Shown one piece after another: positions 1-64,000 of a DNA stretch of 64,000 nucleotides. The notes under the pieces are model-generated. The model did no database searches. It was not told where the DNA came from and was given only the letters and a program-made list of their open reading frames with translations. A program made the position numbers and the translations under genes. The DNA lies in NCBI RefSeq assembly GCF_024436055.1, contig NZ_JANFNH010000008.1:62001-126000 (forward strand), written 5' to 3'. Every line of letters starts with the position of its first letter. The first letter of the stretch is position 1. The DNA is from Streptantibioticus rubrisoli (lineage in GTDB: Bacteria; Actinomycetota; Actinomycetes; Streptomycetales; Streptomycetaceae).

Positions 1-1340
1 CGGCGCACGACTACGCCACCGGCTGGCGCTCCTACCTCGCCGCCCTGCCCAAACCACCCGCGAGCCTGCGTACGGCCCGCGAGAAGCGGTTGTACACCGC
101 GTCGGTGATGACGCTGACTGCCAGCGAGGACAAGAACAACCCCGGTGCCTTCATCGCCTCCCCGACCATGCCATGGGCCTTCGGCACCGACCGCAAGGTC
201 GCCCCGGTGAGTGGCTCCTACCACCTGGTGTGGCCGCGCGACCTCTACCACATCGCTACCGGACTGCTCGCCGCGGGCGACCGCGAGGCCGCCGAGCGGG
301 CACTTGACTACCTGTTGCGGATCCAGCAACCGGACGGCCACTGGGCGCAGAACACCACCGTGGACGGCAAACCCTTCTGGACCGGTGTCCAGTTGGACGA
401 GACGGCCGCACCGATGCTGCTCGCCTGGCTGCTGGACCGCCACGACACCAGCACGCTCGACCGGCTGGCGCGCGGTGCCGACTTCATCCTCGGCTACTCC
501 GCCGACGGCCACCGCGCGCCGTACACCCAGCAGGAGCGGTGGGAGGAGCAGAGCGGCTACTCACCCTCGACCATCGCCTCCGTGATCGCGGGCCTGGTCT
601 GCCTGGCCGACCTGCTGCGCAGGGGCGGACGCGGCGAGCAGGCGGCCAAGTACCTGGCAGCAGCCGACACTTGGCGTGACGCGGTGGACGGCTGGACGGT
701 GACCAGGACCGGCCCCTACTCACCCAAGCCGTACTACCTGCGGCTGACGAAGGACGGCAAACCCGACACCGGCACGGCCTACGACCTCGGGAACAACAAC
801 CCCGCCGCGGTCGACCAGCGCGCGGTGGTGGACGCCGGGTTCCTCGAACTCGTCCGCCTCGGCATCAAGAACGCGGCGGATCCGGTGGTCCGCAACTCGC
901 TCGCCGTCGTCGACAAGCACATTTCGGTGCTGACGCCTTCCGGTCGGCACTGGCACCGCTACAGCCACGACGGATACGGCGAGCAGGCGGACGGCGCGCC
1001 GTGGGACGTCAACCGGCCTGACGTACAGCACACTTACGGTCGCCTGTGGCCGATCTTCTCCGGGGAGCGCGCGGAGTACGAACTGCTCGACGGCAACCGC
1101 CGTGCGGCGGCAGGCAGGTTGCGGGACATGGCGGCCACCGCCGGGGAAACGCTGCTGCTGCCCGAACAGGTCTGGGACGACCAGCCTCCGGCTCCTCGGG
1201 TCCGCCCCGGCACCCCAACCACCTCCGCCACGCCGCTGGCCTGGACCCATGCGCAGTACCTGCGCCTGGCCTGGTCGGTACAGCGCGGCAGGCCGGTGGA
1301 GTACCCCACGGTGGTGGCGGAACGCTACGTGCGCGGCTGA
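1..1340 (+). CDS. GH15 glucoamylase-like glycosidase (5' truncated by window edge)
   Basis: The frame is open from the first bases of the window, so the true start lies upstream; the TTG at 90 is only the first possible internal start. About 445 residues are visible. They match a (alpha/alpha)6-barrel glucan 1,4-alpha-glucosidase of family GH15: the WPRDLYHIATG segment carries the substrate-binding Trp/Arg/Asp, and WEEQSGYSPSTIAS carries a likely catalytic acid. Such enzymes release glucose from the non-reducing ends of starch-like glucans and are often secreted. The signal peptide, if any, is outside the window. The last 16 bases overlap the tail of the opposing small gene. Confidence 0.85.
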   Translation, partial: AHDYATGWRSYLAALPKPPASLRTAREKRLYTASVMTLTASEDKNNPGAFIASPTMPWAFGTDRKVAPVSGSYHLVWPRDLYHIATGLLAAGDREAAERALDYLLRIQQPDGHWAQNTTVDGKPFWTGVQLDETAAPMLLAWLLDRHDTSTLDRLARGADFILGYSADGHRAPYTQQERWEEQSGYSPSTIASVIAGLVCLADLLRRGGRGEQAAKYLAAADTWRDAVDGWTVTRTGPYSPKPYYLRLTKDGKPDTGTAYDLGNNNPAAVDQRAVVDAGFLELVRLGIKNAADPVVRNSLAVVDKHISVLTPSGRHWHRYSHDGYGEQADGAPWDVNRPDVQHTYGRLWPIFSGERAEYELLDGNRRAAAGRLRDMAATAGETLLLPEQVWDDQPPAPRVRPGTPTTSATPLAWTHAQYLRLAWSVQRGRPVEYPTVVAERYVRG

Positions 1341-1657
1341 TGCCTGGGCGCGGTGGTGGGCTGGGCGGCGGGTTTGACGGCCGCCGCCTTGCAGGCGCGC
1401 GGGTACAGGCCCTCGTCCTCCACGTGCATGTCGGCGCGGTGGAGCGTGCGTACACAGGCTTCCTCGTCGCCCCCCGCCCCCGCGCTGCACGCCTGCGCGA
1501 TGTATCCATCGTGGTCCCAGATGTTCACGCCCCCGGCCGCCAGCGTGTCGATGCAGGCGCTGTACGTCGCGTGGGCCGATCCCGAGGTGACGAGGACTCC
1601 ACCCGCAGCAAGCGCGACCGCCATCACACCGCTGCCGAGCGCTCTACCAACTCGCAT
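1325..1657 (-). CDS. small secreted protein of unknown function
   Basis: The 110-residue product starts with a signal peptide (MRVGRALGSGVMAVALAAGG, ending near SAHA-TYS). The mature part is about 75 residues with four Cys, probably two disulfides, and a Pro/Ala-rich tail. The start at 1657 is chosen because GGAGA lies eight bases upstream; an in-frame start 57 bases further up would place extra residues before the signal peptide. The gene overlaps the glucoamylase gene tail to tail by 16 bp. The Cys-containing repeat-like pattern (ACIDTLAAGGV, ACSAGAGGDEEAC) resembles short exported Streptomyces proteins, but I cannot assign a function. Confidence 0.7.
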   Translation of the reverse strand: MRVGRALGSGVMAVALAAGGVLVTSGSAHATYSACIDTLAAGGVNIWDHDGYIAQACSAGAGGDEEACVRTLHRADMHVEDEGLYPRACKAAAVKPAAQPTTAPRHQPRT

Positions 1658-1769
1658 CCGTATCTCTCCGTCGTAGCTGAATGCCTGGCGCTGACCTCCT
1701 ATGCGTTTCCCCACCGTCCCGCGAAGATGCCTGCCGTCACGCCGATGGCGCAGGCCGCGACACCGGGGC

Positions 1770-2795
1770 TCAACGTGCGGTCACCATGGTCCACGGGCTG
1801 GGAGCGGCAAGCGCCTGCCGCGGCTTGCGGCGCGCCCAGTACCGTACGGACACCTCGACGACCCGCGCGGGATCCGCGACGAGCCGGGTGGGGGTGAACG
1901 GCTCGGACATGCTGGTGTAGCTCTGGAACATCGCCAGCAACCGGACCGCCTGCCGCTGCACGGGCGACAGCCACTGCTCGGCCAGCGGCAGGAAGAACCG
2001 GTTCCAGCTGTCCGTGGAGACCGTGGGCGGACGCTCGATCGGCGCGACACCGTGGGCGGCACGGAAGTCGTTGATCGCGGCGCAGGTGACGTCCACCAGC
2101 TGGCCGAGGCGCAGACCGTGTTCGCCAGCGGAGATCACCTCGGTGCGGGGCGTGGCGGGCGGAGCGCCGCAGGCCGCCGTCACGATCGCGTCGGCGACCT
2201 CGTCGACCGGTCCGATCTCCGCGTGGCCGTCGGGGTCGCCGACGACCACCGCCGCGAGCCCGGAGACCAGAGCGGGAAAGAGGCTGTACGGACCGGAGAA
2301 CCGCGCTATCACCCCGTCCGTGCGACGACCCATGACGAGGGGCGGGCGGACCACCGTGACCGGGCCCCGGTGTTCCGTCACGATGTCCTCACAGACGGCC
2401 TTGGACCACTCGTAACCGTTGCGGTAACCCTCGAACTCGGCGCCCGTGAGGTCCTGCGGACCGCGGGTTCCGCCGACGTACGCGGTGGAGACATGGACGA
2501 AGTGGGTTTCCCGGTCGGCCAGGGCCAGCACCTCGCGCAGCGGCACGATGTTGGCCTCGGTGGCCTCGGCACGGGTCAGGGTCCACCGGGTGGCGGCCGC
2601 CGTGTGCACGATGACGTCCCAGTGGCCGGTGAGCGAGGCGGGGACCGGCTCGCGGCCGATGGTCCACGGCACCACGCCGGGTTCGCCCGCGCGCCTCGCG
2701 GTACGTACGGTGTCGGCGGCGGGTGCGGCCGCGGTGAGCCGGTGGGTGACTTCGGTGCCCACGACGCCGGTGGCACCGGTGACGAGTATGCGCAT
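1770..2795 (-). CDS. NAD(P)-dependent fatty acyl / thioester reductase-like SDR
   Basis: A 341-residue extended SDR. The N-terminus has the Rossmann motif GATGVVG (residues 7-13), then VHTAAATRW, VHVSTAYVGG and GYEWSKA (catalytic Tyr and Lys), a pattern typical of the male-sterility/thioester-reductase branch (NAD_binding_4). Members reduce an acyl-thioester to an aldehyde or alcohol using NAD(P)H. It is the last gene of the minus-strand biosynthetic operon, 16 bp after the ketosynthase, so it may release the ACP-bound chain as an aldehyde for the aminotransferase encoded three genes upstream. A simple nucleotide-sugar-type epimerase is less likely because of the C-terminal extension (QSYTSMSEPFTPTRLV). 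The specific substrate is inferred. Confidence 0.75.
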   Translation of the reverse strand: MRILVTGATGVVGTEVTHRLTAAAPAADTVRTARRAGEPGVVPWTIGREPVPASLTGHWDVIVHTAAATRWTLTRAEATEANIVPLREVLALADRETHFVHVSTAYVGGTRGPQDLTGAEFEGYRNGYEWSKAVCEDIVTEHRGPVTVVRPPLVMGRRTDGVIARFSGPYSLFPALVSGLAAVVVGDPDGHAEIGPVDEVADAIVTAACGAPPATPRTEVISAGEHGLRLGQLVDVTCAAINDFRAAHGVAPIERPPTVSTDSWNRFFLPLAEQWLSPVQRQAVRLLAMFQSYTSMSEPFTPTRLVADPARVVEVSVRYWARRKPRQALAAPSPWTMVTAR

Positions 2796-2811
2796 GACTG
2801 CGGCCGTTTCC

Positions 2812-4059
2812 TCACGAGTTCCAAAGTGCCGGGGTCAGTACCAGGCAGGCGTTCTGCCCGCCGAAGCCAAAGGAGTTGGAGAGCGCCGGAGCGGTGGGCA
2901 CCGCACGCGGCACACCGGTGACGATGTCCAGGAAGTCGAACTCATCGCCGTCGGCCAGGTTGGCCACCGGGGGTACCACGCCACGCTCGGCGCAGACCAG
3001 CGCGACGCACGCCTCCAACGCACCGGAGCCGCCGATGAGGTGGCCGGTGACGCCCTTGACGGACGTGACCGGCGGGGCGGTGGCGCCGAAGCACCGCGAG
3101 ATGGCGGCGGCCTCGGCGCTGTCGTTGGACCTGGTCGACGTGCCGTGCGCGTTGATGTGTCCGATGTCGGCCGGGCCGAGCCCGGCGTCGGCGATGGCAA
3201 GAGCCATGCAACGAGCGGCGACCGCTCCATCGGCGAGCGGCGCCACGATGTTGAAGGCATCGGCGTTCGCCGCGTATCCGGCGACCTCGCCGTAGATCCG
3301 GGCACCGCGTGCTGCCGCGGCATCCCACCGCTCCAGCACCATCATGGCGGCGCCCTCCGCCAGGACGAAGCCGTCGCGCTCCGCGTCGAACGGCCTGCTG
3401 GCCGACCACGGTGCGTCGTTGCGGGTCGACAGGGCCCGCATACGGGCGAAGCCAGCGACCATGATGGTGGTGATGGCGGAGTCGAAACCACCGGCGACCA
3501 CCGCGTCAAGTTCCCCGTACCGGATCCTGCGGGCCGCCTCACCGATCGCCGTCGTACCGCTCGCGCACGCGGTGGCGTACGTGGTGCAGGAGCCCTGGAA
3601 GCCGTAGCGCATGGCGACACGGGCGGCGGCGCTGTTGGCCATCGTGCGGGGGACGGTGTGCACGGGGATGCCCGCCGGGTCGTCGCCGTGGTTCAGCGCG
3701 GTGGCTTCCATGCTGGTCAGTCCGCCGATGCCGGTGCCCAGATGGACGCCGACGCGCTCCGCGGGCAGCGTCGTCGGCAGGTCCGCGTCGCGTACCGCGT
3801 CCGCCGCGGCGCACAAGGCGAGTTGGGTGCCGCGGTCGATCTGCCTGCGTTCCCGAAGGCTCACATAGCCGTCCATGGGGAAGTCCGGCACCATGCAGGC
3901 AAATCGCACCGGAGCGTTCTCGGCCACCAGTTCGTCGACCGTGGTCGCCGCCGACTTCGCGGACATGATGGTGGTGTAGGCCTCGTCAACGCTGTTGCCC
4001 GCCGGGGACTTCACACCCATACCGGTGATCGCGACCCTGGTGCGCTCCGGTGCGCTCAT
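2812..4059 (-). CDS. beta-ketoacyl-ACP synthase (FabF/KAS II type)
   Basis: A 415-residue stand-alone ketosynthase. The catalytic triad is intact: Cys165 in TACASGTT, His305 in NAHGTSTRSND and His340 in KGVTGHLIGGSG. It catalyses decarboxylative Claisen condensation of an acyl primer with a malonyl unit on ACP. The ATG overlaps the stop of the ACP gene by ATGA, indicating translational coupling, and the pair is embedded between aminotransferase and reductase genes, so this is a pathway-specific enzyme and not the housekeeping FabF. No chain-length factor, acyltransferase or ketoreductase is encoded nearby; these would have to come from primary fatty-acid synthesis. Confidence 0.9.
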   Translation of the reverse strand: MSAPERTRVAITGMGVKSPAGNSVDEAYTTIMSAKSAATTVDELVAENAPVRFACMVPDFPMDGYVSLRERRQIDRGTQLALCAAADAVRDADLPTTLPAERVGVHLGTGIGGLTSMEATALNHGDDPAGIPVHTVPRTMANSAAARVAMRYGFQGSCTTYATACASGTTAIGEAARRIRYGELDAVVAGGFDSAITTIMVAGFARMRALSTRNDAPWSASRPFDAERDGFVLAEGAAMMVLERWDAAAARGARIYGEVAGYAANADAFNIVAPLADGAVAARCMALAIADAGLGPADIGHINAHGTSTRSNDSAEAAAISRCFGATAPPVTSVKGVTGHLIGGSGALEACVALVCAERGVVPPVANLADGDEFDFLDIVTGVPRAVPTAPALSNSFGFGGQNACLVLTPALWNS

Positions 4060-4313
4060 GCCCTGGTGGCCAATCGGTCGGCCAGCATGTCGATGGCCTG
4101 GCCCACAGTTTCCGCCTTCAACAGGTCCTCGACCTCGATCTGGATGTCCAGGGTGCGCTCCAACTGGGCGCCGACCGCCATGAGTTCCAGGCTGTCGATG
4201 TCGTATTCGGCTTGTAGATCGGTGTGGTCGTTGATCGCGCCTGGGTCGGTGCCCAGGACTTCGGCGATGGCCGCCTGCGCGGTTCGGGCCAGCTCCTGGC
4301 GGGTCAACTCCAT
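4056..4313 (-). CDS. acyl carrier protein
   Basis: An 85-residue carrier protein. Ser41 in the motif YDIDSLELM is the predicted phosphopantetheine site; the helical pattern around it (LQAEYDIDSLELMAVGAQLE) is typical of ACPs. The start at 4313 is chosen because AGGGG precedes it by about eight bases and upstream sequence in the frame does not look like ACP. It overlaps the ketosynthase gene by four bases and is 29 bp downstream of the aminotransferase gene. It presumably carries the growing acyl chain for the ketosynthase and the oxidising and reducing enzymes of the cluster. Confidence 0.9.
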   Translation of the reverse strand: MELTRQELARTAQAAIAEVLGTDPGAINDHTDLQAEYDIDSLELMAVGAQLERTLDIQIEVEDLLKAETVGQAIDMLADRLATRA

Positions 4314-4342
4314 GGTGGTACCCCTTGTCGGCGGTCGGTCGG

Positions 4343-5620
4343 TCACAGGTCGCTGACGGCGTGGGTCGCCAGCCGCAATGCGCTGTCGAGGATCCGGGTG
4401 GCCTCCGCCAGTTCGTCGGCGGTGGTGGACAGCGGGGGAAGCAGCCGCACTGTGGTGGGGCGGCTCAGACACGGGGAGACGAGCAGTCCCGCGTTGGCGA
4501 GTTCGATCACCACTTCGCCCGCCGCCCGCGGGCTGGTGAAGTCCATGCCCCACAGCAGCCCGCGCCCACGCAGTCCGCTCATCACCGCGCTGTGGCGTCG
4601 TTGCAACGACCGCAGCGAGGCGGACAGCGACGAGGCCAACTCCCGCCCATGGTCGGCGAGTTCCTCCAGCGCCGTCAGGGCGGCGGGCAGGGCGGCGCAA
4701 CTGAGCGGGTGGCCGCCGAAGGTCGCCGAATGGAGGAACGGGTCTGCGCCCAGCGGCGCGTACATCTCCTCGGAGCACACGACCGCCGACAGCGGCATGA
4801 TGCCACCGCCCAGCGGCTTGCCGACCAGCACCGCGTCCACCGCGAGCCCCTCGGCGAGTGCCACCGACCGCTCCCCGCACCGGCGCAGCCCGCACTGGAT
4901 CTCATCGGCGATCACAAATGCACCGTGCCGCTTGGCATCCCGCGACCACTGGCGCAGCACATCCAGTGGCAGTGGTACGACCCCGTTCTCACCCTGCACG
5001 GGCTCGAAGACCACCGCGGCCACCTCCCCCCGGGCCGCCTCGCGGCGTACGGCGTGCGGGTCCTCGGGGTCCAGATGCACCACGTCCACCGCGCATCCGC
5101 GCAGTCCCGTTCTGAAGAGCGGGTTGTGGGTGAGGGCCAGCGCGCCGAGTGACTTTCCGTGGTACGCGCCGCGCACCGCCAGCACCCGGTCGCGTCCCGA
5201 CGCCAGACGGGCGAGTTTGACGGCGACTTCGACGGCGTCGGCACCGTTGAGCCCGAAGTGCACCTTGGGCAGGGATCCGCCGAGGTAGTCGGCGAGTCTG
5301 GCGGCCGCCTCGGCGGTGACGGGGTTGGCCAGACTGCGGGTGGACGTGGGCATCAGGTCCAGCTGTCCCCGTACGGCACGCAACACTTCGGGGTGGCGGT
5401 GCCCGAGCAGTGTCACCGCGTAGGAGCCGAAGTCGAGGACCGAGCGGCCGTCGGAGAGCGTCACCCTGGAGCCCTGCGCGGCGGTCTCCACGGCGCCCTT
5501 GCCCGCGAACTTGCCGGTCAGCGCCAGCCTCGGGGACAGGTGCCGGCGGAGCTTGTCGAAGACTTCACCGGTGTCGAAGGCGTCACCGGTCGCGGTGGGC
5601 ACGGCCTTCGGTGAGGCCAT
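4343..5620 (-). CDS. class III PLP-dependent aminotransferase
   Basis: A 425-residue fold-type I aminotransferase of the acetylornithine/4-aminobutyrate group. Key features are VFEPVQGENGV (residues 204-214), the PLP-ring-contacting Asp239 in IADEIQCG and the Schiff-base Lys268 in VGKPLGGGIMP. The usual DEVQTGFGRTG is altered to DEIQCGLRRCG, suggesting an unusual substrate. It has a clear ribosome site (AGGAG, six bases before ATG). Class III enzymes commonly aminate terminal aldehydes, and in this operon the natural aldehyde source is the thioester-reductase-like SDR, giving an alkyl amine. Substrate assignment is inference. Confidence 0.88.
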   Translation of the reverse strand: MASPKAVPTATGDAFDTGEVFDKLRRHLSPRLALTGKFAGKGAVETAAQGSRVTLSDGRSVLDFGSYAVTLLGHRHPEVLRAVRGQLDLMPTSTRSLANPVTAEAAARLADYLGGSLPKVHFGLNGADAVEVAVKLARLASGRDRVLAVRGAYHGKSLGALALTHNPLFRTGLRGCAVDVVHLDPEDPHAVRREAARGEVAAVVFEPVQGENGVVPLPLDVLRQWSRDAKRHGAFVIADEIQCGLRRCGERSVALAEGLAVDAVLVGKPLGGGIMPLSAVVCSEEMYAPLGADPFLHSATFGGHPLSCAALPAALTALEELADHGRELASSLSASLRSLQRRHSAVMSGLRGRGLLWGMDFTSPRAAGEVVIELANAGLLVSPCLSRPTTVRLLPPLSTTADELAEATRILDSALRLATHAVSDL

Positions 5621-5695
5621 GGTGATCTCCTGGTTGGTTGGTGGGCGGCCGGTGCGGGGACCGGTCGCCCGGGTGCGGGGTGGGGTCTACGGTGC

Positions 5696-6139
5696 TCAGG
5701 AGCCGGTCAGCCGTCGGTCCAGGGCGTCGAGCATCTGCCGGGCGTTGTCCTGCAGTGCCGCCGTGGCGACGGGGTTGAGCATGTCGGCGAGGAGTGGGAT
5801 GCCGATGTCGAACTCGACGTGCAGCGACACCACGCTGCCGCCCGCGGGGCCGGGCCGGACCGCCCAGTGGCCGACGAAGTACGCGAGATCGCCGCTGAGT
5901 TGGTGAAAGTCGAAGCGGTGGGCGGCGTGGTCGAGCGTTTCGGCCTCCACCCACTCCAGGACCGATCCCTTCAGATGGACGGACCACGCCGTGGAGCGGC
6001 GGTCCGGGCCGTCCTGGTCGACGATCTTGACGGACTGGACGTTCGCCATGCACTCGGGGTAGCTCTCGACGTCCACCACGGCGGCCCAGCTCTGTTCGGG
6101 CTCGGCGGCTATGGGCAGGTCGACTTCGACTCGCGGCAC
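5696..6139 (-). CDS. SRPBCC-family (polyketide cyclase/aromatase-like) protein
   Basis: A 147-residue single SRPBCC (START-like) domain: the N-terminal strand VEVDLPIAAEPEQSWAAVVDVESYPE followed by a curved sheet and a long C-terminal helix (VATAALQDNARQMLDALDRR). The family binds hydrophobic ligands and includes polyketide aromatase/cyclases and COQ10-like lipid carriers. The start is a GTG at 6139, preceded by AAGGGAG; the ATG 168 bases further upstream adds low-complexity residues unlike the family. It lies between the aminotransferase and the GNAT-like gene on the same strand. It may cyclise or chaperone a chain, but ligand and catalysis cannot be read from sequence. Confidence 0.8.
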   Translation of the reverse strand: MPRVEVDLPIAAEPEQSWAAVVDVESYPECMANVQSVKIVDQDGPDRRSTAWSVHLKGSVLEWVEAETLDHAAHRFDFHQLSGDLAYFVGHWAVRPGPAGGSVVSLHVEFDIGIPLLADMLNPVATAALQDNARQMLDALDRRLTGS

Positions 6140-6180
6140 GGGTGTCTTCTCCCTTGGGACGCGGTTTGCGGGTGGCGGCT

Positions 6181-7368
6181 TCAGGATTTGCGGGACAGGG
6201 CGTCGGCCAGTGCGGAGTTGAGCGCCCGGGGCAGCAGGCCGCGGAGCACCGCCCGTGGCACCGGCCGCAGATGTGTGATGGCGTACGACTGTCGCACCAG
6301 CGAGCAACCCAGCTCGCGCTTGGGTTCGTATGCGGTCTGCGCGAACCTGATGTGCCGACAGCCCCGGTTGATCGCCTCCTTGATGGCCGCGTAGTGCACG
6401 TTGTGGTAGAGACGCGCCTGGTGGGCTATCCGGTAGTCCAGTCCGATACGGGCTCCGATGGCACCGCTGCCCCGGAACAGGCAGTGCAGATAGGCGACGA
6501 GGCGGTCCCCCTCGAAGCAGGCCACCAGCCGCTGGTCGAGATCGTCGGCCTCACTCAGGGCCCGCAGGAAGGAGTGGTCGAGCACGTCCAGCTTCTGGTC
6601 CGCACGGTCCATCACCTGCTGGTAGAGGCCGAGCATGGCGGGCAGCAGGTGGGTGAACTCGGCCAGCACCTCGATCCGCAGCTCCGGCTGGAAGTCGTGG
6701 AACTTGCGTATCTTGCTACGCGCGTTACGGCGTGGCTTGGCCTGCAGGGCCGCCAGGTACTCCTCGAAGGAACCGTACCCAAGCGGCAGTTCGGTGTCCG
6801 GCAGGCTCGGTACGGTGAAGAACCCCTCGCGTTCCAGCGCTGGCCGCAGCGGCGCCAACTCCTCGTCCGCGAAGTCCTTGAAGACGACCGTGCCGATCCG
6901 GTACCGCCGGGCGTACGCCATGACAGCGGTTACCAGCAGCCGGGAGGTGCGCGGCGACAGCGGCCCGGCGTGCAGCACATGTCCGGAGCCGAGGAAGTTG
7001 CCGCAGAACAGCATCGGTACCCTCAGCAGCCCGGGGAACAACCTCCGTACCGGAGCCAGCAGTTGCCGCTCACGTGGCCCGACGACGTCGTCCAGGCGCA
7101 GGCCGCGAAAGGCGCTCATCGGCAGGACAGCGGTGATGCGCTCACCTTCGCGGACCACGATGTAGGCATGCGCGTCAGGACCGATGGCACCTCGTTCCAT
7201 CGCCGAGAACACACCCCGCGCCCACATCGGGTCACTTGGCGGCGCCAGTTCCTCCCACACCGACCGCGGCAACCTCGCGATGCTCGGCTCCACCTCGACG
7301 GTGCAGCCTGGAACAGGCAATTCCGCGGGACCGCCGACCGCCGCGGATCGGACACCGTTGTTGACCAT
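6181..7368 (-). CDS. FemAB/GNAT-like acyltransferase
   Basis: About 395 residues with the layout of the FemAB-like/GNAT group (Acetyltransf_6 or peptidogalycan-type): an N-terminal half-domain, then a basic region (QAKPRRNARSKIRK) and a second GNAT half (LVACFEGDRLVAYLHCLFRGSGAIGARIGLDYR, then YHNVHYAAIKEAINRG). Such enzymes transfer an acyl or aminoacyl group to an amine. Within this cluster the amine made by the aminotransferase would be a reasonable acceptor. The start at 7368 follows a weak GGTGAG site; earlier starts would run into the upstream acyl-CoA dehydrogenase gene. The coding frame ends 42 bp before the SRPBCC gene. Confidence 0.75.
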   Translation of the reverse strand: MVNNGVRSAAVGGPAELPVPGCTVEVEPSIARLPRSVWEELAPPSDPMWARGVFSAMERGAIGPDAHAYIVVREGERITAVLPMSAFRGLRLDDVVGPRERQLLAPVRRLFPGLLRVPMLFCGNFLGSGHVLHAGPLSPRTSRLLVTAVMAYARRYRIGTVVFKDFADEELAPLRPALEREGFFTVPSLPDTELPLGYGSFEEYLAALQAKPRRNARSKIRKFHDFQPELRIEVLAEFTHLLPAMLGLYQQVMDRADQKLDVLDHSFLRALSEADDLDQRLVACFEGDRLVAYLHCLFRGSGAIGARIGLDYRIAHQARLYHNVHYAAIKEAINRGCRHIRFAQTAYEPKRELGCSLVRQSYAITHLRPVPRAVLRGLLPRALNSALADALSRKS

Positions 7369-7433
7369 CAACTCACCAGTCCAGGAAGGGTCGTCGTGGG
7401 AACGCTTCCGCACCGCCGCGGTGGCTCGGACGC

Positions 7434-8564
7434 TCACGCGATGTGGAGCGGTCGGCCGTCCACCGCTGCGCACAGTTGCTCGTGCATCCGTCCCCGGGAC
7501 GGTGGGTGGAAGGCCAGGGCCGTCGCGGCGGAGGCGAGGTAGCTTGCCTCGTCGGAGCCGATGAACGACATGCCGCCGAGTGCTGCCATGGCGTCGTGCG
7601 CCGTACGGGCGATCGCGTCCTGCGCGGCGTAGCGGGCCGTCAGCGCGTTCACCAAGGTGCGCTCGGTCCACTCGTCCTCCGCCATGGACCGCGCCACGGC
7701 CTCGACGGCCAGCACGGCCGCCTCAAGATCCACCACCAGCCCCGCCCGGGTGTGCGCCGGGGCGCCATCACGGCGCAGCGCCCGTTCCACCAACGCGCTC
7801 GCCACGCCCAAGTAGCCAGCGGTGACCAGGAGTTCGAACCACAGGAAACCGGCGACGTGCAGCGAGTCGAGCTCGGAGTCCGCGGTGACATCCGTGAGCA
7901 CCACCATCTGGTGGTCGAGCGTGACATCGCACAACACCACCTCGTCGCTCTCGGCACCGGCCAGTACGCGATTGCGCCAGAACGGCCGGACCGACAGCCC
8001 CTCGACATCGGCCGGTACGATGGCCACGGCCAGCCGCTCCACACCCGTGTCGTCCGCCATCGAGACCGAGGCGGTGAGCAGGTCCATCGAACGGGACAGG
8101 CTGCACGGCTTCTTGCTCCCGTTGAGCACCACCTTGTCACCGTGCCGCTTGGCGGTGATGGACGGGCGCAGGATGGACTGGCCGGTGCGGCCCTCGGCGA
8201 AGCCGGAAGCCAGCAGCTTTCGGTCGTTGGCGATGGCCTCCAGCAGCAGCCATTCGAATCCGCCGCCGTGTTTGGCGGCCTCCACCAGGCTCGCCACGGA
8301 GAAGTGGTGCATGGTGGTGGCCACGGCCAGCGAGGGGCTGCGGGCGCCGACCGCCCGCTGCACCCGTACGGCCTGTAGCGGACTCGCCCCGATCCCGGCG
8401 TTCGCGGTCGGCACCAGCAGTGCTGGTCCCCCCGCCTTCCGGAACAACTCGATCGCCGGGCCGGACGGGCTTTCCAACTCCATCAGCGGTTGCGCGGCCA
8501 GGGCGGCGTCCAACCCCGGAAGGAGCCGTTCCAGTTCTTCCCGTTCCATGTCGAGGAAAGCCAC
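7434..8564 (-). CDS. acyl-CoA/acyl-ACP dehydrogenase family protein
   Basis: A 376-residue flavoprotein-like protein with the acyl-CoA dehydrogenase layout: helical N-domain, a central beta domain (VLNGSKKPCSLSRSMDLLTASVSM, VRPFWRNRVLAGAESDEVVLCDVTLD), and a C-terminal helical bundle ending HPPSRGRMHEQLCAAVDGRPLHI. The family introduces an alpha,beta double bond; some members act on carrier-bound chains or hydroxylate. I could not place the usual catalytic Glu with certainty. It starts four bases after the P450 stop, so it is almost certainly co-transcribed. In the cluster it could desaturate the ACP-bound chain. Confidence 0.82.
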   Translation of the reverse strand: MAFLDMEREELERLLPGLDAALAAQPLMELESPSGPAIELFRKAGGPALLVPTANAGIGASPLQAVRVQRAVGARSPSLAVATTMHHFSVASLVEAAKHGGGFEWLLLEAIANDRKLLASGFAEGRTGQSILRPSITAKRHGDKVVLNGSKKPCSLSRSMDLLTASVSMADDTGVERLAVAIVPADVEGLSVRPFWRNRVLAGAESDEVVLCDVTLDHQMVVLTDVTADSELDSLHVAGFLWFELLVTAGYLGVASALVERALRRDGAPAHTRAGLVVDLEAAVLAVEAVARSMAEDEWTERTLVNALTARYAAQDAIARTAHDAMAALGGMSFIGSDEASYLASAATALAFHPPSRGRMHEQLCAAVDGRPLHIA

Positions 8565-8568
8565 GTCA

Positions 8569-9789
8569 CTACCTCTCGGACGTCGTGATGGGAAGGCTCT
8601 CGTAGGCCCGCAAGCTGAGGGACTCGCGCCGCCGGGGCGTACCGGCCAACCTCAGGGAGGGGAACCTGGCCAGCAGTTTCCGGATGGCCACCGTGCCTTC
8701 CAGCCTGGCCAGGGCAGCCCCCAGGCAGTAGTGCGGTCCGGCACTGAAGCTGAGCACCTTGCTGCCGGTGCGTGACACATCGAAGCGGTGAGGGTCAGGG
8801 AACTGCTCGGGATCGCGGTTGGCCGCGGTGAGCACGGTGGTGAGGTTGCTGCCAGCGGGGACCGGCACGCCGCCGACGGACATCGGCGCAGTCGTGATGC
8901 GTTCGGTCATCCGCACTGGCGTGTCCCAGCGCAGCGACTCCTCAACGGCGTTGGGGACCAGGTCCGGATCGTCGACGAGCCGGGCGCGCTGCTCGGGATG
9001 GCCGAGCAGCGCGTGCACGGTCAACGCGAGCAGACTGGTGGTGGTCTCGAAGCCCGCCACGAACACCAACAGCAGCGTGTCCGTCAACTCCTTCTCGGTC
9101 AGTTGACCTTCGCCCCGCGCCATCGGCAGCAGGGCGGAGACCAGGTCATCGGCTGGCTGCCGGGAGCGTGCCGCGGTGAGTTCACGGAAGTAGTCACGCA
9201 GTTGCTTCACGGCGGCGTCGGCGCGCTGCCAGTCCTCCGCCGAACGCACCGGCTCCAGCAGACGGCCCGCGTCCTGGCCGAGTTGCCAGAACTGCGCCTG
9301 GTCGGCGGCGGGTACGCCGATCAACTCGCCTATCACCGCAACGGGCAGCGGATACCCCACCACGTTCTGGAAGTCGGCATGTCCGTGGTGTGCCACGGTG
9401 TCAGCCAGGTCATCCAGCAGCCGATCGGTGATCTCTTCGACGGCCTGCTGCAGTGCGGCGACCCGGCGTGCGGTGAAGGCGCCGCTCACCAGTTTGCGCA
9501 GCCGACCGTGGTCCGGCTGGTTGCTGCGCAGCATGGAGGAGTAGAAGAAGTCAGCCGCCGGGTGCTCACGCCAGTCGGGCAGTTCGGCTTCGCACCACGT
9601 CAGATCAGGCACGGCCGAGTTGGGGTCGGTCAGCACGCTGTGGCAGTCGCTGTAGCGGGTCAGGAAGAAGGTGTCGAGATCCTTGTCGTAGTAGACGGGG
9701 GCAACCCGGCGCAGTTCCTCGAGTGGAGTGTGCGGGTCCTCCCGCCCCTCGGGCGTGAATAAGGAGAAAAGAAGGGCCTGGGGATCCAT
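8569..9789 (-). CDS. cytochrome P450 (bacterial class I, CYP107/105-like)
   Basis: A 406-residue P450. The I-helix oxygen-activating motif is AGFETTTS (from residue 245), the ExxR is Glu284-Arg287, and the heme-thiolate Cys355 lies in FSAGPHYCLGAALARLE. It has no transmembrane anchor, as expected for a soluble actinomycete enzyme that uses separate ferredoxin partners; no ferredoxin gene is nearby. The start at MDPQALLF is chosen from family length; the frame is open for another 113 codons upstream, but that stretch looks non-coding. As the first gene of the tightly packed part of the operon, it probably carries out a late oxidation of the pathway product. Confidence 0.9.
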   Translation of the reverse strand: MDPQALLFSLFTPEGREDPHTPLEELRRVAPVYYDKDLDTFFLTRYSDCHSVLTDPNSAVPDLTWCEAELPDWREHPAADFFYSSMLRSNQPDHGRLRKLVSGAFTARRVAALQQAVEEITDRLLDDLADTVAHHGHADFQNVVGYPLPVAVIGELIGVPAADQAQFWQLGQDAGRLLEPVRSAEDWQRADAAVKQLRDYFRELTAARSRQPADDLVSALLPMARGEGQLTEKELTDTLLLVFVAGFETTTSLLALTVHALLGHPEQRARLVDDPDLVPNAVEESLRWDTPVRMTERITTAPMSVGGVPVPAGSNLTTVLTAANRDPEQFPDPHRFDVSRTGSKVLSFSAGPHYCLGAALARLEGTVAIRKLLARFPSLRLAGTPRRRESLSLRAYESLPITTSER

Positions 9790-10380
9790 TGGGCAAGCAT
9801 CACCCCGTCGTATGTCGGCACAGGAGTTTCGCGCAAGGAAGCTCCTGCTTACGTTCCGGCGGTATGTGACCGGATTCGGTGGCAGCACCACGTTACTGCA
9901 GGATGTTTTGGTTTGCTGCTCACCCCCACCAGTTGATGGTGCCAGCAACTGCCGCTGTTGGTTGGAGTGTTGGCAGCCAGGTTGAATCAGTCTGCCAATT
10001 TTTGATCGGCAGCTTACGTTACCTCCTTCCGTTTCGGGAAGGGTTTCTTGATAGCGGACAAGTGGAGGCAGGGATTCGGTCTTTGGGTGCGCTGGACCGG
10101 GCAAGTCCGACCACCCTGTGCGGGCCACTGGCCTGCGAGAGGCGGCCTGCTTACGGGCCTCCGCTTCGTTTCAGGGTAGCTGCCGCCCAGGATAAGGATT
10201 ACATGCTGACGGGCATGGTTTCGATTGAATTCAAGTAATGGCTTGATGCAGTAGACAAAGACATCGGTATGTAAAGGGGTGCGGGTCTTCTCCCAGCGCT
10301 TGCGCCGGGGCCGCTGTGATGGCGGAGGGTAACTCGTAGGCGAAGGTGGCCGGTTGTGACCCGGGGACAGGAGCCGGAGA
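9790..10380. other. 591-bp spacer upstream of the P450 operon
   Basis: No convincing gene. It is less GC-rich than its surroundings and probably contains the promoter and leader of the P450-to-reductase operon. It holds an inverted repeat at 9991-10011, a nine-base direct repeat GCTTACGTT (9847-9855 and 10011-10019) and a strong but start-less ribosome-site-like GGAAGGAGGT on the minus strand at 10020-10029. Confidence 0.5.
9991..10011. repeat. inverted repeat, candidate operator for the P450 operon
   Basis: Near-perfect palindrome, read on the minus strand as CTGCCGAT, five bases, ATTGGCAG, about 200 bp upstream of the P450 start. It could bind a dimeric regulator or form a small hairpin in the leader. 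No regulator gene lies in the cluster. Confidence 0.4.
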
Positions 10381-11718
10381 TTAACTCGTACAGGCTGAAC
10401 GAGCCGCCGCTGAGGGCTGCGGGGAAGGCTCGGAGATCGACAACGGCCGAAGTCGCCGCAAACAACCGGTCCGTTGTATGACGGACAGACCCGCGACGAC
10501 CGCGCCCAGCGCGACCCACCCGGCTGGGCCCGCGGCCATCACCAAGCCGGTGAGCAGCGGCGGCCCGGCTGACCTCTGGATGGACTGGGACATCCCCGCC
10601 ACTCCCAGGTACGGCGCGCGAGCGTCCTGCGGTGCGAGCAGGACCGCCAACTCCCACGAACTCACCGAACGCATCAACTCCGCGAGGGTGACCAGCAACG
10701 CGGCGGCCAGCAGGACCACGGCGGCGGCCCAGGCGCCGCCTCCTGTGGCACTGGCGACGACCGCGCAGCTCACGAACATCATCACCCCGTACAGCAGCAC
10801 CGCGCGGGCGGCCAGCCGGGGGCCTTCGGCCCACGCCGACACCCTCACCTGCAACGCCACCACCATCACGGTGTTGATGATCAGGAAGGTCGGCACCAGC
10901 GCGTGCGGCGCCGAGGTGTGGTTCACCAACCACAGCGGCAGACCGACGCTGAGGACGGAGTCGTCGATGTTCATCGGGATGTCCAACAGCACGAACAGGA
11001 GGTAGCCGCGGTCCCGCCATGGGCTCTTGTGGCCGATGGCAGGCTGCCCCTCGGCGGCCCTGTCGCCGGGCGGCGTCACCTCGACGTGGTCCCGCGGCTC
11101 CCGGGTGCGCCACACCAGCGCGGCCGCGATGGCGAATGACAGCGCGTCGCCCAGGATCAGCGCCCGATAGGCGTCGATCGTCCCCACGGCCAAGCCGAGG
11201 GCCGCGATGCCCGCGCCGAGTCCGTAGCCCGCGTTGGCCGAACTGCGTGACAGCGCCTGGTAGGTCGCGCGCCGCTCACCGGCCGTCCGCGTGGCGAACA
11301 GCATCTCCAGGGTCTTCGCCGCCCGGTCACCGAGGTAGGTGATGGCCACGGTGGGCAGCAGCGCGTCGAAGCCGGTGCATATCAACAGGAGACTGAGGGT
11401 TGACAGGCGGAGCAGGTGACAGCCGATCAGCAGCGGGCGCACGGGGAAGCGGCTGGCCAGCCGTCCAGCCAAGGGAGAGCCCACGATGCCCGCGACCCCG
11501 GCCACGCCCAGCAGTACACCGATCCGCGGAGCGCTCAGGTGCGCCACGAAAGTCAGGTACAGGACCGAGGATGCGGCCCACAGCCCTGAGCCGGTCCGAT
11601 CCACTGCCAGGGCGAGCAGCATGACTTTGGCGTTGCGGCCACCCGGCGGGTTGCGCAACTGCGCTATCAGACCGTGTCCACCGCTCGCGCACCTCCCGCG
11701 CAGTGCCCCGCGCCGCAT
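10381..11718 (-). CDS. MFS transporter
   Basis: A 445-residue major facilitator superfamily protein with about 12 hydrophobic segments, for example VLYLTFVAHLSAPRIGVLLGVAGVAGIVGSPLAGRLASR, where the loop after TM2 carries the GRLASR signature. Proteins like this export small drugs by proton antiport. AGGGGG lies a few bases before the ATG at 11718. It is on the same strand as the biosynthetic genes but separated by 591 bp, and it has its own pair of palindromic operators upstream, so it is probably induced separately, perhaps by the product, as a self-resistance exporter. Confidence 0.85.
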   Translation of the reverse strand: MRRGALRGRCASGGHGLIAQLRNPPGGRNAKVMLLALAVDRTGSGLWAASSVLYLTFVAHLSAPRIGVLLGVAGVAGIVGSPLAGRLASRFPVRPLLIGCHLLRLSTLSLLLICTGFDALLPTVAITYLGDRAAKTLEMLFATRTAGERRATYQALSRSSANAGYGLGAGIAALGLAVGTIDAYRALILGDALSFAIAAALVWRTREPRDHVEVTPPGDRAAEGQPAIGHKSPWRDRGYLLFVLLDIPMNIDDSVLSVGLPLWLVNHTSAPHALVPTFLIINTVMVVALQVRVSAWAEGPRLAARAVLLYGVMMFVSCAVVASATGGGAWAAAVVLLAAALLVTLAELMRSVSSWELAVLLAPQDARAPYLGVAGMSQSIQRSAGPPLLTGLVMAAGPAGWVALGAVVAGLSVIQRTGCLRRLRPLSISEPSPQPSAAARSACTS

Positions 11719-11737
11719 CGTCGCCCCCTCAAATATA

Positions 11738-11753
11738 TCTCGACGTCAAGAGA
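11738..11753. promoter_or_regulatory. palindromic operator 1 upstream of the MFS gene
   Basis: TCTCGACGTCAAGAGA, a near-palindrome around GACGTC, 20 bases upstream of the MFS start. It shares the core TCTCGAYGTCAAGA with a second site centred about 43 bp away (four helical turns). The shape resembles MarR-family operators. Confidence 0.6.
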
Positions 11754-11776
11754 ATCGAGGACAGCCTGCCTGGGCA

Positions 11777-11798
11777 ACTGTCTCGATGTCAAGACAGT
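11777..11798. promoter_or_regulatory. palindromic operator 2 upstream of the MFS gene
   Basis: Inverted repeat ACTGTCT, eight bases, AGACAGT enclosing TCTCGATGTCAAGA. It repeats operator 1 on the same strand. The two sites together suggest cooperative binding of a dimeric repressor encoded elsewhere. Confidence 0.6.
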
Positions 11799-11908
11799 TT
11801 GGTTGTGTGCCAGGTGCCGGATGGGCCACAGCGGCCAGGTCGGGTGTAATCCTCAACTCCTCGGCGAACAAGGGGAGATGTGGTCCACCCGGTGAGGCCG
11901 TGCTGTCG

Positions 11909-12200
11909 CTATGGAGTGCCGCGAGGGCCAATGTGGAAGGTGAACGCCGCGGTCCCCGGGGCAACGGCCGTCACGCCACCGTCGACGGTCACTGTGGCGC
12001 CGTTGACGAAGGAAGCGGCGGGCGAGAGGAGTCAGCGTGATGTGAGCAGGTGGGGGAGCGCGGCGCGGAGCAGCAGGAGGGGGCCGGTGAGGTTCGTACG
12101 CATGACGGTCTCCCAGTCCTCGACTGACAGATCGCCGACCGCACCGCTTCGCCCGGCACCGGCGTTCAGCACCACCCCGTCGAGGCGCCCGTAGGTGGAC
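11909..12200 (-). pseudogene. remnant of a short-chain dehydrogenase/reductase
   Basis: Two pieces of a classical SDR are visible on the minus strand. The first (about 12032-12195) reads TYGRLDGVVLNAGAGRSGAV...DWETVMRTNLTGPLLLLRAALPHLL and then meets a stop. The second (about 11909-12013, different frame) reads ASFVNGATVTVDGGVTAV, the family's C-terminal VDGG motif, and ends at a stop. The Rossmann glycine loop and the Ser/Tyr/Lys catalytic block are missing, so the enzyme cannot be functional. This is a deleted gene at the edge of the biosynthetic cluster. Confidence 0.75.
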
Positions 12201-12580
12201 ACGGTTGCCCGGCCCGGCCGGTGTGCGAACGGGAACTGGGGCGGCAGCGGTCGGAGTGCCGCTGGCGTACCGGGGGCACAGCTCCGGAGCGCTTGCCGCG
12301 CTACACGAAAGCCGGTGCGCCGCTGAACCATCGCACGACGGGCCGTAGTAGGGCCGATGCGACGGTCGTGCGTGAGGAGGGCGCCTGGAGGGTCACGACG
12401 CTCTCCCCGCGTCAATCAACCACTTGCTGACGATCAGCTCGACAGGTCGGTGCCCCCAGCAGTGGCCATCCCGGTGGCTGTCGGGCCTCGTGCCGACAGC
12501 GCGTCCGGGCGACTCAGCCAACTCCCGGGGCTCACACGGGTGTTGGGGCGTGCGCGTCAGCTCAGCGCGCGGAAGCCCGG
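12201..12580. other. 380-bp stretch without a supported gene
   Basis: Short open frames occur on both strands but none has a good ribosome site or recognisable domain. A plus-strand frame ending near 12430 (REEGAWRVTTL) faintly resembles the end of a SnoaL-like domain; this is too short to call. The stretch continues the decayed region next to the SDR remnant. Confidence 0.35.
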
Positions 12581-12763
12581 TCAGTGACTGCGTGTCTGTT
12601 GTCGGAGGAGCAGTTCGAGTGTTGCTCGGGCGTCGCGGCGCCGTTGCGGTTTCCTGGCGAGTACGCAGACACCGGCGACCGTTGCCACGGTGGCCGCGTA
12701 CAGTGCGCCGGTGGTCCCGGCCAGAACACAGGCGGTGTGCAGGAGTTGCGTGAGAGTGGACAC
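12581..12763 (-). CDS. small single-pass membrane protein
   Basis: A 60-residue product with one hydrophobic segment (VLAGTTGALYAATVATVAGVCVLA) followed by a basic, charged tail (KPQRRRDARATLELLLRQQ). The GTG start at 12763 follows GGAGGTG with a six-base gap, the best ribosome site in this stretch. Streptomyces genomes carry many small proteins of this layout; their role is unknown. The stop is 182 bases downstream with no overlapping gene on either strand. Confidence 0.55.
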   Translation of the reverse strand: MSTLTQLLHTACVLAGTTGALYAATVATVAGVCVLARKPQRRRDARATLELLLRQQTRSH

Positions 12764-13032
12764 GAGCTGCACCTCCAAGCCAGGCCGAACACGTCGGCGC
12801 GGTAGGGGCGGGGTGGCAGACGCAGTCCCTACGGGCCCTAGCGGGACTTGTGGTCTCTGCCATTATCACGCTGAAATGTCCAGCAGACTGAACGACGCAC
12901 CGAAGAACAAGTGCACTCATGCCCACATCTACCAGCGGACTCTCCAACCGCTGGGTTGGGTGACCACTGCGGACGCGCGGTGCGGGCCCTCCTCGGCGAG
13001 CGTGCCGACGAGGGCTCGACCGCCTTCGCGCC

Positions 13033-13302
13033 TCACATCTGCAGATGCGCCTCGCGGTGTGTGACCTGCTCGATCTCTCCCTCGGCCTTGTGCAGCAGCT
13101 CACGGGAGAGCTCGTTCAGCGCGCGGGCCGCGGCGATCTCCTCGCCGACCCTGAGCTGTTCCGCGTCGTGCGGATGCCGGGTGGCATGACCACGCGCCCG
13201 CATCTCCGTGCCGTCCGGAAGTCTCACCATGGCTGCGGCCCGGGTTTCCTTCTCGACCTCTTTGAACTCCATCTCGATGTGCCAGCCGGCGATCGTCTGC
13301 AT
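13033..13302 (-). CDS. DUF1876 (dsRBD-like fold) protein
   Basis: An 89-residue protein beginning MQTIAGWHIEMEFKE and containing RLPDGTEMRARGHATRHP and LRVGEEIAAARALNELSRELL, the signature of the DUF1876 family found in actinobacteria, which adopts a double-stranded-RNA-binding-like fold of unknown function. The start at 13302 follows GGAGG by eight bases; GTGs up to three codons upstream are possible but overlap the ribosome site. It is monocistronic, with no obvious partner. Confidence 0.85.
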   Translation of the reverse strand: MQTIAGWHIEMEFKEVEKETRAAAMVRLPDGTEMRARGHATRHPHDAEQLRVGEEIAAARALNELSRELLHKAEGEIEQVTHREAHLQM

Positions 13303-13556
13303 CACGTCCACCTCCTGCCGTCCCGGTACCTATCCAGCCTGCACCCGCACCGGCGCGTAAGGCACGCGGAACCGTCAAAAGCCCGCTGAACCGTCGTTGA
13401 CCTGCGACGCGGATCGCAGCCCAGGCGCTAAGCGCTTTGCTGCTGGAAGTGCCGCGATGTGCCGTCGATCGGCTGCGGCACCGTCGTAGCTGGTCGCGCA
13501 GTTCCCCACGCCCCTTCGGGTCGCCGCCGGACCGCAGCGGACTCCACCCGACCTGC

Positions 13557-14066
13557 TTAGTGCACCACAGCCCTGAGCACCACGACGACCAGCCCCAGCA
13601 CCCCCGCGACCAACCCCGTACGGACCAGTGCCGGACCCCGGATCCCACGTCGCCGCGCGGTGACGACACCCCACCCGACCAGCAGCAGCACCGCGGCGCA
13701 GTCCGCGATGAGCAACGCCATGGACGGTCCCGCGCCCAGCCCGAAGGCAACGAGCAGCACGATCAGCGGCGGGAACGACGCGCTCACCAACGCCCACTGC
13801 CTACGGAGAGTGGACATCAGTCGACGCTTGGCGAAGGCACGCCCCTTGACGGGGCCACGGCCGACTTCGTCGGCGTAGACATGGGTGAGCCAGTAGACCA
13901 GCACAGCCACGATGATGCCGAGGACCACGGCACCCAGATGGACCGGCGCCTCGGAGTAGGCAGCCATGAGTTCAGCGGTGATGACCGTGCCCAAGATCCC
14001 CTCAACGGGATGGTCCAGGGGCAGTACCAGGCGCCCCAGTGACTTCAGCCGTTCTGGGATCCGCAT
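13557..14066 (-). CDS. integral membrane protein, four predicted TM segments
   Basis: A 169-residue protein that begins with a short amphipathic stretch and has about four hydrophobic helices: VHLGAVVLGIIVAVLVYWLTHVYA, WALVSASFPPLIVLLVAFGLG, MALLIADCAAVLLLVGWGVVTA and LVAGVLGLVVVVLRAVVH. There is a conserved-looking acidic-basic loop (ADEVGRGPVKGRAFAKRRLMS) after TM1. The start at 14066 is chosen because the longer frame upstream is Arg/Pro-rich and looks non-coding. Proteins of this kind are common and uncharacterised in Streptomyces. Confidence 0.65.
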   Translation of the reverse strand: MRIPERLKSLGRLVLPLDHPVEGILGTVITAELMAAYSEAPVHLGAVVLGIIVAVLVYWLTHVYADEVGRGPVKGRAFAKRRLMSTLRRQWALVSASFPPLIVLLVAFGLGAGPSMALLIADCAAVLLLVGWGVVTARRRGIRGPALVRTGLVAGVLGLVVVVLRAVVH

Positions 14067-14205
14067 TGCGTCATCATGCCCGCCGCCAACCCGGTCCCCC
14101 GCGCCAGGCCCGGCCCGCGTGTCGTGCGCCTCGACGACTGCGACACAGGCCGTCGACCGTGGAGACGGGAATGTTGACCGGGTGGACGGTGTCGGAGGTC
14201 TTCCA

Positions 14206-14229
14206 GGCCTTACTGATGGCCTTACTGAT
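14206..14229. repeat. tandem 12-bp direct repeat
   Basis: GGCCTTACTGAT is present twice in perfect tandem, 140 bp upstream of the membrane-protein start and 115 bp beyond the deaminase stop. It may be a regulator half-site pair or the scar of a small duplication. Confidence 0.5.
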
Positions 14230-14343
14230 CGTTTCGGAATGAGGTTCGGAATCGTCTCAAGCAGACGATGCCGCAGGCGAGTTGGAGATCTTCGGTGCTT
14301 GCGTACCCGCAAGAGACCGGAAGAATGCTGCCGTATGCCGCGG

Positions 14344-14946
14344 TCAGTACGGATGCTGGTTCGGCTTCTGGGCCCAGGTGCGGTATGCCTCGGCGCCCAT
14401 CTCAGGGTAGATCTGCCGGACCAGGATCCGCCGTTGGTCCAGGGGTTTTACGAAGTCCTCGTACTGGAACGCGTCGTCGAAACCGATCGCGCGGGTCGCC
14501 TCCAGGTCGGAGCTGAAGTAGACCTCGTCGATCCTTGCCCAGTAGATGGCGCTCATGCACATCGGGCACGGCGCACCGCTGATGTAGATCGAGCACCCCT
14601 GGAGCATGCGGGCCCGCTGCGGAACCGGGTCGGGGGAGCCGTCTGGGCGCGGCACGTATGCGAGAGTGCTTTCGTTCTGGTGCTCCTCGGCGATTGACGG
14701 CGCCTCAGGATTCAGCCGCTGGACCGCCTTGCGGATGCACTCCACCTCGGCGTGCGCGGTGGGATCCCCGGTCAGTAGCACCCGGTTCTGTCCGCGTGCG
14801 ATGATCTCGCCGTTACGGGTGATCACCGCGCCGAAGGGGCCGCCCCAGCCGTGTTCCACTGATTCGATGGCCAGTCGGCACGCCTCGGCCAGGAAGTCCT
14901 GGTGTCCGAGAGCTGCCTTTTCAGCCAACGCCGCATTGCGTGCCAT
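14344..14946 (-). CDS. nucleoside/guanine deaminase-like zinc enzyme
   Basis: A 200-residue member of the cytidine/deoxycytidylate deaminase superfamily: HAEVE (catalytic Glu and zinc His) and PCPMCMSA (two zinc Cys) are intact. The sequence GGPFGAVITRNGEIIARGQNRVLLTGDPTAHAEVECIR resembles tRNA-adenosine and guanine deaminases; the length and long C-terminal tail (FDDAFQYEDFVKPLDQRRI) favour the guanine-deaminase-type branch, but cytosine or other pyrimidines are possible. AGGT lies about nine bases before the ATG. It is divergent from the ABM-domain gene. Confidence 0.85.
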   Translation of the reverse strand: MARNAALAEKAALGHQDFLAEACRLAIESVEHGWGGPFGAVITRNGEIIARGQNRVLLTGDPTAHAEVECIRKAVQRLNPEAPSIAEEHQNESTLAYVPRPDGSPDPVPQRARMLQGCSIYISGAPCPMCMSAIYWARIDEVYFSSDLEATRAIGFDDAFQYEDFVKPLDQRRILVRQIYPEMGAEAYRTWAQKPNQHPY

Positions 14947-15020
14947 GGCAGTAGACCTCCGCTCGAGGATGCTGAGGGATCCGCTGATTGAATTCGCTTC
15001 TGTTGAACGCGCACCATTTG

Positions 15021-15047
15021 TTGGGCTTTGCCCTACTGAACTAGGCT
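15021..15047 (+). promoter_or_regulatory. candidate promoter of a leaderless transcript for the ABM gene
   Basis: TTGGGC, 15 bases, TAGGCT, then seven bases to the ATG at 15055. No ribosome-binding site precedes that ATG, consistent with a leaderless mRNA. Confidence 0.4.
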
Positions 15048-15054
15048 ACGTGGC

Positions 15055-16020
15055 ATGGGTGCTCGTGCAAGCCGCAGCCCAGGCGGCGACAGCGCGACTG
15101 TCGTGATCTCGCAGCGAGTACGCGCGGGCCGGGTTGACGACTACAAACGCTGGCAGGAGAAGACCAACCAGGTCGCGCGCTCCTTCGAAGGATTCGAGAG
15201 CGACGAGCTGTACCCGCCCGCTTCGGATGAGGAGAACGAGTGGGTGGAGGTCTTCCGCTTCTCCCACATCCATCAGCTGACCGCGTGGCTGGGCTCGGAC
15301 GCCCGACAGCGGCTGCTCGACGAGGGCAACGCCCTGCTCGAGGGTCCCCCCACGCAGGAGGTGCTCACCGGCGGAGCGCCAGCTCAGGACGCGGTGACCG
15401 CCGTTGTCTCCCATGAGGTGCGGCCCGGCCGGGAGCAGGACTTCGCGCGGTGGCAGGACAAGATGTTGAAAGCTCAGGAGAAGTTCCCCGGATTCATGGG
15501 CTCGGAGCTGTTCAAACCGGTGCGTGGCCTGCAGGACCGATGGGTCGTGGTGTTCCGCTTCGACACGCGCGCCCACCTGGAGGAGTGGCTGGCCTCCGAC
15601 CTCCGGCGCAAGCTGCTGGACGAGGGCCGCGATTGCTTCGTCAGCTACGACGTGCGCAAGATCGGATCGTCGTTCGGCGGCTGGTTCCGGTTTGGCGCGG
15701 GGGCGGCGCGGGAGATGCCGCCCAACTGGAAGCAGGCCATGTCGGTGCTCCTGGCCCTGTATCCGACGGTCATGGTCTTGAACCTGACGCTCGGCCCGGC
15801 ACTCGTGCGGTTCGGCGTGGCCGGATACCTCGGCCTGTTCATCTCCAATATCTGTAGCGTCGCCATACTGACCTGGATCCTGATGCCCCTGGTCAACCGT
15901 GGTCTGGCCTTCTGGCTGCTTCCGGAACGCGCCCGGTCCGCACGCGTCCATGTCGCGGGCGCCGCACTGGTGGCGGTCTTTTACGGCGTGCTACTGCTCA
16001 TCTTCGCTCTGACCACCTGA
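15055..16020 (+). CDS. tandem antibiotic-biosynthesis-monooxygenase (ABM) domains with C-terminal membrane anchor
   Basis: A 321-residue protein with two related alpha+beta ABM domains, about residues 15-95 (VVISQRVRAGRVDDYKRWQEK) and 118-195 (AVVSHEVRPGREQDFARWQDK), followed by three hydrophobic segments (AMSVLLALYPTVMVLNL, YLGLFISNICSVAILTWIL, VAGAALVAVFYGVLLLIFAL). The ABM fold binds small aromatic or oxidised molecules; the duplicated, membrane-anchored form is a known COG3224-like architecture, whose function is not established. The start has no ribosome site but a promoter-like element seven bases upstream, suggesting a leaderless transcript. It is not part of an operon. Confidence 0.75.
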   Translation: MGARASRSPGGDSATVVISQRVRAGRVDDYKRWQEKTNQVARSFEGFESDELYPPASDEENEWVEVFRFSHIHQLTAWLGSDARQRLLDEGNALLEGPPTQEVLTGGAPAQDAVTAVVSHEVRPGREQDFARWQDKMLKAQEKFPGFMGSELFKPVRGLQDRWVVVFRFDTRAHLEEWLASDLRRKLLDEGRDCFVSYDVRKIGSSFGGWFRFGAGAAREMPPNWKQAMSVLLALYPTVMVLNLTLGPALVRFGVAGYLGLFISNICSVAILTWILMPLVNRGLAFWLLPERARSARVHVAGAALVAVFYGVLLLIFALTT

Positions 16021-16318
16021 GAGGAATCCCGCGCTGGCAGGACTCGTGCCGGAAACGCGGAGGGTGGCCGCTCGCCACAGAGCGCTGATGCTGCGCCAAC
16101 CTCTTGACATCACTTGTCGATACGGCGACTTCACCGACTCTCCGCAGCACAGAGGACTTCATCGGTACAGCGGGCTTCATCGCGCGGCGCCGGGACCTCT
16201 CGCACATCGAGCGGATCACTGACCGAACTACAATGGTCACGTACAGCCGCATCTCCAAATTCATCCACCGGCCCCTCGGCGCAACCGGCGGGAACGGTCG
16301 GTGGGCGAGGAGGCGGAC

Positions 16319-17689
16319 ATGGAGCGCCACGGCTTTGACGGCGGCATCGCCGTCGAGGGGCGCGTTGTCGAACAAGGTGACGCGGACTACGAGCACATCC
16401 GCACCACGATGGTGTGGAACGGCGTCAAACCCACCCGTCAGCCCGATGTGATCGTGCGCGCCGCATCGGAGCGCGATGTGCTTGCCGCCGTCCATCTAGC
16501 CCGTTCCCGAGGACTACGAGTGGCACTGCGGTCCGGCGGCCACAACTGGTGCGGATCGCCGCTGCGTGACGGCGGGCTGCTGCTCGACCTGTCGGGACTG
16601 CGGGAGTGCGTGGTGGACCCGCAGACCCGGACGGCGACCGTGGGGCCCGGCGTCATCGGACGCGAACTCGTCCCGAAGCTCGCCCGGTACGGCCTCGCCT
16701 TCTCTTCGGGGCACTGCGGCTCCGTGGCTGTCGGCGGGTACCTGCTGAGCGGCGGGCTCGGATGGGACCCAGGCCGCTGGGGCCCAGCGTGCGCCGGTGT
16801 GCGCGGGATCGAGGCGGTGACCGCCGATGGTACACAGGTCCACTGCGACCTCGTGGAGCACCCGGATCTGTTCTGGGCGGCCCGCGGCGCCGGCCCGGGC
16901 TTCTTCGCCGCCGTCACTGCCTTCCGGCTCGCACTGCACCCGCTGTCCACCGCGATCACCACGACTGCCTACGTCTTTCCCGTGACCGAGGCCGGGACGG
17001 TGGCTCGCTGGGCCATGGACGCCGCGGTCGAGCTCCCACCGGGCGTGGAGCTGAGCTTCGTGCTCGCGGCAGCGGACCCCGGCACCGGACAGCCCGTGGT
17101 CACCCTCACCGCCACGGCCTTCGCCGACTCGACCACAGAGGCGGCCGACTGGCTCGGACCGGTCCGGGTGTGTCCGCTCGCCGACCGGGCGCTCTCCCAC
17201 CAGACCGACGAACCGACTTCCATGGACGCCCTCTACGCGGGATCCACGACCCTCTGGCCGGAGAACCACCGCTACGCCGCCGACACCATGTGGAGCAGCG
17301 AGGACCTCACCACCTTGCTGCCGAGACTCGGCACGGCCGTCGCCACGGCCCCCTCCGCCAAGTCGCTCGTCCTGGTCCCTGTCGCCCCCGCGTCCCGGAA
17401 CCCGGCACTGTGGCAGGACATGGCCTTCTCCGCCCTGGGCGAGTCCTACGCGGTCCCCTACGCGATCTGGACCGACCCGGACGACGACGAGGCCAACGTC
17501 CGCTGGCTGCGCGAGACCACCGAGACCATGGCACCTCTCGCCACGGGCCATTACATCGCCGAGGCCGACCTGACCGCCGCCCCCACCCGAGCCGAGCGCT
17601 CCTTCACTCCCTCCGCCTGGCAACGCCTGTGCCACCTCCGAACGGAGTTCGACCCCCAGGGCCTCTTCCACTCCTACCTCACCCCGTGA
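16319..17689 (+). CDS. FAD-linked berberine-bridge-type oxidoreductase
   Basis: A 456-residue protein with FAD_binding_4 at the N-terminus (RSGGHNWCGSPLRDGGLLLDLSGL), with GHCGSVAVGGYLLSGGLGW for the cofactor pocket, and a C-terminal BBE motif (HLRTEFDPQGLFHSYL). The first His, in GGHNWCG, matches the site of covalent FAD attachment in the family; a Cys that could give bicovalent FAD lies in GHCG. Such enzymes oxidise alcohols or form rings in natural products. The ATG at 16319 follows GGAGG by five bases; the upstream GTG is less likely. Substrate unknown. Confidence 0.85.
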   Translation: MERHGFDGGIAVEGRVVEQGDADYEHIRTTMVWNGVKPTRQPDVIVRAASERDVLAAVHLARSRGLRVALRSGGHNWCGSPLRDGGLLLDLSGLRECVVDPQTRTATVGPGVIGRELVPKLARYGLAFSSGHCGSVAVGGYLLSGGLGWDPGRWGPACAGVRGIEAVTADGTQVHCDLVEHPDLFWAARGAGPGFFAAVTAFRLALHPLSTAITTTAYVFPVTEAGTVARWAMDAAVELPPGVELSFVLAAADPGTGQPVVTLTATAFADSTTEAADWLGPVRVCPLADRALSHQTDEPTSMDALYAGSTTLWPENHRYAADTMWSSEDLTTLLPRLGTAVATAPSAKSLVLVPVAPASRNPALWQDMAFSALGESYAVPYAIWTDPDDDEANVRWLRETTETMAPLATGHYIAEADLTAAPTRAERSFTPSAWQRLCHLRTEFDPQGLFHSYLTP

Positions 17690-18022
17690 CAGGACCGCTA
17701 ACTCCCGTGTCCGCAGCGGTAGTTGGATCGCACGTCTCCACCATGCGCGGAACGCAGTGCGAGAGCGGTTCACCCTGCTCGACGCGGTACCGCACATCCG
17801 CGGGACACGTGGACAAGCCCTCCGGACCGGAAGGCACCGCCCTTCGAGCAGGCCGTCGAGAACGCGTTCCGCACCCGTCACGTCCGGCGCGGCGGTGTGG
17901 ACGTCCGATGACCGCCAGCCTGCGGCCGGGCCTGGGCTGGAAGGTGGCAGGGTGGAAAAGGGCGCCGGTCGCAGGGGTATCGAGCGGCGGGCGGTTCGGG
18001 TGTCGGCTTCGGGAGCACAAGC
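17690..18022. other. 333-bp stretch without a supported gene
   Basis: Frames on both strands are open but show no ribosome site, domain or repeat I recognise. The region separates the FAD oxidoreductase from the AlkB-like gene and probably contains the promoter of the latter. Confidence 0.4.
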
Positions 18023-18739
18023 GTGAACGTGGAGGAAGGAGCCCTGTTCGGGCGGCCGCCCGTCGTGGTGGCACCGGGCGCCGTGCTGGTGCCGGGCTGG
18101 TTGGGCCCAGACGCCCAGCGGGAGTTGCTGGAGGCCTGCCGGGGCTGGGCGACCGGGCCCGCGGGCCTGCGCCGCCCGCGGATGCCCGACGGCACTCCGC
18201 TGCACATGCGCTCGGTGTGTCTGGGGTGGCATTGGGCTCCGTACCGGTACTCCCGCACCGCCGACGACGTTGACGGCGCGCCGGTGAAGCCGCTGCCCGA
18301 CTGGCTGGCCGAGTGGGCCCGCACGGGGGTCGGCGACGCCGCCCGGCTGGACGCACGGGTGTGCCGGAGGTGGCAGCAGTACGCCCCCGACGCCGCGATC
18401 ATCAACTTCTACGATGACGACGACCGGCTGGGCATGCATCAGGACCGGGAGGAGGACAACGCGGCACCGGTGGTCTCGCTCAGCCTGGGCGACAGGTGTG
18501 TCTTCCGGTTCGGGCATCCCGGTGGCCGCGGTCGGCCTTGGCAGGATGTGGTCCTGCACAGCGGGGACCTGTTCGTGTTCGGCGGGCCGTCACGCCTCGC
18601 CTTTCACGGGGTGGTGCGTACGATCCCCGGCACCGCACCGCCAGAACTGGGCATCCGGCGCGGTCGGGTGAGCGTCACACTTCGCGAGACGGGCCTCACG
18701 GACCGCGCGACCAGGCATGTCGGTACCGCCCGCAACTGA
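18023..18739 (+). CDS. AlkB-like 2-oxoglutarate/Fe(II) dioxygenase
   Basis: A 238-residue protein of the AlkB family. The iron-binding HxD and distal His are seen in LGMHQDREE (His-Gln-Asp) and RLAFHGVVR; NFYDDDDRLGMHQD and FGGPSRLAFHG are diagnostic, and the C-terminal RGRVSVTLRET carries the 2-oxoglutarate-binding Arg. AlkB proteins remove methyl lesions from nucleic acids by oxidative demethylation. The GTG start at 18023 is used; the exact start is uncertain because purine-rich sequence resembling a ribosome site (GGAGGAAGGAG) lies just inside the gene. No ada or alkA neighbour was seen. Confidence 0.88.
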   Translation: MNVEEGALFGRPPVVVAPGAVLVPGWLGPDAQRELLEACRGWATGPAGLRRPRMPDGTPLHMRSVCLGWHWAPYRYSRTADDVDGAPVKPLPDWLAEWARTGVGDAARLDARVCRRWQQYAPDAAIINFYDDDDRLGMHQDREEDNAAPVVSLSLGDRCVFRFGHPGGRGRPWQDVVLHSGDLFVFGGPSRLAFHGVVRTIPGTAPPELGIRRGRVSVTLRETGLTDRATRHVGTARN

Positions 18740-18882
18740 CGCTCACACAGCGGACTTGAGCCCGTCCAGGTGCCGCCTGCCCGTCCAAGTGCCGCCAAGT
18801 TAGTTCATGGCCGCCGCGGTACGCGGCGGTCAACGCCAGCCACAAGACGGCCTGTCCGCCTACCTGTTGGTGGGCGAGCAGA

Positions 18883-19938
18883 TCAACCGCCTGGCGGTGC
18901 CGTGGATTCGCGTACCACCAGTGTCACCGGCAGCAGCAGAGAGCGGGCGGTCCTGCCCGGGTCGGCCATGCTGTCCAGCAGCATGCGCGCGGCCTCCGCG
19001 CCCACGGCGTGGTGTGGTACGCGCACAGTGGTCAGCGCAGGGCGGAGGCGGGCGAGGAACGGCATGTCGTTGAAGCCGACGACGCTGACCTGGCCCGGGC
19101 AGTCGATGCCGCGTTCGGCGAAGACGTCATAACAGCCGAGCGCCAGTAGATCGTTGCCCGCTACCACGGCGGTGAACTGGGCGCGGTGGTCGAGGAGTCG
19201 GCGCATCGCCGCTGCTCCCGCCTGCTCGCTCCACTGCGCCGCCTCGGTGATCAGGGCGGGGTCGTCGGCCAGGGAGAGGTCGCGTACGGCGTGCCGGAAC
19301 GCGCGGGTGCGGGTGGCGCCGGTGGAGGTGGTGGCCGGGCCGCCGATGTGGGCGATACGGGTGTGCCCGAGCCCGGCGAGGTGGTGCACGGCCTGGGTGA
19401 CGCCCGAGGCGTCGTCGGGGGTGACACAGGGCACGGCGAGGTCCTCAACTCGCCGGTTCACCAACACCATTGGTACGCCCTGGGCGTGCAGCGCCGACAG
19501 GTACGGGTGGTGGCGGCGGGCGGTGGCGATGATCAGGCCCTCCGCCTGCCGCTCGCGCAGGGACTCCACGTGGGCCAGCTCGCGCTTCGGATCGTTGCGC
19601 GTGTCGACGATCCAGGCGTGGTAACCGGCCGGTTCGAGTTCGCTTTCGATGCCGCGCACGATGGGCGGGAAGAACGGGTTCGTCAGGTCGGGAATGACCA
19701 GGCCCACGGTGTGCGAACGCGCCGTCTTCAGGGCGCGGGCCACGGGGTTGGGCCGATAGCCCAGTTCCTGGGCCACCTGCAGGACGCGGCGCGCGGTGTC
19801 GGCGTTGACCTGGACACGGGTCGCGGGGTTCAGCGCACGCGAGGCGGTGGCCGGGTGCACACCGGCGGCCCGTGCCACATCACGCAGGCGGTGGGGCCGG
19901 GGTGTCGCCTTCGGGGGGCCGTGCTCCTCAGGCGTCAA
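18883..19938 (-). CDS. LacI-family transcriptional regulator
   Basis: A 351-residue repressor: N-terminal HTH (RLRDVARAAGVHPATASRALNP), the hinge, then a periplasmic-binding-protein-like domain (HTVGLVIPDLTNPFFPPIVRGIESEL through NDLLALGCYDVFAERG). Family members bind a sugar or metabolite that alters DNA binding. It is transcribed together with, and 61 bp downstream of, the binding-protein gene, whose promoter region carries two copies of CAATCGATTG, a typical LacI-type palindrome, so those are the likely autoregulated operators. The effector is unknown. Confidence 0.92.
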   Translation of the reverse strand: MTPEEHGPPKATPRPHRLRDVARAAGVHPATASRALNPATRVQVNADTARRVLQVAQELGYRPNPVARALKTARSHTVGLVIPDLTNPFFPPIVRGIESELEPAGYHAWIVDTRNDPKRELAHVESLRERQAEGLIIATARRHHPYLSALHAQGVPMVLVNRRVEDLAVPCVTPDDASGVTQAVHHLAGLGHTRIAHIGGPATTSTGATRTRAFRHAVRDLSLADDPALITEAAQWSEQAGAAAMRRLLDHRAQFTAVVAGNDLLALGCYDVFAERGIDCPGQVSVVGFNDMPFLARLRPALTTVRVPHHAVGAEAARMLLDSMADPGRTARSLLLPVTLVVRESTAPPGG

Positions 19939-19999
19939 AGGTGCTCCTTGGTCTTCGGTCGCGTCTCGGGCCGGAGTCGTACGGCGGGAACGCGTAGCC

Positions 20000-20920
20000 T
20001 CACCGCGACCGTGGCTCCAGCAGGCCGCGCTCCGGCTCCAGGGCGGTGGCCAGCGAGCGGTCGCGTGGGCAGTGCCGCATGCGCAGGGCGAGCACGGTAC
20101 GCAGGGCGCGGCGGTCGACGGTGCCGTCAGGCACCAGACCTTCGTCGGGATCGCGTAACCGTGCCGCGTGCCGGGCGGCTTGTTCGGCGGTCAGGCCGAG
20201 GGCGGCGCGGGACTCGCGTAGCACCGCGGCGTCCAGTTCGCCGCGGACGATCAGGCGCGCGGTGGTGCCCAGGGCCTCGGCCAGCGGTCTGGCCGCCCGC
20301 ACGCCGTGCGCCCCGACGGCCGTCAGCACGGTGCCGAGATAGCGGCCGCACACCTCCACGAGCCCGGCCAACCGCACCGCTCCGGCATCCTGCGCCCGCA
20401 GTTCGGCACCCGCGCCGAGCACCGTCGCCGTGCACTGCCCGTCGAGCAGCGCGGCCAGCCGCCGGGGCGTGCCGCCAAGCGGCCGAACCGCGTAATCGGG
20501 CCGCCCGGAGCCGGGAGGGCGCAGGCCCAGCGACTCCAGTACCGCGTACAGCCCGAAGGCATAGCCGGAGCCGGGAGCGTCCACCCCCACGGTGGTGCCG
20601 CGCAGTTGGGCGGCGGCGGTCACCCCGGGCCGCGCGTACACGCCGAGGCCGAGACCCCGGTCGAGGGCCGCCATGATGCGGGCGTCGCCGGTGCGGCCGA
20701 GCGGGTTGTCCGGCGTGAAGCGATAGGCGATGACGTTGTCCGGGCTGGTGAAGGCGGCGTCCAGGGTGCCGTTGAGCAGGTCGCGGAACTGGTCGGGTGC
20801 GGACTCGACCTCGACCTCGGTGACGTCGACGCCGTGCTCCTGGAGCAGGCCGACCGAGCGCGCGACGCGCAGCAGCACGGACGGGCTGAAGACTCCGACG
20901 CTGAGAGGGCGGTTGGGCAT
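20000..20920 (-). CDS. SsuA/THI5-like substrate-binding protein, orphan
   Basis: A 306-residue binding-protein fold: LSVGVFSPSVLLRVARSVGLLQEHGVDVTEVEV, then DAAFTSPDNVIAY and RGTTVGVDAPGSGYAFGLYAVLESLGL resemble nitrate/sulfonate/thiamine-precursor binding proteins. No lipobox or convincing signal peptide precedes MPNRPLSV, and no ABC permease or ATPase gene lies nearby, so the protein may act in the cytoplasm as an enzyme or sensor, perhaps a THI5-like one. AGGAG precedes the ATG at 20920 by five bases. It is followed by the LacI gene in one probable operon. Confidence 0.75.
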   Translation of the reverse strand: MPNRPLSVGVFSPSVLLRVARSVGLLQEHGVDVTEVEVESAPDQFRDLLNGTLDAAFTSPDNVIAYRFTPDNPLGRTGDARIMAALDRGLGLGVYARPGVTAAAQLRGTTVGVDAPGSGYAFGLYAVLESLGLRPPGSGRPDYAVRPLGGTPRRLAALLDGQCTATVLGAGAELRAQDAGAVRLAGLVEVCGRYLGTVLTAVGAHGVRAARPLAEALGTTARLIVRGELDAAVLRESRAALGLTAEQAARHAARLRDPDEGLVPDGTVDRRALRTVLALRMRHCPRDRSLATALEPERGLLEPRSR

Positions 20921-20979
20921 GCGTGCTCCTGACGCGCGATGAGGGCAGGGGCCGGTCCAAGGGTGCACTCCGCTGAGGG

Positions 20980-20989
20980 CAATCGATTG
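20980..20989. promoter_or_regulatory. LacI-type operator, CAATCGATTG
   Basis: Ten-base perfect palindrome, 60 bp upstream of the binding-protein start, repeated inside a longer palindrome 60-70 bp away. LacI-family regulators of actinomycetes use palindromes with a central CG. Confidence 0.6.
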
Positions 20990-21041
20990 TGGGGAGTTCG
21001 GCCCTTCTTTGACAAGGCAGTGATCTCAGACGGTGCCGGTG

Positions 21042-21065
21042 CCGACCGCAATCGATTGCGGTCGG
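21042..21065. promoter_or_regulatory. 24-bp perfect palindrome, second LacI-type operator
   Basis: Perfect palindrome whose centre is GCAATCGATTGC, flanked by CCGACC and GGTCGG. It lies 26 bp before the short gene at 21091 and 122 bp from the divergent binding-protein gene, suited to control both directions by looping with the site at 20980. Confidence 0.65.
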
Positions 21066-21090
21066 TGGATGCGACGGCCCACAGGAGGCG

Positions 21091-21352
21091 ATGACAACGG
21101 GAGTGACAGTGAGCGACGCACCAGCCGTTGGCTTGATCGGCACCGGACGCCCGTTGGAGGTACCGCTGCCACCGACCGACGTACCGCTGCCACTGGCCTC
21201 GGCGCCCCCCCCAACTCGTCCAGGCGTGCGTCAACTCGCGGCGGTCCGCCGAGGACTTCGCCGTACCGCCGGGCCCGCGGGCCGCCGTGTGCGGGGTCAC
21301 GCTCACCCCGGAGGATGCCGCCGTGGACGACGGCCTGTCGGGCGACGCATGA
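21091..21352 (+). pseudogene. short gene with a C8-run frameshift
   Basis: Translation from ATG 21091 begins MTTGVTVSDAPAVGLIGTGR and a second, different frame ends cleanly in a stop three bases before the convergent diacylglycerol-kinase gene (AEDFAVPPGPRAAVCGVTLT...). The frames meet at a run of eight C (21205-21212); removing one C joins them into one 86-residue ORF. The upstream LacI palindrome suggests it was regulated with the binding-protein gene. A sequencing error, a real frameshift, or phase variation are possible. I do not recognise the product, and it may be a remnant of a longer gene. Confidence 0.4.
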
Positions 21353-21354
21353 GG

Positions 21355-22236
21355 TCAGGCCAGTACGGTGAGCGCCCCCGGCAGCACTCGGGCGGTGACC
21401 GGCAAGGTGGCCTCGACCTCGCCGTCCGCGCCGTAGGGGAGGGGGCGGTCCGCCTCGATGCGTATCTCGCGGCCGCGCAGCACTTCCACTTGCGGGCGGT
21501 GGATGTGCCTGCCGTCCTTGAGCTCGTTCATGACGGCGAAGAACAAGGGGCGCGGAGCGGCTTGGATGACGACCACGTCGAGCAGACCATCGTCCACCGC
21601 CGCGTTCGGGGCGATGCGCCGATTGAAGCCGTAGAAGCCGGAGTTGGCGGCGACGACGGTGTACCCCCGGCGTTCGTGGACCGTGCCGTCGACGGTGATG
21701 CGGTAGTGGGCCGTGCGCCAGGTCACGATGGCGCGCAGCCCGCCGACGTAGTACGAGGCGGCGCCGCGCAGCAGCCGGGAGGCGTTGGCGTGGCGGTTGG
21801 CCACCGCGTCAACTCCCGCGTAGACGCTGCCGAGCACGGCCAGGCGTTGGTGGACGGCGGATTCGACCTCGATCGCGTCGATCTTCCGCGGTGTGCCGTG
21901 CAGCAGCAGCTCGGCGAGCGCCGTGGTCTCGGTGGGCAGGTGGAGCGCGCGGGCGAAGTCGTTGCCGCGTCCGGCCGGGACGATGCCGACGACGGCGTCG
22001 GTCCCGGCGAGGGCGCCCGCGACGCAGCCCGCCATGCCGTCACCGCCGACGCCGAGCACGACGCGTCCCCGCTCGGCGGCCTGGCGGGCCAACGTCCGTG
22101 CGTGGTCGAGGCCGCGGCTGTATTCGACCTCAAGCGTGGCCCCGGCGTCGCGAAGCAGCTTGGCGAGCGGGATGAGGGCGGCCGCGCCCTGCGCTCCGCC
22201 CGCGGTGGGATTGACGACGGCGGTGAACTGTCGCAT
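21355..22236 (-). CDS. diacylglycerol/lipid kinase family protein
   Basis: A 293-residue DAGK catalytic-domain protein. It opens with VVNPTAGG, has the nucleotide-binding GGDGMAGCVAGALAG and the PAGRGNDFARAL motif, and a second beta-sandwich domain ending in LPYGADGEVEATLPVTARVLPGALTV. Members phosphorylate diacylglycerol or related lipids from ATP. It lies 32 bp downstream of the alkyl-DHAP synthase-like gene on the same strand, and the combination with glycerol-3-phosphate dehydrogenase suggests a role in ether-lipid metabolism. The start at 22236 has an SD-like GGAG; the frame upstream of it overlaps the neighbouring gene. Confidence 0.88.
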   Translation of the reverse strand: MRQFTAVVNPTAGGAQGAAALIPLAKLLRDAGATLEVEYSRGLDHARTLARQAAERGRVVLGVGGDGMAGCVAGALAGTDAVVGIVPAGRGNDFARALHLPTETTALAELLLHGTPRKIDAIEVESAVHQRLAVLGSVYAGVDAVANRHANASRLLRGAASYYVGGLRAIVTWRTAHYRITVDGTVHERRGYTVVAANSGFYGFNRRIAPNAAVDDGLLDVVVIQAAPRPLFFAVMNELKDGRHIHRPQVEVLRGREIRIEADRPLPYGADGEVEATLPVTARVLPGALTVLA

Positions 22237-22268
22237 GACGGCACTCCGTTGGGCAGGGCGGACGGACG

Positions 22269-23861
22269 TTACGCGGACGGCGGGGGAGGCAGCAGGACCC
22301 CGGGGTTGAGGATGCCGACCGGGTCGAGCTCGTTCTTGACCGCGTGCAGTACCGCCACGCCCAAGGGGCCGATCTCCTGGGCGTACCAGTCGCGGTGGTC
22401 GGTGCCGACGCCGTGGTGGTGGCTGATGGTGCCGCCCGCCGCCAGGATCGCGTCGTTGGCCGCCTGCTTGGCGGGCGCCCAGTGCGCCACCGGGTCCTCG
22501 CCCTGGGCGGAGACGACGGTGAAGTACAGCGACGCGCCCGCGGGGTAGACGTGCGAGACGTGGCACATCACCAGCGGCGGAGTGCCCGCGCCGGTCAGCG
22601 TCTGGGTGAGCGCGTCGCGTACCGCCTCGTAGAGCGCGGGAACATCGGACCAGAAGGCCGCCGTCTCCAGCGTCTCGGCGAACGCCCCGGCGTCCAGCAG
22701 CGCGTCGCGCAGATAGGGCGCGGAGAACCTGCCGTGCGCCCACTTGTCGCCGGGCTCCTCGCCGAGGAACTCGCCCCCGGCGTCCCGCAGTACGGCGTGG
22801 GCGCGCTTCCTGCGCGCGGCGGTCTCGGCGGGGGTGCCCTCGTAGCCCGCGACGGCCAGGCAGCCGGCGGCGGAATCCAGACCGGCGCCGATCGCCCCGG
22901 GGTCGGCCAGGCCGATGAGCGTCTCCGCCTCGTCCGACAGCCGTAGCACGGTCGGCAGCGGCCCGTCCTGGGCGAGGGTGCGCAACGCCGCCTGGCCCGC
23001 CGCGAAGGAGGCGAACCGCCAGCCCTCGTAGACCTTGGTCTCGGGCTTCGGCCGAACGCGTACGGTCACGGCGGTGATCACGCCGAACGCGCCCTCGCAG
23101 CCCAGTACCAACTGACGCAGGTCCGGCCCGGCGGCGGAGCGGGGCGCCTGGCCGAGTTCCAACGTGCCCTGGGGGGTGGCGACTTGGAGCTTCATCACCA
23201 TGTCGTCAAAGCGACCGTATCCGGCGGACGCCTGGCCGCTTGAGCGGGCCGCCGCGAAGCCCCCGATCGTCGCCCACTCGAAGGACTGCGGGAAGTGGCC
23301 CAGGGTGTAGCCCCGTTCGGCCAGCAGCGCCTCGACCCGCGGGCCGCGCAGGCCCGGTTGGAGGGTGGCGGTGCGGGATACCTCGTCGAGGGAGAGCAAC
23401 TGGTTCATCCGCCGCAGGTCCAGGGCGACGAAGCCGTCATGGGCGCGGGGGCTGAGTCCGCCGACGACGCAGGTGCCGCCGCCGAACGGGACGACGGCGA
23501 CGCGGTGTCGGGCGCAGGCGCGCAGTACGGCCAGTACCTCGTCGTGGTCGGCGGGCAGCACCACCGCGTCGGGTGCGTCACTGACCGCGCCGGCGCGGAT
23601 CCGCAGCAGGTCGGGCGTCGACTTGCCGCGGGTGTGGCGGATCCGGCTCTCGTCGTCGTCATGTATGTGCGCCTCGCCGACCACCTCCGCCAGGGCGGCG
23701 CGAACCTGTTCGGCCAGTCGGCTGGGTTGGGGCTTGACGGCCGAAAGCGTCGCGGGCGGTGTGTCGGTCGTCCGTACCCCGAGCAGATCGCGCAGGAGAC
23801 CGACGACCTTCTCGGGCAGCGGCGCGGCCTTGGCCGGATCGCCCCAGCCGCTCCACAGCAT
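22269..23861 (-). CDS. alkyldihydroxyacetonephosphate synthase-like FAD oxidase
   Basis: A 530-residue protein of the vanillyl-alcohol-oxidase/FAD_binding_4 family: AVVPFGGGTCVVGGLSP binds FAD and GTISHHHGVGTDHRDW near the C-terminus is the multi-His active-site motif characteristic of alkyl-DHAP synthase. That enzyme exchanges the acyl chain of acyl-DHAP for a fatty alcohol, forming an ether bond. Its neighbours (lipid kinase, TetR, glycerol-3-phosphate dehydrogenase) fit a lipid role. ATG 23861 is used; two GTGs up to 15 bases upstream are equally possible. Confidence 0.85.
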   Translation of the reverse strand: MLWSGWGDPAKAAPLPEKVVGLLRDLLGVRTTDTPPATLSAVKPQPSRLAEQVRAALAEVVGEAHIHDDDESRIRHTRGKSTPDLLRIRAGAVSDAPDAVVLPADHDEVLAVLRACARHRVAVVPFGGGTCVVGGLSPRAHDGFVALDLRRMNQLLSLDEVSRTATLQPGLRGPRVEALLAERGYTLGHFPQSFEWATIGGFAAARSSGQASAGYGRFDDMVMKLQVATPQGTLELGQAPRSAAGPDLRQLVLGCEGAFGVITAVTVRVRPKPETKVYEGWRFASFAAGQAALRTLAQDGPLPTVLRLSDEAETLIGLADPGAIGAGLDSAAGCLAVAGYEGTPAETAARRKRAHAVLRDAGGEFLGEEPGDKWAHGRFSAPYLRDALLDAGAFAETLETAAFWSDVPALYEAVRDALTQTLTGAGTPPLVMCHVSHVYPAGASLYFTVVSAQGEDPVAHWAPAKQAANDAILAAGGTISHHHGVGTDHRDWYAQEIGPLGVAVLHAVKNELDPVGILNPGVLLPPPPSA

Positions 23862-23930
23862 GTCCACCGAACCCACCTGATCACCCGCTTCGTCATGCGG
23901 TTGTGCCGGACCCGCGGTACGGGTCGCGGG

Positions 23931-23963
23931 TTGCCGCGAACCCGTCCGTCGTTACACTGTGAC
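23931..23963 (+). promoter_or_regulatory. leaderless promoter overlapped by a TetR-type palindrome
   Basis: TTGCCG, 16 bases, TACACT, with the ATG at 23966 only seven bases further, so the transcript would start at or near the start codon. The palindrome GTTACA-C-TGTGAC (23951-23963) covers the -10 box, well placed for autorepression. Confidence 0.6.
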
Positions 23964-23965
23964 AG

Positions 23966-24565
23966 ATGAAGCCTATCCGTCACAACCGTCGGGACGACGA
24001 AACCGTCCTCGACGCGGCACGGGAATGCGTCCTGGCGGTTGGGGTGCGCCGGACGACGCTGACCGATGTCGCGCGCAGGGCCGGGGTGTCCCGCATGACG
24101 ATCTACCGCCGCTGGCCCGATGTGCGGACCCTGGTCGGCGATGTGATGACGCGCGAGTGGGTGACCGTCGCCCTCGGCGCGATGCCGGACAGCGACGACT
24201 CCCGCCCCAGACGGCACCAGTTGGTGAACGGACTGGTCGCCGGACTGCGCGCGTTCCGCGACCATCCGCTGCTGCGCAAGATCCTCGACGTGGACCCCGA
24301 ACTGCTGCTGCCGTACCTGTTCGACCGGCGCGGAGCCAGCCAGGACGCCCTGCTGGAGTTCATCGAGGACGCCCTGCGGCAGGGCCACCAGGACGGTTCG
24401 ATTCGCGTGGACCATCCGGTGCGGCAGGCCAGGGCGCTGCTGCTGGTGATGCAGTCCTTCGCGCTGTCGATGCAGACCATGACGGCCGACCGCGACCCGG
24501 AACTCGGTGACGCCGCGTTCCACGACGAGCTGCGACACATCCTGGAAAGGACCCTCGCCCCGTGA
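23966..24565 (+). CDS. TetR-family transcriptional regulator
   Basis: A 199-residue regulator with N-terminal TetR HTH (DVARRAGVSRMTIYRRWPDVRTLVGDVM) and an all-helical ligand domain. It is divergent from the alkyl-DHAP synthase-like gene and coupled to the glycerol-3-phosphate dehydrogenase gene (GTGA overlap), so it likely controls both. It has no ribosome site; promoter spacing points to a leaderless mRNA, and a palindrome GTTACACTGTGAC covers the -10 region, suggesting autoregulation. The inducing ligand might be a lipid, by context only. Confidence 0.9.
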   Translation: MKPIRHNRRDDETVLDAARECVLAVGVRRTTLTDVARRAGVSRMTIYRRWPDVRTLVGDVMTREWVTVALGAMPDSDDSRPRRHQLVNGLVAGLRAFRDHPLLRKILDVDPELLLPYLFDRRGASQDALLEFIEDALRQGHQDGSIRVDHPVRQARALLLVMQSFALSMQTMTADRDPELGDAAFHDELRHILERTLAP

Positions 24566-26133
24566 ACCGTCCTGGTTTCGTCCTCACCGCCCGCCGCCGT
24601 GCCCGCGAACTGACCGAGTTGGCCGAAGGAACGACGGTTGACGTGCTGGTCATCGGGCTCGGCGCCACCGGTGCCGGCGCCGCGCTGGACGCCGCCTCCC
24701 GCGGTCTGTCGGTGGCCGCGATCGACGCGCACGACCTGGCGTTCGGCACCTCGCGCTGGAGCTCCAAGCTGGTCCACGGCGGGCTGCGCTACCTGGCCAG
24801 CGGGCAGATAGGCGTGGCGCACGAAAGCGCCGTGGAGCGCGGGGTGTTGATGGAGCGCACCGCCCCTCATCTGGTGCGTGCCCAGCCGTTCGTCATGCCG
24901 TTGACCCAGCTCACCCCGCGCCGCAACGCCGCCCTCGCACAGGCCGGGCTGCACGCCGGTGACCTGCTGCGCGTCTCGGCCGGTACCGCGCGGGGGACGC
25001 TGCCCGGGCCCCGGCGGCTCTCGGCGGTGGAGACGCTACGGGCGGCGCCCGGTCTGCGCCCGCGGGGGCTGCGCGGCGGACTGCTGTCCTGGGACGGCCA
25101 ACTCACCGACGACGCACGGCTGGTGACCGCCATCGCCCGCACCGCGGCCGGTCACGGCGCCCGCATCCTGACCAGGACCCGCGCGCTGTCCGTCACCGGC
25201 TCCGGTGCCCTGGTGCGCGACGAACTCACCGGCCAGGAAACGCGGATCAAGGCCCGCGCGGTCATCAACGCCACCGGCGTGTGGGCCGGTGAGCTGGTCG
25301 GCGACATCAAACTGCGCCCCTCGCGCGGCACCCACCTGGTCCTGCGCGCCAAGAGCCTGGCAGGACTGACCACCGGGCTGCACATCCCCGTCCCCGGTGA
25401 GCTGAACCGCTTCGTACTGGCCCTGCCGCAAGGGGACGGCCGGGTGTACGTGGGACTGACCGACGAGCCGGTCGACGGCCCGCTGCCGGACGTGCCCGAA
25501 GTGCCGGAGTCCGACATCGGCTTCCTGCTCGACATCCTCGGCGCCGTGCTGGACACACCCGTCCACCGAGGCGACGTGGTGGGCGCGTTCGCCGGGCTGC
25601 GCCCGCTGTTGGACGACGCGCCGGACGACGACCGGTCCACCGGCCGCACCTCCGACATCTCACGCCGACACGCCGTACTGACCTCCGGTGACGGTGTCGT
25701 GACCATCGTCGGCGGCAAGCTCACCACGTACCGGCGGATGGCCCAGGACGCGGTGGACGCCGCGCTGGCCGCCCGCGGTGTGGCCGCCGCCCCGTGCCGT
25801 ACCGCCCGGCTGCCGCTGGTCGGCGCGGCCTCGCCCGCGTCACTGGCCGCCGTGTCCGCGCCGCGCCGACTCATCGCCCGCTACGGCACCGAGGCCGCCG
25901 CGATCCACGCCCTCGGCGAGCGCGAACCGCGACTGCGCGAGCCGGTGGCCGACGGGGTCGCGGTCACCCGGGCCGAACTCCTTTGGGCGGTACGGCACGA
26001 AGGAGCGCTCGACGAGTCCGACCTGCTGGACCGGCGCACCCGGATCGGCCTGGTGCCCACCGACCGCGCCGCCGCGCTCGACGCGGCACGCGAGGCGCTG
26101 GCCTCGGCTGCCGCGGAGCCCGCCGGGCGGTGA
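24562..26133 (+). CDS. glpD: glycerol-3-phosphate dehydrogenase, FAD-dependent
   Basis: A 523-residue FAD enzyme. VDVLVIGLGATGAGAALDAASRGLSV binds the cofactor; HDLAFGTSRWSSKLVHGGLRYLASGQ is the GlpD signature; the C-terminal domain contains VTIVGGKLTTYRRMAQDAVDAAL. It oxidises sn-glycerol-3-phosphate to DHAP and passes electrons to quinones. The GTG start overlaps the TetR stop (GTGA), so translation is coupled. Next to alkyl-DHAP synthase- and DAG-kinase-like genes it might supply DHAP for ether-lipid synthesis; a second glpD for glycerol catabolism is expected elsewhere. Confidence 0.92.
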   Translation: MNRPGFVLTARRRARELTELAEGTTVDVLVIGLGATGAGAALDAASRGLSVAAIDAHDLAFGTSRWSSKLVHGGLRYLASGQIGVAHESAVERGVLMERTAPHLVRAQPFVMPLTQLTPRRNAALAQAGLHAGDLLRVSAGTARGTLPGPRRLSAVETLRAAPGLRPRGLRGGLLSWDGQLTDDARLVTAIARTAAGHGARILTRTRALSVTGSGALVRDELTGQETRIKARAVINATGVWAGELVGDIKLRPSRGTHLVLRAKSLAGLTTGLHIPVPGELNRFVLALPQGDGRVYVGLTDEPVDGPLPDVPEVPESDIGFLLDILGAVLDTPVHRGDVVGAFAGLRPLLDDAPDDDRSTGRTSDISRRHAVLTSGDGVVTIVGGKLTTYRRMAQDAVDAALAARGVAAAPCRTARLPLVGAASPASLAAVSAPRRLIARYGTEAAAIHALGEREPRLREPVADGVAVTRAELLWAVRHEGALDESDLLDRRTRIGLVPTDRAAALDAAREALASAAAEPAGR

Positions 26134-26365
26134 TGGCCGGTCAGCCGCTGTCTTTGCGGAGTGGAGCATTCCGGGCAGGAGTGCGCAACGGTGCACGGGA
26201 AGCACTCTGGTCTCGTTGAAGCATCGCGGCCTGTCCCAGCGTTCTCTGGTTCACTACCTGGCGCATTGGGCCCGTTGGGACGACCCTTTTCGGTAGGACC
26301 AGTCACCCACCACATCGCCTCGGGCGTCGCTCTGGCAGCCGCCACTTCGCGAAGGGGTTGATCGG

Positions 26366-27250
26366 ATGATCGCGGGCGTTGACGTCAGCTCGTACCAACC
26401 CACCAACTACGACACTTCCGGCCTCAGTTTCGTGTTCGTCAAAGCCACCGAGGGCACCGGGTACGTCAACCCGTTACAGGCCGGGCAGGCCGCGCACGGC
26501 CGTGCCGCCGGACTCGTGGTGGGCTTCTACCACTACCTGGACTCGTCCGCCAGCATGTGGGCACAGGCCGAGTACTTCGTGCGGCAGTGCGACAGCGTGC
26601 CCGGTGACATCCTCGCCTGTGACTGGGAGGAGAGCTCGGTATCCGGCGCGGACAAGGACGCGTTCCTCGCCGCGGTCCGGCAACTGCGGCCGAGCCACCG
26701 GCTCGTCCTGTACTGCAACACGTACTTCTGGAAGAACCTGGACACCACCAGCGACTGCGCTGACGGCCTGTGGATCGCGGACATCACCACCGCCGGTCGT
26801 CCGCGGGTCCAGCATCCGTGGACCTTCCACCAGTACTCCGACTCCGGTGGCATCGACCGGGATGTCGGCAACTTCGGTTCCGCCACGGAGCTCGTGGCCT
26901 GGGCGACCCACACCGACCCCACACCTCCGCCCTGGGAGACTGACATGCCGCAATGGATCGCCGGTTCCGTAACTCCGGGTGCCGAGCCCACGGTTGTGCT
27001 CGTCCCGCACGGCAACGCCTGGTCGACGGCACCGCACCGGTGCCTGCATCTGGGCATGGACACGGTCGGCGACCCGTCCGCGCGGGCCAGCGTACGGGTC
27101 GCGATCCACAACGGCTCCGGCTGGCGCGAGTCCACCGCGACCGTCAGCGCCTCCGGCGGCACCGTCGATGTCGACCTCACCAACTCCGACGTCAAGATCA
27201 GCTTGCAGACCGGCGATCCCGGCGTCGCCTACGCCGTGGAGACCTGGTGA
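26366..27250 (+). CDS. GH25 lysozyme-like muramidase without signal peptide
   Basis: A 294-residue protein starting directly with the GH25 strand GVDVSSYQPTNYD; FVFVKATEGTGYVNP and DWEESS (acidic) with GLWIADITT are consistent with the DxE catalytic arrangement of muramidases, which cleave peptidoglycan. The last about 95 residues form a separate beta-rich module of unknown type (MPQWIAGSVTPGAEPTVVLVPHG...). It lacks a signal peptide, like phage endolysins, but no holin or phage gene is nearby; related Streptomyces genes of this kind are also common. GGGG lies eight bases before the ATG. Confidence 0.8.
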   Translation: MIAGVDVSSYQPTNYDTSGLSFVFVKATEGTGYVNPLQAGQAAHGRAAGLVVGFYHYLDSSASMWAQAEYFVRQCDSVPGDILACDWEESSVSGADKDAFLAAVRQLRPSHRLVLYCNTYFWKNLDTTSDCADGLWIADITTAGRPRVQHPWTFHQYSDSGGIDRDVGNFGSATELVAWATHTDPTPPPWETDMPQWIAGSVTPGAEPTVVLVPHGNAWSTAPHRCLHLGMDTVGDPSARASVRVAIHNGSGWRESTATVSASGGTVDVDLTNSDVKISLQTGDPGVAYAVETW

Positions 27251-27408
27251 CCACGGTCGTGGGCGGCGCCGAGTAGGGCCCGGCGGCGCGGTGTTGTGGC
27301 TGGCAGAGCGTGGAGCACGGCGATGGCCGCGGGTCGGGGATCGTCCACACGCGGGCGACCGTCGTGCCCGCCCTGGACCTCCGTCTGGTGACCCTCATGG
27401 GGCATGGC

Positions 27409-28857
27409 TCAGCCTTTGACGACGCCCAACGGCACCAGTCGGGCCACCTTGCGGCACAGCCCCGCGCCCTCGCTCGCCCGCGCCACGGCGTCGATGTCCT
27501 TGTATGCCACAGGTGCCTCTTCGGCGAGCCCGCGCAGTGTCGTCCCCCGTACCGCGATGCCGTGCGACTCCAGGTCATCGCGCAGTTCTCGCCCATTCAC
27601 CTCGCGCATCGCGGCGTGCCTGCTGCGGACACGTCCGGCGCCATGGCAGGTGGAGTGGAACGCGCCGCCGCCGACCGTGCCCACCATGACGTAGGAGGCC
27701 GTGCCCATCGTGCCGGGAACGAGCACCGGCTGGCCGACCTCGGCGAGGTCGGGCGGCAGGTCGGGGTGGCCCGGGGGCAGCGCGCGGGTGGCGCCCTTGC
27801 GGTGTACACACAGCAGTAGCTCGGCGCCCTCGACACGATGCGTTTCCATCTTGGCCATGTTGTGCGAAATGTCGTAGACCAGGTCAACACCGCAGCCGAC
27901 CACCGCTTCGAAGGAGTCACGCACCACTTCGGAGAGCAACTGCCGGTTCGCCCGCGCGTAGTTGGCGGCGGCGGCCATCGCGCTCAGATAGGAGCGCCCC
28001 TCGGGCGAGTCCACCGGCAGGCAGGCGAGTTGCCGGTCGGGAAGTGTGATCCCGTGCCGCGACATGGCCTGATCCATCGTCCGCACGTAGTCCGTGCAGA
28101 TCTGGTGCCCGAGGCCGCGAGACCCGCAGTGGATCATCACACACACCTGTCCGACGCTCAGCCCCATCGCCCGCGCGGCGTCCTCGAGGTACACGGTCTC
28201 GACGGCCTGCACCTCCAGGAAGTGGTTGCCCGAGCCCAGACTGCCCACCTGTCCCAGACCGCGCTCCAGGGCCTGCTCACTGACGCGATCCGGTTCCGCG
28301 CCCGCCAGTACGCCCTCGTCCTCGCAGCGCTCCAGATCACGGCGGACCCCGTGACCGCGGTCCACCGCGTGTTGTGCCCCGCCCTCCAGGATCTGCCTCA
28401 GTTCCGACCGACCGACGTGCCAGACCGCCCCATGAGCCGTACCACGCGGGGTGCGGTGGCCGAGCACGTCCATCAGCGCGGGCAAGTGCGAGGCGAGTGC
28501 CGCGCGGTCGCATCCCGCGGCAAGCAGTCGCACACCACAGGAGATGTCGAAGCCGACGCCACCAGGAGAGACCACACCACCTGTGGCGACGTCCGTCGCG
28601 GCGACGCCGCCGATGGGGAAGCCGTACCCCCAGTGCACGTCGGGCATCGCATACGAGGCGGTGACGATCCCGGGGAGCGTGGCCACGTTCACCACCTGCT
28701 GCAACGCCTGGTCGTCGAACGTCCGCGGTAGCAACTCATGGCTGGCGTAGACCACCCCCGGGACCCGCATCTGGCCGTGCTGTGGGATGCGGAACCGGAA
28801 CGGGCCGTCTTCCACGATTTCGATGGGTGCCGTCTCCGCCGTCTGCACAGTGATCAC
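27409..28857 (-). CDS. rtcB: RtcB-family RNA-splicing ligase
   Basis: A 482-residue tRNA/RNA ligase. [14 protein letters not shown] holds the metal-binding Asp and Cys, [21 protein letters not shown] and [11 protein letters not shown] supply further metal ligands, and [10 protein letters not shown] contains the His that is guanylylated. RtcB joins 2',3'-cyclic-phosphate and 5'-OH RNA ends using GTP. No archease or rtcA partner is encoded beside it. It is convergent with the lysozyme and followed (upstream side) by a 169-bp spacer before the antiporter gene. Confidence 0.93.
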
Positions 28858-29026
28858 ATCCTTACGGCGAACACCCCCTCCAGGCCTGGTACCCGGCCAC
28901 CGCGCATCGGAACGCGGTCGCCGCGCCGTTCTGGCGGCCCAGGCATGGCGGGTGGCGTGGCCAGACAGTGCGGTGAGGGCTTGACTGCGGAGCGTGCGGA
29001 ACGGGGAGTGGCGGCGCGCTGTGGGG

Positions 29027-30577
29027 CTATCCGCCGAGTCCGGCCTCTTCGAGGTCCAGGGCGCGTTGCAGGCGGCGTCGGGTGGTGCCGCTTATCTGGT
29101 TCGCCTCGTACAACCGCTGCAGTTCCGCCGACTCCGCCGCGATCAGGGCGCGGCGCAGGTCGCGGTACGCGTTCGCCGGGTCGGTCTGGTCCTCTTCGAT
29201 TTCGGTGTCCACCTGTTGCAGGCGGATGTGTATGCGGCGGCGGAGCTGGTCGACGACGACCTCGGGGGCCGCCTGGAGTTCGGCGAGTTGCTCCAGTTCG
29301 GCCAGGGCGGCACGGGCGAGGCGGTTGCGGGCGCTGGCTTCTTCGCGGGCGGTGTGTTCGGGCTCCAGGGCGATCCCGGAGCGGCGGACCACCGGGGCCA
29401 GGGTGAATCCCTGCACGATCAGGGTGAGGACGACCACCCCGGTGGTCAGCATCAGGATCAACGGCCGGTGCGGCAGCGCTGCTCCGGCGTGGGTGACCAG
29501 CGGAATCGACAGGGCGGCGGCCAGTGGCATCACGCCGCGGGTCCCCGCCCAGGAGAGCACCGCCGGAACCCGCAGGGAGACCCCACCACCGCGCCGGTGC
29601 TGCATCAGCGCGGACAACGGGAAGACCCACAGCAGCCGCACCGCCAGCACCGTGAACGCCACCGCGGGCACCCACAGCGGCCAACCGTGCTCGTCAGCGG
29701 CCAGTTCCCTTATCAGCGTGGGCAGTTCCAGGCCGATGATGGCGAAGACCACGCTCTCCAGCAGGAAGACCACCGTGGCATAGACGGCGTGTACCTGGAG
29801 CCTTATCGGTGCGTTGGTCAACCGGTGCCCGGTGCTGCCGAGGATGACTCCGGCGACCACCACCGCCGTCACGCCGGAAGTGTGCAGGTCCTCGGCGAGC
29901 ACGTAGGCCGCGTACGGGGTGACCAGTGCGATCACCGTCTCCAGCACCGGTTCCTCGGTCCGCTGACGGATCAGCGTCACCACTGCGGCGACCGCGGCGC
30001 CGACCAGGGATCCGCCGCCGCCCAGCAGCACGAACTGGCCCACCGCTCCGGGTGCGGAGACCGCGCTGGCCGTCACGGCGGTGCCCACGGCCACTTTGAA
30101 CAACACCAGACTGGTGGCGTCGTTGAACAGACTCTCCGCCTGCACCATCACCTGGACCCGCGGCGGCAACGACAGCCTGCGCCCCAGCGCCGTAACCGCC
30201 ACCGGATCGGTGCTGGCCAGCACGGCGCCCAGCACGAACGCCGTCGACGCGGTCAGCGGTGTGACGGCCGAGGCCACCAGACTCACCGCCGCCGCCGACG
30301 CCACGACCAGCCCGAGCGCCAGCACGGTCACCGGCCGCCACACCGCCCGCAGTTCGCGCCCGGATATCTCCTCGGCGGAGGCGTACAGCAGCGGGGGCAG
30401 AACGCCCACGCTGATCGCTTGAGGAGGCACGTGGATGTCCGGCACCCAGGGCAGCATCCCGATGCCGAGACCGGCCACCACGAGCAGGGAGGGCGCGGGC
30501 AACCGCCAGTGCCGGGCCCCGGTCGCCACCGCCGTAGCCAACACCACGAGCAGGAGAACGATGGTCAGGCCGGTCAC
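29027..30577 (-). CDS. Na+/H+ antiporter (CPA1)
   Basis: A 516-residue cation/proton antiporter with about 12 hydrophobic segments; [14 protein letters not shown] carries the conserved ion-binding Asn-Asp pair, and [14 protein letters not shown]-like sequence ([16 protein letters not shown]) matches the family. The C-terminal about 120 residues form a charged, coiled-coil-like cytoplasmic tail ([23 protein letters not shown] ...). It exports Na+ or K+ in exchange for protons, serving pH and salt homeostasis. The gene is monocistronic, and the promoter lies in the 414-bp gap upstream. Confidence 0.92.
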
Positions 30578-30991
30578 GTGGTCGCCCTTCGTAGGTAGCG
30601 GCTGTTGACAACTGCATCGCCGACCAGACTTCCCGGCACACCTGGCAGGATCCTAACGAACCGTTCACCCGTTGGGCCCCCGCCCAGCGCTGAAGCCGCA
30701 GCTCAGCGGCCCCTCCCGGGCTGTCGCACACCACTCGGGCCGATGACGGCAGGTACCCGGCGAGGTGGACGGCGGCGTGAGTGCGACATGTGGGATCCGG
30801 GTTGTATATCCCGCTATCCAGCGGTCCGACCCTGGGGGCTCTTTTGATTTTGTGGAGTTTCGATCGGCATAGGCGCCGAGTTGACGTTCTGTATTGACTC
30901 AATGTGTTGTTTTTGGTTCGCTTTCCCCGCACTGCGCTAGGCATCAGATCCACCGCAATGTCCGCCACTTCTCTCGGACTCAGGAGATCCC
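30578..30991. other. 414-bp divergent promoter region
   Basis: No gene seen. It separates the divergently transcribed antiporter and alpha-galactosidase genes. TTGAC occurs twice, 13 bp apart (30881 and 30894), and an AT-richer patch lies at 30840-30915, about 80-150 bp before the alpha-galactosidase start; both are probably promoter elements of that gene. Confidence 0.4.
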
Positions 30992-33085
30992 ATGCGCAAG
31001 TTGTGGGCCGCCGTGGTCGCGGTCGTCCTGGGGGCGGTGCCTGTTGTGGCTGTCCCTGTTGCCGCTCCTGCGGCCTCCGCGCTCGGCAACGGCCTGGCGC
31101 TCACCCCGCCGATGGGTTGGAACGACTGGAACGCCTTCGGCTGCGACGTCAGCGAGCAACTCGTCGAGCAGACCGCCGACAAGATCGTCTCCAGCGGGTT
31201 GCGCTCCGCTGGCTATCAGTACGTGAACATCGATGACTGCTGGATGGCCAACTCCCGCGACGCGGCCGGGAATCTGGTCCCGGATCCGGTGAAGTTCCCA
31301 CACGGCATCAAGGGTGTGGCGGACTACGTGCACGCTCGCGGGCTGAAGCTGGGTATCTACGAGAGCGCCGGGACGATGACGTGTGCCGGGTACCCGGGGA
31401 GCCTGGGACACGAGCAGCAGGACGCGGACTCCTTCGCGGCCTGGGGAGTTGACTATCTCAAGTACGACAACTGCAACAACCTGGGCATACCCGCGCGTCA
31501 GCGATATCAGGCGATGGGCGCGGCGTTGGCCCGCACCGGGCGGCCGATCGTCTACAGCCTGTGTGACTGGGGCCAGGAGGACGTGGCGAGTTGGGGCGGC
31601 TCGGTCGGCAACCTGTGGCGTACCACTGGCGACATCGACGCTTCCTACGGCCGGATGCTGTCCATCTTCCATCAGAACGTGGGGCTCGCCGACGCGGCCG
31701 GGCCGGGGGCGTGGAACGACCCCGACATGCTGGAGGTCGGCAACGGCATGACCGTCACCGAGGACCGCAGCGAGTTCTCGCTGTGGGCGGAGATGGCTGC
31801 TCCGCTGATCGCTGGCACTGATCTGCGCCGTGCGAGCGCCACGACTCTGGCCAGCTATGGCAACAAGGAAGTCATCGCCATCGACCAGGACCGGCTCGGC
31901 CGCCAAGGCAGGCCGGTGAGCATGACCGGTGGTTTGGATGTGCTGGCCAAGCCGCTTGCCGACCACAGCGTCGCGGTGGCGCTGTTCAACGAGAACTCCG
32001 CACCGGCCCTGATCTCCACCACCACCTCCGCGCTCGGGCTGCCCGCGGCGAACGGTTACACGTTGCGGGATGTGTGGGCGCACACCACTACCGCCACCGC
32101 CGGTGCCGTCCGGGCCTTCGTGCCCGCGCACGGGACGGTGATGTACCGCGTCGCGCCGACCGGCACACCGGGCCGCTACGCTCCCCACGTCGTACTGACC
32201 ACCACCGCCCCCGCGTGGTCGGCGGGCACCTCCGCGACGGTGACTTCGACGTTGGCCAACGACGGTGCCGGGGCCGCCGCGGATGTCCGGTTGGGCATCT
32301 CCGCGCCGAACCAGTGGACCGTCACCGCGCTGACCCGCACCCACTTCGCCCGGATACCCCGCGGCGGCCAAGCGGTGGCCACCTTCCGGGTGACCGCGCC
32401 CGCCGTACTTCCCGAGCCGATCACCCGGACGACGGTCAGCGGCACCGCCTCCGGGCACGCGTCCGGTGGCACCTGGCGGGTCACCGCGTCGAACCCGGTG
32501 GAGCTGTCCGCGCCCGTCAGGGCCCCGTTCCGTACCTTCTCCGACACCACGGCCGTCTTCGGCGCACAGGGCGGCAGGTTCGCCATCGAGGGTGCGGGCG
32601 CCGACCTGTGGGGAACCACGGACCAGTACAGCGCGGTCTACCGGCACGCGGCGGAGCACGACGGTTCCACCACCGTGGTCGAGTTGACCGCTCAGGCCCG
32701 CACGAGTGAGTGGGCGAAGGCCGGGATCATGGTGCGTGATGACATCACCGCCCCCGGCAGGTCTCCCGGCTATCTGATCCTGGCCGCGGCGCCGGGCAAG
32801 GGGTACGTCCTGCAGTGGGACAGCACCGGCAGCGGGCATCTGGACACCAACAGCGCTCCGCCGGACCAGGGGACCGGCACCGCCCGCTATCCCAGCTGGC
32901 TCAAGCTGGTCCGCTCCGGTTCCACCTTCACCGGCTACTACTCGACGGACGGCACCTCCTGGACCCGTCTGGCCGCCGCCACGCTTCCCGGTGTGACGGC
33001 CACCCAGGACGTTGGTGTGTTCACCAGTTCCCACAGTGACGGCACCTCCGGCGAGGCGGACTTCTCCGACTTCGCCCTGAACTGA
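30992..33085 (+). CDS. secreted GH27 alpha-galactosidase with NEW3 and DUF1349-like modules
   Basis: A 697-residue exported enzyme. Residues 1-31 form a signal peptide (ending ASA-LG). The GH27 barrel follows: GWNDWNAFGC at the start, YLKYDNCNN carries the nucleophile Asp and ADAAGPGAWNDPDMLEVG the acid/base Asp. Then comes a NEW3-type beta domain (about residues 395-490) and a C-terminal beta-sandwich (SGSTFTGYYSTDGTSWTRL, DUF1349-like). It hydrolyses terminal alpha-galactosides of plant polymers or oligosaccharides. AGGAG lies nine bases before the ATG. It ends at a strong hairpin terminator. Confidence 0.93.
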   Translation: MRKLWAAVVAVVLGAVPVVAVPVAAPAASALGNGLALTPPMGWNDWNAFGCDVSEQLVEQTADKIVSSGLRSAGYQYVNIDDCWMANSRDAAGNLVPDPVKFPHGIKGVADYVHARGLKLGIYESAGTMTCAGYPGSLGHEQQDADSFAAWGVDYLKYDNCNNLGIPARQRYQAMGAALARTGRPIVYSLCDWGQEDVASWGGSVGNLWRTTGDIDASYGRMLSIFHQNVGLADAAGPGAWNDPDMLEVGNGMTVTEDRSEFSLWAEMAAPLIAGTDLRRASATTLASYGNKEVIAIDQDRLGRQGRPVSMTGGLDVLAKPLADHSVAVALFNENSAPALISTTTSALGLPAANGYTLRDVWAHTTTATAGAVRAFVPAHGTVMYRVAPTGTPGRYAPHVVLTTTAPAWSAGTSATVTSTLANDGAGAAADVRLGISAPNQWTVTALTRTHFARIPRGGQAVATFRVTAPAVLPEPITRTTVSGTASGHASGGTWRVTASNPVELSAPVRAPFRTFSDTTAVFGAQGGRFAIEGAGADLWGTTDQYSAVYRHAAEHDGSTTVVELTAQARTSEWAKAGIMVRDDITAPGRSPGYLILAAAPGKGYVLQWDSTGSGHLDTNSAPPDQGTGTARYPSWLKLVRSGSTFTGYYSTDGTSWTRLAAATLPGVTATQDVGVFTSSHSDGTSGEADFSDFALN

Positions 33086-33140
33086 CCACCCTCTAGGCGA
33101 GTTGGCGGGGGCGACGGCAACGTCACCCACGGGCGACTCT

Positions 33141-33174
33141 GGGCGGCGCGGCGGCCTCACCCGCCGCGCCGCCC
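33141..33174. terminator. bidirectional hairpin terminator
   Basis: A 14-bp GC-only perfect stem with a six-base loop (33141-33154 pairs with 33161-33174), between the convergent alpha-galactosidase and PAP2 genes. No U-tract, as usual for streptomycete terminators. Confidence 0.75.
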
Positions 33175-33198
33175 CGGTCTGTCAGCGCGTGGCGGCGG

Positions 33199-33843
33199 TC
33201 AGCGAGCGGCGTGTGCCGCCTGCCTCGCGGTCAGTAGGGGGCGCAGCGAGCCGTTGCGCAGGTTGGCCACCAGCCCGGTGGCCAGGCGGCGCAGGACGAG
33301 GCTGGTGAGGAAGGCGACGGGCAGGGCGAGGACGGCGGCGCCGAGCACGTCGTGCGGGTAGTGGTCGCCGACGTAGACGCGGGTGAAGCCCTCGATCACC
33401 GCGAAGATGGCGGCGATCGCGCTGAGGCGGCGGTCGAGCAGGAAGAGCGCGGCGACCGTGGCGGCGGCGGTGGTGGTGTGGCCGCTGGGGAAGGCGTAGT
33501 CGGTGGGCACCGGGCAGGAGTCGACGTAGAAGTCGTGCGGCAGCGAGTAGCACGGACGCACCTCCGCCACCAGTTTCTTCGCGACTTCAGCGACGGCGAA
33601 CGCCGTCACGACGCAGACCGGCGCGGCCAGCGCGAGCGTCATCGCGGTGGCGTCCCGGCGACGGGCGTTCCACCAGCCCACGACCATGAGCACCGCGAAA
33701 ACGCCCAGCCCGAGGTTGGTCCACACCTGCATGGGGGTGTTCAGCCAGGGGGTGGCGCGGGCGAAGTCCGTGACGGAGGTGAACAGCGAGCCGTCGATGC
33801 CGGAGCCGTCGAAGGCCAGTCGTACTACGGGGTGAAAGGTCAT
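33199..33843 (-). CDS. PAP2 superfamily phosphatase
   Basis: A 214-residue membrane protein with about six hydrophobic segments. The tripartite PAP2 site is intact: KKLVAEVRP, FPSGHT, and RVYVGDHYPHDVLG. Such enzymes remove phosphate from lipids (phosphatidic acid, undecaprenyl diphosphate). It is divergent from the BlaI-type repressor gene, and both lie beside operators TCTAC-N6-GTAGA (33922-33937 and 34010-34029), so it is probably a BlaI target linked to cell-wall or antibiotic stress. The cytosolic start at ATG 33843 gives a short N-terminus. Confidence 0.88.
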   Translation of the reverse strand: MTFHPVVRLAFDGSGIDGSLFTSVTDFARATPWLNTPMQVWTNLGLGVFAVLMVVGWWNARRRDATAMTLALAAPVCVVTAFAVAEVAKKLVAEVRPCYSLPHDFYVDSCPVPTDYAFPSGHTTTAAATVAALFLLDRRLSAIAAIFAVIEGFTRVYVGDHYPHDVLGAAVLALPVAFLTSLVLRRLATGLVANLRNGSLRPLLTARQAAHAAR

Positions 33844-33921
33844 CAGGCCCGCTCTTTCGAAGTCGCCGAAGGAACCACCGCGTGAACATCCGAACGCGGT
33901 AAAGTGAATCGGAGACTAACA

Positions 33922-33937
33922 TCTACGCGGGTGTAGA
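33922..33937. promoter_or_regulatory. BlaI-type operator 1
   Basis: TCTAC-N6-GTAGA, 79 bp upstream of the PAP2 start. It matches the second site in sequence and spacing. Confidence 0.6.
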
Positions 33938-34009
33938 AGTTAATGGCGGTGGCGATCTCTCCAGTTGATGCGGTGTCCGAAAGTCGTGGCACACTCGTGC
34001 TCGGCAGAG

Positions 34010-34029
34010 CTTCTACGTGACGGTAGAAG
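34010..34029. promoter_or_regulatory. BlaI-type operator 2
   Basis: Perfect inverted repeat CTTCTAC-N6-GTAGAAG, 41 bp upstream of the repressor ATG, the usual position for autoregulation. Its core equals that of operator 1. Confidence 0.7.
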
Positions 34030-34069
34030 TTCCGGAACTGCGGATCACGAGCGGAAGGTCGGCCAACCG

Positions 34070-34471
34070 ATGGCGGCAGACGAGCACGGCACGGCGGGGC
34101 CGGTGGGCTCGCGGCGGCCGGGCGGGGCGCTGGAGGCCGAGATCCTCACCGTGCTGCATGACACCGCGCAGGCGTTGACCCCCGGCCAGGTGCTGGAGCG
34201 CATGGACGACGCCCTGTCGTACAGCACAGTGGTGACCGTGCTGTCCCGTATGCACGGCAAGGGGGTGCTCACCCGCGTCAAGCAGGGCTGGGCCTACGCC
34301 TACGCGCCGGTCGCGGACGCCCAGGGGATGACCGCCCGCCGGATGCGGGAGGTGCTTGACAGCGACCCCGACCGGGAGGCGGTGCTCTGCCGGTTCGTCG
34401 ACGATCTGTCGGCCGACGACGAGCAGTTGCTGCGCCAGCTCCTCGGCGGAGACCTGCCGGGCGTGGGGTGA
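34070..34471 (+). CDS. BlaI/MecI-type transcriptional repressor
   Basis: A 133-residue winged-helix protein of the BlaI/MecI/CopY family: GALEAEILTVLHDTAQALTPGQVLERM, SYSTVVTVLSRMHGKGVLTRVKQGWAYAYAP, and a dimerising helical tail. Family members repress cell-wall or beta-lactamase genes and are inactivated by proteolysis downstream of a BlaR-type sensor. No blaR gene is adjacent. The ATG at 34070 follows GGAAGG by 12 bases. Two operators of the TCTAC-N6-GTAGA type flank its promoter. Confidence 0.88.
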   Translation: MAADEHGTAGPVGSRRPGGALEAEILTVLHDTAQALTPGQVLERMDDALSYSTVVTVLSRMHGKGVLTRVKQGWAYAYAPVADAQGMTARRMREVLDSDPDREAVLCRFVDDLSADDEQLLRQLLGGDLPGVG

Positions 34472-34542
34472 GGGCGGCGCGGCGACGGCGTCACCGCCGC
34501 CGACCGCCAGCCGCTTGCGCCCGGCCCGCTCCAACCAACCCG

Positions 34543-34581
34543 GCGGTCCGGTAGCGCCCTGAAGGGGGCGTGGCGGACCGC
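34543..34581. terminator. hairpin between convergent BlaI and ArsR genes
   Basis: GCGGTCCG (34543-34550) pairs with CGGACCGC (34574-34581), with inner CGCCC/GGGCG pairing. It may stop both transcripts. Confidence 0.5.
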
Positions 34582-34644
34582 GCGGCCAGCCGTCATGGTG
34601 CCGCGGACGATCGGCGGCACATCGCCGCACACCCAGCGGAGCGC

Positions 34645-35001
34645 TCAGTCGTGGGGCGGGAGGTGGCCGATCTTGTGGTCGGCGACGTTGATGGCTTCGG
34701 CCACCAGACGCCGCAGGTGACCGTGGCGCAGTGCGTAGACCACCCGTCGGCCTTCCTTGCGGGTGGTCACCAGAGCGGCGAGGCGCAGTCGGGCCAAGTG
34801 CTGGCTGACGGAAGTACGTGTGGCCCCGCATGCCTGCGTGAGCGTGGTGACATCCGCTTCGCCTTCGCCGAGTCTGCGGAGCAGGGCCAGGCGGGTGCGG
34901 TCGGCCAGCAGTCCCAACACCTCGACGGCCACCGCGAGGCGTTCGCCGTCATCTGGCTCCTGCGAGCCGTGCGCATCTGATAGATGCGTGCGTGCGCTCA
35001 T
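34645..35001 (-). CDS. ArsR/SmtB-family metalloregulator
   Basis: A 118-residue winged-helix regulator: LLADRTRLALLRRLGEGEADVTTLTQACGATRTSVSQHLARLRLAALVTTRKEGRRVVYAL and a C-terminal helix with HDxH-type metal residues (KIGHLPPHD at the end, HGHLRRLV before). Divergent from the zinc-type CDF transporter, it very likely senses Zn or a similar ion and derepresses the exporter. There is no ribosome site; TCATTA (read 5'-3' on the minus strand, plus-strand 35009-35014) seven bases upstream of the ATG suggests a leaderless mRNA. A small inverted repeat covers the start codon. Confidence 0.88.
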   Translation of the reverse strand: MSARTHLSDAHGSQEPDDGERLAVAVEVLGLLADRTRLALLRRLGEGEADVTTLTQACGATRTSVSQHLARLRLAALVTTRKEGRRVVYALRHGHLRRLVAEAINVADHKIGHLPPHD

Positions 35002-35007
35002 ACGCAC
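34992..35007. promoter_or_regulatory. inverted repeat over the ArsR start codon
   Basis: GTGCG-N6-CGCAC overlaps the ATG (34999-35001) and lies 71 bp upstream of the CDF gene. It would be a natural spot for a metal-responsive repressor on a leaderless gene. Confidence 0.35.
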
Positions 35008-35077
35008 ATAATGAGGGGGAGCCCACCGCGGTGTCCAACCCCAGCCGATCACCCCTGCCGGAAGGTCCGATGAGCCC

Positions 35078-36199
35078 GTGAGCGACAACAACGCGATCCG
35101 TGCGCCCCACGGCCACCGTCACGACCACGCGGACCACCACCCGCACCACCCGCACTTCGCGGACGAGCACGCGCACCACGGCCACACGCACGATCACGCC
35201 CACGGTTCCGGCCGCTGGTCACGGATACGGCACCAGATCGGCCACTTGTGCACCCCGCACAGCCATGAGGCCAGGGACAAGGTCGACGCCGCCATGCAGA
35301 CCTCTGCCGAAGGCATGCGGACCCTGTGGCTGTCGCTGTCCGTCCTGGGACTGACCACGGCGACCCAGGCGGTGGTCGTCGCGCTGTCCGGATCGGTGGC
35401 ACTGCTCGGTGACACCATCCACAACGCCGCCGACGCCCTGACCGCCGTCCCGCTGGGCATCGCCTTCGTCCTGGGCCGCCGCGTGGCGAACCGCCGCTAC
35501 ACCTACGGCTACGGGCGCGCCGAAGACCTCGCCGGAATCGCCATCGTTGCCACCATCGCCGGATCCTCCATGCTGGCCGCGTACCAGGCCGTCGACCGGC
35601 TCCTGCACCCCCGCGGCATCACACACCTGTGGGCCGTCGCACTCGCCGCCCTCGTCGGCTTCGTCGGCAACGAATGGGTGGCCCAGTACCGGATCCGCAC
35701 CGGCCGCAGGATCGGGTCCGCCGCGCTGGTCGCCGACGGACTGCACGCCCGCACCGACGGCTTCACCTCCCTGGCCGTCCTCCTCGGCGCGGGCGGCGCC
35801 GCACTCGGCTGGCGCCTGGCCGACCCCATCGTCGGCCTGCTCATCACCGCGGCCATCCTCATGGTGCTCCGGGACGCCGCCCGGGAGGTCTACCGCCGTC
35901 TGATGGACGCCGTGGACCCCGAACTCGTCGAAACCGCCGAGTCCGCCCTGCGCGACGTGGACGGCGTCCGCGGCACCGGGCAGGTCCGCATGCGCTGGAT
36001 CGGCCACGCGCTGCGCGCCGAAGCCGACATCATCGTCGACCCCGACCTGACCGTCGTCCAAGCCCACCGACTCGCCGTGGCCGCCGAGCACGCCCTCATC
36101 CACGCCGTCCCCCGGCTCACCGCCGCAACCGTCCACACCGACCACACCAGCGACGGCACCGACCCGCACGCCGCCCTCGCCCACCACAACGCCGCCTGA
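35078..36199 (+). CDS. cation diffusion facilitator (zinc-type)
   Basis: A 373-residue CDF transporter. The first 55 residues are His-rich (HGHRHDHADHHPHHPH...HAHHGHTHDHAHG), a metal-buffering tail. Six membrane segments follow; SVALLGDTIHNAADAL carries the HxxxD metal site of TM2, and LVADGLHARTDGFTSL the second in TM5, ending in the small cytoplasmic domain. It exports Zn2+ (or Co2+/Cd2+) for H+. GTG 35078 is used; GGAAGG is 12 bases upstream. It is divergent from the ArsR regulator. Confidence 0.92.
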   Translation: MSDNNAIRAPHGHRHDHADHHPHHPHFADEHAHHGHTHDHAHGSGRWSRIRHQIGHLCTPHSHEARDKVDAAMQTSAEGMRTLWLSLSVLGLTTATQAVVVALSGSVALLGDTIHNAADALTAVPLGIAFVLGRRVANRRYTYGYGRAEDLAGIAIVATIAGSSMLAAYQAVDRLLHPRGITHLWAVALAALVGFVGNEWVAQYRIRTGRRIGSAALVADGLHARTDGFTSLAVLLGAGGAALGWRLADPIVGLLITAAILMVLRDAAREVYRRLMDAVDPELVETAESALRDVDGVRGTGQVRMRWIGHALRAEADIIVDPDLTVVQAHRLAVAAEHALIHAVPRLTAATVHTDHTSDGTDPHAALAHHNAA

Positions 36200-36234
36200 C
36201 GCAGCCACCGCCAGGGGGGCGGGCCGTACGGGCG

Positions 36235-36918
36235 TCAACCGGCCTGGATCCGGCGGCCGGTGCGGCGCTCGGGGACGATGCGCATCCACAGCTCACGTTC
36301 GCCTCCCGGCCAGGGAGCGCTGTGCGCCCGCTCCGTCAGCTGCCGCTCGGTGTCCGCGTTCGCGACCCGGTGGATGCGCCCGACGACCAGCACGCTCCAG
36401 CCCTGGCTGAGCGCCTCGTCGAGCTCGTCCACCTCGAAGGCCACCTCGGTCCCGTCAGCGGCCGCCAGACCGTTGTCGTAGGTGGTCCGGAAAGCGACGG
36501 TGTTGTCGGCCATCGTGTAGCTGACCGGCATGATGACCAGCCCGTCCGCGGTGTTCAACGCCACTCTGCCCACACCGTGCGCGCGGAGCCGGTCGTGGCA
36601 CTCCTGTGGACCCATCTCCACCAGACGGGGATGGTAGGCCGCCTTCCCCAAGCCGGGCGGCAGCTCGGCGTGGCTGCCCAGCAGTGCGTTCATGCTGGTG
36701 TCCAAGGCCGCGGCCAGACTGAGCAGCCCGCTGACATCCGGAGTCGCGGAGTGTTCCTCCACGTACTGGACGTAGCCGGGTGCCACCCGCGCCCGGGCGT
36801 CCAGTTCCTCGCGGGTGAGGCCCAGCTCCTCGCGTCGTAGCGCGACCCGCCTCCCGATGTCGCCCCGGTCCATCGACGACCTCTCCGTCGGACCCGTTGA
36901 GGACAGCTTCTTGGCCAC
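36235..36918 (-). CDS. XRE HTH domain fused to flavin-binding (PNPOx-like) domain
   Basis: A 227-residue fusion: residues 19-80 are an XRE-type HTH (IGRRVALRREELGLTREELDARARVAPGYVQYVEEHSATPDVSGLLSLAAAL) and residues 95-225 a split-barrel pyridoxamine-phosphate-oxidase-like domain (DRLRAHGVGRVALNTADGLVIMPVSYTMADNTVAFRTTYDNG). The barrel probably binds FMN or F420 and may sense redox state. The combination is common in Streptomyces, its targets are not known. It is convergent with the CDF gene and divergent from the stress-protein gene. Confidence 0.85.
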   Translation of the reverse strand: MAKKLSSTGPTERSSMDRGDIGRRVALRREELGLTREELDARARVAPGYVQYVEEHSATPDVSGLLSLAAALDTSMNALLGSHAELPPGLGKAAYHPRLVEMGPQECHDRLRAHGVGRVALNTADGLVIMPVSYTMADNTVAFRTTYDNGLAAADGTEVAFEVDELDEALSQGWSVLVVGRIHRVANADTERQLTERAHSAPWPGGERELWMRIVPERRTGRRIQAG

Positions 36919-37114
36919 AGCCGGACACTTCCTTCCACCGTCCCGGCCGCCGCTCAGCCGTGCGCGGCCGCCTCACATCCATCGTGGATCAGCGGCCACC
37001 GGCCTGCTCGGGGCAGGCGGCCCATGAGGGTCTTTCGCCCCCGTGCGAGGTTCGAGGCGGGATCGGACACTTGTAGTGAGGACATCGCCCCCCGGGCGTC
37101 CAGGGGACCCCGCC

Positions 37115-37131
37115 GGGACGGACGACGTCCC
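37115..37131. promoter_or_regulatory. inverted repeat upstream of the stress-protein gene
   Basis: GGGAC-N7-GTCCC, 40 bp before the universal-stress-protein start. DosR-type operators use GGGAC-N4-GTCCC, so the spacing differs by three; other regulators remain possible. Confidence 0.35.
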
Positions 37132-37170
37132 CGTCAGGACCTGGGAACCCGCCGCGAAACCGAGGCAGCG

Positions 37171-38040
37171 ATGAACACCCCGTCCGCAGACATCGTCGTC
37201 GTGGGATTCGACCGGTCGCAGGCCGCGTGGCGAGCGCTGGACTGGGCGGCCGACGAGGCCGCACAGCGCGGGACGGAGCTGCACATCCTGCATGCCCTGG
37301 GCGTCTACCTTCCCGGCGCCATCCATGAGGGCGTCCCCGAGCACCATCTTCTGGAAGCCGAGGAGGACTTGGAGCGGTCCGCACACCGCGCCCAGCAAGG
37401 CCGCGAGGGTCTGGTGGTGACCTGGGAGGCGGTCTGGGACGAGCCGGTGTCCTCGCTGATCCGCATGGCCAAGCAGGTCGCGCTGGTCGTGGTGGGTGCG
37501 CGGGGGCTGAACCGGTTCACCGCCGTGCTGCTCGGCTCGGTGAGCCAACGACTCGCCGCGCACGCGTCGGGTCCCGTCGTGGTGGTACGCGGCACGCGGG
37601 ACACGGCGGACGCGGCCGCAGCGGGCCCCGTCGTACTCGGTGTTGCCCCCGGCGAGCCGCCCGCGCCTGTGGAGTTCGCCTTCGCCGAGGCCGCCCGCTG
37701 GCACGCACCGCTGCACGCGCTGCGGACCTGGACGTACCCGCAGGCACTCCCCGGATACCTCGCGACGCCCCCGTCGGACGCCGAGGAGCACGTCGCCAGG
37801 GAACGCGCCGAAGTGGCGGAGGTACTGGCCGACGCCCGCCAGGCCTTCCCCGAAGTGGACGTCACGCAGGAGATCCGGCTGGTCGAGCCGGAGGAAGCAC
37901 TCATCAACGCGTCGCACACCGCGGGCCTGGTGGTCCTGGGCGCCCGACGCCACCGCCCACCGTTCTCCATGCGACTGGGCAAGGTCGTCCAACGCGTCCT
38001 GCACCAGGCCGACTGTCCGGTCGCGGTGGTACCGACCTGA
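37171..38040 (+). CDS. universal stress protein with two Usp domains
   Basis: A 290-residue tandem UspA protein. Domain 1 (IVVVGFDRSQAAWRALDWAADEAA ... VVVGARGLNRFTAVLLGSVSQRLAAHASGPVVVV) has the ATP-binding G-2x-G-9x-GS layout. Domain 2 (VVLGVAPGEPPAPVEFAFAEAARW ... VVLGARRHRPPFSMRLGKVVQRVLHQADCPVAVVPT) resembles it with a degenerate motif. Such proteins are induced by hypoxia, stasis or oxidative stress. An inverted repeat GGGAC-N7-GTCCC lies 40 bp upstream. The ATG at 37171 has a weak GGCAG site; the frame further upstream shows no homology. Confidence 0.9.
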   Translation: MNTPSADIVVVGFDRSQAAWRALDWAADEAAQRGTELHILHALGVYLPGAIHEGVPEHHLLEAEEDLERSAHRAQQGREGLVVTWEAVWDEPVSSLIRMAKQVALVVVGARGLNRFTAVLLGSVSQRLAAHASGPVVVVRGTRDTADAAAAGPVVLGVAPGEPPAPVEFAFAEAARWHAPLHALRTWTYPQALPGYLATPPSDAEEHVARERAEVAEVLADARQAFPEVDVTQEIRLVEPEEALINASHTAGLVVLGARRHRPPFSMRLGKVVQRVLHQADCPVAVVPT

Positions 38041-38138
38041 CTGCGGGGCGAACCGCGGCGGGGGTCCGACGAGCCGGTGACCCTGCACATGGTCGACGGA
38101 CTGCCACCGCGCGGGCCGGAACCGTGTCCACTTCGCCG

Positions 38139-38765
38139 TCAGTCCAGTTCGATGTTGAAGTCCCAGATCGCGACGACCTTGCCGTCATGGCGCCACGTCA
38201 ACTGTGCGGCGCCGGAGTGGTATGTGCCCGACAGGACGAGGTTCGCCGACTTCCCCGTGGTGGCGGTGACGGTCGTCGGGCCCGCGGGGGAGAGGGCGAC
38301 GTCCTTGCCCTGCTCGTCGCGGGAGCTGAAGTCATCGGCCTTGACGGTGAGCGGAGCGGTGGCCTGGCTGACGGTGATGGTGATGGTCCCCTTCGTCTGG
38401 TCGGGGACCTTGCCGCCCGCCGACGGCAGGTCTTCCACCGGCCCGCTGGCCACCACCAGGGCGGTGACGCCCGGGAGTTGGGCGCGGATCGGGGCACCCA
38501 TGGCCACCAGTTGCAGGTGGTGCTCATCGGCGGTGGGCGTGGCCTGCCCGGCGGGTCGTGACGGGATCGGCACGGCGCCGAGCTTGTGGACGGTGCTGGC
38601 GGCGTCGCCGTTGCCATCGGTGGACGGCGGGTGGTCGGCACAGCCTGCCAGCAGCGCCAGCGCGGCACAGGTCGGCAGGGCCAGGCGCAGGAGGGAAGGA
38701 GCGCGCCGGAGGCCGGGCCGACTGCGGTCGGCCCGGCGCGGCGCTGCGTTGCGCGCAGCGTTCAT
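38139..38765 (-). CDS. putative lipoprotein of unknown function
   Basis: A 208-residue exported protein with an Arg-rich n-region and a lipobox LLAGC at Cys42, so it is expected at the outer face of the membrane. The mature part has a Ser/Pro/Gly linker (DHPPSTDGNGDAAS) and an all-beta domain (LTVKADDFSSRDEQGKDVALSPAG, ANLVLSGTYHSGAAQLTWRHDGK, VVAIWDFNIELD) of no known family. It is 30 bp downstream of the secreted phosphoesterase gene and probably co-expressed with it, perhaps under phosphate control. Confidence 0.7.
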   Translation of the reverse strand: MNAARNAAPRRADRSRPGLRRAPSLLRLALPTCAALALLAGCADHPPSTDGNGDAASTVHKLGAVPIPSRPAGQATPTADEHHLQLVAMGAPIRAQLPGVTALVVASGPVEDLPSAGGKVPDQTKGTITITVSQATAPLTVKADDFSSRDEQGKDVALSPAGPTTVTATTGKSANLVLSGTYHSGAAQLTWRHDGKVVAIWDFNIELD

Positions 38766-38795
38766 CAGTTGCGTGGTCCTCGAAGGATCGGTCGG

Positions 38796-40235
38796 TCAGC
38801 GCCCGGCGGGTGACGGGTTGACGATCGGGTGTTCCGCCTCCTGGCTGTTGGCGACGGCGGGATAGACGACGCTCCCCGAGGGGGCCGGAGGCAGGGCGCG
38901 GCCGGAGGGGTTGTTGTAGACGTCTGCGCCGAAGGGCCGCAGACCGTCGGCACCGGCGTAGCCGAGGTGGCCGTGGCCGTCGGTGCCGCCGTGGTCGATG
39001 CCGAAGAGGTCCTCCATGCTGCGCAGCCAGCTGTAGTGGTTGTAGGGCTGGTCGCTGATGGACCCGGGCTTGATGAACCGGGAGATGAGCACGGAGCCGG
39101 TGATGCCGCCGCCGGGTGTGGTGTCCTGCCCGAACGCCTGGAAGCCCGGCTGCGTGGTGTTGGGGCCGGGCAGCTCGTTGCAGCACGCGACGATCGACTG
39201 GGAGGTGTCCGTCGGGGTGTTGAGCGACTTGTCCGCGTTGCCGGTGTAGTCGGCGATGGAGTTGCCGTACATCTTGTAGGGCGGGAACGCCTCGTCGAAG
39301 ACGACCTGGATGAGGCCGTCGTGCTGGAACGCGGGCGAGGCCATGATCTGCGGGATGACCTTCTCCAGGAACAAGTCCGAGGCGTACAGGCCGCCTTGGT
39401 GGTTGTTCGGGTCACCGGAGAGGTTGTCGCCCTTGCAGGTGGCGTCGTGGGCGTCGGAGCAGTTGTCCGGGGTGATCCAGGAGAACCTGGGGGTGGTGGA
39501 CTCGTGCTTGAGGTCCTGGGCCAGGCCGCTCTCCGCGCGGTGTCCCTTGGTCGCGGCAAGTCCGTCCAGCGGGACCACGTTCGCGCAGTCCTTGGGGTGG
39601 TCGAAGATCGAGTGGAACCAGACGGCCGGGTTGTGCTTGGGCACGTACTGGTCGGTCGCGGTGGCGCTACCGGGGTCGGGGACGCCCGCGCCGGAGGGGT
39701 TGCCCGGAATGCCGCACTGGTAGGCGTTCTCCCGGGTGGGGTTCTTCCCCATGTCCTGGGCGTAGACCTTCCACGGCACGTGCTTGTCGTCGAGCTGGTT
39801 GAACAGCGTCTTGACCGACTTGGGGTAGACGCACCCGGACGAGGCGAGGGTCTGGCCGTCCGGGGCGGGGGTTCCGGGGGTGACGTCCTTGTACTGCGGG
39901 CAGTCGTTCTGGTTGTCCGGGGCCGGAGCCTGGCCGGAGACCAGGCTGATGTAGTTGTCCAGGCTGTAGTGACCGGTGCCGTAGTACTGGCGCAGCAACT
40001 CCCCGTACTGGGGAAGGGTCTTCCACAGATAGCTGTTCTGGTTCAGCCCGGTGAACGTCGACTCGTAGGACTTGTTCTCCAGGATGATCGTCCACACGTG
40101 TCCGATCTTGTGGGCCGTGGGCCGGTTGTCTTCCTGGGCCGAGGCCGACGACGGGGCCAGAGTGACCGCCGCCAGCGTCAACGCCACCCCGGCGGCCAGG
40201 TGTTGCCACCGGCGGCCGAGCGTGAACCCTGCCAT
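38796..40235 (-). CDS. secreted phosphoesterase (phospholipase C/acid phosphatase-like)
   Basis: A 479-residue protein with signal peptide (MAGFTLGRRWQHLAAGVALTL... ASA-QED). HVWTIILENKSYESTF and YWSWLRSMEDLFGI-type sequence (YNHYSWLRSMEDLFGI) are typical of the PF04185 alkaline-phosphatase-superfamily phosphoesterases, with catalytic metal ligands spread through the SWITPDNCSDAHDATC and VFDEAF regions. It cleaves phosphate esters or phospholipids outside the cell. A candidate PHO box lies about 100 bp upstream, consistent with phosphate-starvation induction. Confidence 0.88.
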   Translation of the reverse strand: MAGFTLGRRWQHLAAGVALTLAAVTLAPSSASAQEDNRPTAHKIGHVWTIILENKSYESTFTGLNQNSYLWKTLPQYGELLRQYYGTGHYSLDNYISLVSGQAPAPDNQNDCPQYKDVTPGTPAPDGQTLASSGCVYPKSVKTLFNQLDDKHVPWKVYAQDMGKNPTRENAYQCGIPGNPSGAGVPDPGSATATDQYVPKHNPAVWFHSIFDHPKDCANVVPLDGLAATKGHRAESGLAQDLKHESTTPRFSWITPDNCSDAHDATCKGDNLSGDPNNHQGGLYASDLFLEKVIPQIMASPAFQHDGLIQVVFDEAFPPYKMYGNSIADYTGNADKSLNTPTDTSQSIVACCNELPGPNTTQPGFQAFGQDTTPGGGITGSVLISRFIKPGSISDQPYNHYSWLRSMEDLFGIDHGGTDGHGHLGYAGADGLRPFGADVYNNPSGRALPPAPSGSVVYPAVANSQEAEHPIVNPSPAGR

Positions 40236-40333
40236 ATCGCTCCTTCAACGTGTTGAGACGACGAAGACTGCCTCCGCCGACGACCCGCACTCTGCACCAA
40301 CTCACGCACGTGCAGTCTGGGTTCAAACGAACA

Positions 40334-40355
40334 TTCGGGTAACCGAAAGATAAAC
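40334..40355 (-). promoter_or_regulatory. candidate PHO box (PhoP direct repeats)
   Basis: On the minus strand two 11-base units, GTTTATCTTTC then GGTTACCCGAA, resemble the streptomycete PhoP direct repeat (consensus GTTCACC plus four); a third, weak unit follows. About 100 bp upstream of the phosphoesterase. Confidence 0.4.
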
Positions 40356-40556
40356 AACAGGTGATGTGGTGTCGAGGAGCCTATGTGTCGGCCAGCGTCA
40401 TCGAGCAGGTCAACCTCCTTGCTTCGGCGGGCCGTCGCGGTGCGGTGCTGGGGCGGTGTGGCCCATGTCACTTCCGGGCCGCGGTGGGCAGATCTTGTCG
40501 CAGTGTCGTGCCCACCAGTAGAACTGGGCTTTCTTCGACAAACTGAAGGTAGTCCG

Positions 40557-41762
40557 ATGACCGCAGAGCCGCCTCGGCCTGATGAATCCTCGCGCCAGAC
40601 CGATGGCGACTCGAACACCACTATTCCTGACGAGGTGTTCGACAAGCTCCTCGCCGACTCCGAGAGCGCGATCCGGGCCTCCGCACCCAAGGAACCCTCG
40701 GCACGCGCCCGTATGGTCACCGAACGGCTGCGGCGCGAGGATGAGACGGCGGCCCGGGCCAAGGGTTGGAAGGGCAGGAAGAACAAGCGGCCGCAGCCGG
40801 ATCCCTGGCGGGCCGCGCCGAACGTCATCCCGTCCAGGCGGCGCGGGTTTCCCAACTGGGCCCGCAACGCGTTGGCCGCGCTGGTGGCCGCCGGGGTGGC
40901 CGCGGTCGCCCTCAACCCCTCCGGCGCACTGTCGCTGGTACGCGGCGGATCGTCCGGCGGGTCGGGCAGCCACTCGGGCCCGCTTCCCGCCGAGACGCGC
41001 GCGCATGGCAGCGCACCGCCGACCGGCCCGACGGGCCTGGCGTCGTTCGACCACCCCTTCGCCGGATCGCCCGCCGAGCAGTGGGCCGAGGGCGCCGACG
41101 CCATCACCCTGCCCACCGCACGGCCGGTGGGAGCGATGAGCCGCGACCAGGTCGCAGCGGCACTGCGGAGCACCAAGGACTACCTGATCGCCACCAATCT
41201 CGACCCGCAGGTGCTCCGCGGTGGTTTCCCGCAGCGCGCCCTTGACGCGATCGACCCACTGGAGAGCGATACCCGGGACCGTTTCGAGGAGGCGTTCCGG
41301 TCCCCGAGCGACGACAACAACCCACTCAGCTTCGCCACCCGTTACAACCCCGGGGAACTCAAGCCGGTCGGCACCGTGGTGAAGGTCCGCGGTCAGATGA
41401 CGTTCGCCGAGGACCAGTACGGTTCGGTGCTGGTCTCCGCGGACTACACCTTCGTCTACGCCTTCACCAAGGCGGATGGCAGCACCGATCAGGTGGTGCG
41501 GGTCATCATGCGCCGCGAGGTCGGCATGCGGGTCGCTGATCCGTCCCGGGTCCGGGTCACCGCGGGCAGGTTGTGGCTGGTGAAGGACGACTCCAACTTC
41601 GGCAACTCGGGGTGCGACATCCACGACGGCTATGTGCACCCGGGTTTCGAATTCGCGCAGCCATCGGGCGGCACCCCCACCGGCTCGGTCGTCGATCCCT
41701 ACGACCGCAGCCACCCGCTCCCCAAGGGAACCGGCGTCTGCCGTAAGGACTCACGTACCTGA
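40557..41762 (+). CDS. membrane-anchored exported protein (SCO2583/SCO2584-like)
   Basis: A 401-residue protein: a cytoplasmic N-terminal domain with a conserved-looking helix (DEVFDKLLADSESAIRASAPKEPSARARMVTERLRR), a single TM segment (WARNALAALVAAGVAAVALN), and an extracellular domain of about 280 residues containing SVLVSADYTFVYAFTKADGST, RVIMRREVGMRV and one Cys pair. The N-terminal part resembles the domain named after SCO2583/SCO2584, and function is unknown. AAGGT lies six bases before ATG 40557; an upstream extension to 40383 looks non-coding. Confidence 0.7.
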   Translation: MTAEPPRPDESSRQTDGDSNTTIPDEVFDKLLADSESAIRASAPKEPSARARMVTERLRREDETAARAKGWKGRKNKRPQPDPWRAAPNVIPSRRRGFPNWARNALAALVAAGVAAVALNPSGALSLVRGGSSGGSGSHSGPLPAETRAHGSAPPTGPTGLASFDHPFAGSPAEQWAEGADAITLPTARPVGAMSRDQVAAALRSTKDYLIATNLDPQVLRGGFPQRALDAIDPLESDTRDRFEEAFRSPSDDNNPLSFATRYNPGELKPVGTVVKVRGQMTFAEDQYGSVLVSADYTFVYAFTKADGSTDQVVRVIMRREVGMRVADPSRVRVTAGRLWLVKDDSNFGNSGCDIHDGYVHPGFEFAQPSGGTPTGSVVDPYDRSHPLPKGTGVCRKDSRT

Positions 41763-41883
41763 CATGTCAGCGCGCACGCCGCGGAGTTGAACGACGGGCG
41801 AACCGGCTGAGCTCGGCTGCGCCTTCGGCGACGGCCCACTGGGCGAGGCAACCACGCGTCGCACCGCACGTGCCAAGCGCGGC

Positions 41884-42324
41884 CTAACGGGGGCAGACCG
41901 GTGTGGCCGCCGCCGATCGCGCGGGTACCCGGATCAGTGCCCGGTACGTGGTGGTGTCCTCCGGCTCGCCGACGCACCGGCCCTCGGCCTCGACCCAGGC
42001 GTGTGCGGCGAACGGCGACGTACGCACCCCCGAACACCACGTCGGCCAGCTTCCGCCGAGCCGGCACAGCAAGGCGGTGGCCAGCGAACGCTGTAGGCAG
42101 TAACGTCCGGCGCACAACGTGCTGATGGCCGTCACCTCCTGCCGCGCCCGTAGCGCATCGGCGTACTCGGCGGGCTTGGCTCCGCGCCGCAGCAGGTGCA
42201 GCACCGCGCGGATGCGGCGCGGCGGCAGCCGGGCGATCAGCCGCGCGGCACCGACGGCGGCGCGTGCGGCGACACGTCGGCCCAGCGGTGGTCGGACGGC
42301 GCTGTTCTCCAGGACCTGGCTCAC
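41884..42324 (-). CDS. lasso peptide biosynthesis B2 protein (transglutaminase-like protease)
   Basis: A 146-residue protease of the PF13471 type. CLQRSLATALLC provides the catalytic Cys region and FAAHAWVEAEG the catalytic His; this enzyme cleaves the leader after recognition by B1. The start overlaps the B1 stop by four bases, indicating translational coupling. The length is normal for split B2 proteins of actinobacteria. No transporter gene follows; the next gene downstream is on the opposite strand. Confidence 0.92.
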   Translation of the reverse strand: MSQVLENSAVRPPLGRRVAARAAVGAARLIARLPPRRIRAVLHLLRRGAKPAEYADALRARQEVTAISTLCAGRYCLQRSLATALLCRLGGSWPTWCSGVRTSPFAAHAWVEAEGRCVGEPEDTTTYRALIRVPARSAAATPVCPR

Positions 42325-42578
42325 GGGGCGCTCACCAGCTTCGCCCGGGTGAGTTGATCCATCAACGCCGCGACATCGGCGACCGCGCGCTCCCGGCTCA
42401 CCGGACGGACGCGGGAGAGCTGATCGGCCACCTGCTCAGGCGTGGCGCCGTCGATGAGTGCCTGGACGACAAGGGCACCGGTGCTGTTGAGCTGCCAGTA
42501 ACGCCCTTGGCGCTCGTCCAGCAACACCATGCCGTCATCGGTCGGGCACGCGGTGACATCAGCGCGTAGTCGGCTCAA
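42321..42578 (-). CDS. lasso peptide B1 protein (PqqD-type RRE)
   Basis: An 85-residue RiPP recognition element: MVLLDERQGRYWQLNSTGALVVQALIDGATPEQVADQLS matches the PqqD winged-helix fold. It binds the leader peptide, here the YEPPLL motif of the precursor, and delivers it to B2 and the cyclase. It overlaps both neighbours by four bases (ATGA), so cyclase, B1 and B2 are expected at similar amounts. Confidence 0.92.
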   Translation of the reverse strand: MSRLRADVTACPTDDGMVLLDERQGRYWQLNSTGALVVQALIDGATPEQVADQLSRVRPVSRERAVADVAALMDQLTRAKLVSAP

Positions 42579-44494
42579 CGTGGTGCTCCTTTGTGCGTGT
42601 GCTCATGCTCGCGTGGGACGGCGCGGCCCGTTCCACCGGCGTCCGGCTCCGGCCGGGGTGCATGCGCCGGGCTCAGGTGGGCCGGGACCGGATGCGCCTC
42701 GAGGTCCCGCAACCACGCCTCGGCGCCCAACGTGGCCTCCAACTCGGCCGATCCGCCGCGGAGCAGGCCGGGGGAGAGCAGGGCGCGCCGCAGCAGTTCC
42801 TCGTCGGCCACGCCCGCGGCCACCAGCCGGGAGTCCTCAGCCCACGCGGCCAGGGCCCGCTGGTGCACCCGCAGACCGTGCTGCCACTCCACGCCGCAGT
42901 GGTCCTTGGTGGTCCGGCACAGGACGCGCGTCGGCACCACGTCCCGCATCGCGGCGGCGAGCAGCGGTTTGTACGACCACGGGGCCGCCGCCTCGTGCGG
43001 CCGGGCCGCCAGACACGCGTTGATCACGGCGTCGTCGCAGAACGGGCTGTGTGCGAGCAGGCCCGTGGCGGCGGATTCGTACGCCAGGTGCCCGGCGATC
43101 CTGCCCGCTTCCTGTGCCTGGTGGATCCAGGCGTGCCGACCGCGTTCGGCGGCCAGTGGCTCGACGCCGTCGGCCGCGGCACGCAGCAGTGCGCCGATCA
43201 GGTCGACGGCCAGGTCGCTGGCCCATGGCGGGAGTTGCGGCTGCAGCCCCCACCCCTGCGGTGCGCGGACCACACGGCGGGCGGGGGCGGCCCGCAGCCG
43301 TGCGGTGGTTCCGGCCAGCCAGGTCCGGTACGAACGCCGGTCGAGCAGCATGCGTACCGCGTCGGGCCACGGCCAGCGTCGGCGGGCCCGCAACCCGGCG
43401 GCATGCCGCAACCCCACCAGGGGCGAGCGGCGCAGCAGCCCGTGCACATAGCCGTCCGGTGGCTGGACCACGTGGTCGCCGCCGTGCCCTGTCAGACGGT
43501 GGACGGCTCCGCGGGCCCGCATCGCCTCGGCCAGGTGGTGCTGACCGGCCCGGTCGCGCAGCCCGGCCGACGGTTCGTCACCGGGATCGCGGCGGTGGTC
43601 GAGACCGGTGAAGTGGGCTGGCAGTTCGGCGGAGGGGAACACCAAATGCTCAGCGCTGCACAGGAGTTCGGCCGCGTGCCGAGCGTAGGCGTGGTCCTCG
43701 TTGCCAGGCGCCGACCAGCGCAGGGTGGCGGTGACCAGGCGGGCCCCCGCCTCGGCGGCCAGAAAGCACAGCGAAGTGGAGTCCATGCCCCCGGACAGGT
43801 CCGCGCCCAGCACCTCCCCCGGCCGTACCCGTAGCGCCACGGCCTCGCGCAGCGCCTGCCGCAGCGCGGGAGCGGCCTCGGCGAGCGGCAGCTCCCCCTC
43901 GGGCGCCCGCCACCACCGGGCCGTACGCCACTGGCCGCCAGTGGCCAGATGCAGCGCCTCACCTGGGACGACTGCGCGGATCCCACGCCACAACCCGCCA
44001 CCGGCCAGCGGATGCGGCGCGGTGAATCCCGTGAGACGAACGGCGAGTTGCCCGGCGTCCAGCTCGGCGCCGGTGAGCCAGGCCAGGGTGCGCGCGCGGT
44101 CGGCACATACCGTGCCGCCCCCGACGGCCGCCAGGTACACCCGCCGCTGTCCGGACAGCGTCCCGCGGACATAGGTGTGGCCGCCGACGGATGCGATGAC
44201 GTGGAAGCTTCCATGGCAGGCGGACAGCTCGCTCTCGACGGCAGCCGCGCTGGTCACGCGCCTGGCCCGGGTGGCCAGCTCGTCGGGGGTGAGCGAGCAC
44301 GTCCCGGCCACGGCCAGCCGTACCTCTCCGGCGGCGGCGACGGACAGCTCGCCCTGGGACCAGGCGCCGACCAGCCAGGGACGCCCGGATGGGTGCGCGA
44401 CGACTCGCGAGGCGCGCTGCCGCAGCCGCCGCATGACATCGGGGTGGAACTCGCGGTCAGGAAGAACGACGAACCAGGTGGGGGAGGAGCCCAT
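42575..44494 (-). CDS. lasso peptide cyclase (asparagine-synthase-like)
   Basis: A 639-residue lasso cyclase. The N-terminal 200 residues follow the glutaminase fold but without the catalytic N-terminal Cys (begins MGSSPTWFVVLPDREF), as usual in this family; the synthetase domain has the ATP-pyrophosphatase loop GADLSGGMDSTSLC. It adenylates the Asp/Glu side chain in the core and forms the isopeptide bond to the N-terminal amine. Located 119 bp downstream of the precursor gene; B1 overlaps its end. Confidence 0.93.
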   Translation of the reverse strand: MGSSPTWFVVLPDREFHPDVMRRLRQRASRVVAHPSGRPWLVGAWSQGELSVAAAGEVRLAVAGTCSLTPDELATRARRVTSAAAVESELSACHGSFHVIASVGGHTYVRGTLSGQRRVYLAAVGGGTVCADRARTLAWLTGAELDAGQLAVRLTGFTAPHPLAGGGLWRGIRAVVPGEALHLATGGQWRTARWWRAPEGELPLAEAAPALRQALREAVALRVRPGEVLGADLSGGMDSTSLCFLAAEAGARLVTATLRWSAPGNEDHAYARHAAELLCSAEHLVFPSAELPAHFTGLDHRRDPGDEPSAGLRDRAGQHHLAEAMRARGAVHRLTGHGGDHVVQPPDGYVHGLLRRSPLVGLRHAAGLRARRRWPWPDAVRMLLDRRSYRTWLAGTTARLRAAPARRVVRAPQGWGLQPQLPPWASDLAVDLIGALLRAAADGVEPLAAERGRHAWIHQAQEAGRIAGHLAYESAATGLLAHSPFCDDAVINACLAARPHEAAAPWSYKPLLAAAMRDVVPTRVLCRTTKDHCGVEWQHGLRVHQRALAAWAEDSRLVAAGVADEELLRRALLSPGLLRGGSAELEATLGAEAWLRDLEAHPVPAHLSPAHAPRPEPDAGGTGRAVPREHEHTHKGAPR

Positions 44495-44613
44495 GGGCCT
44501 GTCCAGTGCGGTGAGGCGGGCACGAGTGGTGGGAGGCGGCCAGGCCGCGCGGATGGCGGCCGGGTGCCAGCCCTCGCCCAGCGCGGGGCGGAGCCGGCAC
44601 CCGGCACGGGTGA

Positions 44614-44754
44614 CTACCAGCCCATCCAGTGAGCGTGCCAGCCTTCCGGCGTAATCCCTTCGACGCCCTGGGTCAGCTCGGCGTAGTCGCCCGCCTCCGC
44701 CAGCAGCGGGGGCTCGTACACGTCGGTGGGCTCGATGGCCGGTGCTTCGTTCAC
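44614..44754 (-). CDS. lasso peptide precursor, predicted core GVEGITPEGWHAHWMGW
   Basis: A 46-residue precursor. The leader contains YEPPLL, the YxxPxL motif bound by B1 (RRE), and has Thr at the penultimate position (ELTQ), typical of the cleavage site. Cleavage after Gln29 leaves a 17-residue core starting with Gly1; Glu8 can form an eight-residue macrolactam ring, and the tail GWHAHWMGW is aromatic and ends in Trp. No Cys, so class II. GTG 44754 is used; GGAGGG lies 11 bases upstream, and the GTG at 44763 is too near it. Confidence 0.85.
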   Translation of the reverse strand: MNEAPAIEPTDVYEPPLLAEAGDYAELTQGVEGITPEGWHAHWMGW

Positions 44755-44777
44755 GGTGATCACATCCCTCCGGTCAA

Positions 44778-44800
44778 GGGACGCGGCAATTCCGCGTCCC
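44778..44800 (-). promoter_or_regulatory. perfect hairpin in the lasso precursor leader
   Basis: GGGACGCGG-N5-CCGCGTCCC, nine perfect base pairs, ending seven bases before the GGAGGG ribosome site of the precursor gene. It may stabilise the mRNA or serve as an operator. Confidence 0.5.
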
Positions 44801-45367
44801 TGCGAACCATTGAGAACCGGCCCGTCCAACCGCGCTACAGCACTTGAGGGGCAACCGTCCAGGCGGCCGACGTTTTATCACTGATGATGGTGAACCTAAC
44901 CCGGGCAGGTTTATCGGACAGCAGCATGGACATACCGGCTCGGGTGATGCCCAGGACCGGCTTCTAGCCTCCGGTGAGGCAGGACCGGTCGCGGAATCCG
45001 GCGGTGGACGCCACCTCGCCCGGTGACGCGCGCAAGCCCTTCGGGCTCCGATCAGTCATCTGGCCTCTCCAGTCAGCGCGTCGTGCGCGCGAGGCGGGGA
45101 TGCCGTGCGCGATCACGTCACCCAGACAGCGTAAGCGCAGACCCTGGCGACCTCCGTTACGTGGGGGCGCACAAGCATGGCCTGCCGACCGGGGAGATCC
45201 GCGCCGCGCCCGCCTGGCGCGAACACCGCGAGATCTTCACGGTCGGCCTCGGCGCCCCGCCGCCTGCCGGGACCGGTTGAAGCGGACCAGCGGCGTCAGC
45301 CCGCACACCTGTCGGCGTGCCGTGCGCTGACCACCGGCCTGGCGAGCCAACTCGCCGCAGCCACCGG
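44801..45367. other. 567-bp stretch without a supported gene
   Basis: Contains the probable promoter of the lasso operon (minus strand: TTAGGT, 16 bases, TAAAAC around 44870-44900, AT-rich). A plus-strand frame ending near 45280 (LPTGEIRAAPAWREHREIF) is open but has no ribosome site, so it could be a gene fragment. Confidence 0.4.
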
Positions 45368-47215
45368 TCAGTTGGCAGCCTTCAGGATCGCCGCGACGAT
45401 CGGCCCGGCGAACTTGTAGCCCTCACCGCTGTTCGGGACGGTGGCCGCCGCGGCCACGTCATCGCGGTACGCGACGAACCAGCTGTTGGGTTTGTTCTGC
45501 CCGTCCACCTCGGCGGTTCCGGTCTTGGCCCCGATGTCGCCGTCGAGTCCGGCCATCGCCGGAGCCGCCGTCCCCGACTGCGCGGTCAGCCGCATCATGG
45601 AGCGGACCTGGTCGGCCACCGAGCCGCTCAACTGCCGCGGCGGCTGAGCGAGCGTTCGCCCGTCGACCGACGGGGAGACGAGGAACGGCTGATGGAACGC
45701 ACCGGCCTTGACCGTCGACGCCACGGACGCCATCGCCAGCGGGCTCATCAGGTCATTGCCCTGGCCGATGTACGACATGGCCTTCATCGCCCCACTGGCG
45801 GCAGGCACGCTGCCGCTGTACGCGGGCACACCGACACTCCAGTTGAGCCCTATGCCGAAGACGTCGTGCGCCTCGTCGGCGACGGCGTTGTCGGGCAGGT
45901 ATGTCGCGGTGGAGATGAAGGCAGTGTTGCAGGACTGTGCGAAGTCCTGCGCCATCGTGGCGTTCTGCAGCGAGAAGTCATCCACGTTGTGGAAGTTCGC
46001 ACCGCCGTACTGGAAGTTCTTCGGGCAGTTGAGTGGTTTGTCGGGGGAGACCCGGCCGGTTTCGAGCGCGGTTGAGGCGGTGATCAGCTTGAACGTCGAA
46101 CCTGGCGCGTACGTGCCGCTGAGCGCCTTGTCGGAGCCGGTCGCGGGCTGGTTGGCGACCGCCAGGATCGCGCCGGTGCTGGGCTGGACCACCACCGTTG
46201 CGGCATCCGGTCCCTTGGTCTTGACCGCCTGCTCGGCCGCCGACTGGAGACGGGCGTCGATCGTCGTCCGCAACGGTTTCCCCGCCCTGCCTTGGGAGAG
46301 TTGGTGCAGCACCGGCCCCAGCTTCCCGTCGGCGCCCTCGACACGGATGTCGCTGCCCTGTGCGCCACCCGTCGCGGTGCCGTAGGCCGCCTGTAGCTGG
46401 CTGATCACGGAGCCCAGCGAGGGATACTCGGCGGCGGTCAGCGCACCGCCGTCGCGGTCCAGGATGGTGATCGCTGGCGCGGCCGAGTGGTCGACCACCA
46501 GCTTCTCGCCGTCGCCCAACGTCGGATACAGCACGGACGGGGCCCATTTGACCACCGGGCGCCCCGATGCGTCACGCACGACCGTCAGTTCCGAGCGGTA
46601 GTCCCACTTCGACCGCTGACCGTCGGCACTGAACCGGGCGCTGACCGAGAACGGCACGGTGGTGCCCTTTGCCGACTGGCCGGTCAGCACCAGCGAGGTG
46701 GCGTGCAACTCGGTCCGGAAGGCGTCGAGTTGGCCAGCGCAGTGCCGTGCGTCGTCGGTCAGGCCGGCGGCCTTCGCCGTGTCGCCGGACGACCACGCCG
46801 CGAGGAAGGCGCTCGAGGTGCGCGCCACCTCGGCGGGCGACAGCGCGGTGGCCTCTCTTCGCGCGGGCACCCGGGCCGTGGCGTGAGTGGCGTGCCCCAA
46901 CGGCCTACTGTGCGCCGGGCCCTGGAGCAGGGCATAGCACGCGTAGCCCGCTGCTCCGACCGCGACCGAGCAGGCTCCGCCTATCAGAGCGCCCTTGATG
47001 CCCCGCTGCGCAAGGACGCTCGACCGGGCACGACGCCGCATCGACGCCCGACGTGCGCGGCGGCCGGAAGCCGCGTGCGCGGCGTCGGTTGGCGGGGCGG
47101 TGTATGGGCCGGAATCCGCCGGGACTGACGGAGATGTCGGTGTGGGGAGCGCTCCGGGCAGGGTGGGGCGGCCGTAGTCGTTCGACTGCGGCGGCTTTCG
47201 CCGGTGCTCGCTCAT
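45368..47215 (-). CDS. class B penicillin-binding protein with MecA-type N-terminal domain
   Basis: A 615-residue protein: a cytoplasmic Pro/Arg-rich tail, one TM (GALIGGACSVAVGAAGYACYALL), an NTF2-like MecA_N domain (about residues 120-240), then the transpeptidase with S373TFK, S428CN and K564TG. It cross-links peptidoglycan and is a target of, or a tolerance factor against, beta-lactams. AGGAG is nine bases before the ATG at 47215; a longer start at 47428 gives an atypical extension. Beta-lactam-linked genes (BlaI, PAP2) lie elsewhere in the window, but a link is only inferred. Confidence 0.9.
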   Translation of the reverse strand: MSEHRRKPPQSNDYGRPTLPGALPTPTSPSVPADSGPYTAPPTDAAHAASGRRARRASMRRRARSSVLAQRGIKGALIGGACSVAVGAAGYACYALLQGPAHSRPLGHATHATARVPARREATALSPAEVARTSSAFLAAWSSGDTAKAAGLTDDARHCAGQLDAFRTELHATSLVLTGQSAKGTTVPFSVSARFSADGQRSKWDYRSELTVVRDASGRPVVKWAPSVLYPTLGDGEKLVVDHSAAPAITILDRDGGALTAAEYPSLGSVISQLQAAYGTATGGAQGSDIRVEGADGKLGPVLHQLSQGRAGKPLRTTIDARLQSAAEQAVKTKGPDAATVVVQPSTGAILAVANQPATGSDKALSGTYAPGSTFKLITASTALETGRVSPDKPLNCPKNFQYGGANFHNVDDFSLQNATMAQDFAQSCNTAFISTATYLPDNAVADEAHDVFGIGLNWSVGVPAYSGSVPAASGAMKAMSYIGQGNDLMSPLAMASVASTVKAGAFHQPFLVSPSVDGRTLAQPPRQLSGSVADQVRSMMRLTAQSGTAAPAMAGLDGDIGAKTGTAEVDGQNKPNSWFVAYRDDVAAAATVPNSGEGYKFAGPIVAAILKAAN

Positions 47216-47547
47216 GCTTCCAGCTCCTCGGGCAGGCGGTTTCGCCTGAAGGCGGCGTTGGACGTCCATACCCCGGATGTGACCCTTGCGGGCCACGCAG
47301 CACCACGAGCCAGGACGTCCCTGCGGCCCCGCATGGTTCCTGACGGGGTCCGCCTGGGGCAAATATCGCGCCGCCAAACACGGAGGAGGTGGCATTTTCC
47401 TTGTGAAACGGGCAGCCCCGGCGCCCATGCCGTCCGCTGTCCCGGCAGGTCCGGCGAACCCACCATAGACTCAAAAAGACGGACCTCACCGAGGTGCCGC
47501 CCTGCTGACGGCACGACCGCCGGTTGGTGCGCAGGTAGGGGATGCAC
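47216..47547. other. 332-bp divergent region between PBP and PP2C phosphatase genes
   Basis: No gene seen. It must carry both promoters. An A-rich patch (CAAATATCGCGCCGCCAAAC, 47359-47378) and an ACTCAAAAAGAC patch (47469-47480) are the best candidates, but I could not assign boxes with confidence. Confidence 0.4.
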
Positions 47548-49623
47548 ATGCCAGGTCCACCCAAAAGACGCGCACGTGTGGGGCTGGTGCCCCTCACCGC
47601 CGTCGCTGGTGGGCTGCTCGCCGCGCTGATCGGTCTTGCCTTCGCGGTGCTCCTCTGGTCGATCATCGGCCTCGGCCAGTCGACGGCCACCGAACGTGAC
47701 TCCCGTGCGGCACTCACCCAGGCGAGGAAGGTCGAGGGACTCGTCGTCGACCTGGAGACAGGTCAGCGCGGCTTCGTCATCACCGGGCAGAACCAGTTCC
47801 TTGAGCCATGGCAGACCGCCCGGACCACGTTCTCCGGCCAGGCAGGGCAGCTCGTACGCCTCAGCACCACCCCCGGCCAGCGGAGACTGGCCCAGCAGAT
47901 CAGCCAGGCTGGCGAGTCCCTCATCCGCGACTACTCGATTCCGCTGGTCGCGGCGGCACGCCGAGGGGACCCCCGTGCGCGCGGCGTGGCGGCGACGCTG
48001 GAAGGCAAGCGGCGCGTCGACGGGCTCAGGAAGCAGTTCGACCGCTACGACTCGGTCCAGGCGGCTCTGATCGCGGCCCGCGAGAGCGCGGCCAACGATG
48101 AGGCCCGGGAGGCGGTCATCGCAGCGTCGATCGGCCTCGCCGGTTCGATGCTCCTCATCGCGGCCTTCGCCGGGTACGTGATCCGGGCTGTTGTCTGGCC
48201 GGTCCGCAAGGCGGCCGACGTGGCCTCCCGGCTCGCTGGCGGCGACCTCGCCGTGCGGATGCCCGAAACCGGCAGGGGCGAGATCGCTCAGCTCGGGACG
48301 GCGTTCAACACCATGGCCAGCTCACTTGAGGAGAGCCGTGAGCAGGCACGCCACGCTCACGAGCGCCTCAGGCTGCTGTACGAGGCCAGCATCGTCATCG
48401 GCACGACGCTCGACGCGCAGCAGACCGCGCAGGAACTGGTGCGGGTGGCGGTCCCCCGGTTCGCCGACTTCGTCACCGTCGACCTGACCACGGCCGTCCT
48501 GCTCGCCGAGGAACCGCTCACGGACCACGGCACACAGGCTCGCCGCGTCGCCCTGGGCGGGATCCGCGACGACCCCCCGCTCGACCCCGTGGGCTCACGG
48601 ATCACCCTCGCCTCCTTCGCGCCGCACATCCGTGACGTGGCCAGCGCGAACGCGACCTTCCTGCCGCACCTGCGTACCTCCTCCGCATGGCAGATCCGCA
48701 ACCGCCACCAGGCCCGCGAGCTGCTGGACTACGGCATGCACTCGCTGATCACCGTCCCGCTGTACTCGCGGCGCATGCTCGTCGGTGCCGTCGGCCTCTG
48801 GCGATCGGAGAACCCCAGCCCGTTCGAGCAGGACGAGCTGTCCGACGCCGAGGAAATGGCCGCCAAGGCCGCCGTCGCGATCGACAACGCGCTGCGCTAC
48901 GCCCGCGAGCACGACACCGCCTTGACCTTGCAGCGCAGCATGCTGCCCCGCAGCTTCGAACCCCCGAACGGTATCGAGATCGCCCACCGCTACACGCCCG
49001 CCTCCGACGCCACCGAGGTCGGCGGCGACTGGTACGACGTGGCCGCCCTGACACCCGACAAGGCCGCCATCGCCATCGGCGACGTCATGGGGCACGGCAT
49101 CCCCGCCGCCGCCGTGATGGGGCAGGTGCGCACCACACTGCGCGCCCTCGTCCGCTTGGACCTGCCGCCCGACCAGCTCCTGCACCACCTTGACCAGTCC
49201 ATGCAGGACCTCGACGGTCCCATCCTGGCGACATGCCTGTACGGCGTGTGTGACGCCGCGGCCAACCGCTGCTGGCTCGCCCGGGCCGGACACCCCCCAC
49301 CCGCCCTGATCAGCCCGGACGGCACCGCCCGACTGATCGACCTGCCCCCTGGCGCGCCCCTCGGCATCGGCGGCATCTCCTACACGACCACCGAGATCCC
49401 CCTCACTCCCGGGACCGTGCTCGTCCTCTACACCGACGGGCTCGTCGAAGCCCGCGGGCAAGACCTCGACGAGCGCCTGAAGAAGCTCGTCCGCTTCCTC
49501 ACCGGTACCCATCCGTCCCTGGAAGACCTCGCCGACACCCTCATCAACCGCCTCGCCCCCACCCCCGCGCAGGACGACATCGCCCTCCTCATCGCCCGCG
49601 TCGGCACCCCCGGTCCCCGGTGA
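47548..49623 (+). CDS. membrane PP2C/SpoIIE phosphatase with CHASE3, HAMP and GAF domains
   Basis: A 691-residue signal-transducing phosphatase. TM1 (GLVPLTAVAGGLLAALIGLAFAVLLW) and a second TM near residue 200 bracket a CHASE3 sensor; HAMP follows (WPVRKAADVASRLAGGDLAVRMP), then GAF (about 270-420), then PP2C (VGGDWYDVAALTPDKAAIAIGDVMGHG ... PAQDDIALLIARV). Such Rsb-type phosphatases dephosphorylate anti-anti-sigma factors and so control SigB/SigF-type sigma factors; one is encoded at 58807. The ATG at 47548 follows GTAGGGG; one two codons earlier overlaps that site. Confidence 0.9.
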   Translation: MPGPPKRRARVGLVPLTAVAGGLLAALIGLAFAVLLWSIIGLGQSTATERDSRAALTQARKVEGLVVDLETGQRGFVITGQNQFLEPWQTARTTFSGQAGQLVRLSTTPGQRRLAQQISQAGESLIRDYSIPLVAAARRGDPRARGVAATLEGKRRVDGLRKQFDRYDSVQAALIAARESAANDEAREAVIAASIGLAGSMLLIAAFAGYVIRAVVWPVRKAADVASRLAGGDLAVRMPETGRGEIAQLGTAFNTMASSLEESREQARHAHERLRLLYEASIVIGTTLDAQQTAQELVRVAVPRFADFVTVDLTTAVLLAEEPLTDHGTQARRVALGGIRDDPPLDPVGSRITLASFAPHIRDVASANATFLPHLRTSSAWQIRNRHQARELLDYGMHSLITVPLYSRRMLVGAVGLWRSENPSPFEQDELSDAEEMAAKAAVAIDNALRYAREHDTALTLQRSMLPRSFEPPNGIEIAHRYTPASDATEVGGDWYDVAALTPDKAAIAIGDVMGHGIPAAAVMGQVRTTLRALVRLDLPPDQLLHHLDQSMQDLDGPILATCLYGVCDAAANRCWLARAGHPPPALISPDGTARLIDLPPGAPLGIGGISYTTTEIPLTPGTVLVLYTDGLVEARGQDLDERLKKLVRFLTGTHPSLEDLADTLINRLAPTPAQDDIALLIARVGTPGPR

Positions 49624-49688
49624 ATGCCCGACAGGCCCGGCAGGCCCTCGTCGTCGACACGCGTGGGCCTGAGTCACTTGACGCTACG

Positions 49689-52208
49689 TCACATTCGTTC
49701 AGGCAGCTGCCACTTCTGTGCGTGCGTGCCATTGCAGTCATAGAGCTGAAGTTGGGTTTCCCGCTCGGCCGTTGCGCCGGGGTCGTCGAGGCAGCGGCCG
49801 GACTGCGGGTTGTACAGCGCCCCGTTGGGCTGTGGTTCCCAGATCTGGGCGCCGGTTCCGTTGCAGTCATAGAGCTGGACGAGCGTGCCGTTGGCGGTCG
49901 CGCCATTGGCGGCGTCCATGCACTTGCCGAGGACGGTCAGCCGGTGGTCGGAGGTGACCGTCCACTTCTGGGCGCCGGTGTGGTTGCAGTCGTAGAGCTG
50001 GATCGGGGTTCCGTTGGCGAGGGATGCCCCGCGGTCGTCGAGGCAGAGGCCCGCGATGCCGGTGACGGCTCCGCTCGGCGGGGCCGTGGTGGAGGTGAGG
50101 GTGACGGTGCCGGTCAGTGGAAGGGTGCGGGAGGAGTCGCCGACGGCGATCCGGTACCGCCCGGCGGGGGCGGTCCATCCGTGGGCGTTCTGGTCCCAGT
50201 AGGACAGGTCCTTGGTGGTGAGGGTGAAGTGGACCGTGGTGCTCGCGCCGGGCGCGAGGTCGACCCGTTGGAAGCCCTTGAGCTGGTGGGTCGGCTCGCC
50301 CGTGCTGGCCGGGTCGCCGACGTAGAGCTGGGCGACATCAGCGCCTTGTCGGCGGCCGGTGTTGGTGACGGTCGCCGAGACGTTGACCGTGCCGTGCGCG
50401 TCGGGACCTGCCACAAAGAGGTCGTCGTACGAGAAGGTGGTGTAGGACAGGCCGTAGCCGAACGGGAACAGCGGCGTGATGTCCTTGGTGTCGTACCAGC
50501 GGTAGCCGACGTCGACTCCCTCGGAGTACCGCACCTGCCCGTTGGCGCCGGGCCACTGCTGTTGTGTGCTGGCCGGGACGTCGGTGAGGCTCCTGGGGAA
50601 GGAGACAGGCAGTTTCCCCGACGGGTTGGTGTCTCCGAAGAGCAGCGCGGCGATGGCGTTGCCGTCCTCCTGCCCTGGGTACCAGGCTTCGAAGACGCCC
50701 GCGACCTGGTCGATCCACGGCATGGTGACGGCGGAACCGGTGTTGAGCACCACGATGGTGTGCGGGTTCCTGGCCGCGACCGCGGAGATCAGCGAGTTGT
50801 CCGCGCTCGACAGGTCGATGGTGCCGAGGTCGCTGCCTTCCGACTCGAAGGTGCTGGCGAAGACCACGGCCACCGAGGAGGAGCCAGCCAGATCGGCCGC
50901 CGAGCTGGGGTTGGAACCGTCGTCGTAGGCGACCTTGATCCCACTGCCAGCGCGGTGGGTGATGCCCGTCAACGGGGTGACGACGTACGGTGCCTTGACG
51001 CCCGCGCTCCCGCCGCCCGCGGTCCTCGCCTTGGAGTCGGCATCCGCGCCGATCACCGCGATCGAGTGCACGGTGGAGGGCCGCAGCGGCAGCACACCAC
51101 CGGCGTTCTTCAGCAGCACGCTGCCTTCCTCGGCGACCTGACGGGCCGTCGTGGAGTGCGCGTCGCTGGTGACGACCGCGCCCGGAGAGCCGGACGGCTT
51201 CCTGTCGAACAGCCCGAAGGCGAACATCTGCCGTAGGATCCGGCGGACCATGTCATCCAGGCGTGACTTCGCCACCTGACCGCCGTTGACTGCCGAGTTG
51301 AGCGGCGCGCCGAAGTAGCCGCCACCCGGCATCTCCATGTCGAGGCCGTTGTAGGCGGAGTTGATGGTCGAGTGGGTGGCACCCCAGTCGGAGGTGACGA
51401 AGCCCTTGAAACCGAACTGGCTCTTCATCGCCGTGTTGAGCAGGTAGGGGTTGGCACACGCGTCCTGGCCGTTGACCCAGCTGTAGGAGCACATCACCGA
51501 CGAGGCCCCGGCCCGCGCCGCGGCCTGGAACGCGGGCAGATAGATCTCCTGCATCGTCCGCTCGGAGACGTCGGCGTTGTCGGCGGCGCTGTTGCGATGG
51601 GTCTCCTGGTTGTAGACGGCCAAGTGCTTGACCTGGGCCAGCACACCCTGGCTCTGGGTGCCGGTGATGTCGGCCGCACCCATCTTCCCGGCGAGGTACG
51701 GGTCTTCGCCGAGAGATTCGAAGGCGCGCCCCCAGCGCGGGTCGCGCACGATGTTGATGGTCGGGCTCAGGGCGACGCTGGCGCCCTTGCCAGCGTCTTC
51801 CGCGCCGATGACCGCTCCGTACCGCTGCTCCAGGGCGGTGTCCCAGGTTGCCGCGCTAGCCACGGGCGCCGGTAACTGCGTCACACCGGTCATCCCGTCG
51901 CCGATACCGGCCGGACCGTCTTCCAGGCCCAGCGCCGGGACACAGAGCCGGGAAATGGCGGGCACGTTGCCCACGTAGGGCTGGGTGGAGCCGTTGCCGT
52001 GGACAAGGCTGACTTCCTTGTTCTGAGTGATCCGTGCCATCACCTCGTCGACCCGCTGGTCCACCGGCGCGGTCGAACCCACCCAGGGGCAGGAGTTGGC
52101 GGCGTGGGCCGCGGGTGCGAACACCACCGGCCCGGCCGAGGCGGCGACCAGCAGTGTCAGTGCTGCTGAGCCGCAGCGAGCGGCCCTTTGGCAAAGAGGT
52201 GAAGACAT
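49689..52208 (-). CDS. secreted GH3 beta-glucosidase with C-terminal ricin-type lectin domain
   Basis: An 839-residue protein: signal peptide (ends AAHA-ANS), GH3 N-domain (SLVHGNGST, GPAGIGDGMTGVTQLPAP), nucleophile Asp in GFVTSDWGAT, GH3 C-domain (EGSVLLKNAGGVLPLR, DDGSN, AWYPGQEDGNAIAALLFGDTNPSGKLPVSFPRS), a fibronectin-III-like domain, and a ricin B-type beta-trefoil with three QxW repeats (GAQKW, GAQIW, HAQKW). It cleaves beta-glucosides and binds polysaccharide through the lectin. Start at ATG 52208, seven bases after AGGAG. Its own promoter lies 67 bp upstream. Confidence 0.93.
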   Translation of the reverse strand: MSSPLCQRAARCGSAALTLLVAASAGPVVFAPAAHAANSCPWVGSTAPVDQRVDEVMARITQNKEVSLVHGNGSTQPYVGNVPAISRLCVPALGLEDGPAGIGDGMTGVTQLPAPVASAATWDTALEQRYGAVIGAEDAGKGASVALSPTINIVRDPRWGRAFESLGEDPYLAGKMGAADITGTQSQGVLAQVKHLAVYNQETHRNSAADNADVSERTMQEIYLPAFQAAARAGASSVMCSYSWVNGQDACANPYLLNTAMKSQFGFKGFVTSDWGATHSTINSAYNGLDMEMPGGGYFGAPLNSAVNGGQVAKSRLDDMVRRILRQMFAFGLFDRKPSGSPGAVVTSDAHSTTARQVAEEGSVLLKNAGGVLPLRPSTVHSIAVIGADADSKARTAGGGSAGVKAPYVVTPLTGITHRAGSGIKVAYDDGSNPSSAADLAGSSSVAVVFASTFESEGSDLGTIDLSSADNSLISAVAARNPHTIVVLNTGSAVTMPWIDQVAGVFEAWYPGQEDGNAIAALLFGDTNPSGKLPVSFPRSLTDVPASTQQQWPGANGQVRYSEGVDVGYRWYDTKDITPLFPFGYGLSYTTFSYDDLFVAGPDAHGTVNVSATVTNTGRRQGADVAQLYVGDPASTGEPTHQLKGFQRVDLAPGASTTVHFTLTTKDLSYWDQNAHGWTAPAGRYRIAVGDSSRTLPLTGTVTLTSTTAPPSGAVTGIAGLCLDDRGASLANGTPIQLYDCNHTGAQKWTVTSDHRLTVLGKCMDAANGATANGTLVQLYDCNGTGAQIWEPQPNGALYNPQSGRCLDDPGATAERETQLQLYDCNGTHAQKWQLPERM

Positions 52209-52274
52209 GGGCACGCTCCTGGGGGGAGGTTCAGACGATCCGAACGAGGGAGCCGGTCCACACGCGCGTTGCAG

Positions 52275-52303
52275 AAGTTAACTTTGACATGATGGCGCGT
52301 CAA
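52275..52303 (-). promoter_or_regulatory. sigma-70-type promoter of the GH3 gene
   Basis: On the minus strand TTGACG, 17 bases, TAACTT, 67 bp before the ATG. The -10 region coincides with the palindrome AAGTTAACTT, so a regulator could bind there. Confidence 0.65.
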
Positions 52304-52470
52304 TGCGTCCGACCCTGGTGGTCCCGTGCCCTGGCCAAACTGATCCGCGCGTCCCCGCCCAGGGAAGTTGAGTTCCCGTCAATTCCATGAAGCCGAGGAG
52401 CATTTGGCTTCAGCAGATCAGCAACTCGGCCGTCACCGGGGGGGTGGACGCGGGGAGAGATGCGCGATGG

Positions 52471-53409
52471 TCAGCGCGCGGCGTCGGCGGGCTCCGCGGG
52501 GCGCGGGGCTGACGTGCGGTGCTGTCGGGGCCGGGAGCGGGACACCGCCACGCCCGTCAGGCACAGCGCGCCGCCGAGCAGGGTCAGCCAGGCGGGCACC
52601 TCGTCCAGGAACACCCAGCTCAGTGCCACCACGATGGCCGGAACGGCGTAGGTGGTCGCGCCCATCCTGCCGGCGGGCGTGCGGGCCAGAGCGTAGCTCC
52701 AGGTGGTGAAGGCGAGAGCGGTCGGCACCACGCCGAGATAGACCATGTTGAGGGTCGCGGACGGCGGTGCCTTCGGCAGTTCGGCGGCCAGTTGCCCGGC
52801 GAAGGGCAGGCACGCCACCGTACCCGCCAGGCAGCTGTACGCCGTGATCTGCAGCGGCGTCCCGTATGCGAGCGCGGGCTTCTGGGCGACCACGCCGGTC
52901 GCGTACGCCACCGCCGCGAGAAGGCACAGCAGCACGCCGAGCACCGAGGTGCCGCCGTTGTGTCCGGACGAGGTCGACAGGCCGACCACCAGTGCTCCGC
53001 CGAACGACACCGCCATACCGGAGAGCAGCCGCGGCGGCAGTGCCTCCCCGAGCAGCCGCGCCGCGAGCAACGCCATCAGGATCGGCCCAACGTTCACCAG
53101 GAGGGCGGCCGTCCCGGCGTCGACCAGTCGCTCGCCCCAGTTCAACGCGACCATGTAGCCGCCGAACCAAACCACCCCGGACACCAGGACGCCGCGCCGG
53201 GCGCCCCGGGACGGCAGCCCCTCGCGCCGTATCGCTGCCAGGACGACCAGCACCAGGGAGGCGGCAAGCAACCGGCCGAGCGCCAGCGCGCCCGGGGAGT
53301 AGCCAGCGACCGCGCTGCGGATGGAGACGAAGGCGGACGCCCACGCGACCACGGAGAAAGCAGCGGCGCCGGCGGTGAGGACGCCAGGAGAGGCGAGACG
53401 GGAACTCAT
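52471..53409 (-). CDS. EamA/DMT-family transporter
   Basis: A 312-residue member of the drug/metabolite transporter superfamily with ten hydrophobic segments and two EamA halves (AFSVVAWASAFVSIRSAVAGYSP at the start; VAVLCLLAAVAYATGVVAQKPAL in the second half). It probably exports an amino acid, metabolite or toxic compound. A site TTTCGGT-N4-ACCAAAA lies 25 bp upstream and matches the site at the promoter of the ArsR-like regulator 110 bp away (same spacing), which likely represses it. Confidence 0.88.
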   Translation of the reverse strand: MSSRLASPGVLTAGAAAFSVVAWASAFVSIRSAVAGYSPGALALGRLLAASLVLVVLAAIRREGLPSRGARRGVLVSGVVWFGGYMVALNWGERLVDAGTAALLVNVGPILMALLAARLLGEALPPRLLSGMAVSFGGALVVGLSTSSGHNGGTSVLGVLLCLLAAVAYATGVVAQKPALAYGTPLQITAYSCLAGTVACLPFAGQLAAELPKAPPSATLNMVYLGVVPTALAFTTWSYALARTPAGRMGATTYAVPAIVVALSWVFLDEVPAWLTLLGGALCLTGVAVSRSRPRQHRTSAPRPAEPADAAR

Positions 53410-53433
53410 GCGGGCGAGCGTAGGGCGCAAACA

Positions 53434-53451
53434 TTTCGGTGTCGACCAAAA
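53434..53451. promoter_or_regulatory. operator upstream of the EamA gene
   Basis: TTTCGGT-N4-ACCAAAA. It shares TTCGG-N5-ACCAAA with the site at 54251-54268, beside the regulator gene. Confidence 0.6.
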
Positions 53452-53519
53452 TATCTGCGCACGGTCCTGGCACGGTCCCGGGTGTACTGGGGCGCTGAGA
53501 GGGCGTCGAGCCGCCAGGA

Positions 53520-54236
53520 TCAGTTCCAGGCGTCGGGTGTGATCCCCAGGAGGTCACGGAAGGCCCGCTCCCCGGCGTCGGTCACCCGCAACACGCGACC
53601 ACCGGCGGCCACTCGCACCACCCACTCCCGACGCAGCGCCAGGGCGCACAGCCGCGCACCGGCCACCCCGCCCAGATGGCGGCGGCGCTCGGTCCAGTCC
53701 AGACATGAACTCGCCATCGGTCGGCGACCCTCGTGGGCCAGGTCGAGGCCCGCCCGAGCGCACCACTCCCGCCCCGCGTCGGTCAGCTCGAACGCGCCTT
53801 CCGTGCGGAGTAGCCCGCGCTCGTCCATCGCGTCGGTCACCGCCATGCCGAGCCGCCCGGCGAAGTGGTCGTAGCAGGTCCGCGCCCCGGCCAGCGGATC
53901 GGGCGCGGCGACTACCGGCACCGCGTGCGCCGCGTCCCGTCCCGGGGCCGCGTGCGCGGCGAGCGAGTCGACCAGGCGTGCCGTCGCTGCGTCGGCGATC
54001 CGTACGTAACCGTGGCGGCCCTGCCGCTCGGTCACACAGATTCCGGCGTCCTGCAGCCGGGCCACATGACCGCTCGCCGTGGACGGAGACACCCCGGCGA
54101 TCCGGGCCAGTTCCCCCATGCTCCACGCACGGCCCTCAAGCAGGGCCAGGCAGATGGCTGCCCGGGTCTCATCGGCCATGGCGCCGGCGAGTGCGGCGAG
54201 GCGGGCGGCGGGCGGGGCGGAACCGGTCACGTCCAC
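53520..54236 (-). CDS. ArsR-type winged-helix regulator
   Basis: A roughly 238-residue regulator with an ArsR-like HTH (residues 10-80: LAALAGAMADETRAAICLALLEGRAWSMGELARIAGVSPSTASGHVARLQDAGICVTERQGRHGYVRI) and a long C-terminal region (CYDHFAGRLGMAVTDAMDERGLLR...) found in a group of actinobacterial regulators. The start is uncertain: GTG 54236 is used because an operator-like repeat covers the possible upstream TTG codons. It is on the same strand as the EamA gene (110 bp apart) and probably represses it and itself. Confidence 0.8.
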   Translation of the reverse strand: MDVTGSAPPAARLAALAGAMADETRAAICLALLEGRAWSMGELARIAGVSPSTASGHVARLQDAGICVTERQGRHGYVRIADAATARLVDSLAAHAAPGRDAAHAVPVVAAPDPLAGARTCYDHFAGRLGMAVTDAMDERGLLRTEGAFELTDAGREWCARAGLDLAHEGRRPMASSCLDWTERRRHLGGVAGARLCALALRREWVVRVAAGGRVLRVTDAGERAFRDLLGITPDAWN

Positions 54237-54250
54237 ATCATGGCTCAATA

Positions 54251-54268
54251 CTTCGGCCACTACCAAAG
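54251..54268. promoter_or_regulatory. operator upstream of the ArsR-like regulator
   Basis: CTTCGG-N5-ACCAAAG, same core TTCGG-N5-ACCAAA as the EamA operator. It sits just upstream of the probable start of the regulator. Confidence 0.55.
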
Positions 54269-54317
54269 TGTTCGGTCGTGCCGCATGGGGGGGAGACCGG
54301 CGCCTCGGTGCTGGAGT

Positions 54318-54878
54318 TCAATCCGGCAGCGGAGACTGACCGGCGTCGTAGACCAGCACATGGCGTTCGGGAAGCAGGCGCGCCTCCGGGCTGGGCAGGT
54401 GTGGACGCAGCGTGCCGTCGTGCATGAGATGGCGTACCCGCACCTGCCGGGCGACGACCAGGAAGTCGGAGATCATCTTGCGATGGCAGCGCCACCACAC
54501 CGACTCGGCGCACATGACCGCCGTGCGTTCTGCCGCTGCCTCAGCGAGCAGGTCATCGATGGCAGCGAGGAACTGCTGCGAGCGCATGTGGATGGCGTAG
54601 CCCGCGAAGGCGCGGTTGCGCAGCGCCGTGTCGGGTGCGTCCGGGCGCGCGGTGCGCCAACCGCCGAGCCGCTTGTCCCATCGGTAGGCGATGTCGGCCT
54701 GCGGCAGCCACTCTGACATCGCGTCGCGGTTGGCATCCGGATTGTGCCGGCTCCCGGGTGCGGTCCGTACGTCGACCAGCCGACGCACCTCGGCAGCGTG
54801 CAGCAGTCCGGTCATCCGCGTCGCGTCGAGGGTGCCATGGCCGAAGGTCAGCAGTTCGCAGGTCACCGTTGTCCTCAT
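54318..54878 (-). CDS. DUF488 family protein
   Basis: A 186-residue DUF488 protein: LLTFGHGTLDATRMTGLLHAAEVRRLVDVRTAPGSRHNPDAN, YRWDKRLGGWR, YAIHMRSQQFLAAIDDLLAEAAAERTAVMCAESVWWRCHRKMISDFL. The CxxxxxxCHR-type segment CAESVWWRCHRK is the family hallmark; the domain is rhodanese-like and biochemical function is unknown. The ATG at 54878 begins the conserved region; the 34 codons upstream in frame are low-complexity. Confidence 0.88.
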   Translation of the reverse strand: MRTTVTCELLTFGHGTLDATRMTGLLHAAEVRRLVDVRTAPGSRHNPDANRDAMSEWLPQADIAYRWDKRLGGWRTARPDAPDTALRNRAFAGYAIHMRSQQFLAAIDDLLAEAAAERTAVMCAESVWWRCHRKMISDFLVVARQVRVRHLMHDGTLRPHLPSPEARLLPERHVLVYDAGQSPLPD

Positions 54879-55111
54879 GGCGGCAAGGGCGAAGGATCTT
54901 GCTGGTTGGCAGGTACCCCGCTTCGCCCCGCGGGAACCGGATGCCGGGAGATCCGCACCGGAACGTCGGTGGGGAGTCATCGCCGTGCGCCGGGGACGCG
55001 GGAACGCCGCGTGCCCCTCGCGTTACCGACGGTGCCGCCGATGTCACACCACTGTTCAGGCCGCCGCTCTTGACGGAATACGGCGGATGCGGTGACCGTT
55101 GGAACCGTCAG

Positions 55112-55280
55112 CACCTCGTTAGGCGAGGCTTCTGCGTGGACACAGGCCACTGACCCCGAACGTCGAGAGACGCCCCGGGTCAGGACAGCTCACCTCGGCA
55201 CAAGGAGTGAGCCCAAGTGGCTCCCCGGCCGTCAGGCCGGGAGTACGCCGCGCAGTGCCGAAGCTCAGACGAGAGAGGTG
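55112..55280 (+). ncRNA. M-box (ykoK leader) magnesium riboswitch
   Basis: The conserved parts of the M-box aptamer are present in order. GTTAGGCGAGGCT opens the core; then GTGGACACAGGCCACTGACC, AACGTCGAGAGACGCC, GGGTCAGGACAG and, at the 3' side, CAGTGCCGAAGCTCAGACGA. These match the Bacillus ykoK pattern of GTTAGGTGAGGCTCC, GTCCAAAGACGCC, GGGTCAACAG and CAGTGC-AAAGCTC-ACGA. The closing stem pairs CTCGT with ACGAG. Magnesium binding folds the aptamer and turns off expression. In bacteria it usually precedes magnesium transporter genes; none is seen here. Confidence 0.88.
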
Positions 55281-55296
55281 CCCTCCCGCGCGGGGG

Positions 55297-55343
55297 CTCC
55301 TCGGCCATGTTGGACGACACCGCGTGTGTCTGGCCGCGAGGAG
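55297..55343 (+). promoter_or_regulatory. Shine-Dalgarno sequestering stem after the M-box
   Basis: CTCCTCGGCC (55297-55306) is complementary to GGCCGCGAGGAG (55332-55343) except for a two-base bulge; the latter contains the ribosome site for the leader ORF at 55353. A GC hairpin (55282-55296) lies between aptamer and stem. Confidence 0.6.
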
Positions 55344-55352
55344 GTGAGGGAC

Positions 55353-55433
55353 ATGAGTCCTTGGTCCAGTCCAGAGCCCGCTCCTGGGCATGCTCATCCG
55401 TCCCCGCTTGATCGCGGCGCTCGTATTCGCTGA
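55353..55433 (+). CDS. 26-residue proline-rich leader peptide downstream of the M-box
   Basis: A short ORF with the best ribosome site in the area (AGGAGGTGAG, four bases before ATG). The peptide starts MSPWSSPEPAP and has six Pro in its first 18 residues, plus an acidic residue beside a Pro, and ends RGARIR. Short acid/Pro-rich leader peptides (e.g. Salmonella MgtL) sense low magnesium by destabilising the ribosome; the same idea could apply here. This is inferred from composition and position. Confidence 0.5.
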   Translation: MSPWSSPEPAPGHAHPSPLDRGARIR

Positions 55434-55516
55434 GCTTGTGCCGTATCCATCGCTGCGCACTGACGGCGATACGCGCTGAATCCCGCGATCAGGCCCTCCT
55501 CCGAGGGAGCACAGCC

Positions 55517-55789
55517 ATGCGCATCGAGCTGACCTGGCCGGGCCCCGAGGCCGGCCGCACGCTGACCATCCCCGTACCCGGCATCCGCGCCGAAGCCCTG
55601 CGGCCCGCGCTGGACCACGTCCGCCGGGCTGGTACGCCTGCCCTGCGCGGTGCTCTGGCCTGCGCGGAGCCCGTGGTGAGCAGCGTCGCCGGTGCCGCGG
55701 GAGCAGGGGCGCTGGTGCAGCTGGCCCTGCCGTTCGTGGTGCGCCGCGCCCAGCGATCACTTTGCGAGTCCCCGCACCGGACCGCCTGA
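55517..55789 (+). CDS. 90-residue protein controlled by the M-box, function unknown
   Basis: Begins MRIELTWPGPEAGRTLTIPVPGIRAEAL and has one hydrophobic stretch near the C-terminus (VVSSVAGAAGAGALVQLALPFVV), followed by a basic tail, so it may be membrane-associated. GAGGGAG lies seven bases before the ATG. It is the only gene between the riboswitch and the terminator at 55853, so it should be magnesium-repressed. I do not recognise it; it could be a remnant of the N-terminal region of a large P-type ATPase, but that is speculative. Confidence 0.6.
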   Translation: MRIELTWPGPEAGRTLTIPVPGIRAEALRPALDHVRRAGTPALRGALACAEPVVSSVAGAAGAGALVQLALPFVVRRAQRSLCESPHRTA

Positions 55790-55852
55790 GCCGTCCAGCA
55801 GTGCTGGCGGGCGAGGCGGTGGCGGGGTGGTTTCCCTGCCCCGCCGCCCACG

Positions 55853-55870
55853 GTGCCCCACCAGGGGCAC
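55853..55870. terminator. hairpin terminator
   Basis: GTGCCCC-ACCA-GGGGCAC, a seven-pair stem between the 90-residue gene and the convergent DUF3224 gene; a weaker GC-rich hairpin (about 55820-55845) precedes it. Confidence 0.6.
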
Positions 55871-55893
55871 GCACCCCGCCCCCTTGAGCACCG

Positions 55894-56301
55894 TCAGCCC
55901 AGGTCGTAGTGGAAGGTGTAGGAGACCGACGGTTCGCCATGGCGGGCGGTGAAGCTGCCAGTGCCGCGTAGCCCGATCAGGTCCGCGGTGCCTGTCCCCG
56001 GCACGACCTCGAAGGTGCAGCGCACCGTGCCGTCGGCGTCGAACGAGCCGCGCTGCTCGACGACGAAGGCACCGTCCCGTCCGTCGAGTCGGCCGGTCAG
56101 CATCTCCATGCCGGTGAACGTACCGGTCTTCTCCGTGGCGTAGGCGATGGTGTACTCGCACGTGGTGTCCGCTGCCTCGATGCCACCGGAGAACGTGTTG
56201 GTCACACAGGCATGGGCCAGCTTGGGGCTCACGTCGTCCGAACTGACCGCCCGCTCCTCCCAGTTGGCGAACGTGAAGTGGCCGCTGGTCTGCGTGGGCA
56301 T
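55894..56301 (-). CDS. DUF3224 family protein
   Basis: A 135-residue protein of the DUF3224 beta-barrel family: SGHFTFANWEERAVS, SNTFSGGIEAADTTCEYTIAYA-like repeated strands (NTFSGGIEAADTTCEYTIAY), GMEMLTGRLDGRDGAFVVEQRGSFDADGTV and LRGTGSFTARHGEPSVSYTFHYDL. Members may bind small lipophilic ligands; activity is unknown. It is divergent from a WYL regulator and shares the promoter palindrome with it, so it is probably its target. Confidence 0.88.
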   Translation of the reverse strand: MPTQTSGHFTFANWEERAVSSDDVSPKLAHACVTNTFSGGIEAADTTCEYTIAYATEKTGTFTGMEMLTGRLDGRDGAFVVEQRGSFDADGTVRCTFEVVPGTGTADLIGLRGTGSFTARHGEPSVSYTFHYDLG

Positions 56302-56360
56302 GGGAACTCCAATCGATCTGCCGCAGGCGTGTCCGCGTGCGGTGTGACCAGCGTGGCCGC

Positions 56361-56387
56361 CTTACCTGACACCTTCTGTCAGGTAAG
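56361..56387. promoter_or_regulatory. perfect 11-5-11 palindrome between DUF3224 and WYL genes
   Basis: CTTACCTGACA, five bases, TGTCAGGTAAG: a perfect 11-base inverted repeat. It lies 59 bp from the DUF3224 start and 16 bp before the WYL start, the classic place for divergent control by the regulator. Confidence 0.8.
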
Positions 56388-56403
56388 GCGTGACAATGGC
56401 TCC

Positions 56404-57381
56404 ATGCGCGCTGACCGGCTGCTGTGCCTGCTCCTGCTGCTCCAGAACCGTGGACGGATGACCGCCCCTGCCCTGGCCGCCGAACTGGAGGTGTCGGTCC
56501 GTACGGTCTACCGGGACATCGAGGCGCTGAGCGCGTCCGGCGTCCCGGTCCGCGCCGACCGCGGGCCCGCTGGTGGGTACCGCCTGATGGACGGCTACCG
56601 CACCCGACTGACCGGCCTCACCGATGCCGAGGCCGACGCCCTCTTCTTTACCGGAGCACCCGGCCCGGCTCGTCAACTGGGCCTGGGCGCCGTGCTGGCA
56701 ACCGCCCAACTGAAGCTGCAGGCCGCCCTCCCGGCCGAACTGGCGGAGCGGACCCGCCGCGTCCAGGAACGGTTTCATCTGGACGCACCAGCGTGGTTCC
56801 GCGACACCGACCCGGTCCCATGCCTGGCGCAGGTCGCGCAAGCGGTATGGGAACAGCGGGTGTTGCGCACCCACTACCGTCGTTGGGGCGGTGAGGTGCA
56901 CCGGGAACTGCGTCCGCTCGGCATCGTCCTCAAAGGCGGCATCTGGTACCTGGTGGCATTCGCCGACGAGGCGGTACGCACCTATCGGATGTCGAGGTTC
57001 CTCGCGGTGCACACCACGGAAGAAGTCTTCGACCGCCCTGCGGGATTCGATCTGGCCGCCTTCTGGGAGGAGTCCTCCCGCCGCCTGGAGGCCGCGCTTC
57101 ACCAGGGAACCGCACGACTGCGGATATCGCCGCGGGCGCGAAAGCTGTTGCCCATGCAGTTCGGTACGGCGGGCACACGCGCACTCGAAAGCGCCGGGCC
57201 ACCGGACCACGACGGCTGGGTACAGGTGGAAATGCCGGTCGAGTCGCAGTCAGTCGCCGTCAGCGACCTGCTCAGACTCGGTACCGAGGCGGAGGTGCTC
57301 GGCCCTCCCGAACTCCGTCAGGCCATCGCCGAGGCCGTAACCGTCCTGGCCAACCGCTACGCGGTGGCACCCAGTGCATAA
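56404..57381 (+). CDS. YafY/WYL-family transcriptional regulator
   Basis: A 325-residue regulator: HTH_11-type N-terminus (MRADRLLCLLLLLQNRGRMTAPALAAELEVSVRTVYRDIEALSASGVPV), then a WYL domain (RRWGGEVHRELRPLGIVLKGGIWYLVAFADEAVRTYRMSRF) and WCX C-terminus. WYL domains sense small ligands or nucleic acids. It overlaps its own palindromic operator region closely, with the repeat ending 16 bp before the start. Expected target: the divergent DUF3224 gene. Confidence 0.9.
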   Translation: MRADRLLCLLLLLQNRGRMTAPALAAELEVSVRTVYRDIEALSASGVPVRADRGPAGGYRLMDGYRTRLTGLTDAEADALFFTGAPGPARQLGLGAVLATAQLKLQAALPAELAERTRRVQERFHLDAPAWFRDTDPVPCLAQVAQAVWEQRVLRTHYRRWGGEVHRELRPLGIVLKGGIWYLVAFADEAVRTYRMSRFLAVHTTEEVFDRPAGFDLAAFWEESSRRLEAALHQGTARLRISPRARKLLPMQFGTAGTRALESAGPPDHDGWVQVEMPVESQSVAVSDLLRLGTEAEVLGPPELRQAIAEAVTVLANRYAVAPSA

Positions 57382-57574
57382 CGGCGCGGGGCGCTGGTAA
57401 CAGGCCGTGAGGGCAACCGAAACCCGCGACCGCCAGCGAGAGCGGCAAGCGGCAGCCGACGAATGACATCGGGAAACCGAATTGCGCGAGGCTCAAAGCG
57501 GTGCCCGTACTCCGGTCGCGTCACGGTGTCGAACTGTTATGCATCGTGCCGGAAAATACGGATAGCCGTAAGGC

Positions 57575-57928
57575 ATGACCGAAATCCCCACCCCCACCCA
57601 CCCTCAACTGATCGGCGCCCGGCCGAGTTCCGCCGTTGAGAAGGCATACCAAACCCTGCGGAAGCAGACCGCGAGAGCTGACCCGCATGCCCAGTTCACC
57701 AAGGGTGCGTTGGAGGCCTACCGGTGGGCGATGGGCAGCGACGTCAGCGCCCCGCTCACCGGGGCCCGGACCGTCGGAGTGCCCGGCCTGCAACGGTTGA
57801 CTTCCGAGATCGACACCGCGGTGGTCCAGCTGGAAGATGTCACACAGCAGGCTGGTCCGCGTGCCTTCGCGCAAGGGGTGCACGACGCACTGGCGTGGGT
57901 ATGCGGGCTGAGCGACCAAAGGCCCTGA
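57575..57928 (+). CDS. conserved hypothetical protein
   Basis: A 117-residue, mostly helical protein beginning MTEIPTPTHPQLIGARPSSAVEKAYQTLRKQTAR. There is no signal peptide or TM segment; its middle (GALEAYRWAMGSDVSAPLTGARTVGVPGLQRLTSEIDTAVVQLEDVTQQAG) has an alpha-helical look. No domain is recognised. It is flanked by non-coding gaps of about 190 bp upstream and 65 bp downstream, so it is monocistronic. Confidence 0.6.
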   Translation: MTEIPTPTHPQLIGARPSSAVEKAYQTLRKQTARADPHAQFTKGALEAYRWAMGSDVSAPLTGARTVGVPGLQRLTSEIDTAVVQLEDVTQQAGPRAFAQGVHDALAWVCGLSDQRP

Positions 57929-57992
57929 GCCAGGCACGTCGGGGGAGCCTGGACGGCGGCCGCAGGCCAGCCGCCCAGGCTGGAACGTCCGA

Positions 57993-58679
57993 CTACGGCT
58001 CGCTGATGACGCGTACGTCCTGGACGGGGCTGCCCGCGGTCCGCGCGGTCTCCACCCGCACGGCGTCGAGGTCGCGGGTGGTGAGGTGCGCCCCTTCGAG
58101 GTGTACATAGACAGTGTCCGGCTGCGGATCGACCGTCGCCTGGACACCTGGCATCCGGGCGACCAGGCGGTTGAGCGCGGCCGCGTCGCCATGGGCCGCG
58201 GGGGAGCCGGGCCTGACGGAGGCGAGCAGCCCCGCGCTGTAGACCTCGCGGCTCTGGCTCGCGAACCGCAGGGCGGGGACGACCGCGGCGCGTACCGCAC
58301 GTACCTGCTGTGCGTCCGTCTTCCACAGCCGCAGAACGATCACCGGCCTTCCAGGATCCTCCTTGCCGACGACCGTCCAGTCGGTCACCCCGGCCCGGCT
58401 GAGGTCGCGGTACAGGCCATCGAGTCGCCGCCCGAGCGGTGAACCGTCCGGGGTGCTGATCGTGAGGTCCTCCACCTTATGGCGCAGCCCGCTGAGCGTG
58501 GTCGCCCGATCCGGTGCCCCGCCCTTGGCGGATGCGGCCTGGGTGGACGGTGGTGCGGCTCCAGCCGGTGCGGCGCCGCCCGCCATCAAGCCCGTGAGCA
58601 GCGCTGATCCGACCGCCGCCGATGCGACGGCTCTCCTCCACGAGGCGTGCGTGCGGATGCGTTCGTGCCGCGAAGCCAT
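57993..58679 (-). CDS. secreted protein of unknown function
   Basis: A 228-residue exported protein with a signal peptide (AVASAAVGSALLTGLMAGGAAPAGAAPPS). The mature part has mixed helix/strand segments (LDGLYRDLSRAGVTDWTVVGKEDPGRPVIVLRLW, RFASQSREVYSAGLLASVRPG) and an acidic-polar C-terminus (VYVHLEGAHLTTRDLDAVRVETARTAGSP). Resembles streptomycete exported proteins sometimes annotated as serine-protease-like inhibitors, but I see no motif to support that. The ATG at 58679 begins the signal peptide; the frame upstream is low-complexity. Confidence 0.65.
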   Translation of the reverse strand: MASRHERIRTHASWRRAVASAAVGSALLTGLMAGGAAPAGAAPPSTQAASAKGGAPDRATTLSGLRHKVEDLTISTPDGSPLGRRLDGLYRDLSRAGVTDWTVVGKEDPGRPVIVLRLWKTDAQQVRAVRAAVVPALRFASQSREVYSAGLLASVRPGSPAAHGDAAALNRLVARMPGVQATVDPQPDTVYVHLEGAHLTTRDLDAVRVETARTAGSPVQDVRVISEP

Positions 58680-58806
58680 ACTGATCCCTTCTCGTCGGCG
58701 TCTTTCCCGTGGGTGCGCGGCTACCCCGGAAGGCAACAGCTACACGACCACCCTCCTGGGAAGCGTCTCGCCGCGAGGAGCGAGCGGGGCATGACGTACG
58801 ACGCCA

Positions 58807-59673
58807 TCAGCCGTCCGCCAGCAGTTGGTCGCGCAGCAAGTTGAGTGTGCGGGCGAGAAGGCGTGAGATGTGCATCTGGGACAGGCCGAGATGGGCGCCT
58901 ATGGCGGCCTGGGTCATCTCGGAGCCGAAACGCATGGCGAGGATGGTGCGTTCGCGTTCGGGGAGTTGATCGATGAGGGGCTTGAGGGCGGTGACGTTCT
59001 CCACGCCCTCGAGACCGGGGTCATCGTAGCCAAGCCGGTGGACCCAGGAGGTGCCCTCCTCTTCGTCGGCCGCGCCCTCGGCGTCGATGGAGCTGGCGGT
59101 GTAGGCGTTGGCCGCGACCTGCGCCTCCAGTACCTCCTCCTCGGTGATCCGCAGCCGCTCGGCCAGTTCGGCGGTGGTGGGAGCGCGGTCGAGTTCCGCG
59201 GCCATGACATCGCTGGTCTTGGCCATCTCGATGCGCAGTTCCTGCAGGCGGCGCGGCACCCGTACTGACCAGCTGGTGTCGCGGAAGAAGCGCTTCATCT
59301 CGCCGATGATGGTGGGCAGGGCGAAGGTGATGAACTCGACGCCGTAATCGGGGTCGAACCGGTCGACTGCCTTGATCAACCCGATCGTGCCGACCTGGAA
59401 GATGTCTTCCATCTGGTCGGCCCGGTTGGAGAAGCGCTTCGCGGCGAACCGCACCAACGCCATGTTCAGCTCGATGAGGGAGTTGCGGACGTACTGGTAC
59501 TGCTCGGTGCCTTCGTCCAGCACCGCCAAGCGCGCGAACATCACCCGCGAGACCTCACGCAACTCAGAGGGGTCCGCTTTGGCCTCGGTCAGCAGCGTGG
59601 TGAGCCGCTGAGGGGGCACTTCCTGCGTCACTGCCGCTTCTGGAGCCGCCTTGTCCGCGAGCTGCCCCAACAC
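58807..59673 (-). CDS. SigB/SigF-type RNA polymerase sigma factor
   Basis: A 288-residue group-3 sigma factor: region 2 (NMALVRFAAKRFSNRADQMEDIFQVGTIGLIKAVDRFDPDYGVEFITFALPTIIGEMKRFFRD), regions 3 and 4 (ILAMRFGSEMTQAAIGAHLGLSQMHISRLLARTLNLLRD). It resembles the streptomycete SigB/F/G/H/I/K-N family, controlled by anti-sigma factors and PP2C phosphatases, one of which is encoded at 47548. The start is GTG 59673, six bases after GGGAGG; longer frames look non-coding. No anti-sigma gene is adjacent. Confidence 0.92.
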   Translation of the reverse strand: MLGQLADKAAPEAAVTQEVPPQRLTTLLTEAKADPSELREVSRVMFARLAVLDEGTEQYQYVRNSLIELNMALVRFAAKRFSNRADQMEDIFQVGTIGLIKAVDRFDPDYGVEFITFALPTIIGEMKRFFRDTSWSVRVPRRLQELRIEMAKTSDVMAAELDRAPTTAELAERLRITEEEVLEAQVAANAYTASSIDAEGAADEEEGTSWVHRLGYDDPGLEGVENVTALKPLIDQLPERERTILAMRFGSEMTQAAIGAHLGLSQMHISRLLARTLNLLRDQLLADG

Positions 59674-60022
59674 GATCTGCCTCCCATCTGTTCCGACGGA
59701 GTTGACGACACAGCGCCTACCCGCATCGGTAGCCCCAAACCGGTAGTGCGCATTCCGGCCGAGGCCCGCCATCTTCCTCTGCGGGACCTCAACTCGCCCC
59801 CGACCTTGCCGAGATGGCGGCCTGGCGCCACACTGCTCTGCAGTGATCCGCATCGCCGAGCACCCCGTCCGTCCTCGAAATCGGCTCCCGGCCAGGCTGG
59901 TTGCGCGAAGCGTTCGAGCACCGCGTCGCGCCGACTGAGCGCCGTGGTCGGCTTCCATCGCCAACCGGTCCCACACACCACCCCTCTTGCGCATGTCGCA
60001 GCCGCGGAGAGGAGCCGTACGG
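59674..60022. other. 349-bp divergent region between sigma factor and APC permease
   Basis: No supported gene. It has to hold the promoters of both genes and is GC-rich; I could not recognise a sigma-factor box. Confidence 0.4.
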
Positions 60023-61612
60023 ATGACGACGACACGTGTCCCTGGCGACAAGCGGGGGGTTGAGGACCAGCGCCTGCGCCGCCGTCTGGGGTTCTGGCAG
60101 CTCACCGCCATAGCCTTCGGCGGGGTGATCGGCTCAGGCTGGCTGCTCAGCCCGATGCACGCGGCCCGTACCGCGGGACCCGCGGCACTGATCACCTGGA
60201 CCGTGGGCGGTCTCGCTCTCGTACTGATCGCGCTGGTCATGGTCGAGTTGGCCGCCTCGATCCCGGAGACGGGCGGGCTGGTGCGGTGGCCGCTCTACAC
60301 CTCGGGACGGCTGGTCGCGACGCTCGTCGGCTGGGGCATCTGGGTCTCCTATGCCACCAACCCGCCAAGCGAGTCAGCGGCCGTGCTGCAGTACGCCAGC
60401 CAGTACATCCCGGACCTGTACCACCACGGTCACCTCACGCCCACCGGTATCGCGGCCGGGTTGGTCCTCATGGCCGCCTTCGTCGCAGTCAACTGGTTCG
60501 GCGTGCGACTCTTCGCCCGCGTCAACCTGGCCGTCACCCTCGCCAAGTTCACCATCCCGGCGCTGACCGTGGTGGCACTACTCATCTCCGGCCTGGACGG
60601 ACACAACTTCACCGGGTACGGAGGCTTCGCCCCGTACGGGTATGCCGCACCACTGTCCGCGATCGCCACCGCCGGGGTCATCTACGCCTACACCGGCTTC
60701 CAGGGCCCCATCGACCTGGCTGGCGAAGCCCGCAACCCACGCCGCGACATCCCCCGCGCGGTGATCACCGCACTCCTGCTCTCGATGCTGCTCTACGTCA
60801 TCCTGCAGGTGGTCTTCATCGCCGCCGTGCCAACCGGGAAGCTGCTCGGCGGCTGGCACGGGGTCAACTTCAACTCGCCGTTCGCCGAACTGGCCACATC
60901 CGCCAACCTGACCTGGCTGACCTGGGTGCTGTACGCCGATGCCATCGCCTCACCGGTCGGCTCCGCGCTCGTCTTCACCGCCGAGACCAGCCGGGAGGCG
61001 TACGCCCTGGGCAAGAACGGGCTGCTGCCGGACGCCGTGGCCAGGGTGCACGCGGGGTCCGGGGTGCCGCGGCGCGCGCTGCTGGTGAACTTCGCCATCG
61101 GCGTCGCCTTCCTCCTCCCGTTCGGCGACTGGCAGTCCATCGTCGCGGCCACCAGCGTGCTGGGCTTGTTCGCGTACTCCATCAGCGTCGTCGCCGAAGC
61201 CTCGGTACGGCGGGCGGACCCCGGACGAATGGCCAACTGGGTTCGCGGCACACGGTGGTTCGCACCGGTGGCCTTCGTGATCGCCACCTTGATCTTCTAC
61301 TGGGCGGGCTGGCACGAACTACGCGTGGCGCTCCCCGTGCTCTTCCTGTCCGCGCTGTTGTACGCCTACCAGCAGGTCCGCCGCGAGCGCGACCTCGCCG
61401 ACCTGGTTGCCGGTCTCTGGCTGGTCGGCTACTTGGTCGCGCTGCTGCTGTTCTCCCGCCTCGGCAGCTTCGGAGGCTCCAGGGCGATTCCCGCGCCGTG
61501 GGACTCGTTCGCGGTGGCCGCAGTCGGGCTCGCTGCCTATGTGCGGGCCCTCCACGACTCGGCCCGTCATCTCGCCGTGCACCCGTTGCCACACGGATGG
61601 CGAACCATGTGA
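60023..61612 (+). CDS. APC-family amino acid/polyamine permease
   Basis: A 529-residue transporter with about 12 TM segments. LGFWQLTAIAFGGVIGSGWLLSP is the conserved first-TM APC signature (binding-site glycines), and the second and sixth TM (GFQGPIDLAGEARNPRRDIPRAVITALL) are typical. It imports amino acids or amines, or exchanges them. AGAGGAG is seven bases before the ATG. It is divergent from the sigma factor gene, but co-regulation is unproven. Confidence 0.9.
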   Translation: MTTTRVPGDKRGVEDQRLRRRLGFWQLTAIAFGGVIGSGWLLSPMHAARTAGPAALITWTVGGLALVLIALVMVELAASIPETGGLVRWPLYTSGRLVATLVGWGIWVSYATNPPSESAAVLQYASQYIPDLYHHGHLTPTGIAAGLVLMAAFVAVNWFGVRLFARVNLAVTLAKFTIPALTVVALLISGLDGHNFTGYGGFAPYGYAAPLSAIATAGVIYAYTGFQGPIDLAGEARNPRRDIPRAVITALLLSMLLYVILQVVFIAAVPTGKLLGGWHGVNFNSPFAELATSANLTWLTWVLYADAIASPVGSALVFTAETSREAYALGKNGLLPDAVARVHAGSGVPRRALLVNFAIGVAFLLPFGDWQSIVAATSVLGLFAYSISVVAEASVRRADPGRMANWVRGTRWFAPVAFVIATLIFYWAGWHELRVALPVLFLSALLYAYQQVRRERDLADLVAGLWLVGYLVALLLFSRLGSFGGSRAIPAPWDSFAVAAVGLAAYVRALHDSARHLAVHPLPHGWRTM

Positions 61613-61678
61613 CACCGTGCTGCCACGGTCAGTGGCCGCGCCGCGGCCCGCTCCGCGCGTGCAGCGGGGCGCGGGCGG

Positions 61679-62785
61679 TCACGGCGCGCCCGGCCCCGGG
61701 CCGACGTCGTCCGCGGTGGGCCCGGGGGATGCGCCGCGGTCGGGGGCCGAGGCGATGCCGGGCGCGGGCGCCGTGTTGATCCGGGGCAGGGCGTAGGGAT
61801 GCTCGCGTCGCAGCCAGTCGATGAGTCGTTCGCGAATGACGCAGCGCAGGGTCCAGATGTCGGCGGAGTCCTTGGCGGTGGCCAGTGCTCGTACCTGGAT
61901 CGTGGTGGGGGTGGTGTCGGTCACCACCAGGCTCCACGCCCGTCCGTCCCAGGCCTCTGATTCCTTGAGCACGTTGTGCAGTTGCTCGCGCAGCAGGTCA
62001 ATGGGCGTGGCGTGATCGAGGTGGAGGAAGACCGTTCCGGTCATCTGCGCGCTGCCACGTGACCAGTTCTGGAACGGGTGGTTGGTGAAGTACGACACCG
62101 GCATGGTGATCCGGCGCTCATCCCATGTGTTGACGACCAGGTACGTCAGTGTGATCTCCTCGACGGTGCCCCATTCGCCCTCCACCACCACGGTGTCGCC
62201 CAGGCGCACCATGTCGCCGAAGGCGATCTGCAACCCGGCGAAGAGGTTGCCCAGTGTGGACTGGGCGGCGATACCGGCGACCGCGGCGATCACACCCGCC
62301 GAGGCCAGCACGGAGGTGCCCACCGCCTGCATGGCCGGGATCTGCATCAGCATCACGGCCACCGCGACCACGCCCACGATGGCCGTGACCACCCGCTGGA
62401 TCACCGTCACCTGGGTCCGCACCCGCCGAACTCGCGCGGGATCCTGCGAACTGGCGGCGTAGCGCGCGTAGCTGGACTCGACTATCGCCGTGGCGACCCG
62501 CATCACCAACCCGGCGAGCGCGCCGATCAACACCAGTGTCAGCGCCCGGTTGATACCGGCCTCGTGCCCGCGCCCGATGTGTGCCGCACTGTAACTGCCC
62601 AGTAGCAGTCCGACACACAGGGCGATCCGCAACGGCCACCGGCACTGGCGTAGCAGATGCCACAGCGGACTGTCCGTGTGCCGGGCGCCGATCCTGCGTA
62701 GTGCCCGGTCAACGGCCCAGCTCACGGCCAGGGTGATGACGATGGCGCTTCCTGCGACGATGACGGGTCGCAGTACGGTCTCCAT
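61679..62785 (-). CDS. MscS-family mechanosensitive channel
   Basis: A 368-residue channel protein: four to five N-terminal TM segments, then the MscS pore helix and beta domain (AAVAGIAAQSTLGNLFAGLQIAFGDMVRLGDTVVVEGEWGTVEEITLTYLVVNTWDERRITMPVSYFTNHPFQNW). It opens under membrane tension and releases solutes during osmotic downshock. The start ATG 62785 (METVLRPVIVAGSAIVI) is chosen as the first one before the TM region. It is divergent from the chaplin gene. Confidence 0.9.
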   Translation of the reverse strand: METVLRPVIVAGSAIVITLAVSWAVDRALRRIGARHTDSPLWHLLRQCRWPLRIALCVGLLLGSYSAAHIGRGHEAGINRALTLVLIGALAGLVMRVATAIVESSYARYAASSQDPARVRRVRTQVTVIQRVVTAIVGVVAVAVMLMQIPAMQAVGTSVLASAGVIAAVAGIAAQSTLGNLFAGLQIAFGDMVRLGDTVVVEGEWGTVEEITLTYLVVNTWDERRITMPVSYFTNHPFQNWSRGSAQMTGTVFLHLDHATPIDLLREQLHNVLKESEAWDGRAWSLVVTDTTPTTIQVRALATAKDSADIWTLRCVIRERLIDWLRREHPYALPRINTAPAPGIASAPDRGASPGPTADDVGPGPGAP

Positions 62786-63138
62786 TTCGGCCTTCCTCGG
62801 ACTCGACGCGTCGTGCAGTGACGCGGCTGCGGTTGCCACTGCGACGGTAACGGGTACGACAGGAGCGCGTACCCGGCCGTTCCCGACAGCAAGCACATCG
62901 ACTTCGGTAACTGGAAGTCATCGGCGCAACGCGATGGGTGATGCGTGTCGATGCCAAGGCGGCGCCTGGGTAAGTGGTTGCACGGGATCCTCGACGCCGG
63001 GGCCGGTGCGGGCCGCACGTTCGGCCAACCCCGCCGAACGGGTGTAATTCCCCGTACGGTGCATTTCCAACGCGGCGGAAGGCGGCCACGCGAATACCGT
63101 TTGCGAATCAGTCATTTGACACCCCTGAGGAGCGTGGC
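62786..63138. other. 353-bp divergent region between MscS and chaplin genes
   Basis: No gene seen. Upstream of the chaplin, CGAACGGGTGTAATTCCCCG (63034-63053) includes an imperfect inverted repeat, CGGG/CCCG, about 85 bp before the start; a developmental sigma factor or Bld regulator could act there. Confidence 0.4.
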
Positions 63139-63378
63139 GTGAACAAGTTGAAGAACGCTGTCGTCGTGGCCGTCATTGCTGGAGGCGCCCTGGCCGGTGG
63201 CAGCGGTGCGGCATTCGCTGACGCGGGTGCGGCCGGAGCGGCGGTCGGCTCGCCGGGCGTCATCTCCGGCAACGTCATCCAGGTCCCGATCAGTCTTCCG
63301 ATCAACCTGTGCGGCAACAGCATTGACATCATCGCGCTTCTCAACCCGACATTCGGGAACGCATGCGCTAGCAAGTGA
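63139..63378 (+). CDS. short chaplin
   Basis: A 79-residue short chaplin: a signal peptide to about residue 27 (AFA-DAG), then one chaplin domain, GSPGVISGNVIQVPISLPIN, with LCGNSIDIIALLNPTFGNAC, carrying the conserved pair Cys58 and Cys76. Short chaplins are secreted amyloid-forming surfactants that coat aerial hyphae with rodlets. The GTG at 63139 follows AGGAG by seven bases. This is a strong marker for a streptomycete. Confidence 0.95.
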   Translation: MNKLKNAVVVAVIAGGALAGGSGAAFADAGAAGAAVGSPGVISGNVIQVPISLPINLCGNSIDIIALLNPTFGNACASK

Positions 63379-63509
63379 CCAGACACTGGTCACCCAGCCG
63401 TAGCCGCACCATGACGACCGGTTCCGGGCAGCCGCACCGGGGCCGGTCTTGCGCATGGCTTCGAGCGCGTCGCTGAAGCTCTGACTGCGCGCAGCGCGAA
63501 CGGCCCGCT

Positions 63510-63878
63510 GGACCAGCGCGGGGGAGGTCTTCGCCACGCATGTGTAGTTGGTCTCGCAGACGTTGGCCAGTGGTGACTCCACGGCCTGGGTGACGAGTTG
63601 GTAGGCGTCGAGACGGGACAGCGCGTAGTCGCGGTGCAGCCAGTTGACCAGGTCGAGCTGGGCGACGCGGAAGGCGTCTTCCAACGGGCGGGCGGAGCCG
63701 GTGGAGATGATGTGGGTGTCGGATTCCAGCCGTGCCGTGGGGTGGCAACTCCCTTGAGGAGTTCGACGATCACGACGGTGTCCATCGCGCACTCCACCGC
63801 CACTCCACACGTCTCGCCCTCACCCTGCCGCGCGTGCCCGTCGCGGTACGGCGCGCACGGTCGAGCTGCCACATCCAC
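63510..63878 (-). pseudogene. frameshifted acetamidase/formamidase gene
   Basis: Read on the minus strand, frame A gives DGHARQGEGETCGVAVECAMDTVVIVELLKGVATP and frame B gives TARLESDTHIISTGSARPLEDA...LDAYQLVTQAVESPLANVCETNYTCVAK, consecutive parts of one FmdA_AmdA-family protein. One base (probably a C in a CCCC run near 63740) is missing between them. The N-terminal two-thirds of the enzyme is absent or unrecognisable, and the 3' part runs on without a clear stop, so the gene is broken. Frame A remains open to about 63960. Confidence 0.75.
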
Positions 63879-63960
63879 ACGGCCTCCGTCAGCGGCTCGT
63901 GCGGTGATGCCGTGGTCTGTAGGCCAGTTGATCCCACGGCGTACCGAGTACTCTTGCCAT

Positions 63961-64000
63961 GTGACGACGCATAAGGCCGTTGACGTGAGCGTGGACGCGA
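63961..64000 (+). CDS. possible gene start, cut by window end
   Basis: GTG at 63961 begins a reading frame (MTTHKAVDVSVDA...) open to the window edge. It has no ribosome site, but TACTCT lies six bases upstream (63949-63954), compatible with a leaderless start. Too short to classify. Confidence 0.3.
   Translation, partial: MTTHKAVDVSVDA

Follow-up and report, generated by a model that had tools for sequence, protein, structure and literature searches.

The question raised by this locus is whether a short cassette in the soil actinobacterium Streptantibioticus rubrisoli is a complete lasso peptide gene set, and in what respect, if any, it departs from lasso systems already characterized. Within the window, by which we mean the whole 64,000-nucleotide stretch of DNA analyzed, four lasso genes occupy positions 41884-44754 on the minus strand in the order A-C-B1-B2. 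These are the precursor gene A (44614..44754; 46 aa, GTG start), the asparagine-synthetase-like lasso cyclase C (42575..44494; 639 aa), the PqqD-like leader-recognition protein B1 (42321..42578; 85 aa, TTG start), and the transglutaminase-like leader peptidase B2 (41884..42324; 146 aa, GTG start). The original prediction had named the same four genes in the same order, and both the open reading frames and the family models bear this out; judged from the sequence, the split-B lasso peptide gene set is confirmed as real and complete. ATGA overlaps had also been described. Both junctions do overlap, but the motifs are TTGA between C and B1 (42575-42578) and GTGA between B1 and B2 (42321-42324). 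A and C do not overlap; they are separated by 119 nt that include a large hairpin.

A second hairpin lies on the other side of the precursor gene, on the same strand (44777..44801). It has a 10 bp stem and a 5-nt loop, and ends 5 nt from the Shine-Dalgarno sequence of A (GGAGG, 44767..44771, minus strand), which is itself 12 nt before the GTG at 44754 and invariant in 11 of 11 aligned relatives. A 41-nt segment containing this 5' hairpin folds with -25 kcal/mol (z -4.0). Where relatives have such a hairpin, about 5-9 nt at most separate it from the Shine-Dalgarno sequence, and the arms of the hairpin covary: seven of nine pairs are changed on both sides, with 19 such cells in 16 rows. Shuffles matched this covariation in 0 of 500 cases on four of five measures and in 20 of 500 on the fifth. 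The 16 rows were hand-picked for a visible hairpin and centered by hand, with L053 placed against the preference of the automatic scan; left out were L013 and L062, which are in another register, and L009, L010, L022, L048 and L058, which lack the element. The count therefore speaks to covariation of the arms in loci that have the hairpin, and not to the frequency of the hairpin.

A covariance model of the 5' element, R1, built from 11 of the 16 rows and none from the genus, finds its best match in the window genome at the 5' hairpin, in the right place. Across 392 Streptomyces genomes, all seven matches of at least 47 bits lie at lasso precursors, although six of these loci had been used for training. 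The element is nevertheless not universal. At three of the ten best Streptomyces precursor matches (those with E <= 1.3e-14), namely G600, G458 and G537:C2, R1 gave no match at E <= 1e-6, and L043, which we counted as having the hairpin, scores just 10.1 bits. A hairpin of similar strength (score >=18) precedes the Shine-Dalgarno sequence in 15 of 50 distinct lasso upstream regions vs 17 of 118 control genes, a modest excess in which the 15 is lowered by a misplaced Shine-Dalgarno sequence at L013, L053 and L054. On these numbers we rejected the idea that lasso clusters in general carry the 5' hairpin. We restrict our claim to relatives with DVYEPPLLAEAG-type leaders, a clade in which L010, L022 and L048 still lack the element.

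The hairpin in the A-C gap (44557..44608, minus strand) begins 5 nt after the stop codon of A and folds with -47.1 kcal/mol (z -5.0). Similar repeats follow the precursor stop in many relatives. A perfect repeat starting no more than 16 nt after the stop, and matched by no more than 3 of 60 shuffles, is present at 12 of 20 loci; L006, L044, L049, L050, L052, L009 and L010 did not pass, and at L013 the repeat is further off. In 13 sequences hand-picked from the 20 loci, the window included, six of 12 consensus pairs show change on both sides. The precursor gene is thus flanked by a hairpin on either side, and both hairpins covary in those relatives where they occur. We take the hairpin of the astexin-1 cluster to be located after its precursor gene; the window differs from that cluster by the additional covarying hairpin before the precursor. 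That a lasso cluster can carry a hairpin in its precursor region has a parallel in the astexin-1 entry of PMC7549694, which lists 'RBS substitution/removal of the hairpin'. Among the titles and abstract openings covered by our literature search, we found no paper on a covarying hairpin before a lasso precursor.

Could the inverted repeat before the precursor instead act at the DNA level, as the operator of a dimeric regulator? The repeat is a near-perfect palindrome, its center varies little among many relatives (often GGAAnTTCC), and it stands upstream of a secondary-metabolite gene, all of which would suit an operator. However, the arms change together, with GC, AU, UA, CG and GU found at one pair, unlike what is expected of a fixed operator, and a position no further than about 5-9 nt from the Shine-Dalgarno sequence would suit an mRNA element well. 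These points are not decisive, as a regulator tolerant of varied arm sequences might produce this covariation too; we regard the operator as unlikely, while giving it real weight. For RNA hairpins, the most likely role would be in setting precursor mRNA dosage. Against that role, simple scans of 44400-45100 returned neither sigma-70-like promoters nor U-tailed terminators, and the relatives without the 5' element and the similar hairpins before control genes also count against it. No Rfam 15 family matched within 41500-45400 up to E 1. We propose, tentatively and at somewhat less than even odds, that a group of streptomycete lasso clusters has a dedicated covarying RNA hairpin before the precursor ribosome-binding site, paired with the one after the stop, and that this bracket moves together with the cassette and either adjusts the amount of precursor or gates its translation.

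The three enzymes are recognized by their families. C matches PF00733 with 111.8 bits (cut-off 21), which places it among the asparagine-synthetase-like macrolactam cyclases, and its translation contains SGGMDS, which we take to be the ATP-binding motif. Its best lasso-cyclase model is NF033561 (243.4 bits, E 4.7e-72); the curated cut-off of 300 is not reached, which points to a divergent cyclase. B1 matches NF033530 (106.3 bits, cut-off 70) as well as PF05402, as expected of a leader-recognition protein, and its best match among solved structures is TfuB1 (6jx3; E 1.6e-17, B1 residues 3-77). B2 matches NF033537 (116.4 bits, cut-off 33) and PF13471, the signature of a transglutaminase-like cysteine peptidase, and its Cys71, His108 and Glu120, presumably the catalytic residues by family, are invariant in 9 of 9 aligned B2 proteins. 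Searches by sequence gave no solved structure for C or B2.

Around these genes nothing recurs widely. Genes were called crudely and clustered into families over 29 loci (window 33001-53000 plus 28 others); once A, B1, B2 and C are set aside, the commonest families reach three of the 29, and there is no widely shared transporter or immunity gene. B2 itself was clustered for just 13 of the 29 loci, owing to genes overlooked by the gene caller; with tblastn, B2 is detected in 13 of 15 loci outside the genus, the misses being L034, where the contig ends, and L038, which also has no visible B1. When 45 window genes (cassette omitted) were searched by tblastn against the 28 other loci, four matches emerged. 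One is an alpha-galactosidase (30992-33085, by Pfam) that is 89% identical in the congener Streptomyces sp. RPT161 (L023) and is separated from the cassette by about 1 kb there, compared with about 9 kb in the window; the other three are weak (32-45%; L025, L027 and L031). Because of these clustering and tblastn results, we claim no additional transporter or tailoring gene as a cluster member. By eye, one family in three of the 29 loci (L025, L037 and L038) looks ABC-like and one looks short-chain-dehydrogenase-like. In the two congeners, the sequences that flank the window cassette are found at other places, either on different contigs or, in the case of the G001 phosphoesterase, at a distance of about 55 kb on the cassette's contig, and with flanks so scattered no clean insertion (empty) site can be demonstrated.

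A neighborhood that differs among the three genus genomes, the lack of a widely conserved transporter and the score of C beneath its model cut-off would all fit a decaying or silent relic, in which the genes look intact and no lasso peptide is made. This is improbable, given that all four reading frames are intact in the three genus genomes, that Cys71 and His108 of B2 are invariant, and that dN/dS, as point estimates without a significance test, is well below 1 for every gene (A 0.16-0.41, C 0.26-0.29, B1 0.17-0.24, B2 0.16-0.26).

For a functional cassette, the next issue is which peptide it would make. A matches the lasso leader model NF033521 (lasso_leader_L3) with 27.3 bits (cut-off 19). 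We placed its start by the position of the Shine-Dalgarno sequence; translation might also begin three codons upstream, at the GTG at 44763, and the list of open reading frames gives A a longer TTG start. All on the minus strand, the leader VNEAPAIEPTDVYEPPLLAEAGDYAELTQ (44668-44754) is followed by the predicted 17-aa core GVEGITPEGWHAHWMGW (44617..44667, by direct translation) and a TAG stop (44614-44616). The precursor combines a YxxP...T(-2) leader with a Gly-type core start and an acid within positions 7-9. From Gly1 and Glu8 an eight-residue ring with a 9-aa tail is predicted, and the core has no cysteine, which defines class II (PMC12427821). The lasso would have a monoisotopic mass of 1930.8573 ([M+H]+ 1931.8646, computed from the core).

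We compared the precursor of the window genome with those of the two other genus genomes examined (Streptantibioticus ferralitis and Streptomyces sp. RPT161), which carry the same cassette. Their cores are near-identical, with GVEGITPEG and the Gly1...Glu8 ring unchanged; the C-terminal residue is V in both, so the terminal Trp is not conserved within the genus. Counting the three genus members, 19 of 394 genomes of the taxonomic family have a related precursor. Gly1 with Asp or Glu at position 8 or 9 is found in 18 of 20 cores (window and congeners counted), the exceptions being L011 (Ser1 and Asp9, moomysin) and L017, and in 13 of the 14 cores of a second set, where the remaining one, L051, was masked. 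The core call, with the cut after ...ELTQ, Thr at -2 and an eight-residue ring, is supported by the leader and enzyme families, by the identical ring sequence of the two congeners and by the relatives' cores. The ring and core of the original prediction thus stand, their letters exact. A ring closed elsewhere, or a cut one residue away, is very improbable: the core does hold a second acid, Glu3, but it is too close to Gly1 for a ring, Gly1 and Glu8 are the same across the genus, and Thr(-2) is invariant in 10 of 10 aligned precursors.

Is this peptide new? No identical core of a characterized lasso peptide was found in the literature searched, where five core fragments (ITPEGW, HAHWMG, GVEGIT and two more) had no match, and the exact sequence appears unreported. 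The broader claim, that its features match no known lasso peptide, fails as a statement about its class. Class II peptides rich in Trp/His or other aromatics listed in Table 1 of PMC12427821 include moomysin/cattlecin SYHWGDYHDWHHGWYGWWDD, arcumycin SGQGWDWVDYHHGWYGWWDD, achromosin GIGSQTWDTIWLWD and RES-701-1 GNWHGTAPDWFFNYYW, and the taxonomic family of the window genome contains at least four uncharacterized cores that have W as their last residue and a Trp/His-rich or Trp-rich composition (L009, L065, L067 and L070). Arcumycin, achromosin and RES-701-1 share the aromatic class II character, and none is a close sequence relative of the window core. Over 60 rows of that table, the best alignment score is that of arcumycin (33.0, six identities), followed by moomysin/cattlecin (28.5) and achromosin (28.0); four rows have more gapped identities (pandonodin 10, with a 33-residue core; ubonodin, caulosegnin II and benenodin-1 seven each) but low scores (-1.0 to 13.0). 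The novelty is accordingly weaker than claimed, and the peptide is an ordinary representative of a known kind of class II lasso.

Moomysin/cattlecin is one of the closest parallels. It shares with the window a split B1/B2 cassette, the type of leader (AYEPPMLVEVGSFAELT), a Trp/His-rich tail and an inverted repeat after the precursor (equalled by 1 of 60 shuffles), and its locus, L011, was recovered through precursor/leader similarity (E 5.2e-6). As L031, the locus shows identities to the window of 57% for B2, 49% for B1 and 37% for C. In contrast to the window core, the moomysin core starts with Ser1, is 20 aa long, has its acid at position 9 and ends in WWDD, and the alignment of the two is weak (five identities, z 1.3). 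Because L011 encodes the core of characterized moomysin, the leader type found in the window is known to yield a lasso. Fuscanodin/fusilassin resembles the window through TfuB1, and differs in its own core WYTAEWGLELIFVFPRFI (PMC12427821 Table 1) and its organism, Thermobifida according to a reference title in PMC12427821. The albusnodin family supplies the second-best leader model (NF033525, 16 bits, cut-off 30) and, with NF033561, the best cyclase model; membership was rejected, as both scores fall short of their cut-offs. Albusnodin is acetylated according to the title of a cited report, and no acetyltransferase was present among the eleven neighboring genes scanned.

Taken together, these observations make it very probable that the locus is a minimal actinobacterial split-B cassette for a 17-residue class II lasso peptide; its hairpins may set the dosage of precursor mRNA. 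We infer the gene products and the cleavage register from protein families and conservation, and the threaded product is predicted. In this model, B1 would bind the leader via the motif VYEPPLLAEAGDYAELT, B2 would cut after Gln(-1), adjoining the conserved Thr at -2, and C would activate Glu8 with ATP and close the ring between Glu8 and the Gly1 amino group, with the tail threaded through the ring and held in place by bulky Trp/His side chains. The two bracketing hairpins would shield or partly terminate a short precursor mRNA, giving far more precursor than enzyme.

The peptide would add to the uncharacterized class II lassos rich in Trp/His; it has homologues in three genomes, and its exact mass gives a target for detection. 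PMC5974421 calls the expression of actinobacterial lasso clusters in heterologous hosts problematic, and for astexin-1 one of the strategies listed in PMC7549694 is to take out a hairpin. The conserved hairpin before the peptide gene is the single unexpected detail of an otherwise ordinary cluster, and if it controls precursor supply, refactoring designs should retain it or deliberately replace it.

The lasso cassette occupies the minus strand of the window (G000:C93:62001-126000, from a genome of 7.26 Mb) in the order A, C, B1, B2. The precursor gene A (44614-44754, minus strand) belongs to a lasso leader family and is separated by 119 nt from C (42575-44494, minus), which matches an asparagine-synthetase-like family; B1 (42321-42578, minus) and B2 (41884-42324, minus) match PqqD-like and transglutaminase-like families, respectively. 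Gene positions and family matches together confirm the four genes and their order in the original prediction, which was also right about the kind of overlap but wrong about its letters: instead of ATGA, the sequence has TTGA at C/B1 and GTGA at B1/B2. C is divergent, with its best lasso subfamily model scoring below the cut-off. With these small corrections the initial observation stands, and its interpretation is partly supported.

In lasso peptide biosynthesis, B1 delivers the leader, B2 cleaves it, and C forms the isopeptide while the tail threads. Here, B2 would cleave after Gln(-1), and C would join Gly1 to Glu8 by an isopeptide while the tail is threaded, giving a predicted product with an [M+H]+ of 1931.8646.

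The precursor is present in all three genus genomes searched, the window's included, and the congener cores, from Streptomyces sp. RPT161 and Streptantibioticus ferralitis JCM 14344, are GVEGITPEGWHAHWVGV and GVEGITPEGYHAHWVGV. Across these genomes the ring is invariant, and differences in the tail fall at three positions, among them the final Trp. Pairwise dN/dS values, which are point estimates and for A rest on 46 or 50 codons, are 0.16-0.41 for A and 0.16-0.29 for the enzymes. Related precursors occur in 19 of 394 family genomes (E <= 0.001), counting the three genus members, and an alignment profile finds one in 52 of 392 Streptomyces genomes (E <= 1e-4). Gly1 plus Asp/Glu at position 8 or 9 is found in 18 of 20 cores of a first set and 13 of 14 of a second, the remaining one being masked; a third set, with several loci not cleanly readable, was left out of this tally. 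One Streptomyces genome carries three consecutive lasso precursor matches within about 450 nt (G421:C5:371266-371709).

The core had been called unfamiliar, and this holds for its letters: five core pieces, matched also inside words, were absent from the literature searched, which lacked supplementary files and most subscription journals and in which Streptantibioticus and lasso never appear together. The kind, however, is known from a review table (PMC12427821) that lists moomysin, also named cattlecin, with core SYHWGDYHDWHHGWYGWWDD and arcumycin with core SGQGWDWVDYHHGWYGWWDD. The window core is therefore new in letters, not in kind. Among 60 rows of that table, arcumycin has the top alignment score to the window core (33.0, 6 identities), followed by moomysin/cattlecin and achromosin. 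Pandonodin has more bare identities than arcumycin (10) but a low score, as do ubonodin, caulosegnin II and benenodin-1 with 7 each. The moomysin core is encoded exactly by a locus from the same taxonomic family (L011), recovered by the precursor search, and cores of other uncharacterised Streptomyces loci include GFRGHHWDGWAGFGHKWW, GFHGHHWDAFGGRGHGWW and GYTGYHWDGWAGFFGW. Five uncharacterised Streptomyces cores in other leader groups (L009, L058, L065, L067, L070) are of the type G[FY]xGxxWDxxxG; they are rich in Trp, mostly also His, and four end in W.

Homology around the cassette runs from about 41920 to 44839 in one of the congeners and from about 41932 to 44914 in the second, and the flanks mostly differ within the genus. 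Across 29 loci, gene clustering found no family outside the cassette in more than three. One gene, the alpha-galactosidase (30992-33085), also occurs in RPT161, where it lies about 1 kb from the cassette; other flanking genes sit elsewhere in the congeners. Pfam matches among eleven neighbours (29027-52214) comprise a sodium/hydrogen exchanger, alpha-galactosidase, PAP2 protein, cation efflux protein, universal stress protein, phosphoesterase, penicillin-binding protein, SpoIIE-type phosphatase and GH3 enzyme; two have no match, and no lasso-type ABC transporter was found among the eleven. In RPT161, the counterpart of window segment 38132-40378 has the opposite orientation and sits some 50 nt from sequence that matches 44919-45022 (L106, G002:C63), on a different contig from the cassette, a rearrangement near the cassette's upstream edge. 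RPT161 also has a second, weak lasso-leader match (G002:C24:2690-2743; 19.5 bits, cut-off 19). The window's genome encodes a second lasso-type B2 (PF13471; G000:C35:9540-9869, within L040:9390-9905), which shares 58% identity with the window's B2 across residues 20-137 and lies near an MFS transporter and a chitinase. Neither a second B1 nor a second leader was found in this genome, and the additional B2 looks like an orphan or relic.

Before the Shine-Dalgarno sequence of A lies a hairpin, AGGGACGCGG-AATTG-CCGCGTCCCT (44777-44801), whose 41-nt fold has an energy of -25 kcal/mol (z -4.0). Many relatives have hairpins in the same place with different arms, such as GGGGACGG/CCGTCTCC, GGAGGTGG/CCACTTCC and CGGAGATGG/CCATCTCCG. 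In 16 aligned rows, which were selected for showing the hairpin and whose kinship can inflate counts, 7 of 9 pairs show a both-sided change, and pairing holds in 86% of cells. For four of five measures no shuffle among 500 reached the hairpin, and 20 of 500 reached the fifth, the number of pairs with both-sided change; the score collapses once the partners are slid. Hairpin strength alone is unremarkable (15 of 50 lasso upstreams versus 17 of 118 other genes).

A covariance model built on 11 rows, with the genus left out, scores the window element at 30.0 bits, RPT161 at 28.9 and S. ferralitis at 22.5; among other loci, the likewise untrained G169 (L025) scores 48.9 and L043 only 10.1. The window element is the best of 70 matches listed in its genome. 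By eye, the next three (25.7, 25.0 and 21.4 bits) are a GC-rich repeat near a gene end and two Shine-Dalgarno/start words without the 5' hairpin. Scanning 392 Streptomyces genomes with stricter filters and 15 candidates scored per genome gave 15 matches at E 1e-6. Seven score at least 47.1 bits, all at lasso precursors found independently by the precursor profile search, although six of these loci, all except G169, belonged to the training set. The other eight (29.8-32.3 bits) were each inspected, and none precedes a lasso precursor. The window's 30.0 bits fall within the range of these false matches, and its position therefore counts as part of the evidence. Seven of the ten best Streptomyces precursor matches have a model match and three (G600, G458, G537:C2) do not. 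No earlier report of the 5' hairpin was found in the lasso literature searched, mostly titles and the beginnings of abstracts.

A different element, the dyad CAC[CT]C-NNTC-G[AG]GTGG (with NNAC in L011), recurs upstream of lasso precursors in relatives such as L008, L011, L015, L044, L069 and L080, some 110-160 nt ahead of the YxxP codon. Of 52 distinct upstreams, 7 contain the strict pattern, against 0.08 expected, and two of these 7 are almost the same sequence. A weight matrix from six seed sites places 14 of 52 upstreams, seeds counted, above the 99% background threshold (5 of 500 by construction); refining the matrix on that same set raises the number to 24 of 52. The moomysin locus is among the carriers, the window's genus is not, and the dyad may be a regulator site that Streptomyces lasso clusters share.

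A second hairpin (44557-44608; -47.1 kcal/mol, z -5.0) begins 5 nt past the stop of A, in the A-C gap. A perfect repeat soon after the precursor stop is found in 12 of 20 loci, equalled by at most 3 of 60 shuffles, and in a count uncontrolled by shuffling, 6 of 12 consensus pairs change on both sides in 13 hand-chosen sequences, window counted. For astexin-1, a passage in PMC7549694 refers to a hairpin close to the precursor. Our best guess is that the hairpins protect or partly terminate a short, abundant precursor mRNA; a DNA operator is also possible. They are a modest, testable RNA addition to the lasso cassette.
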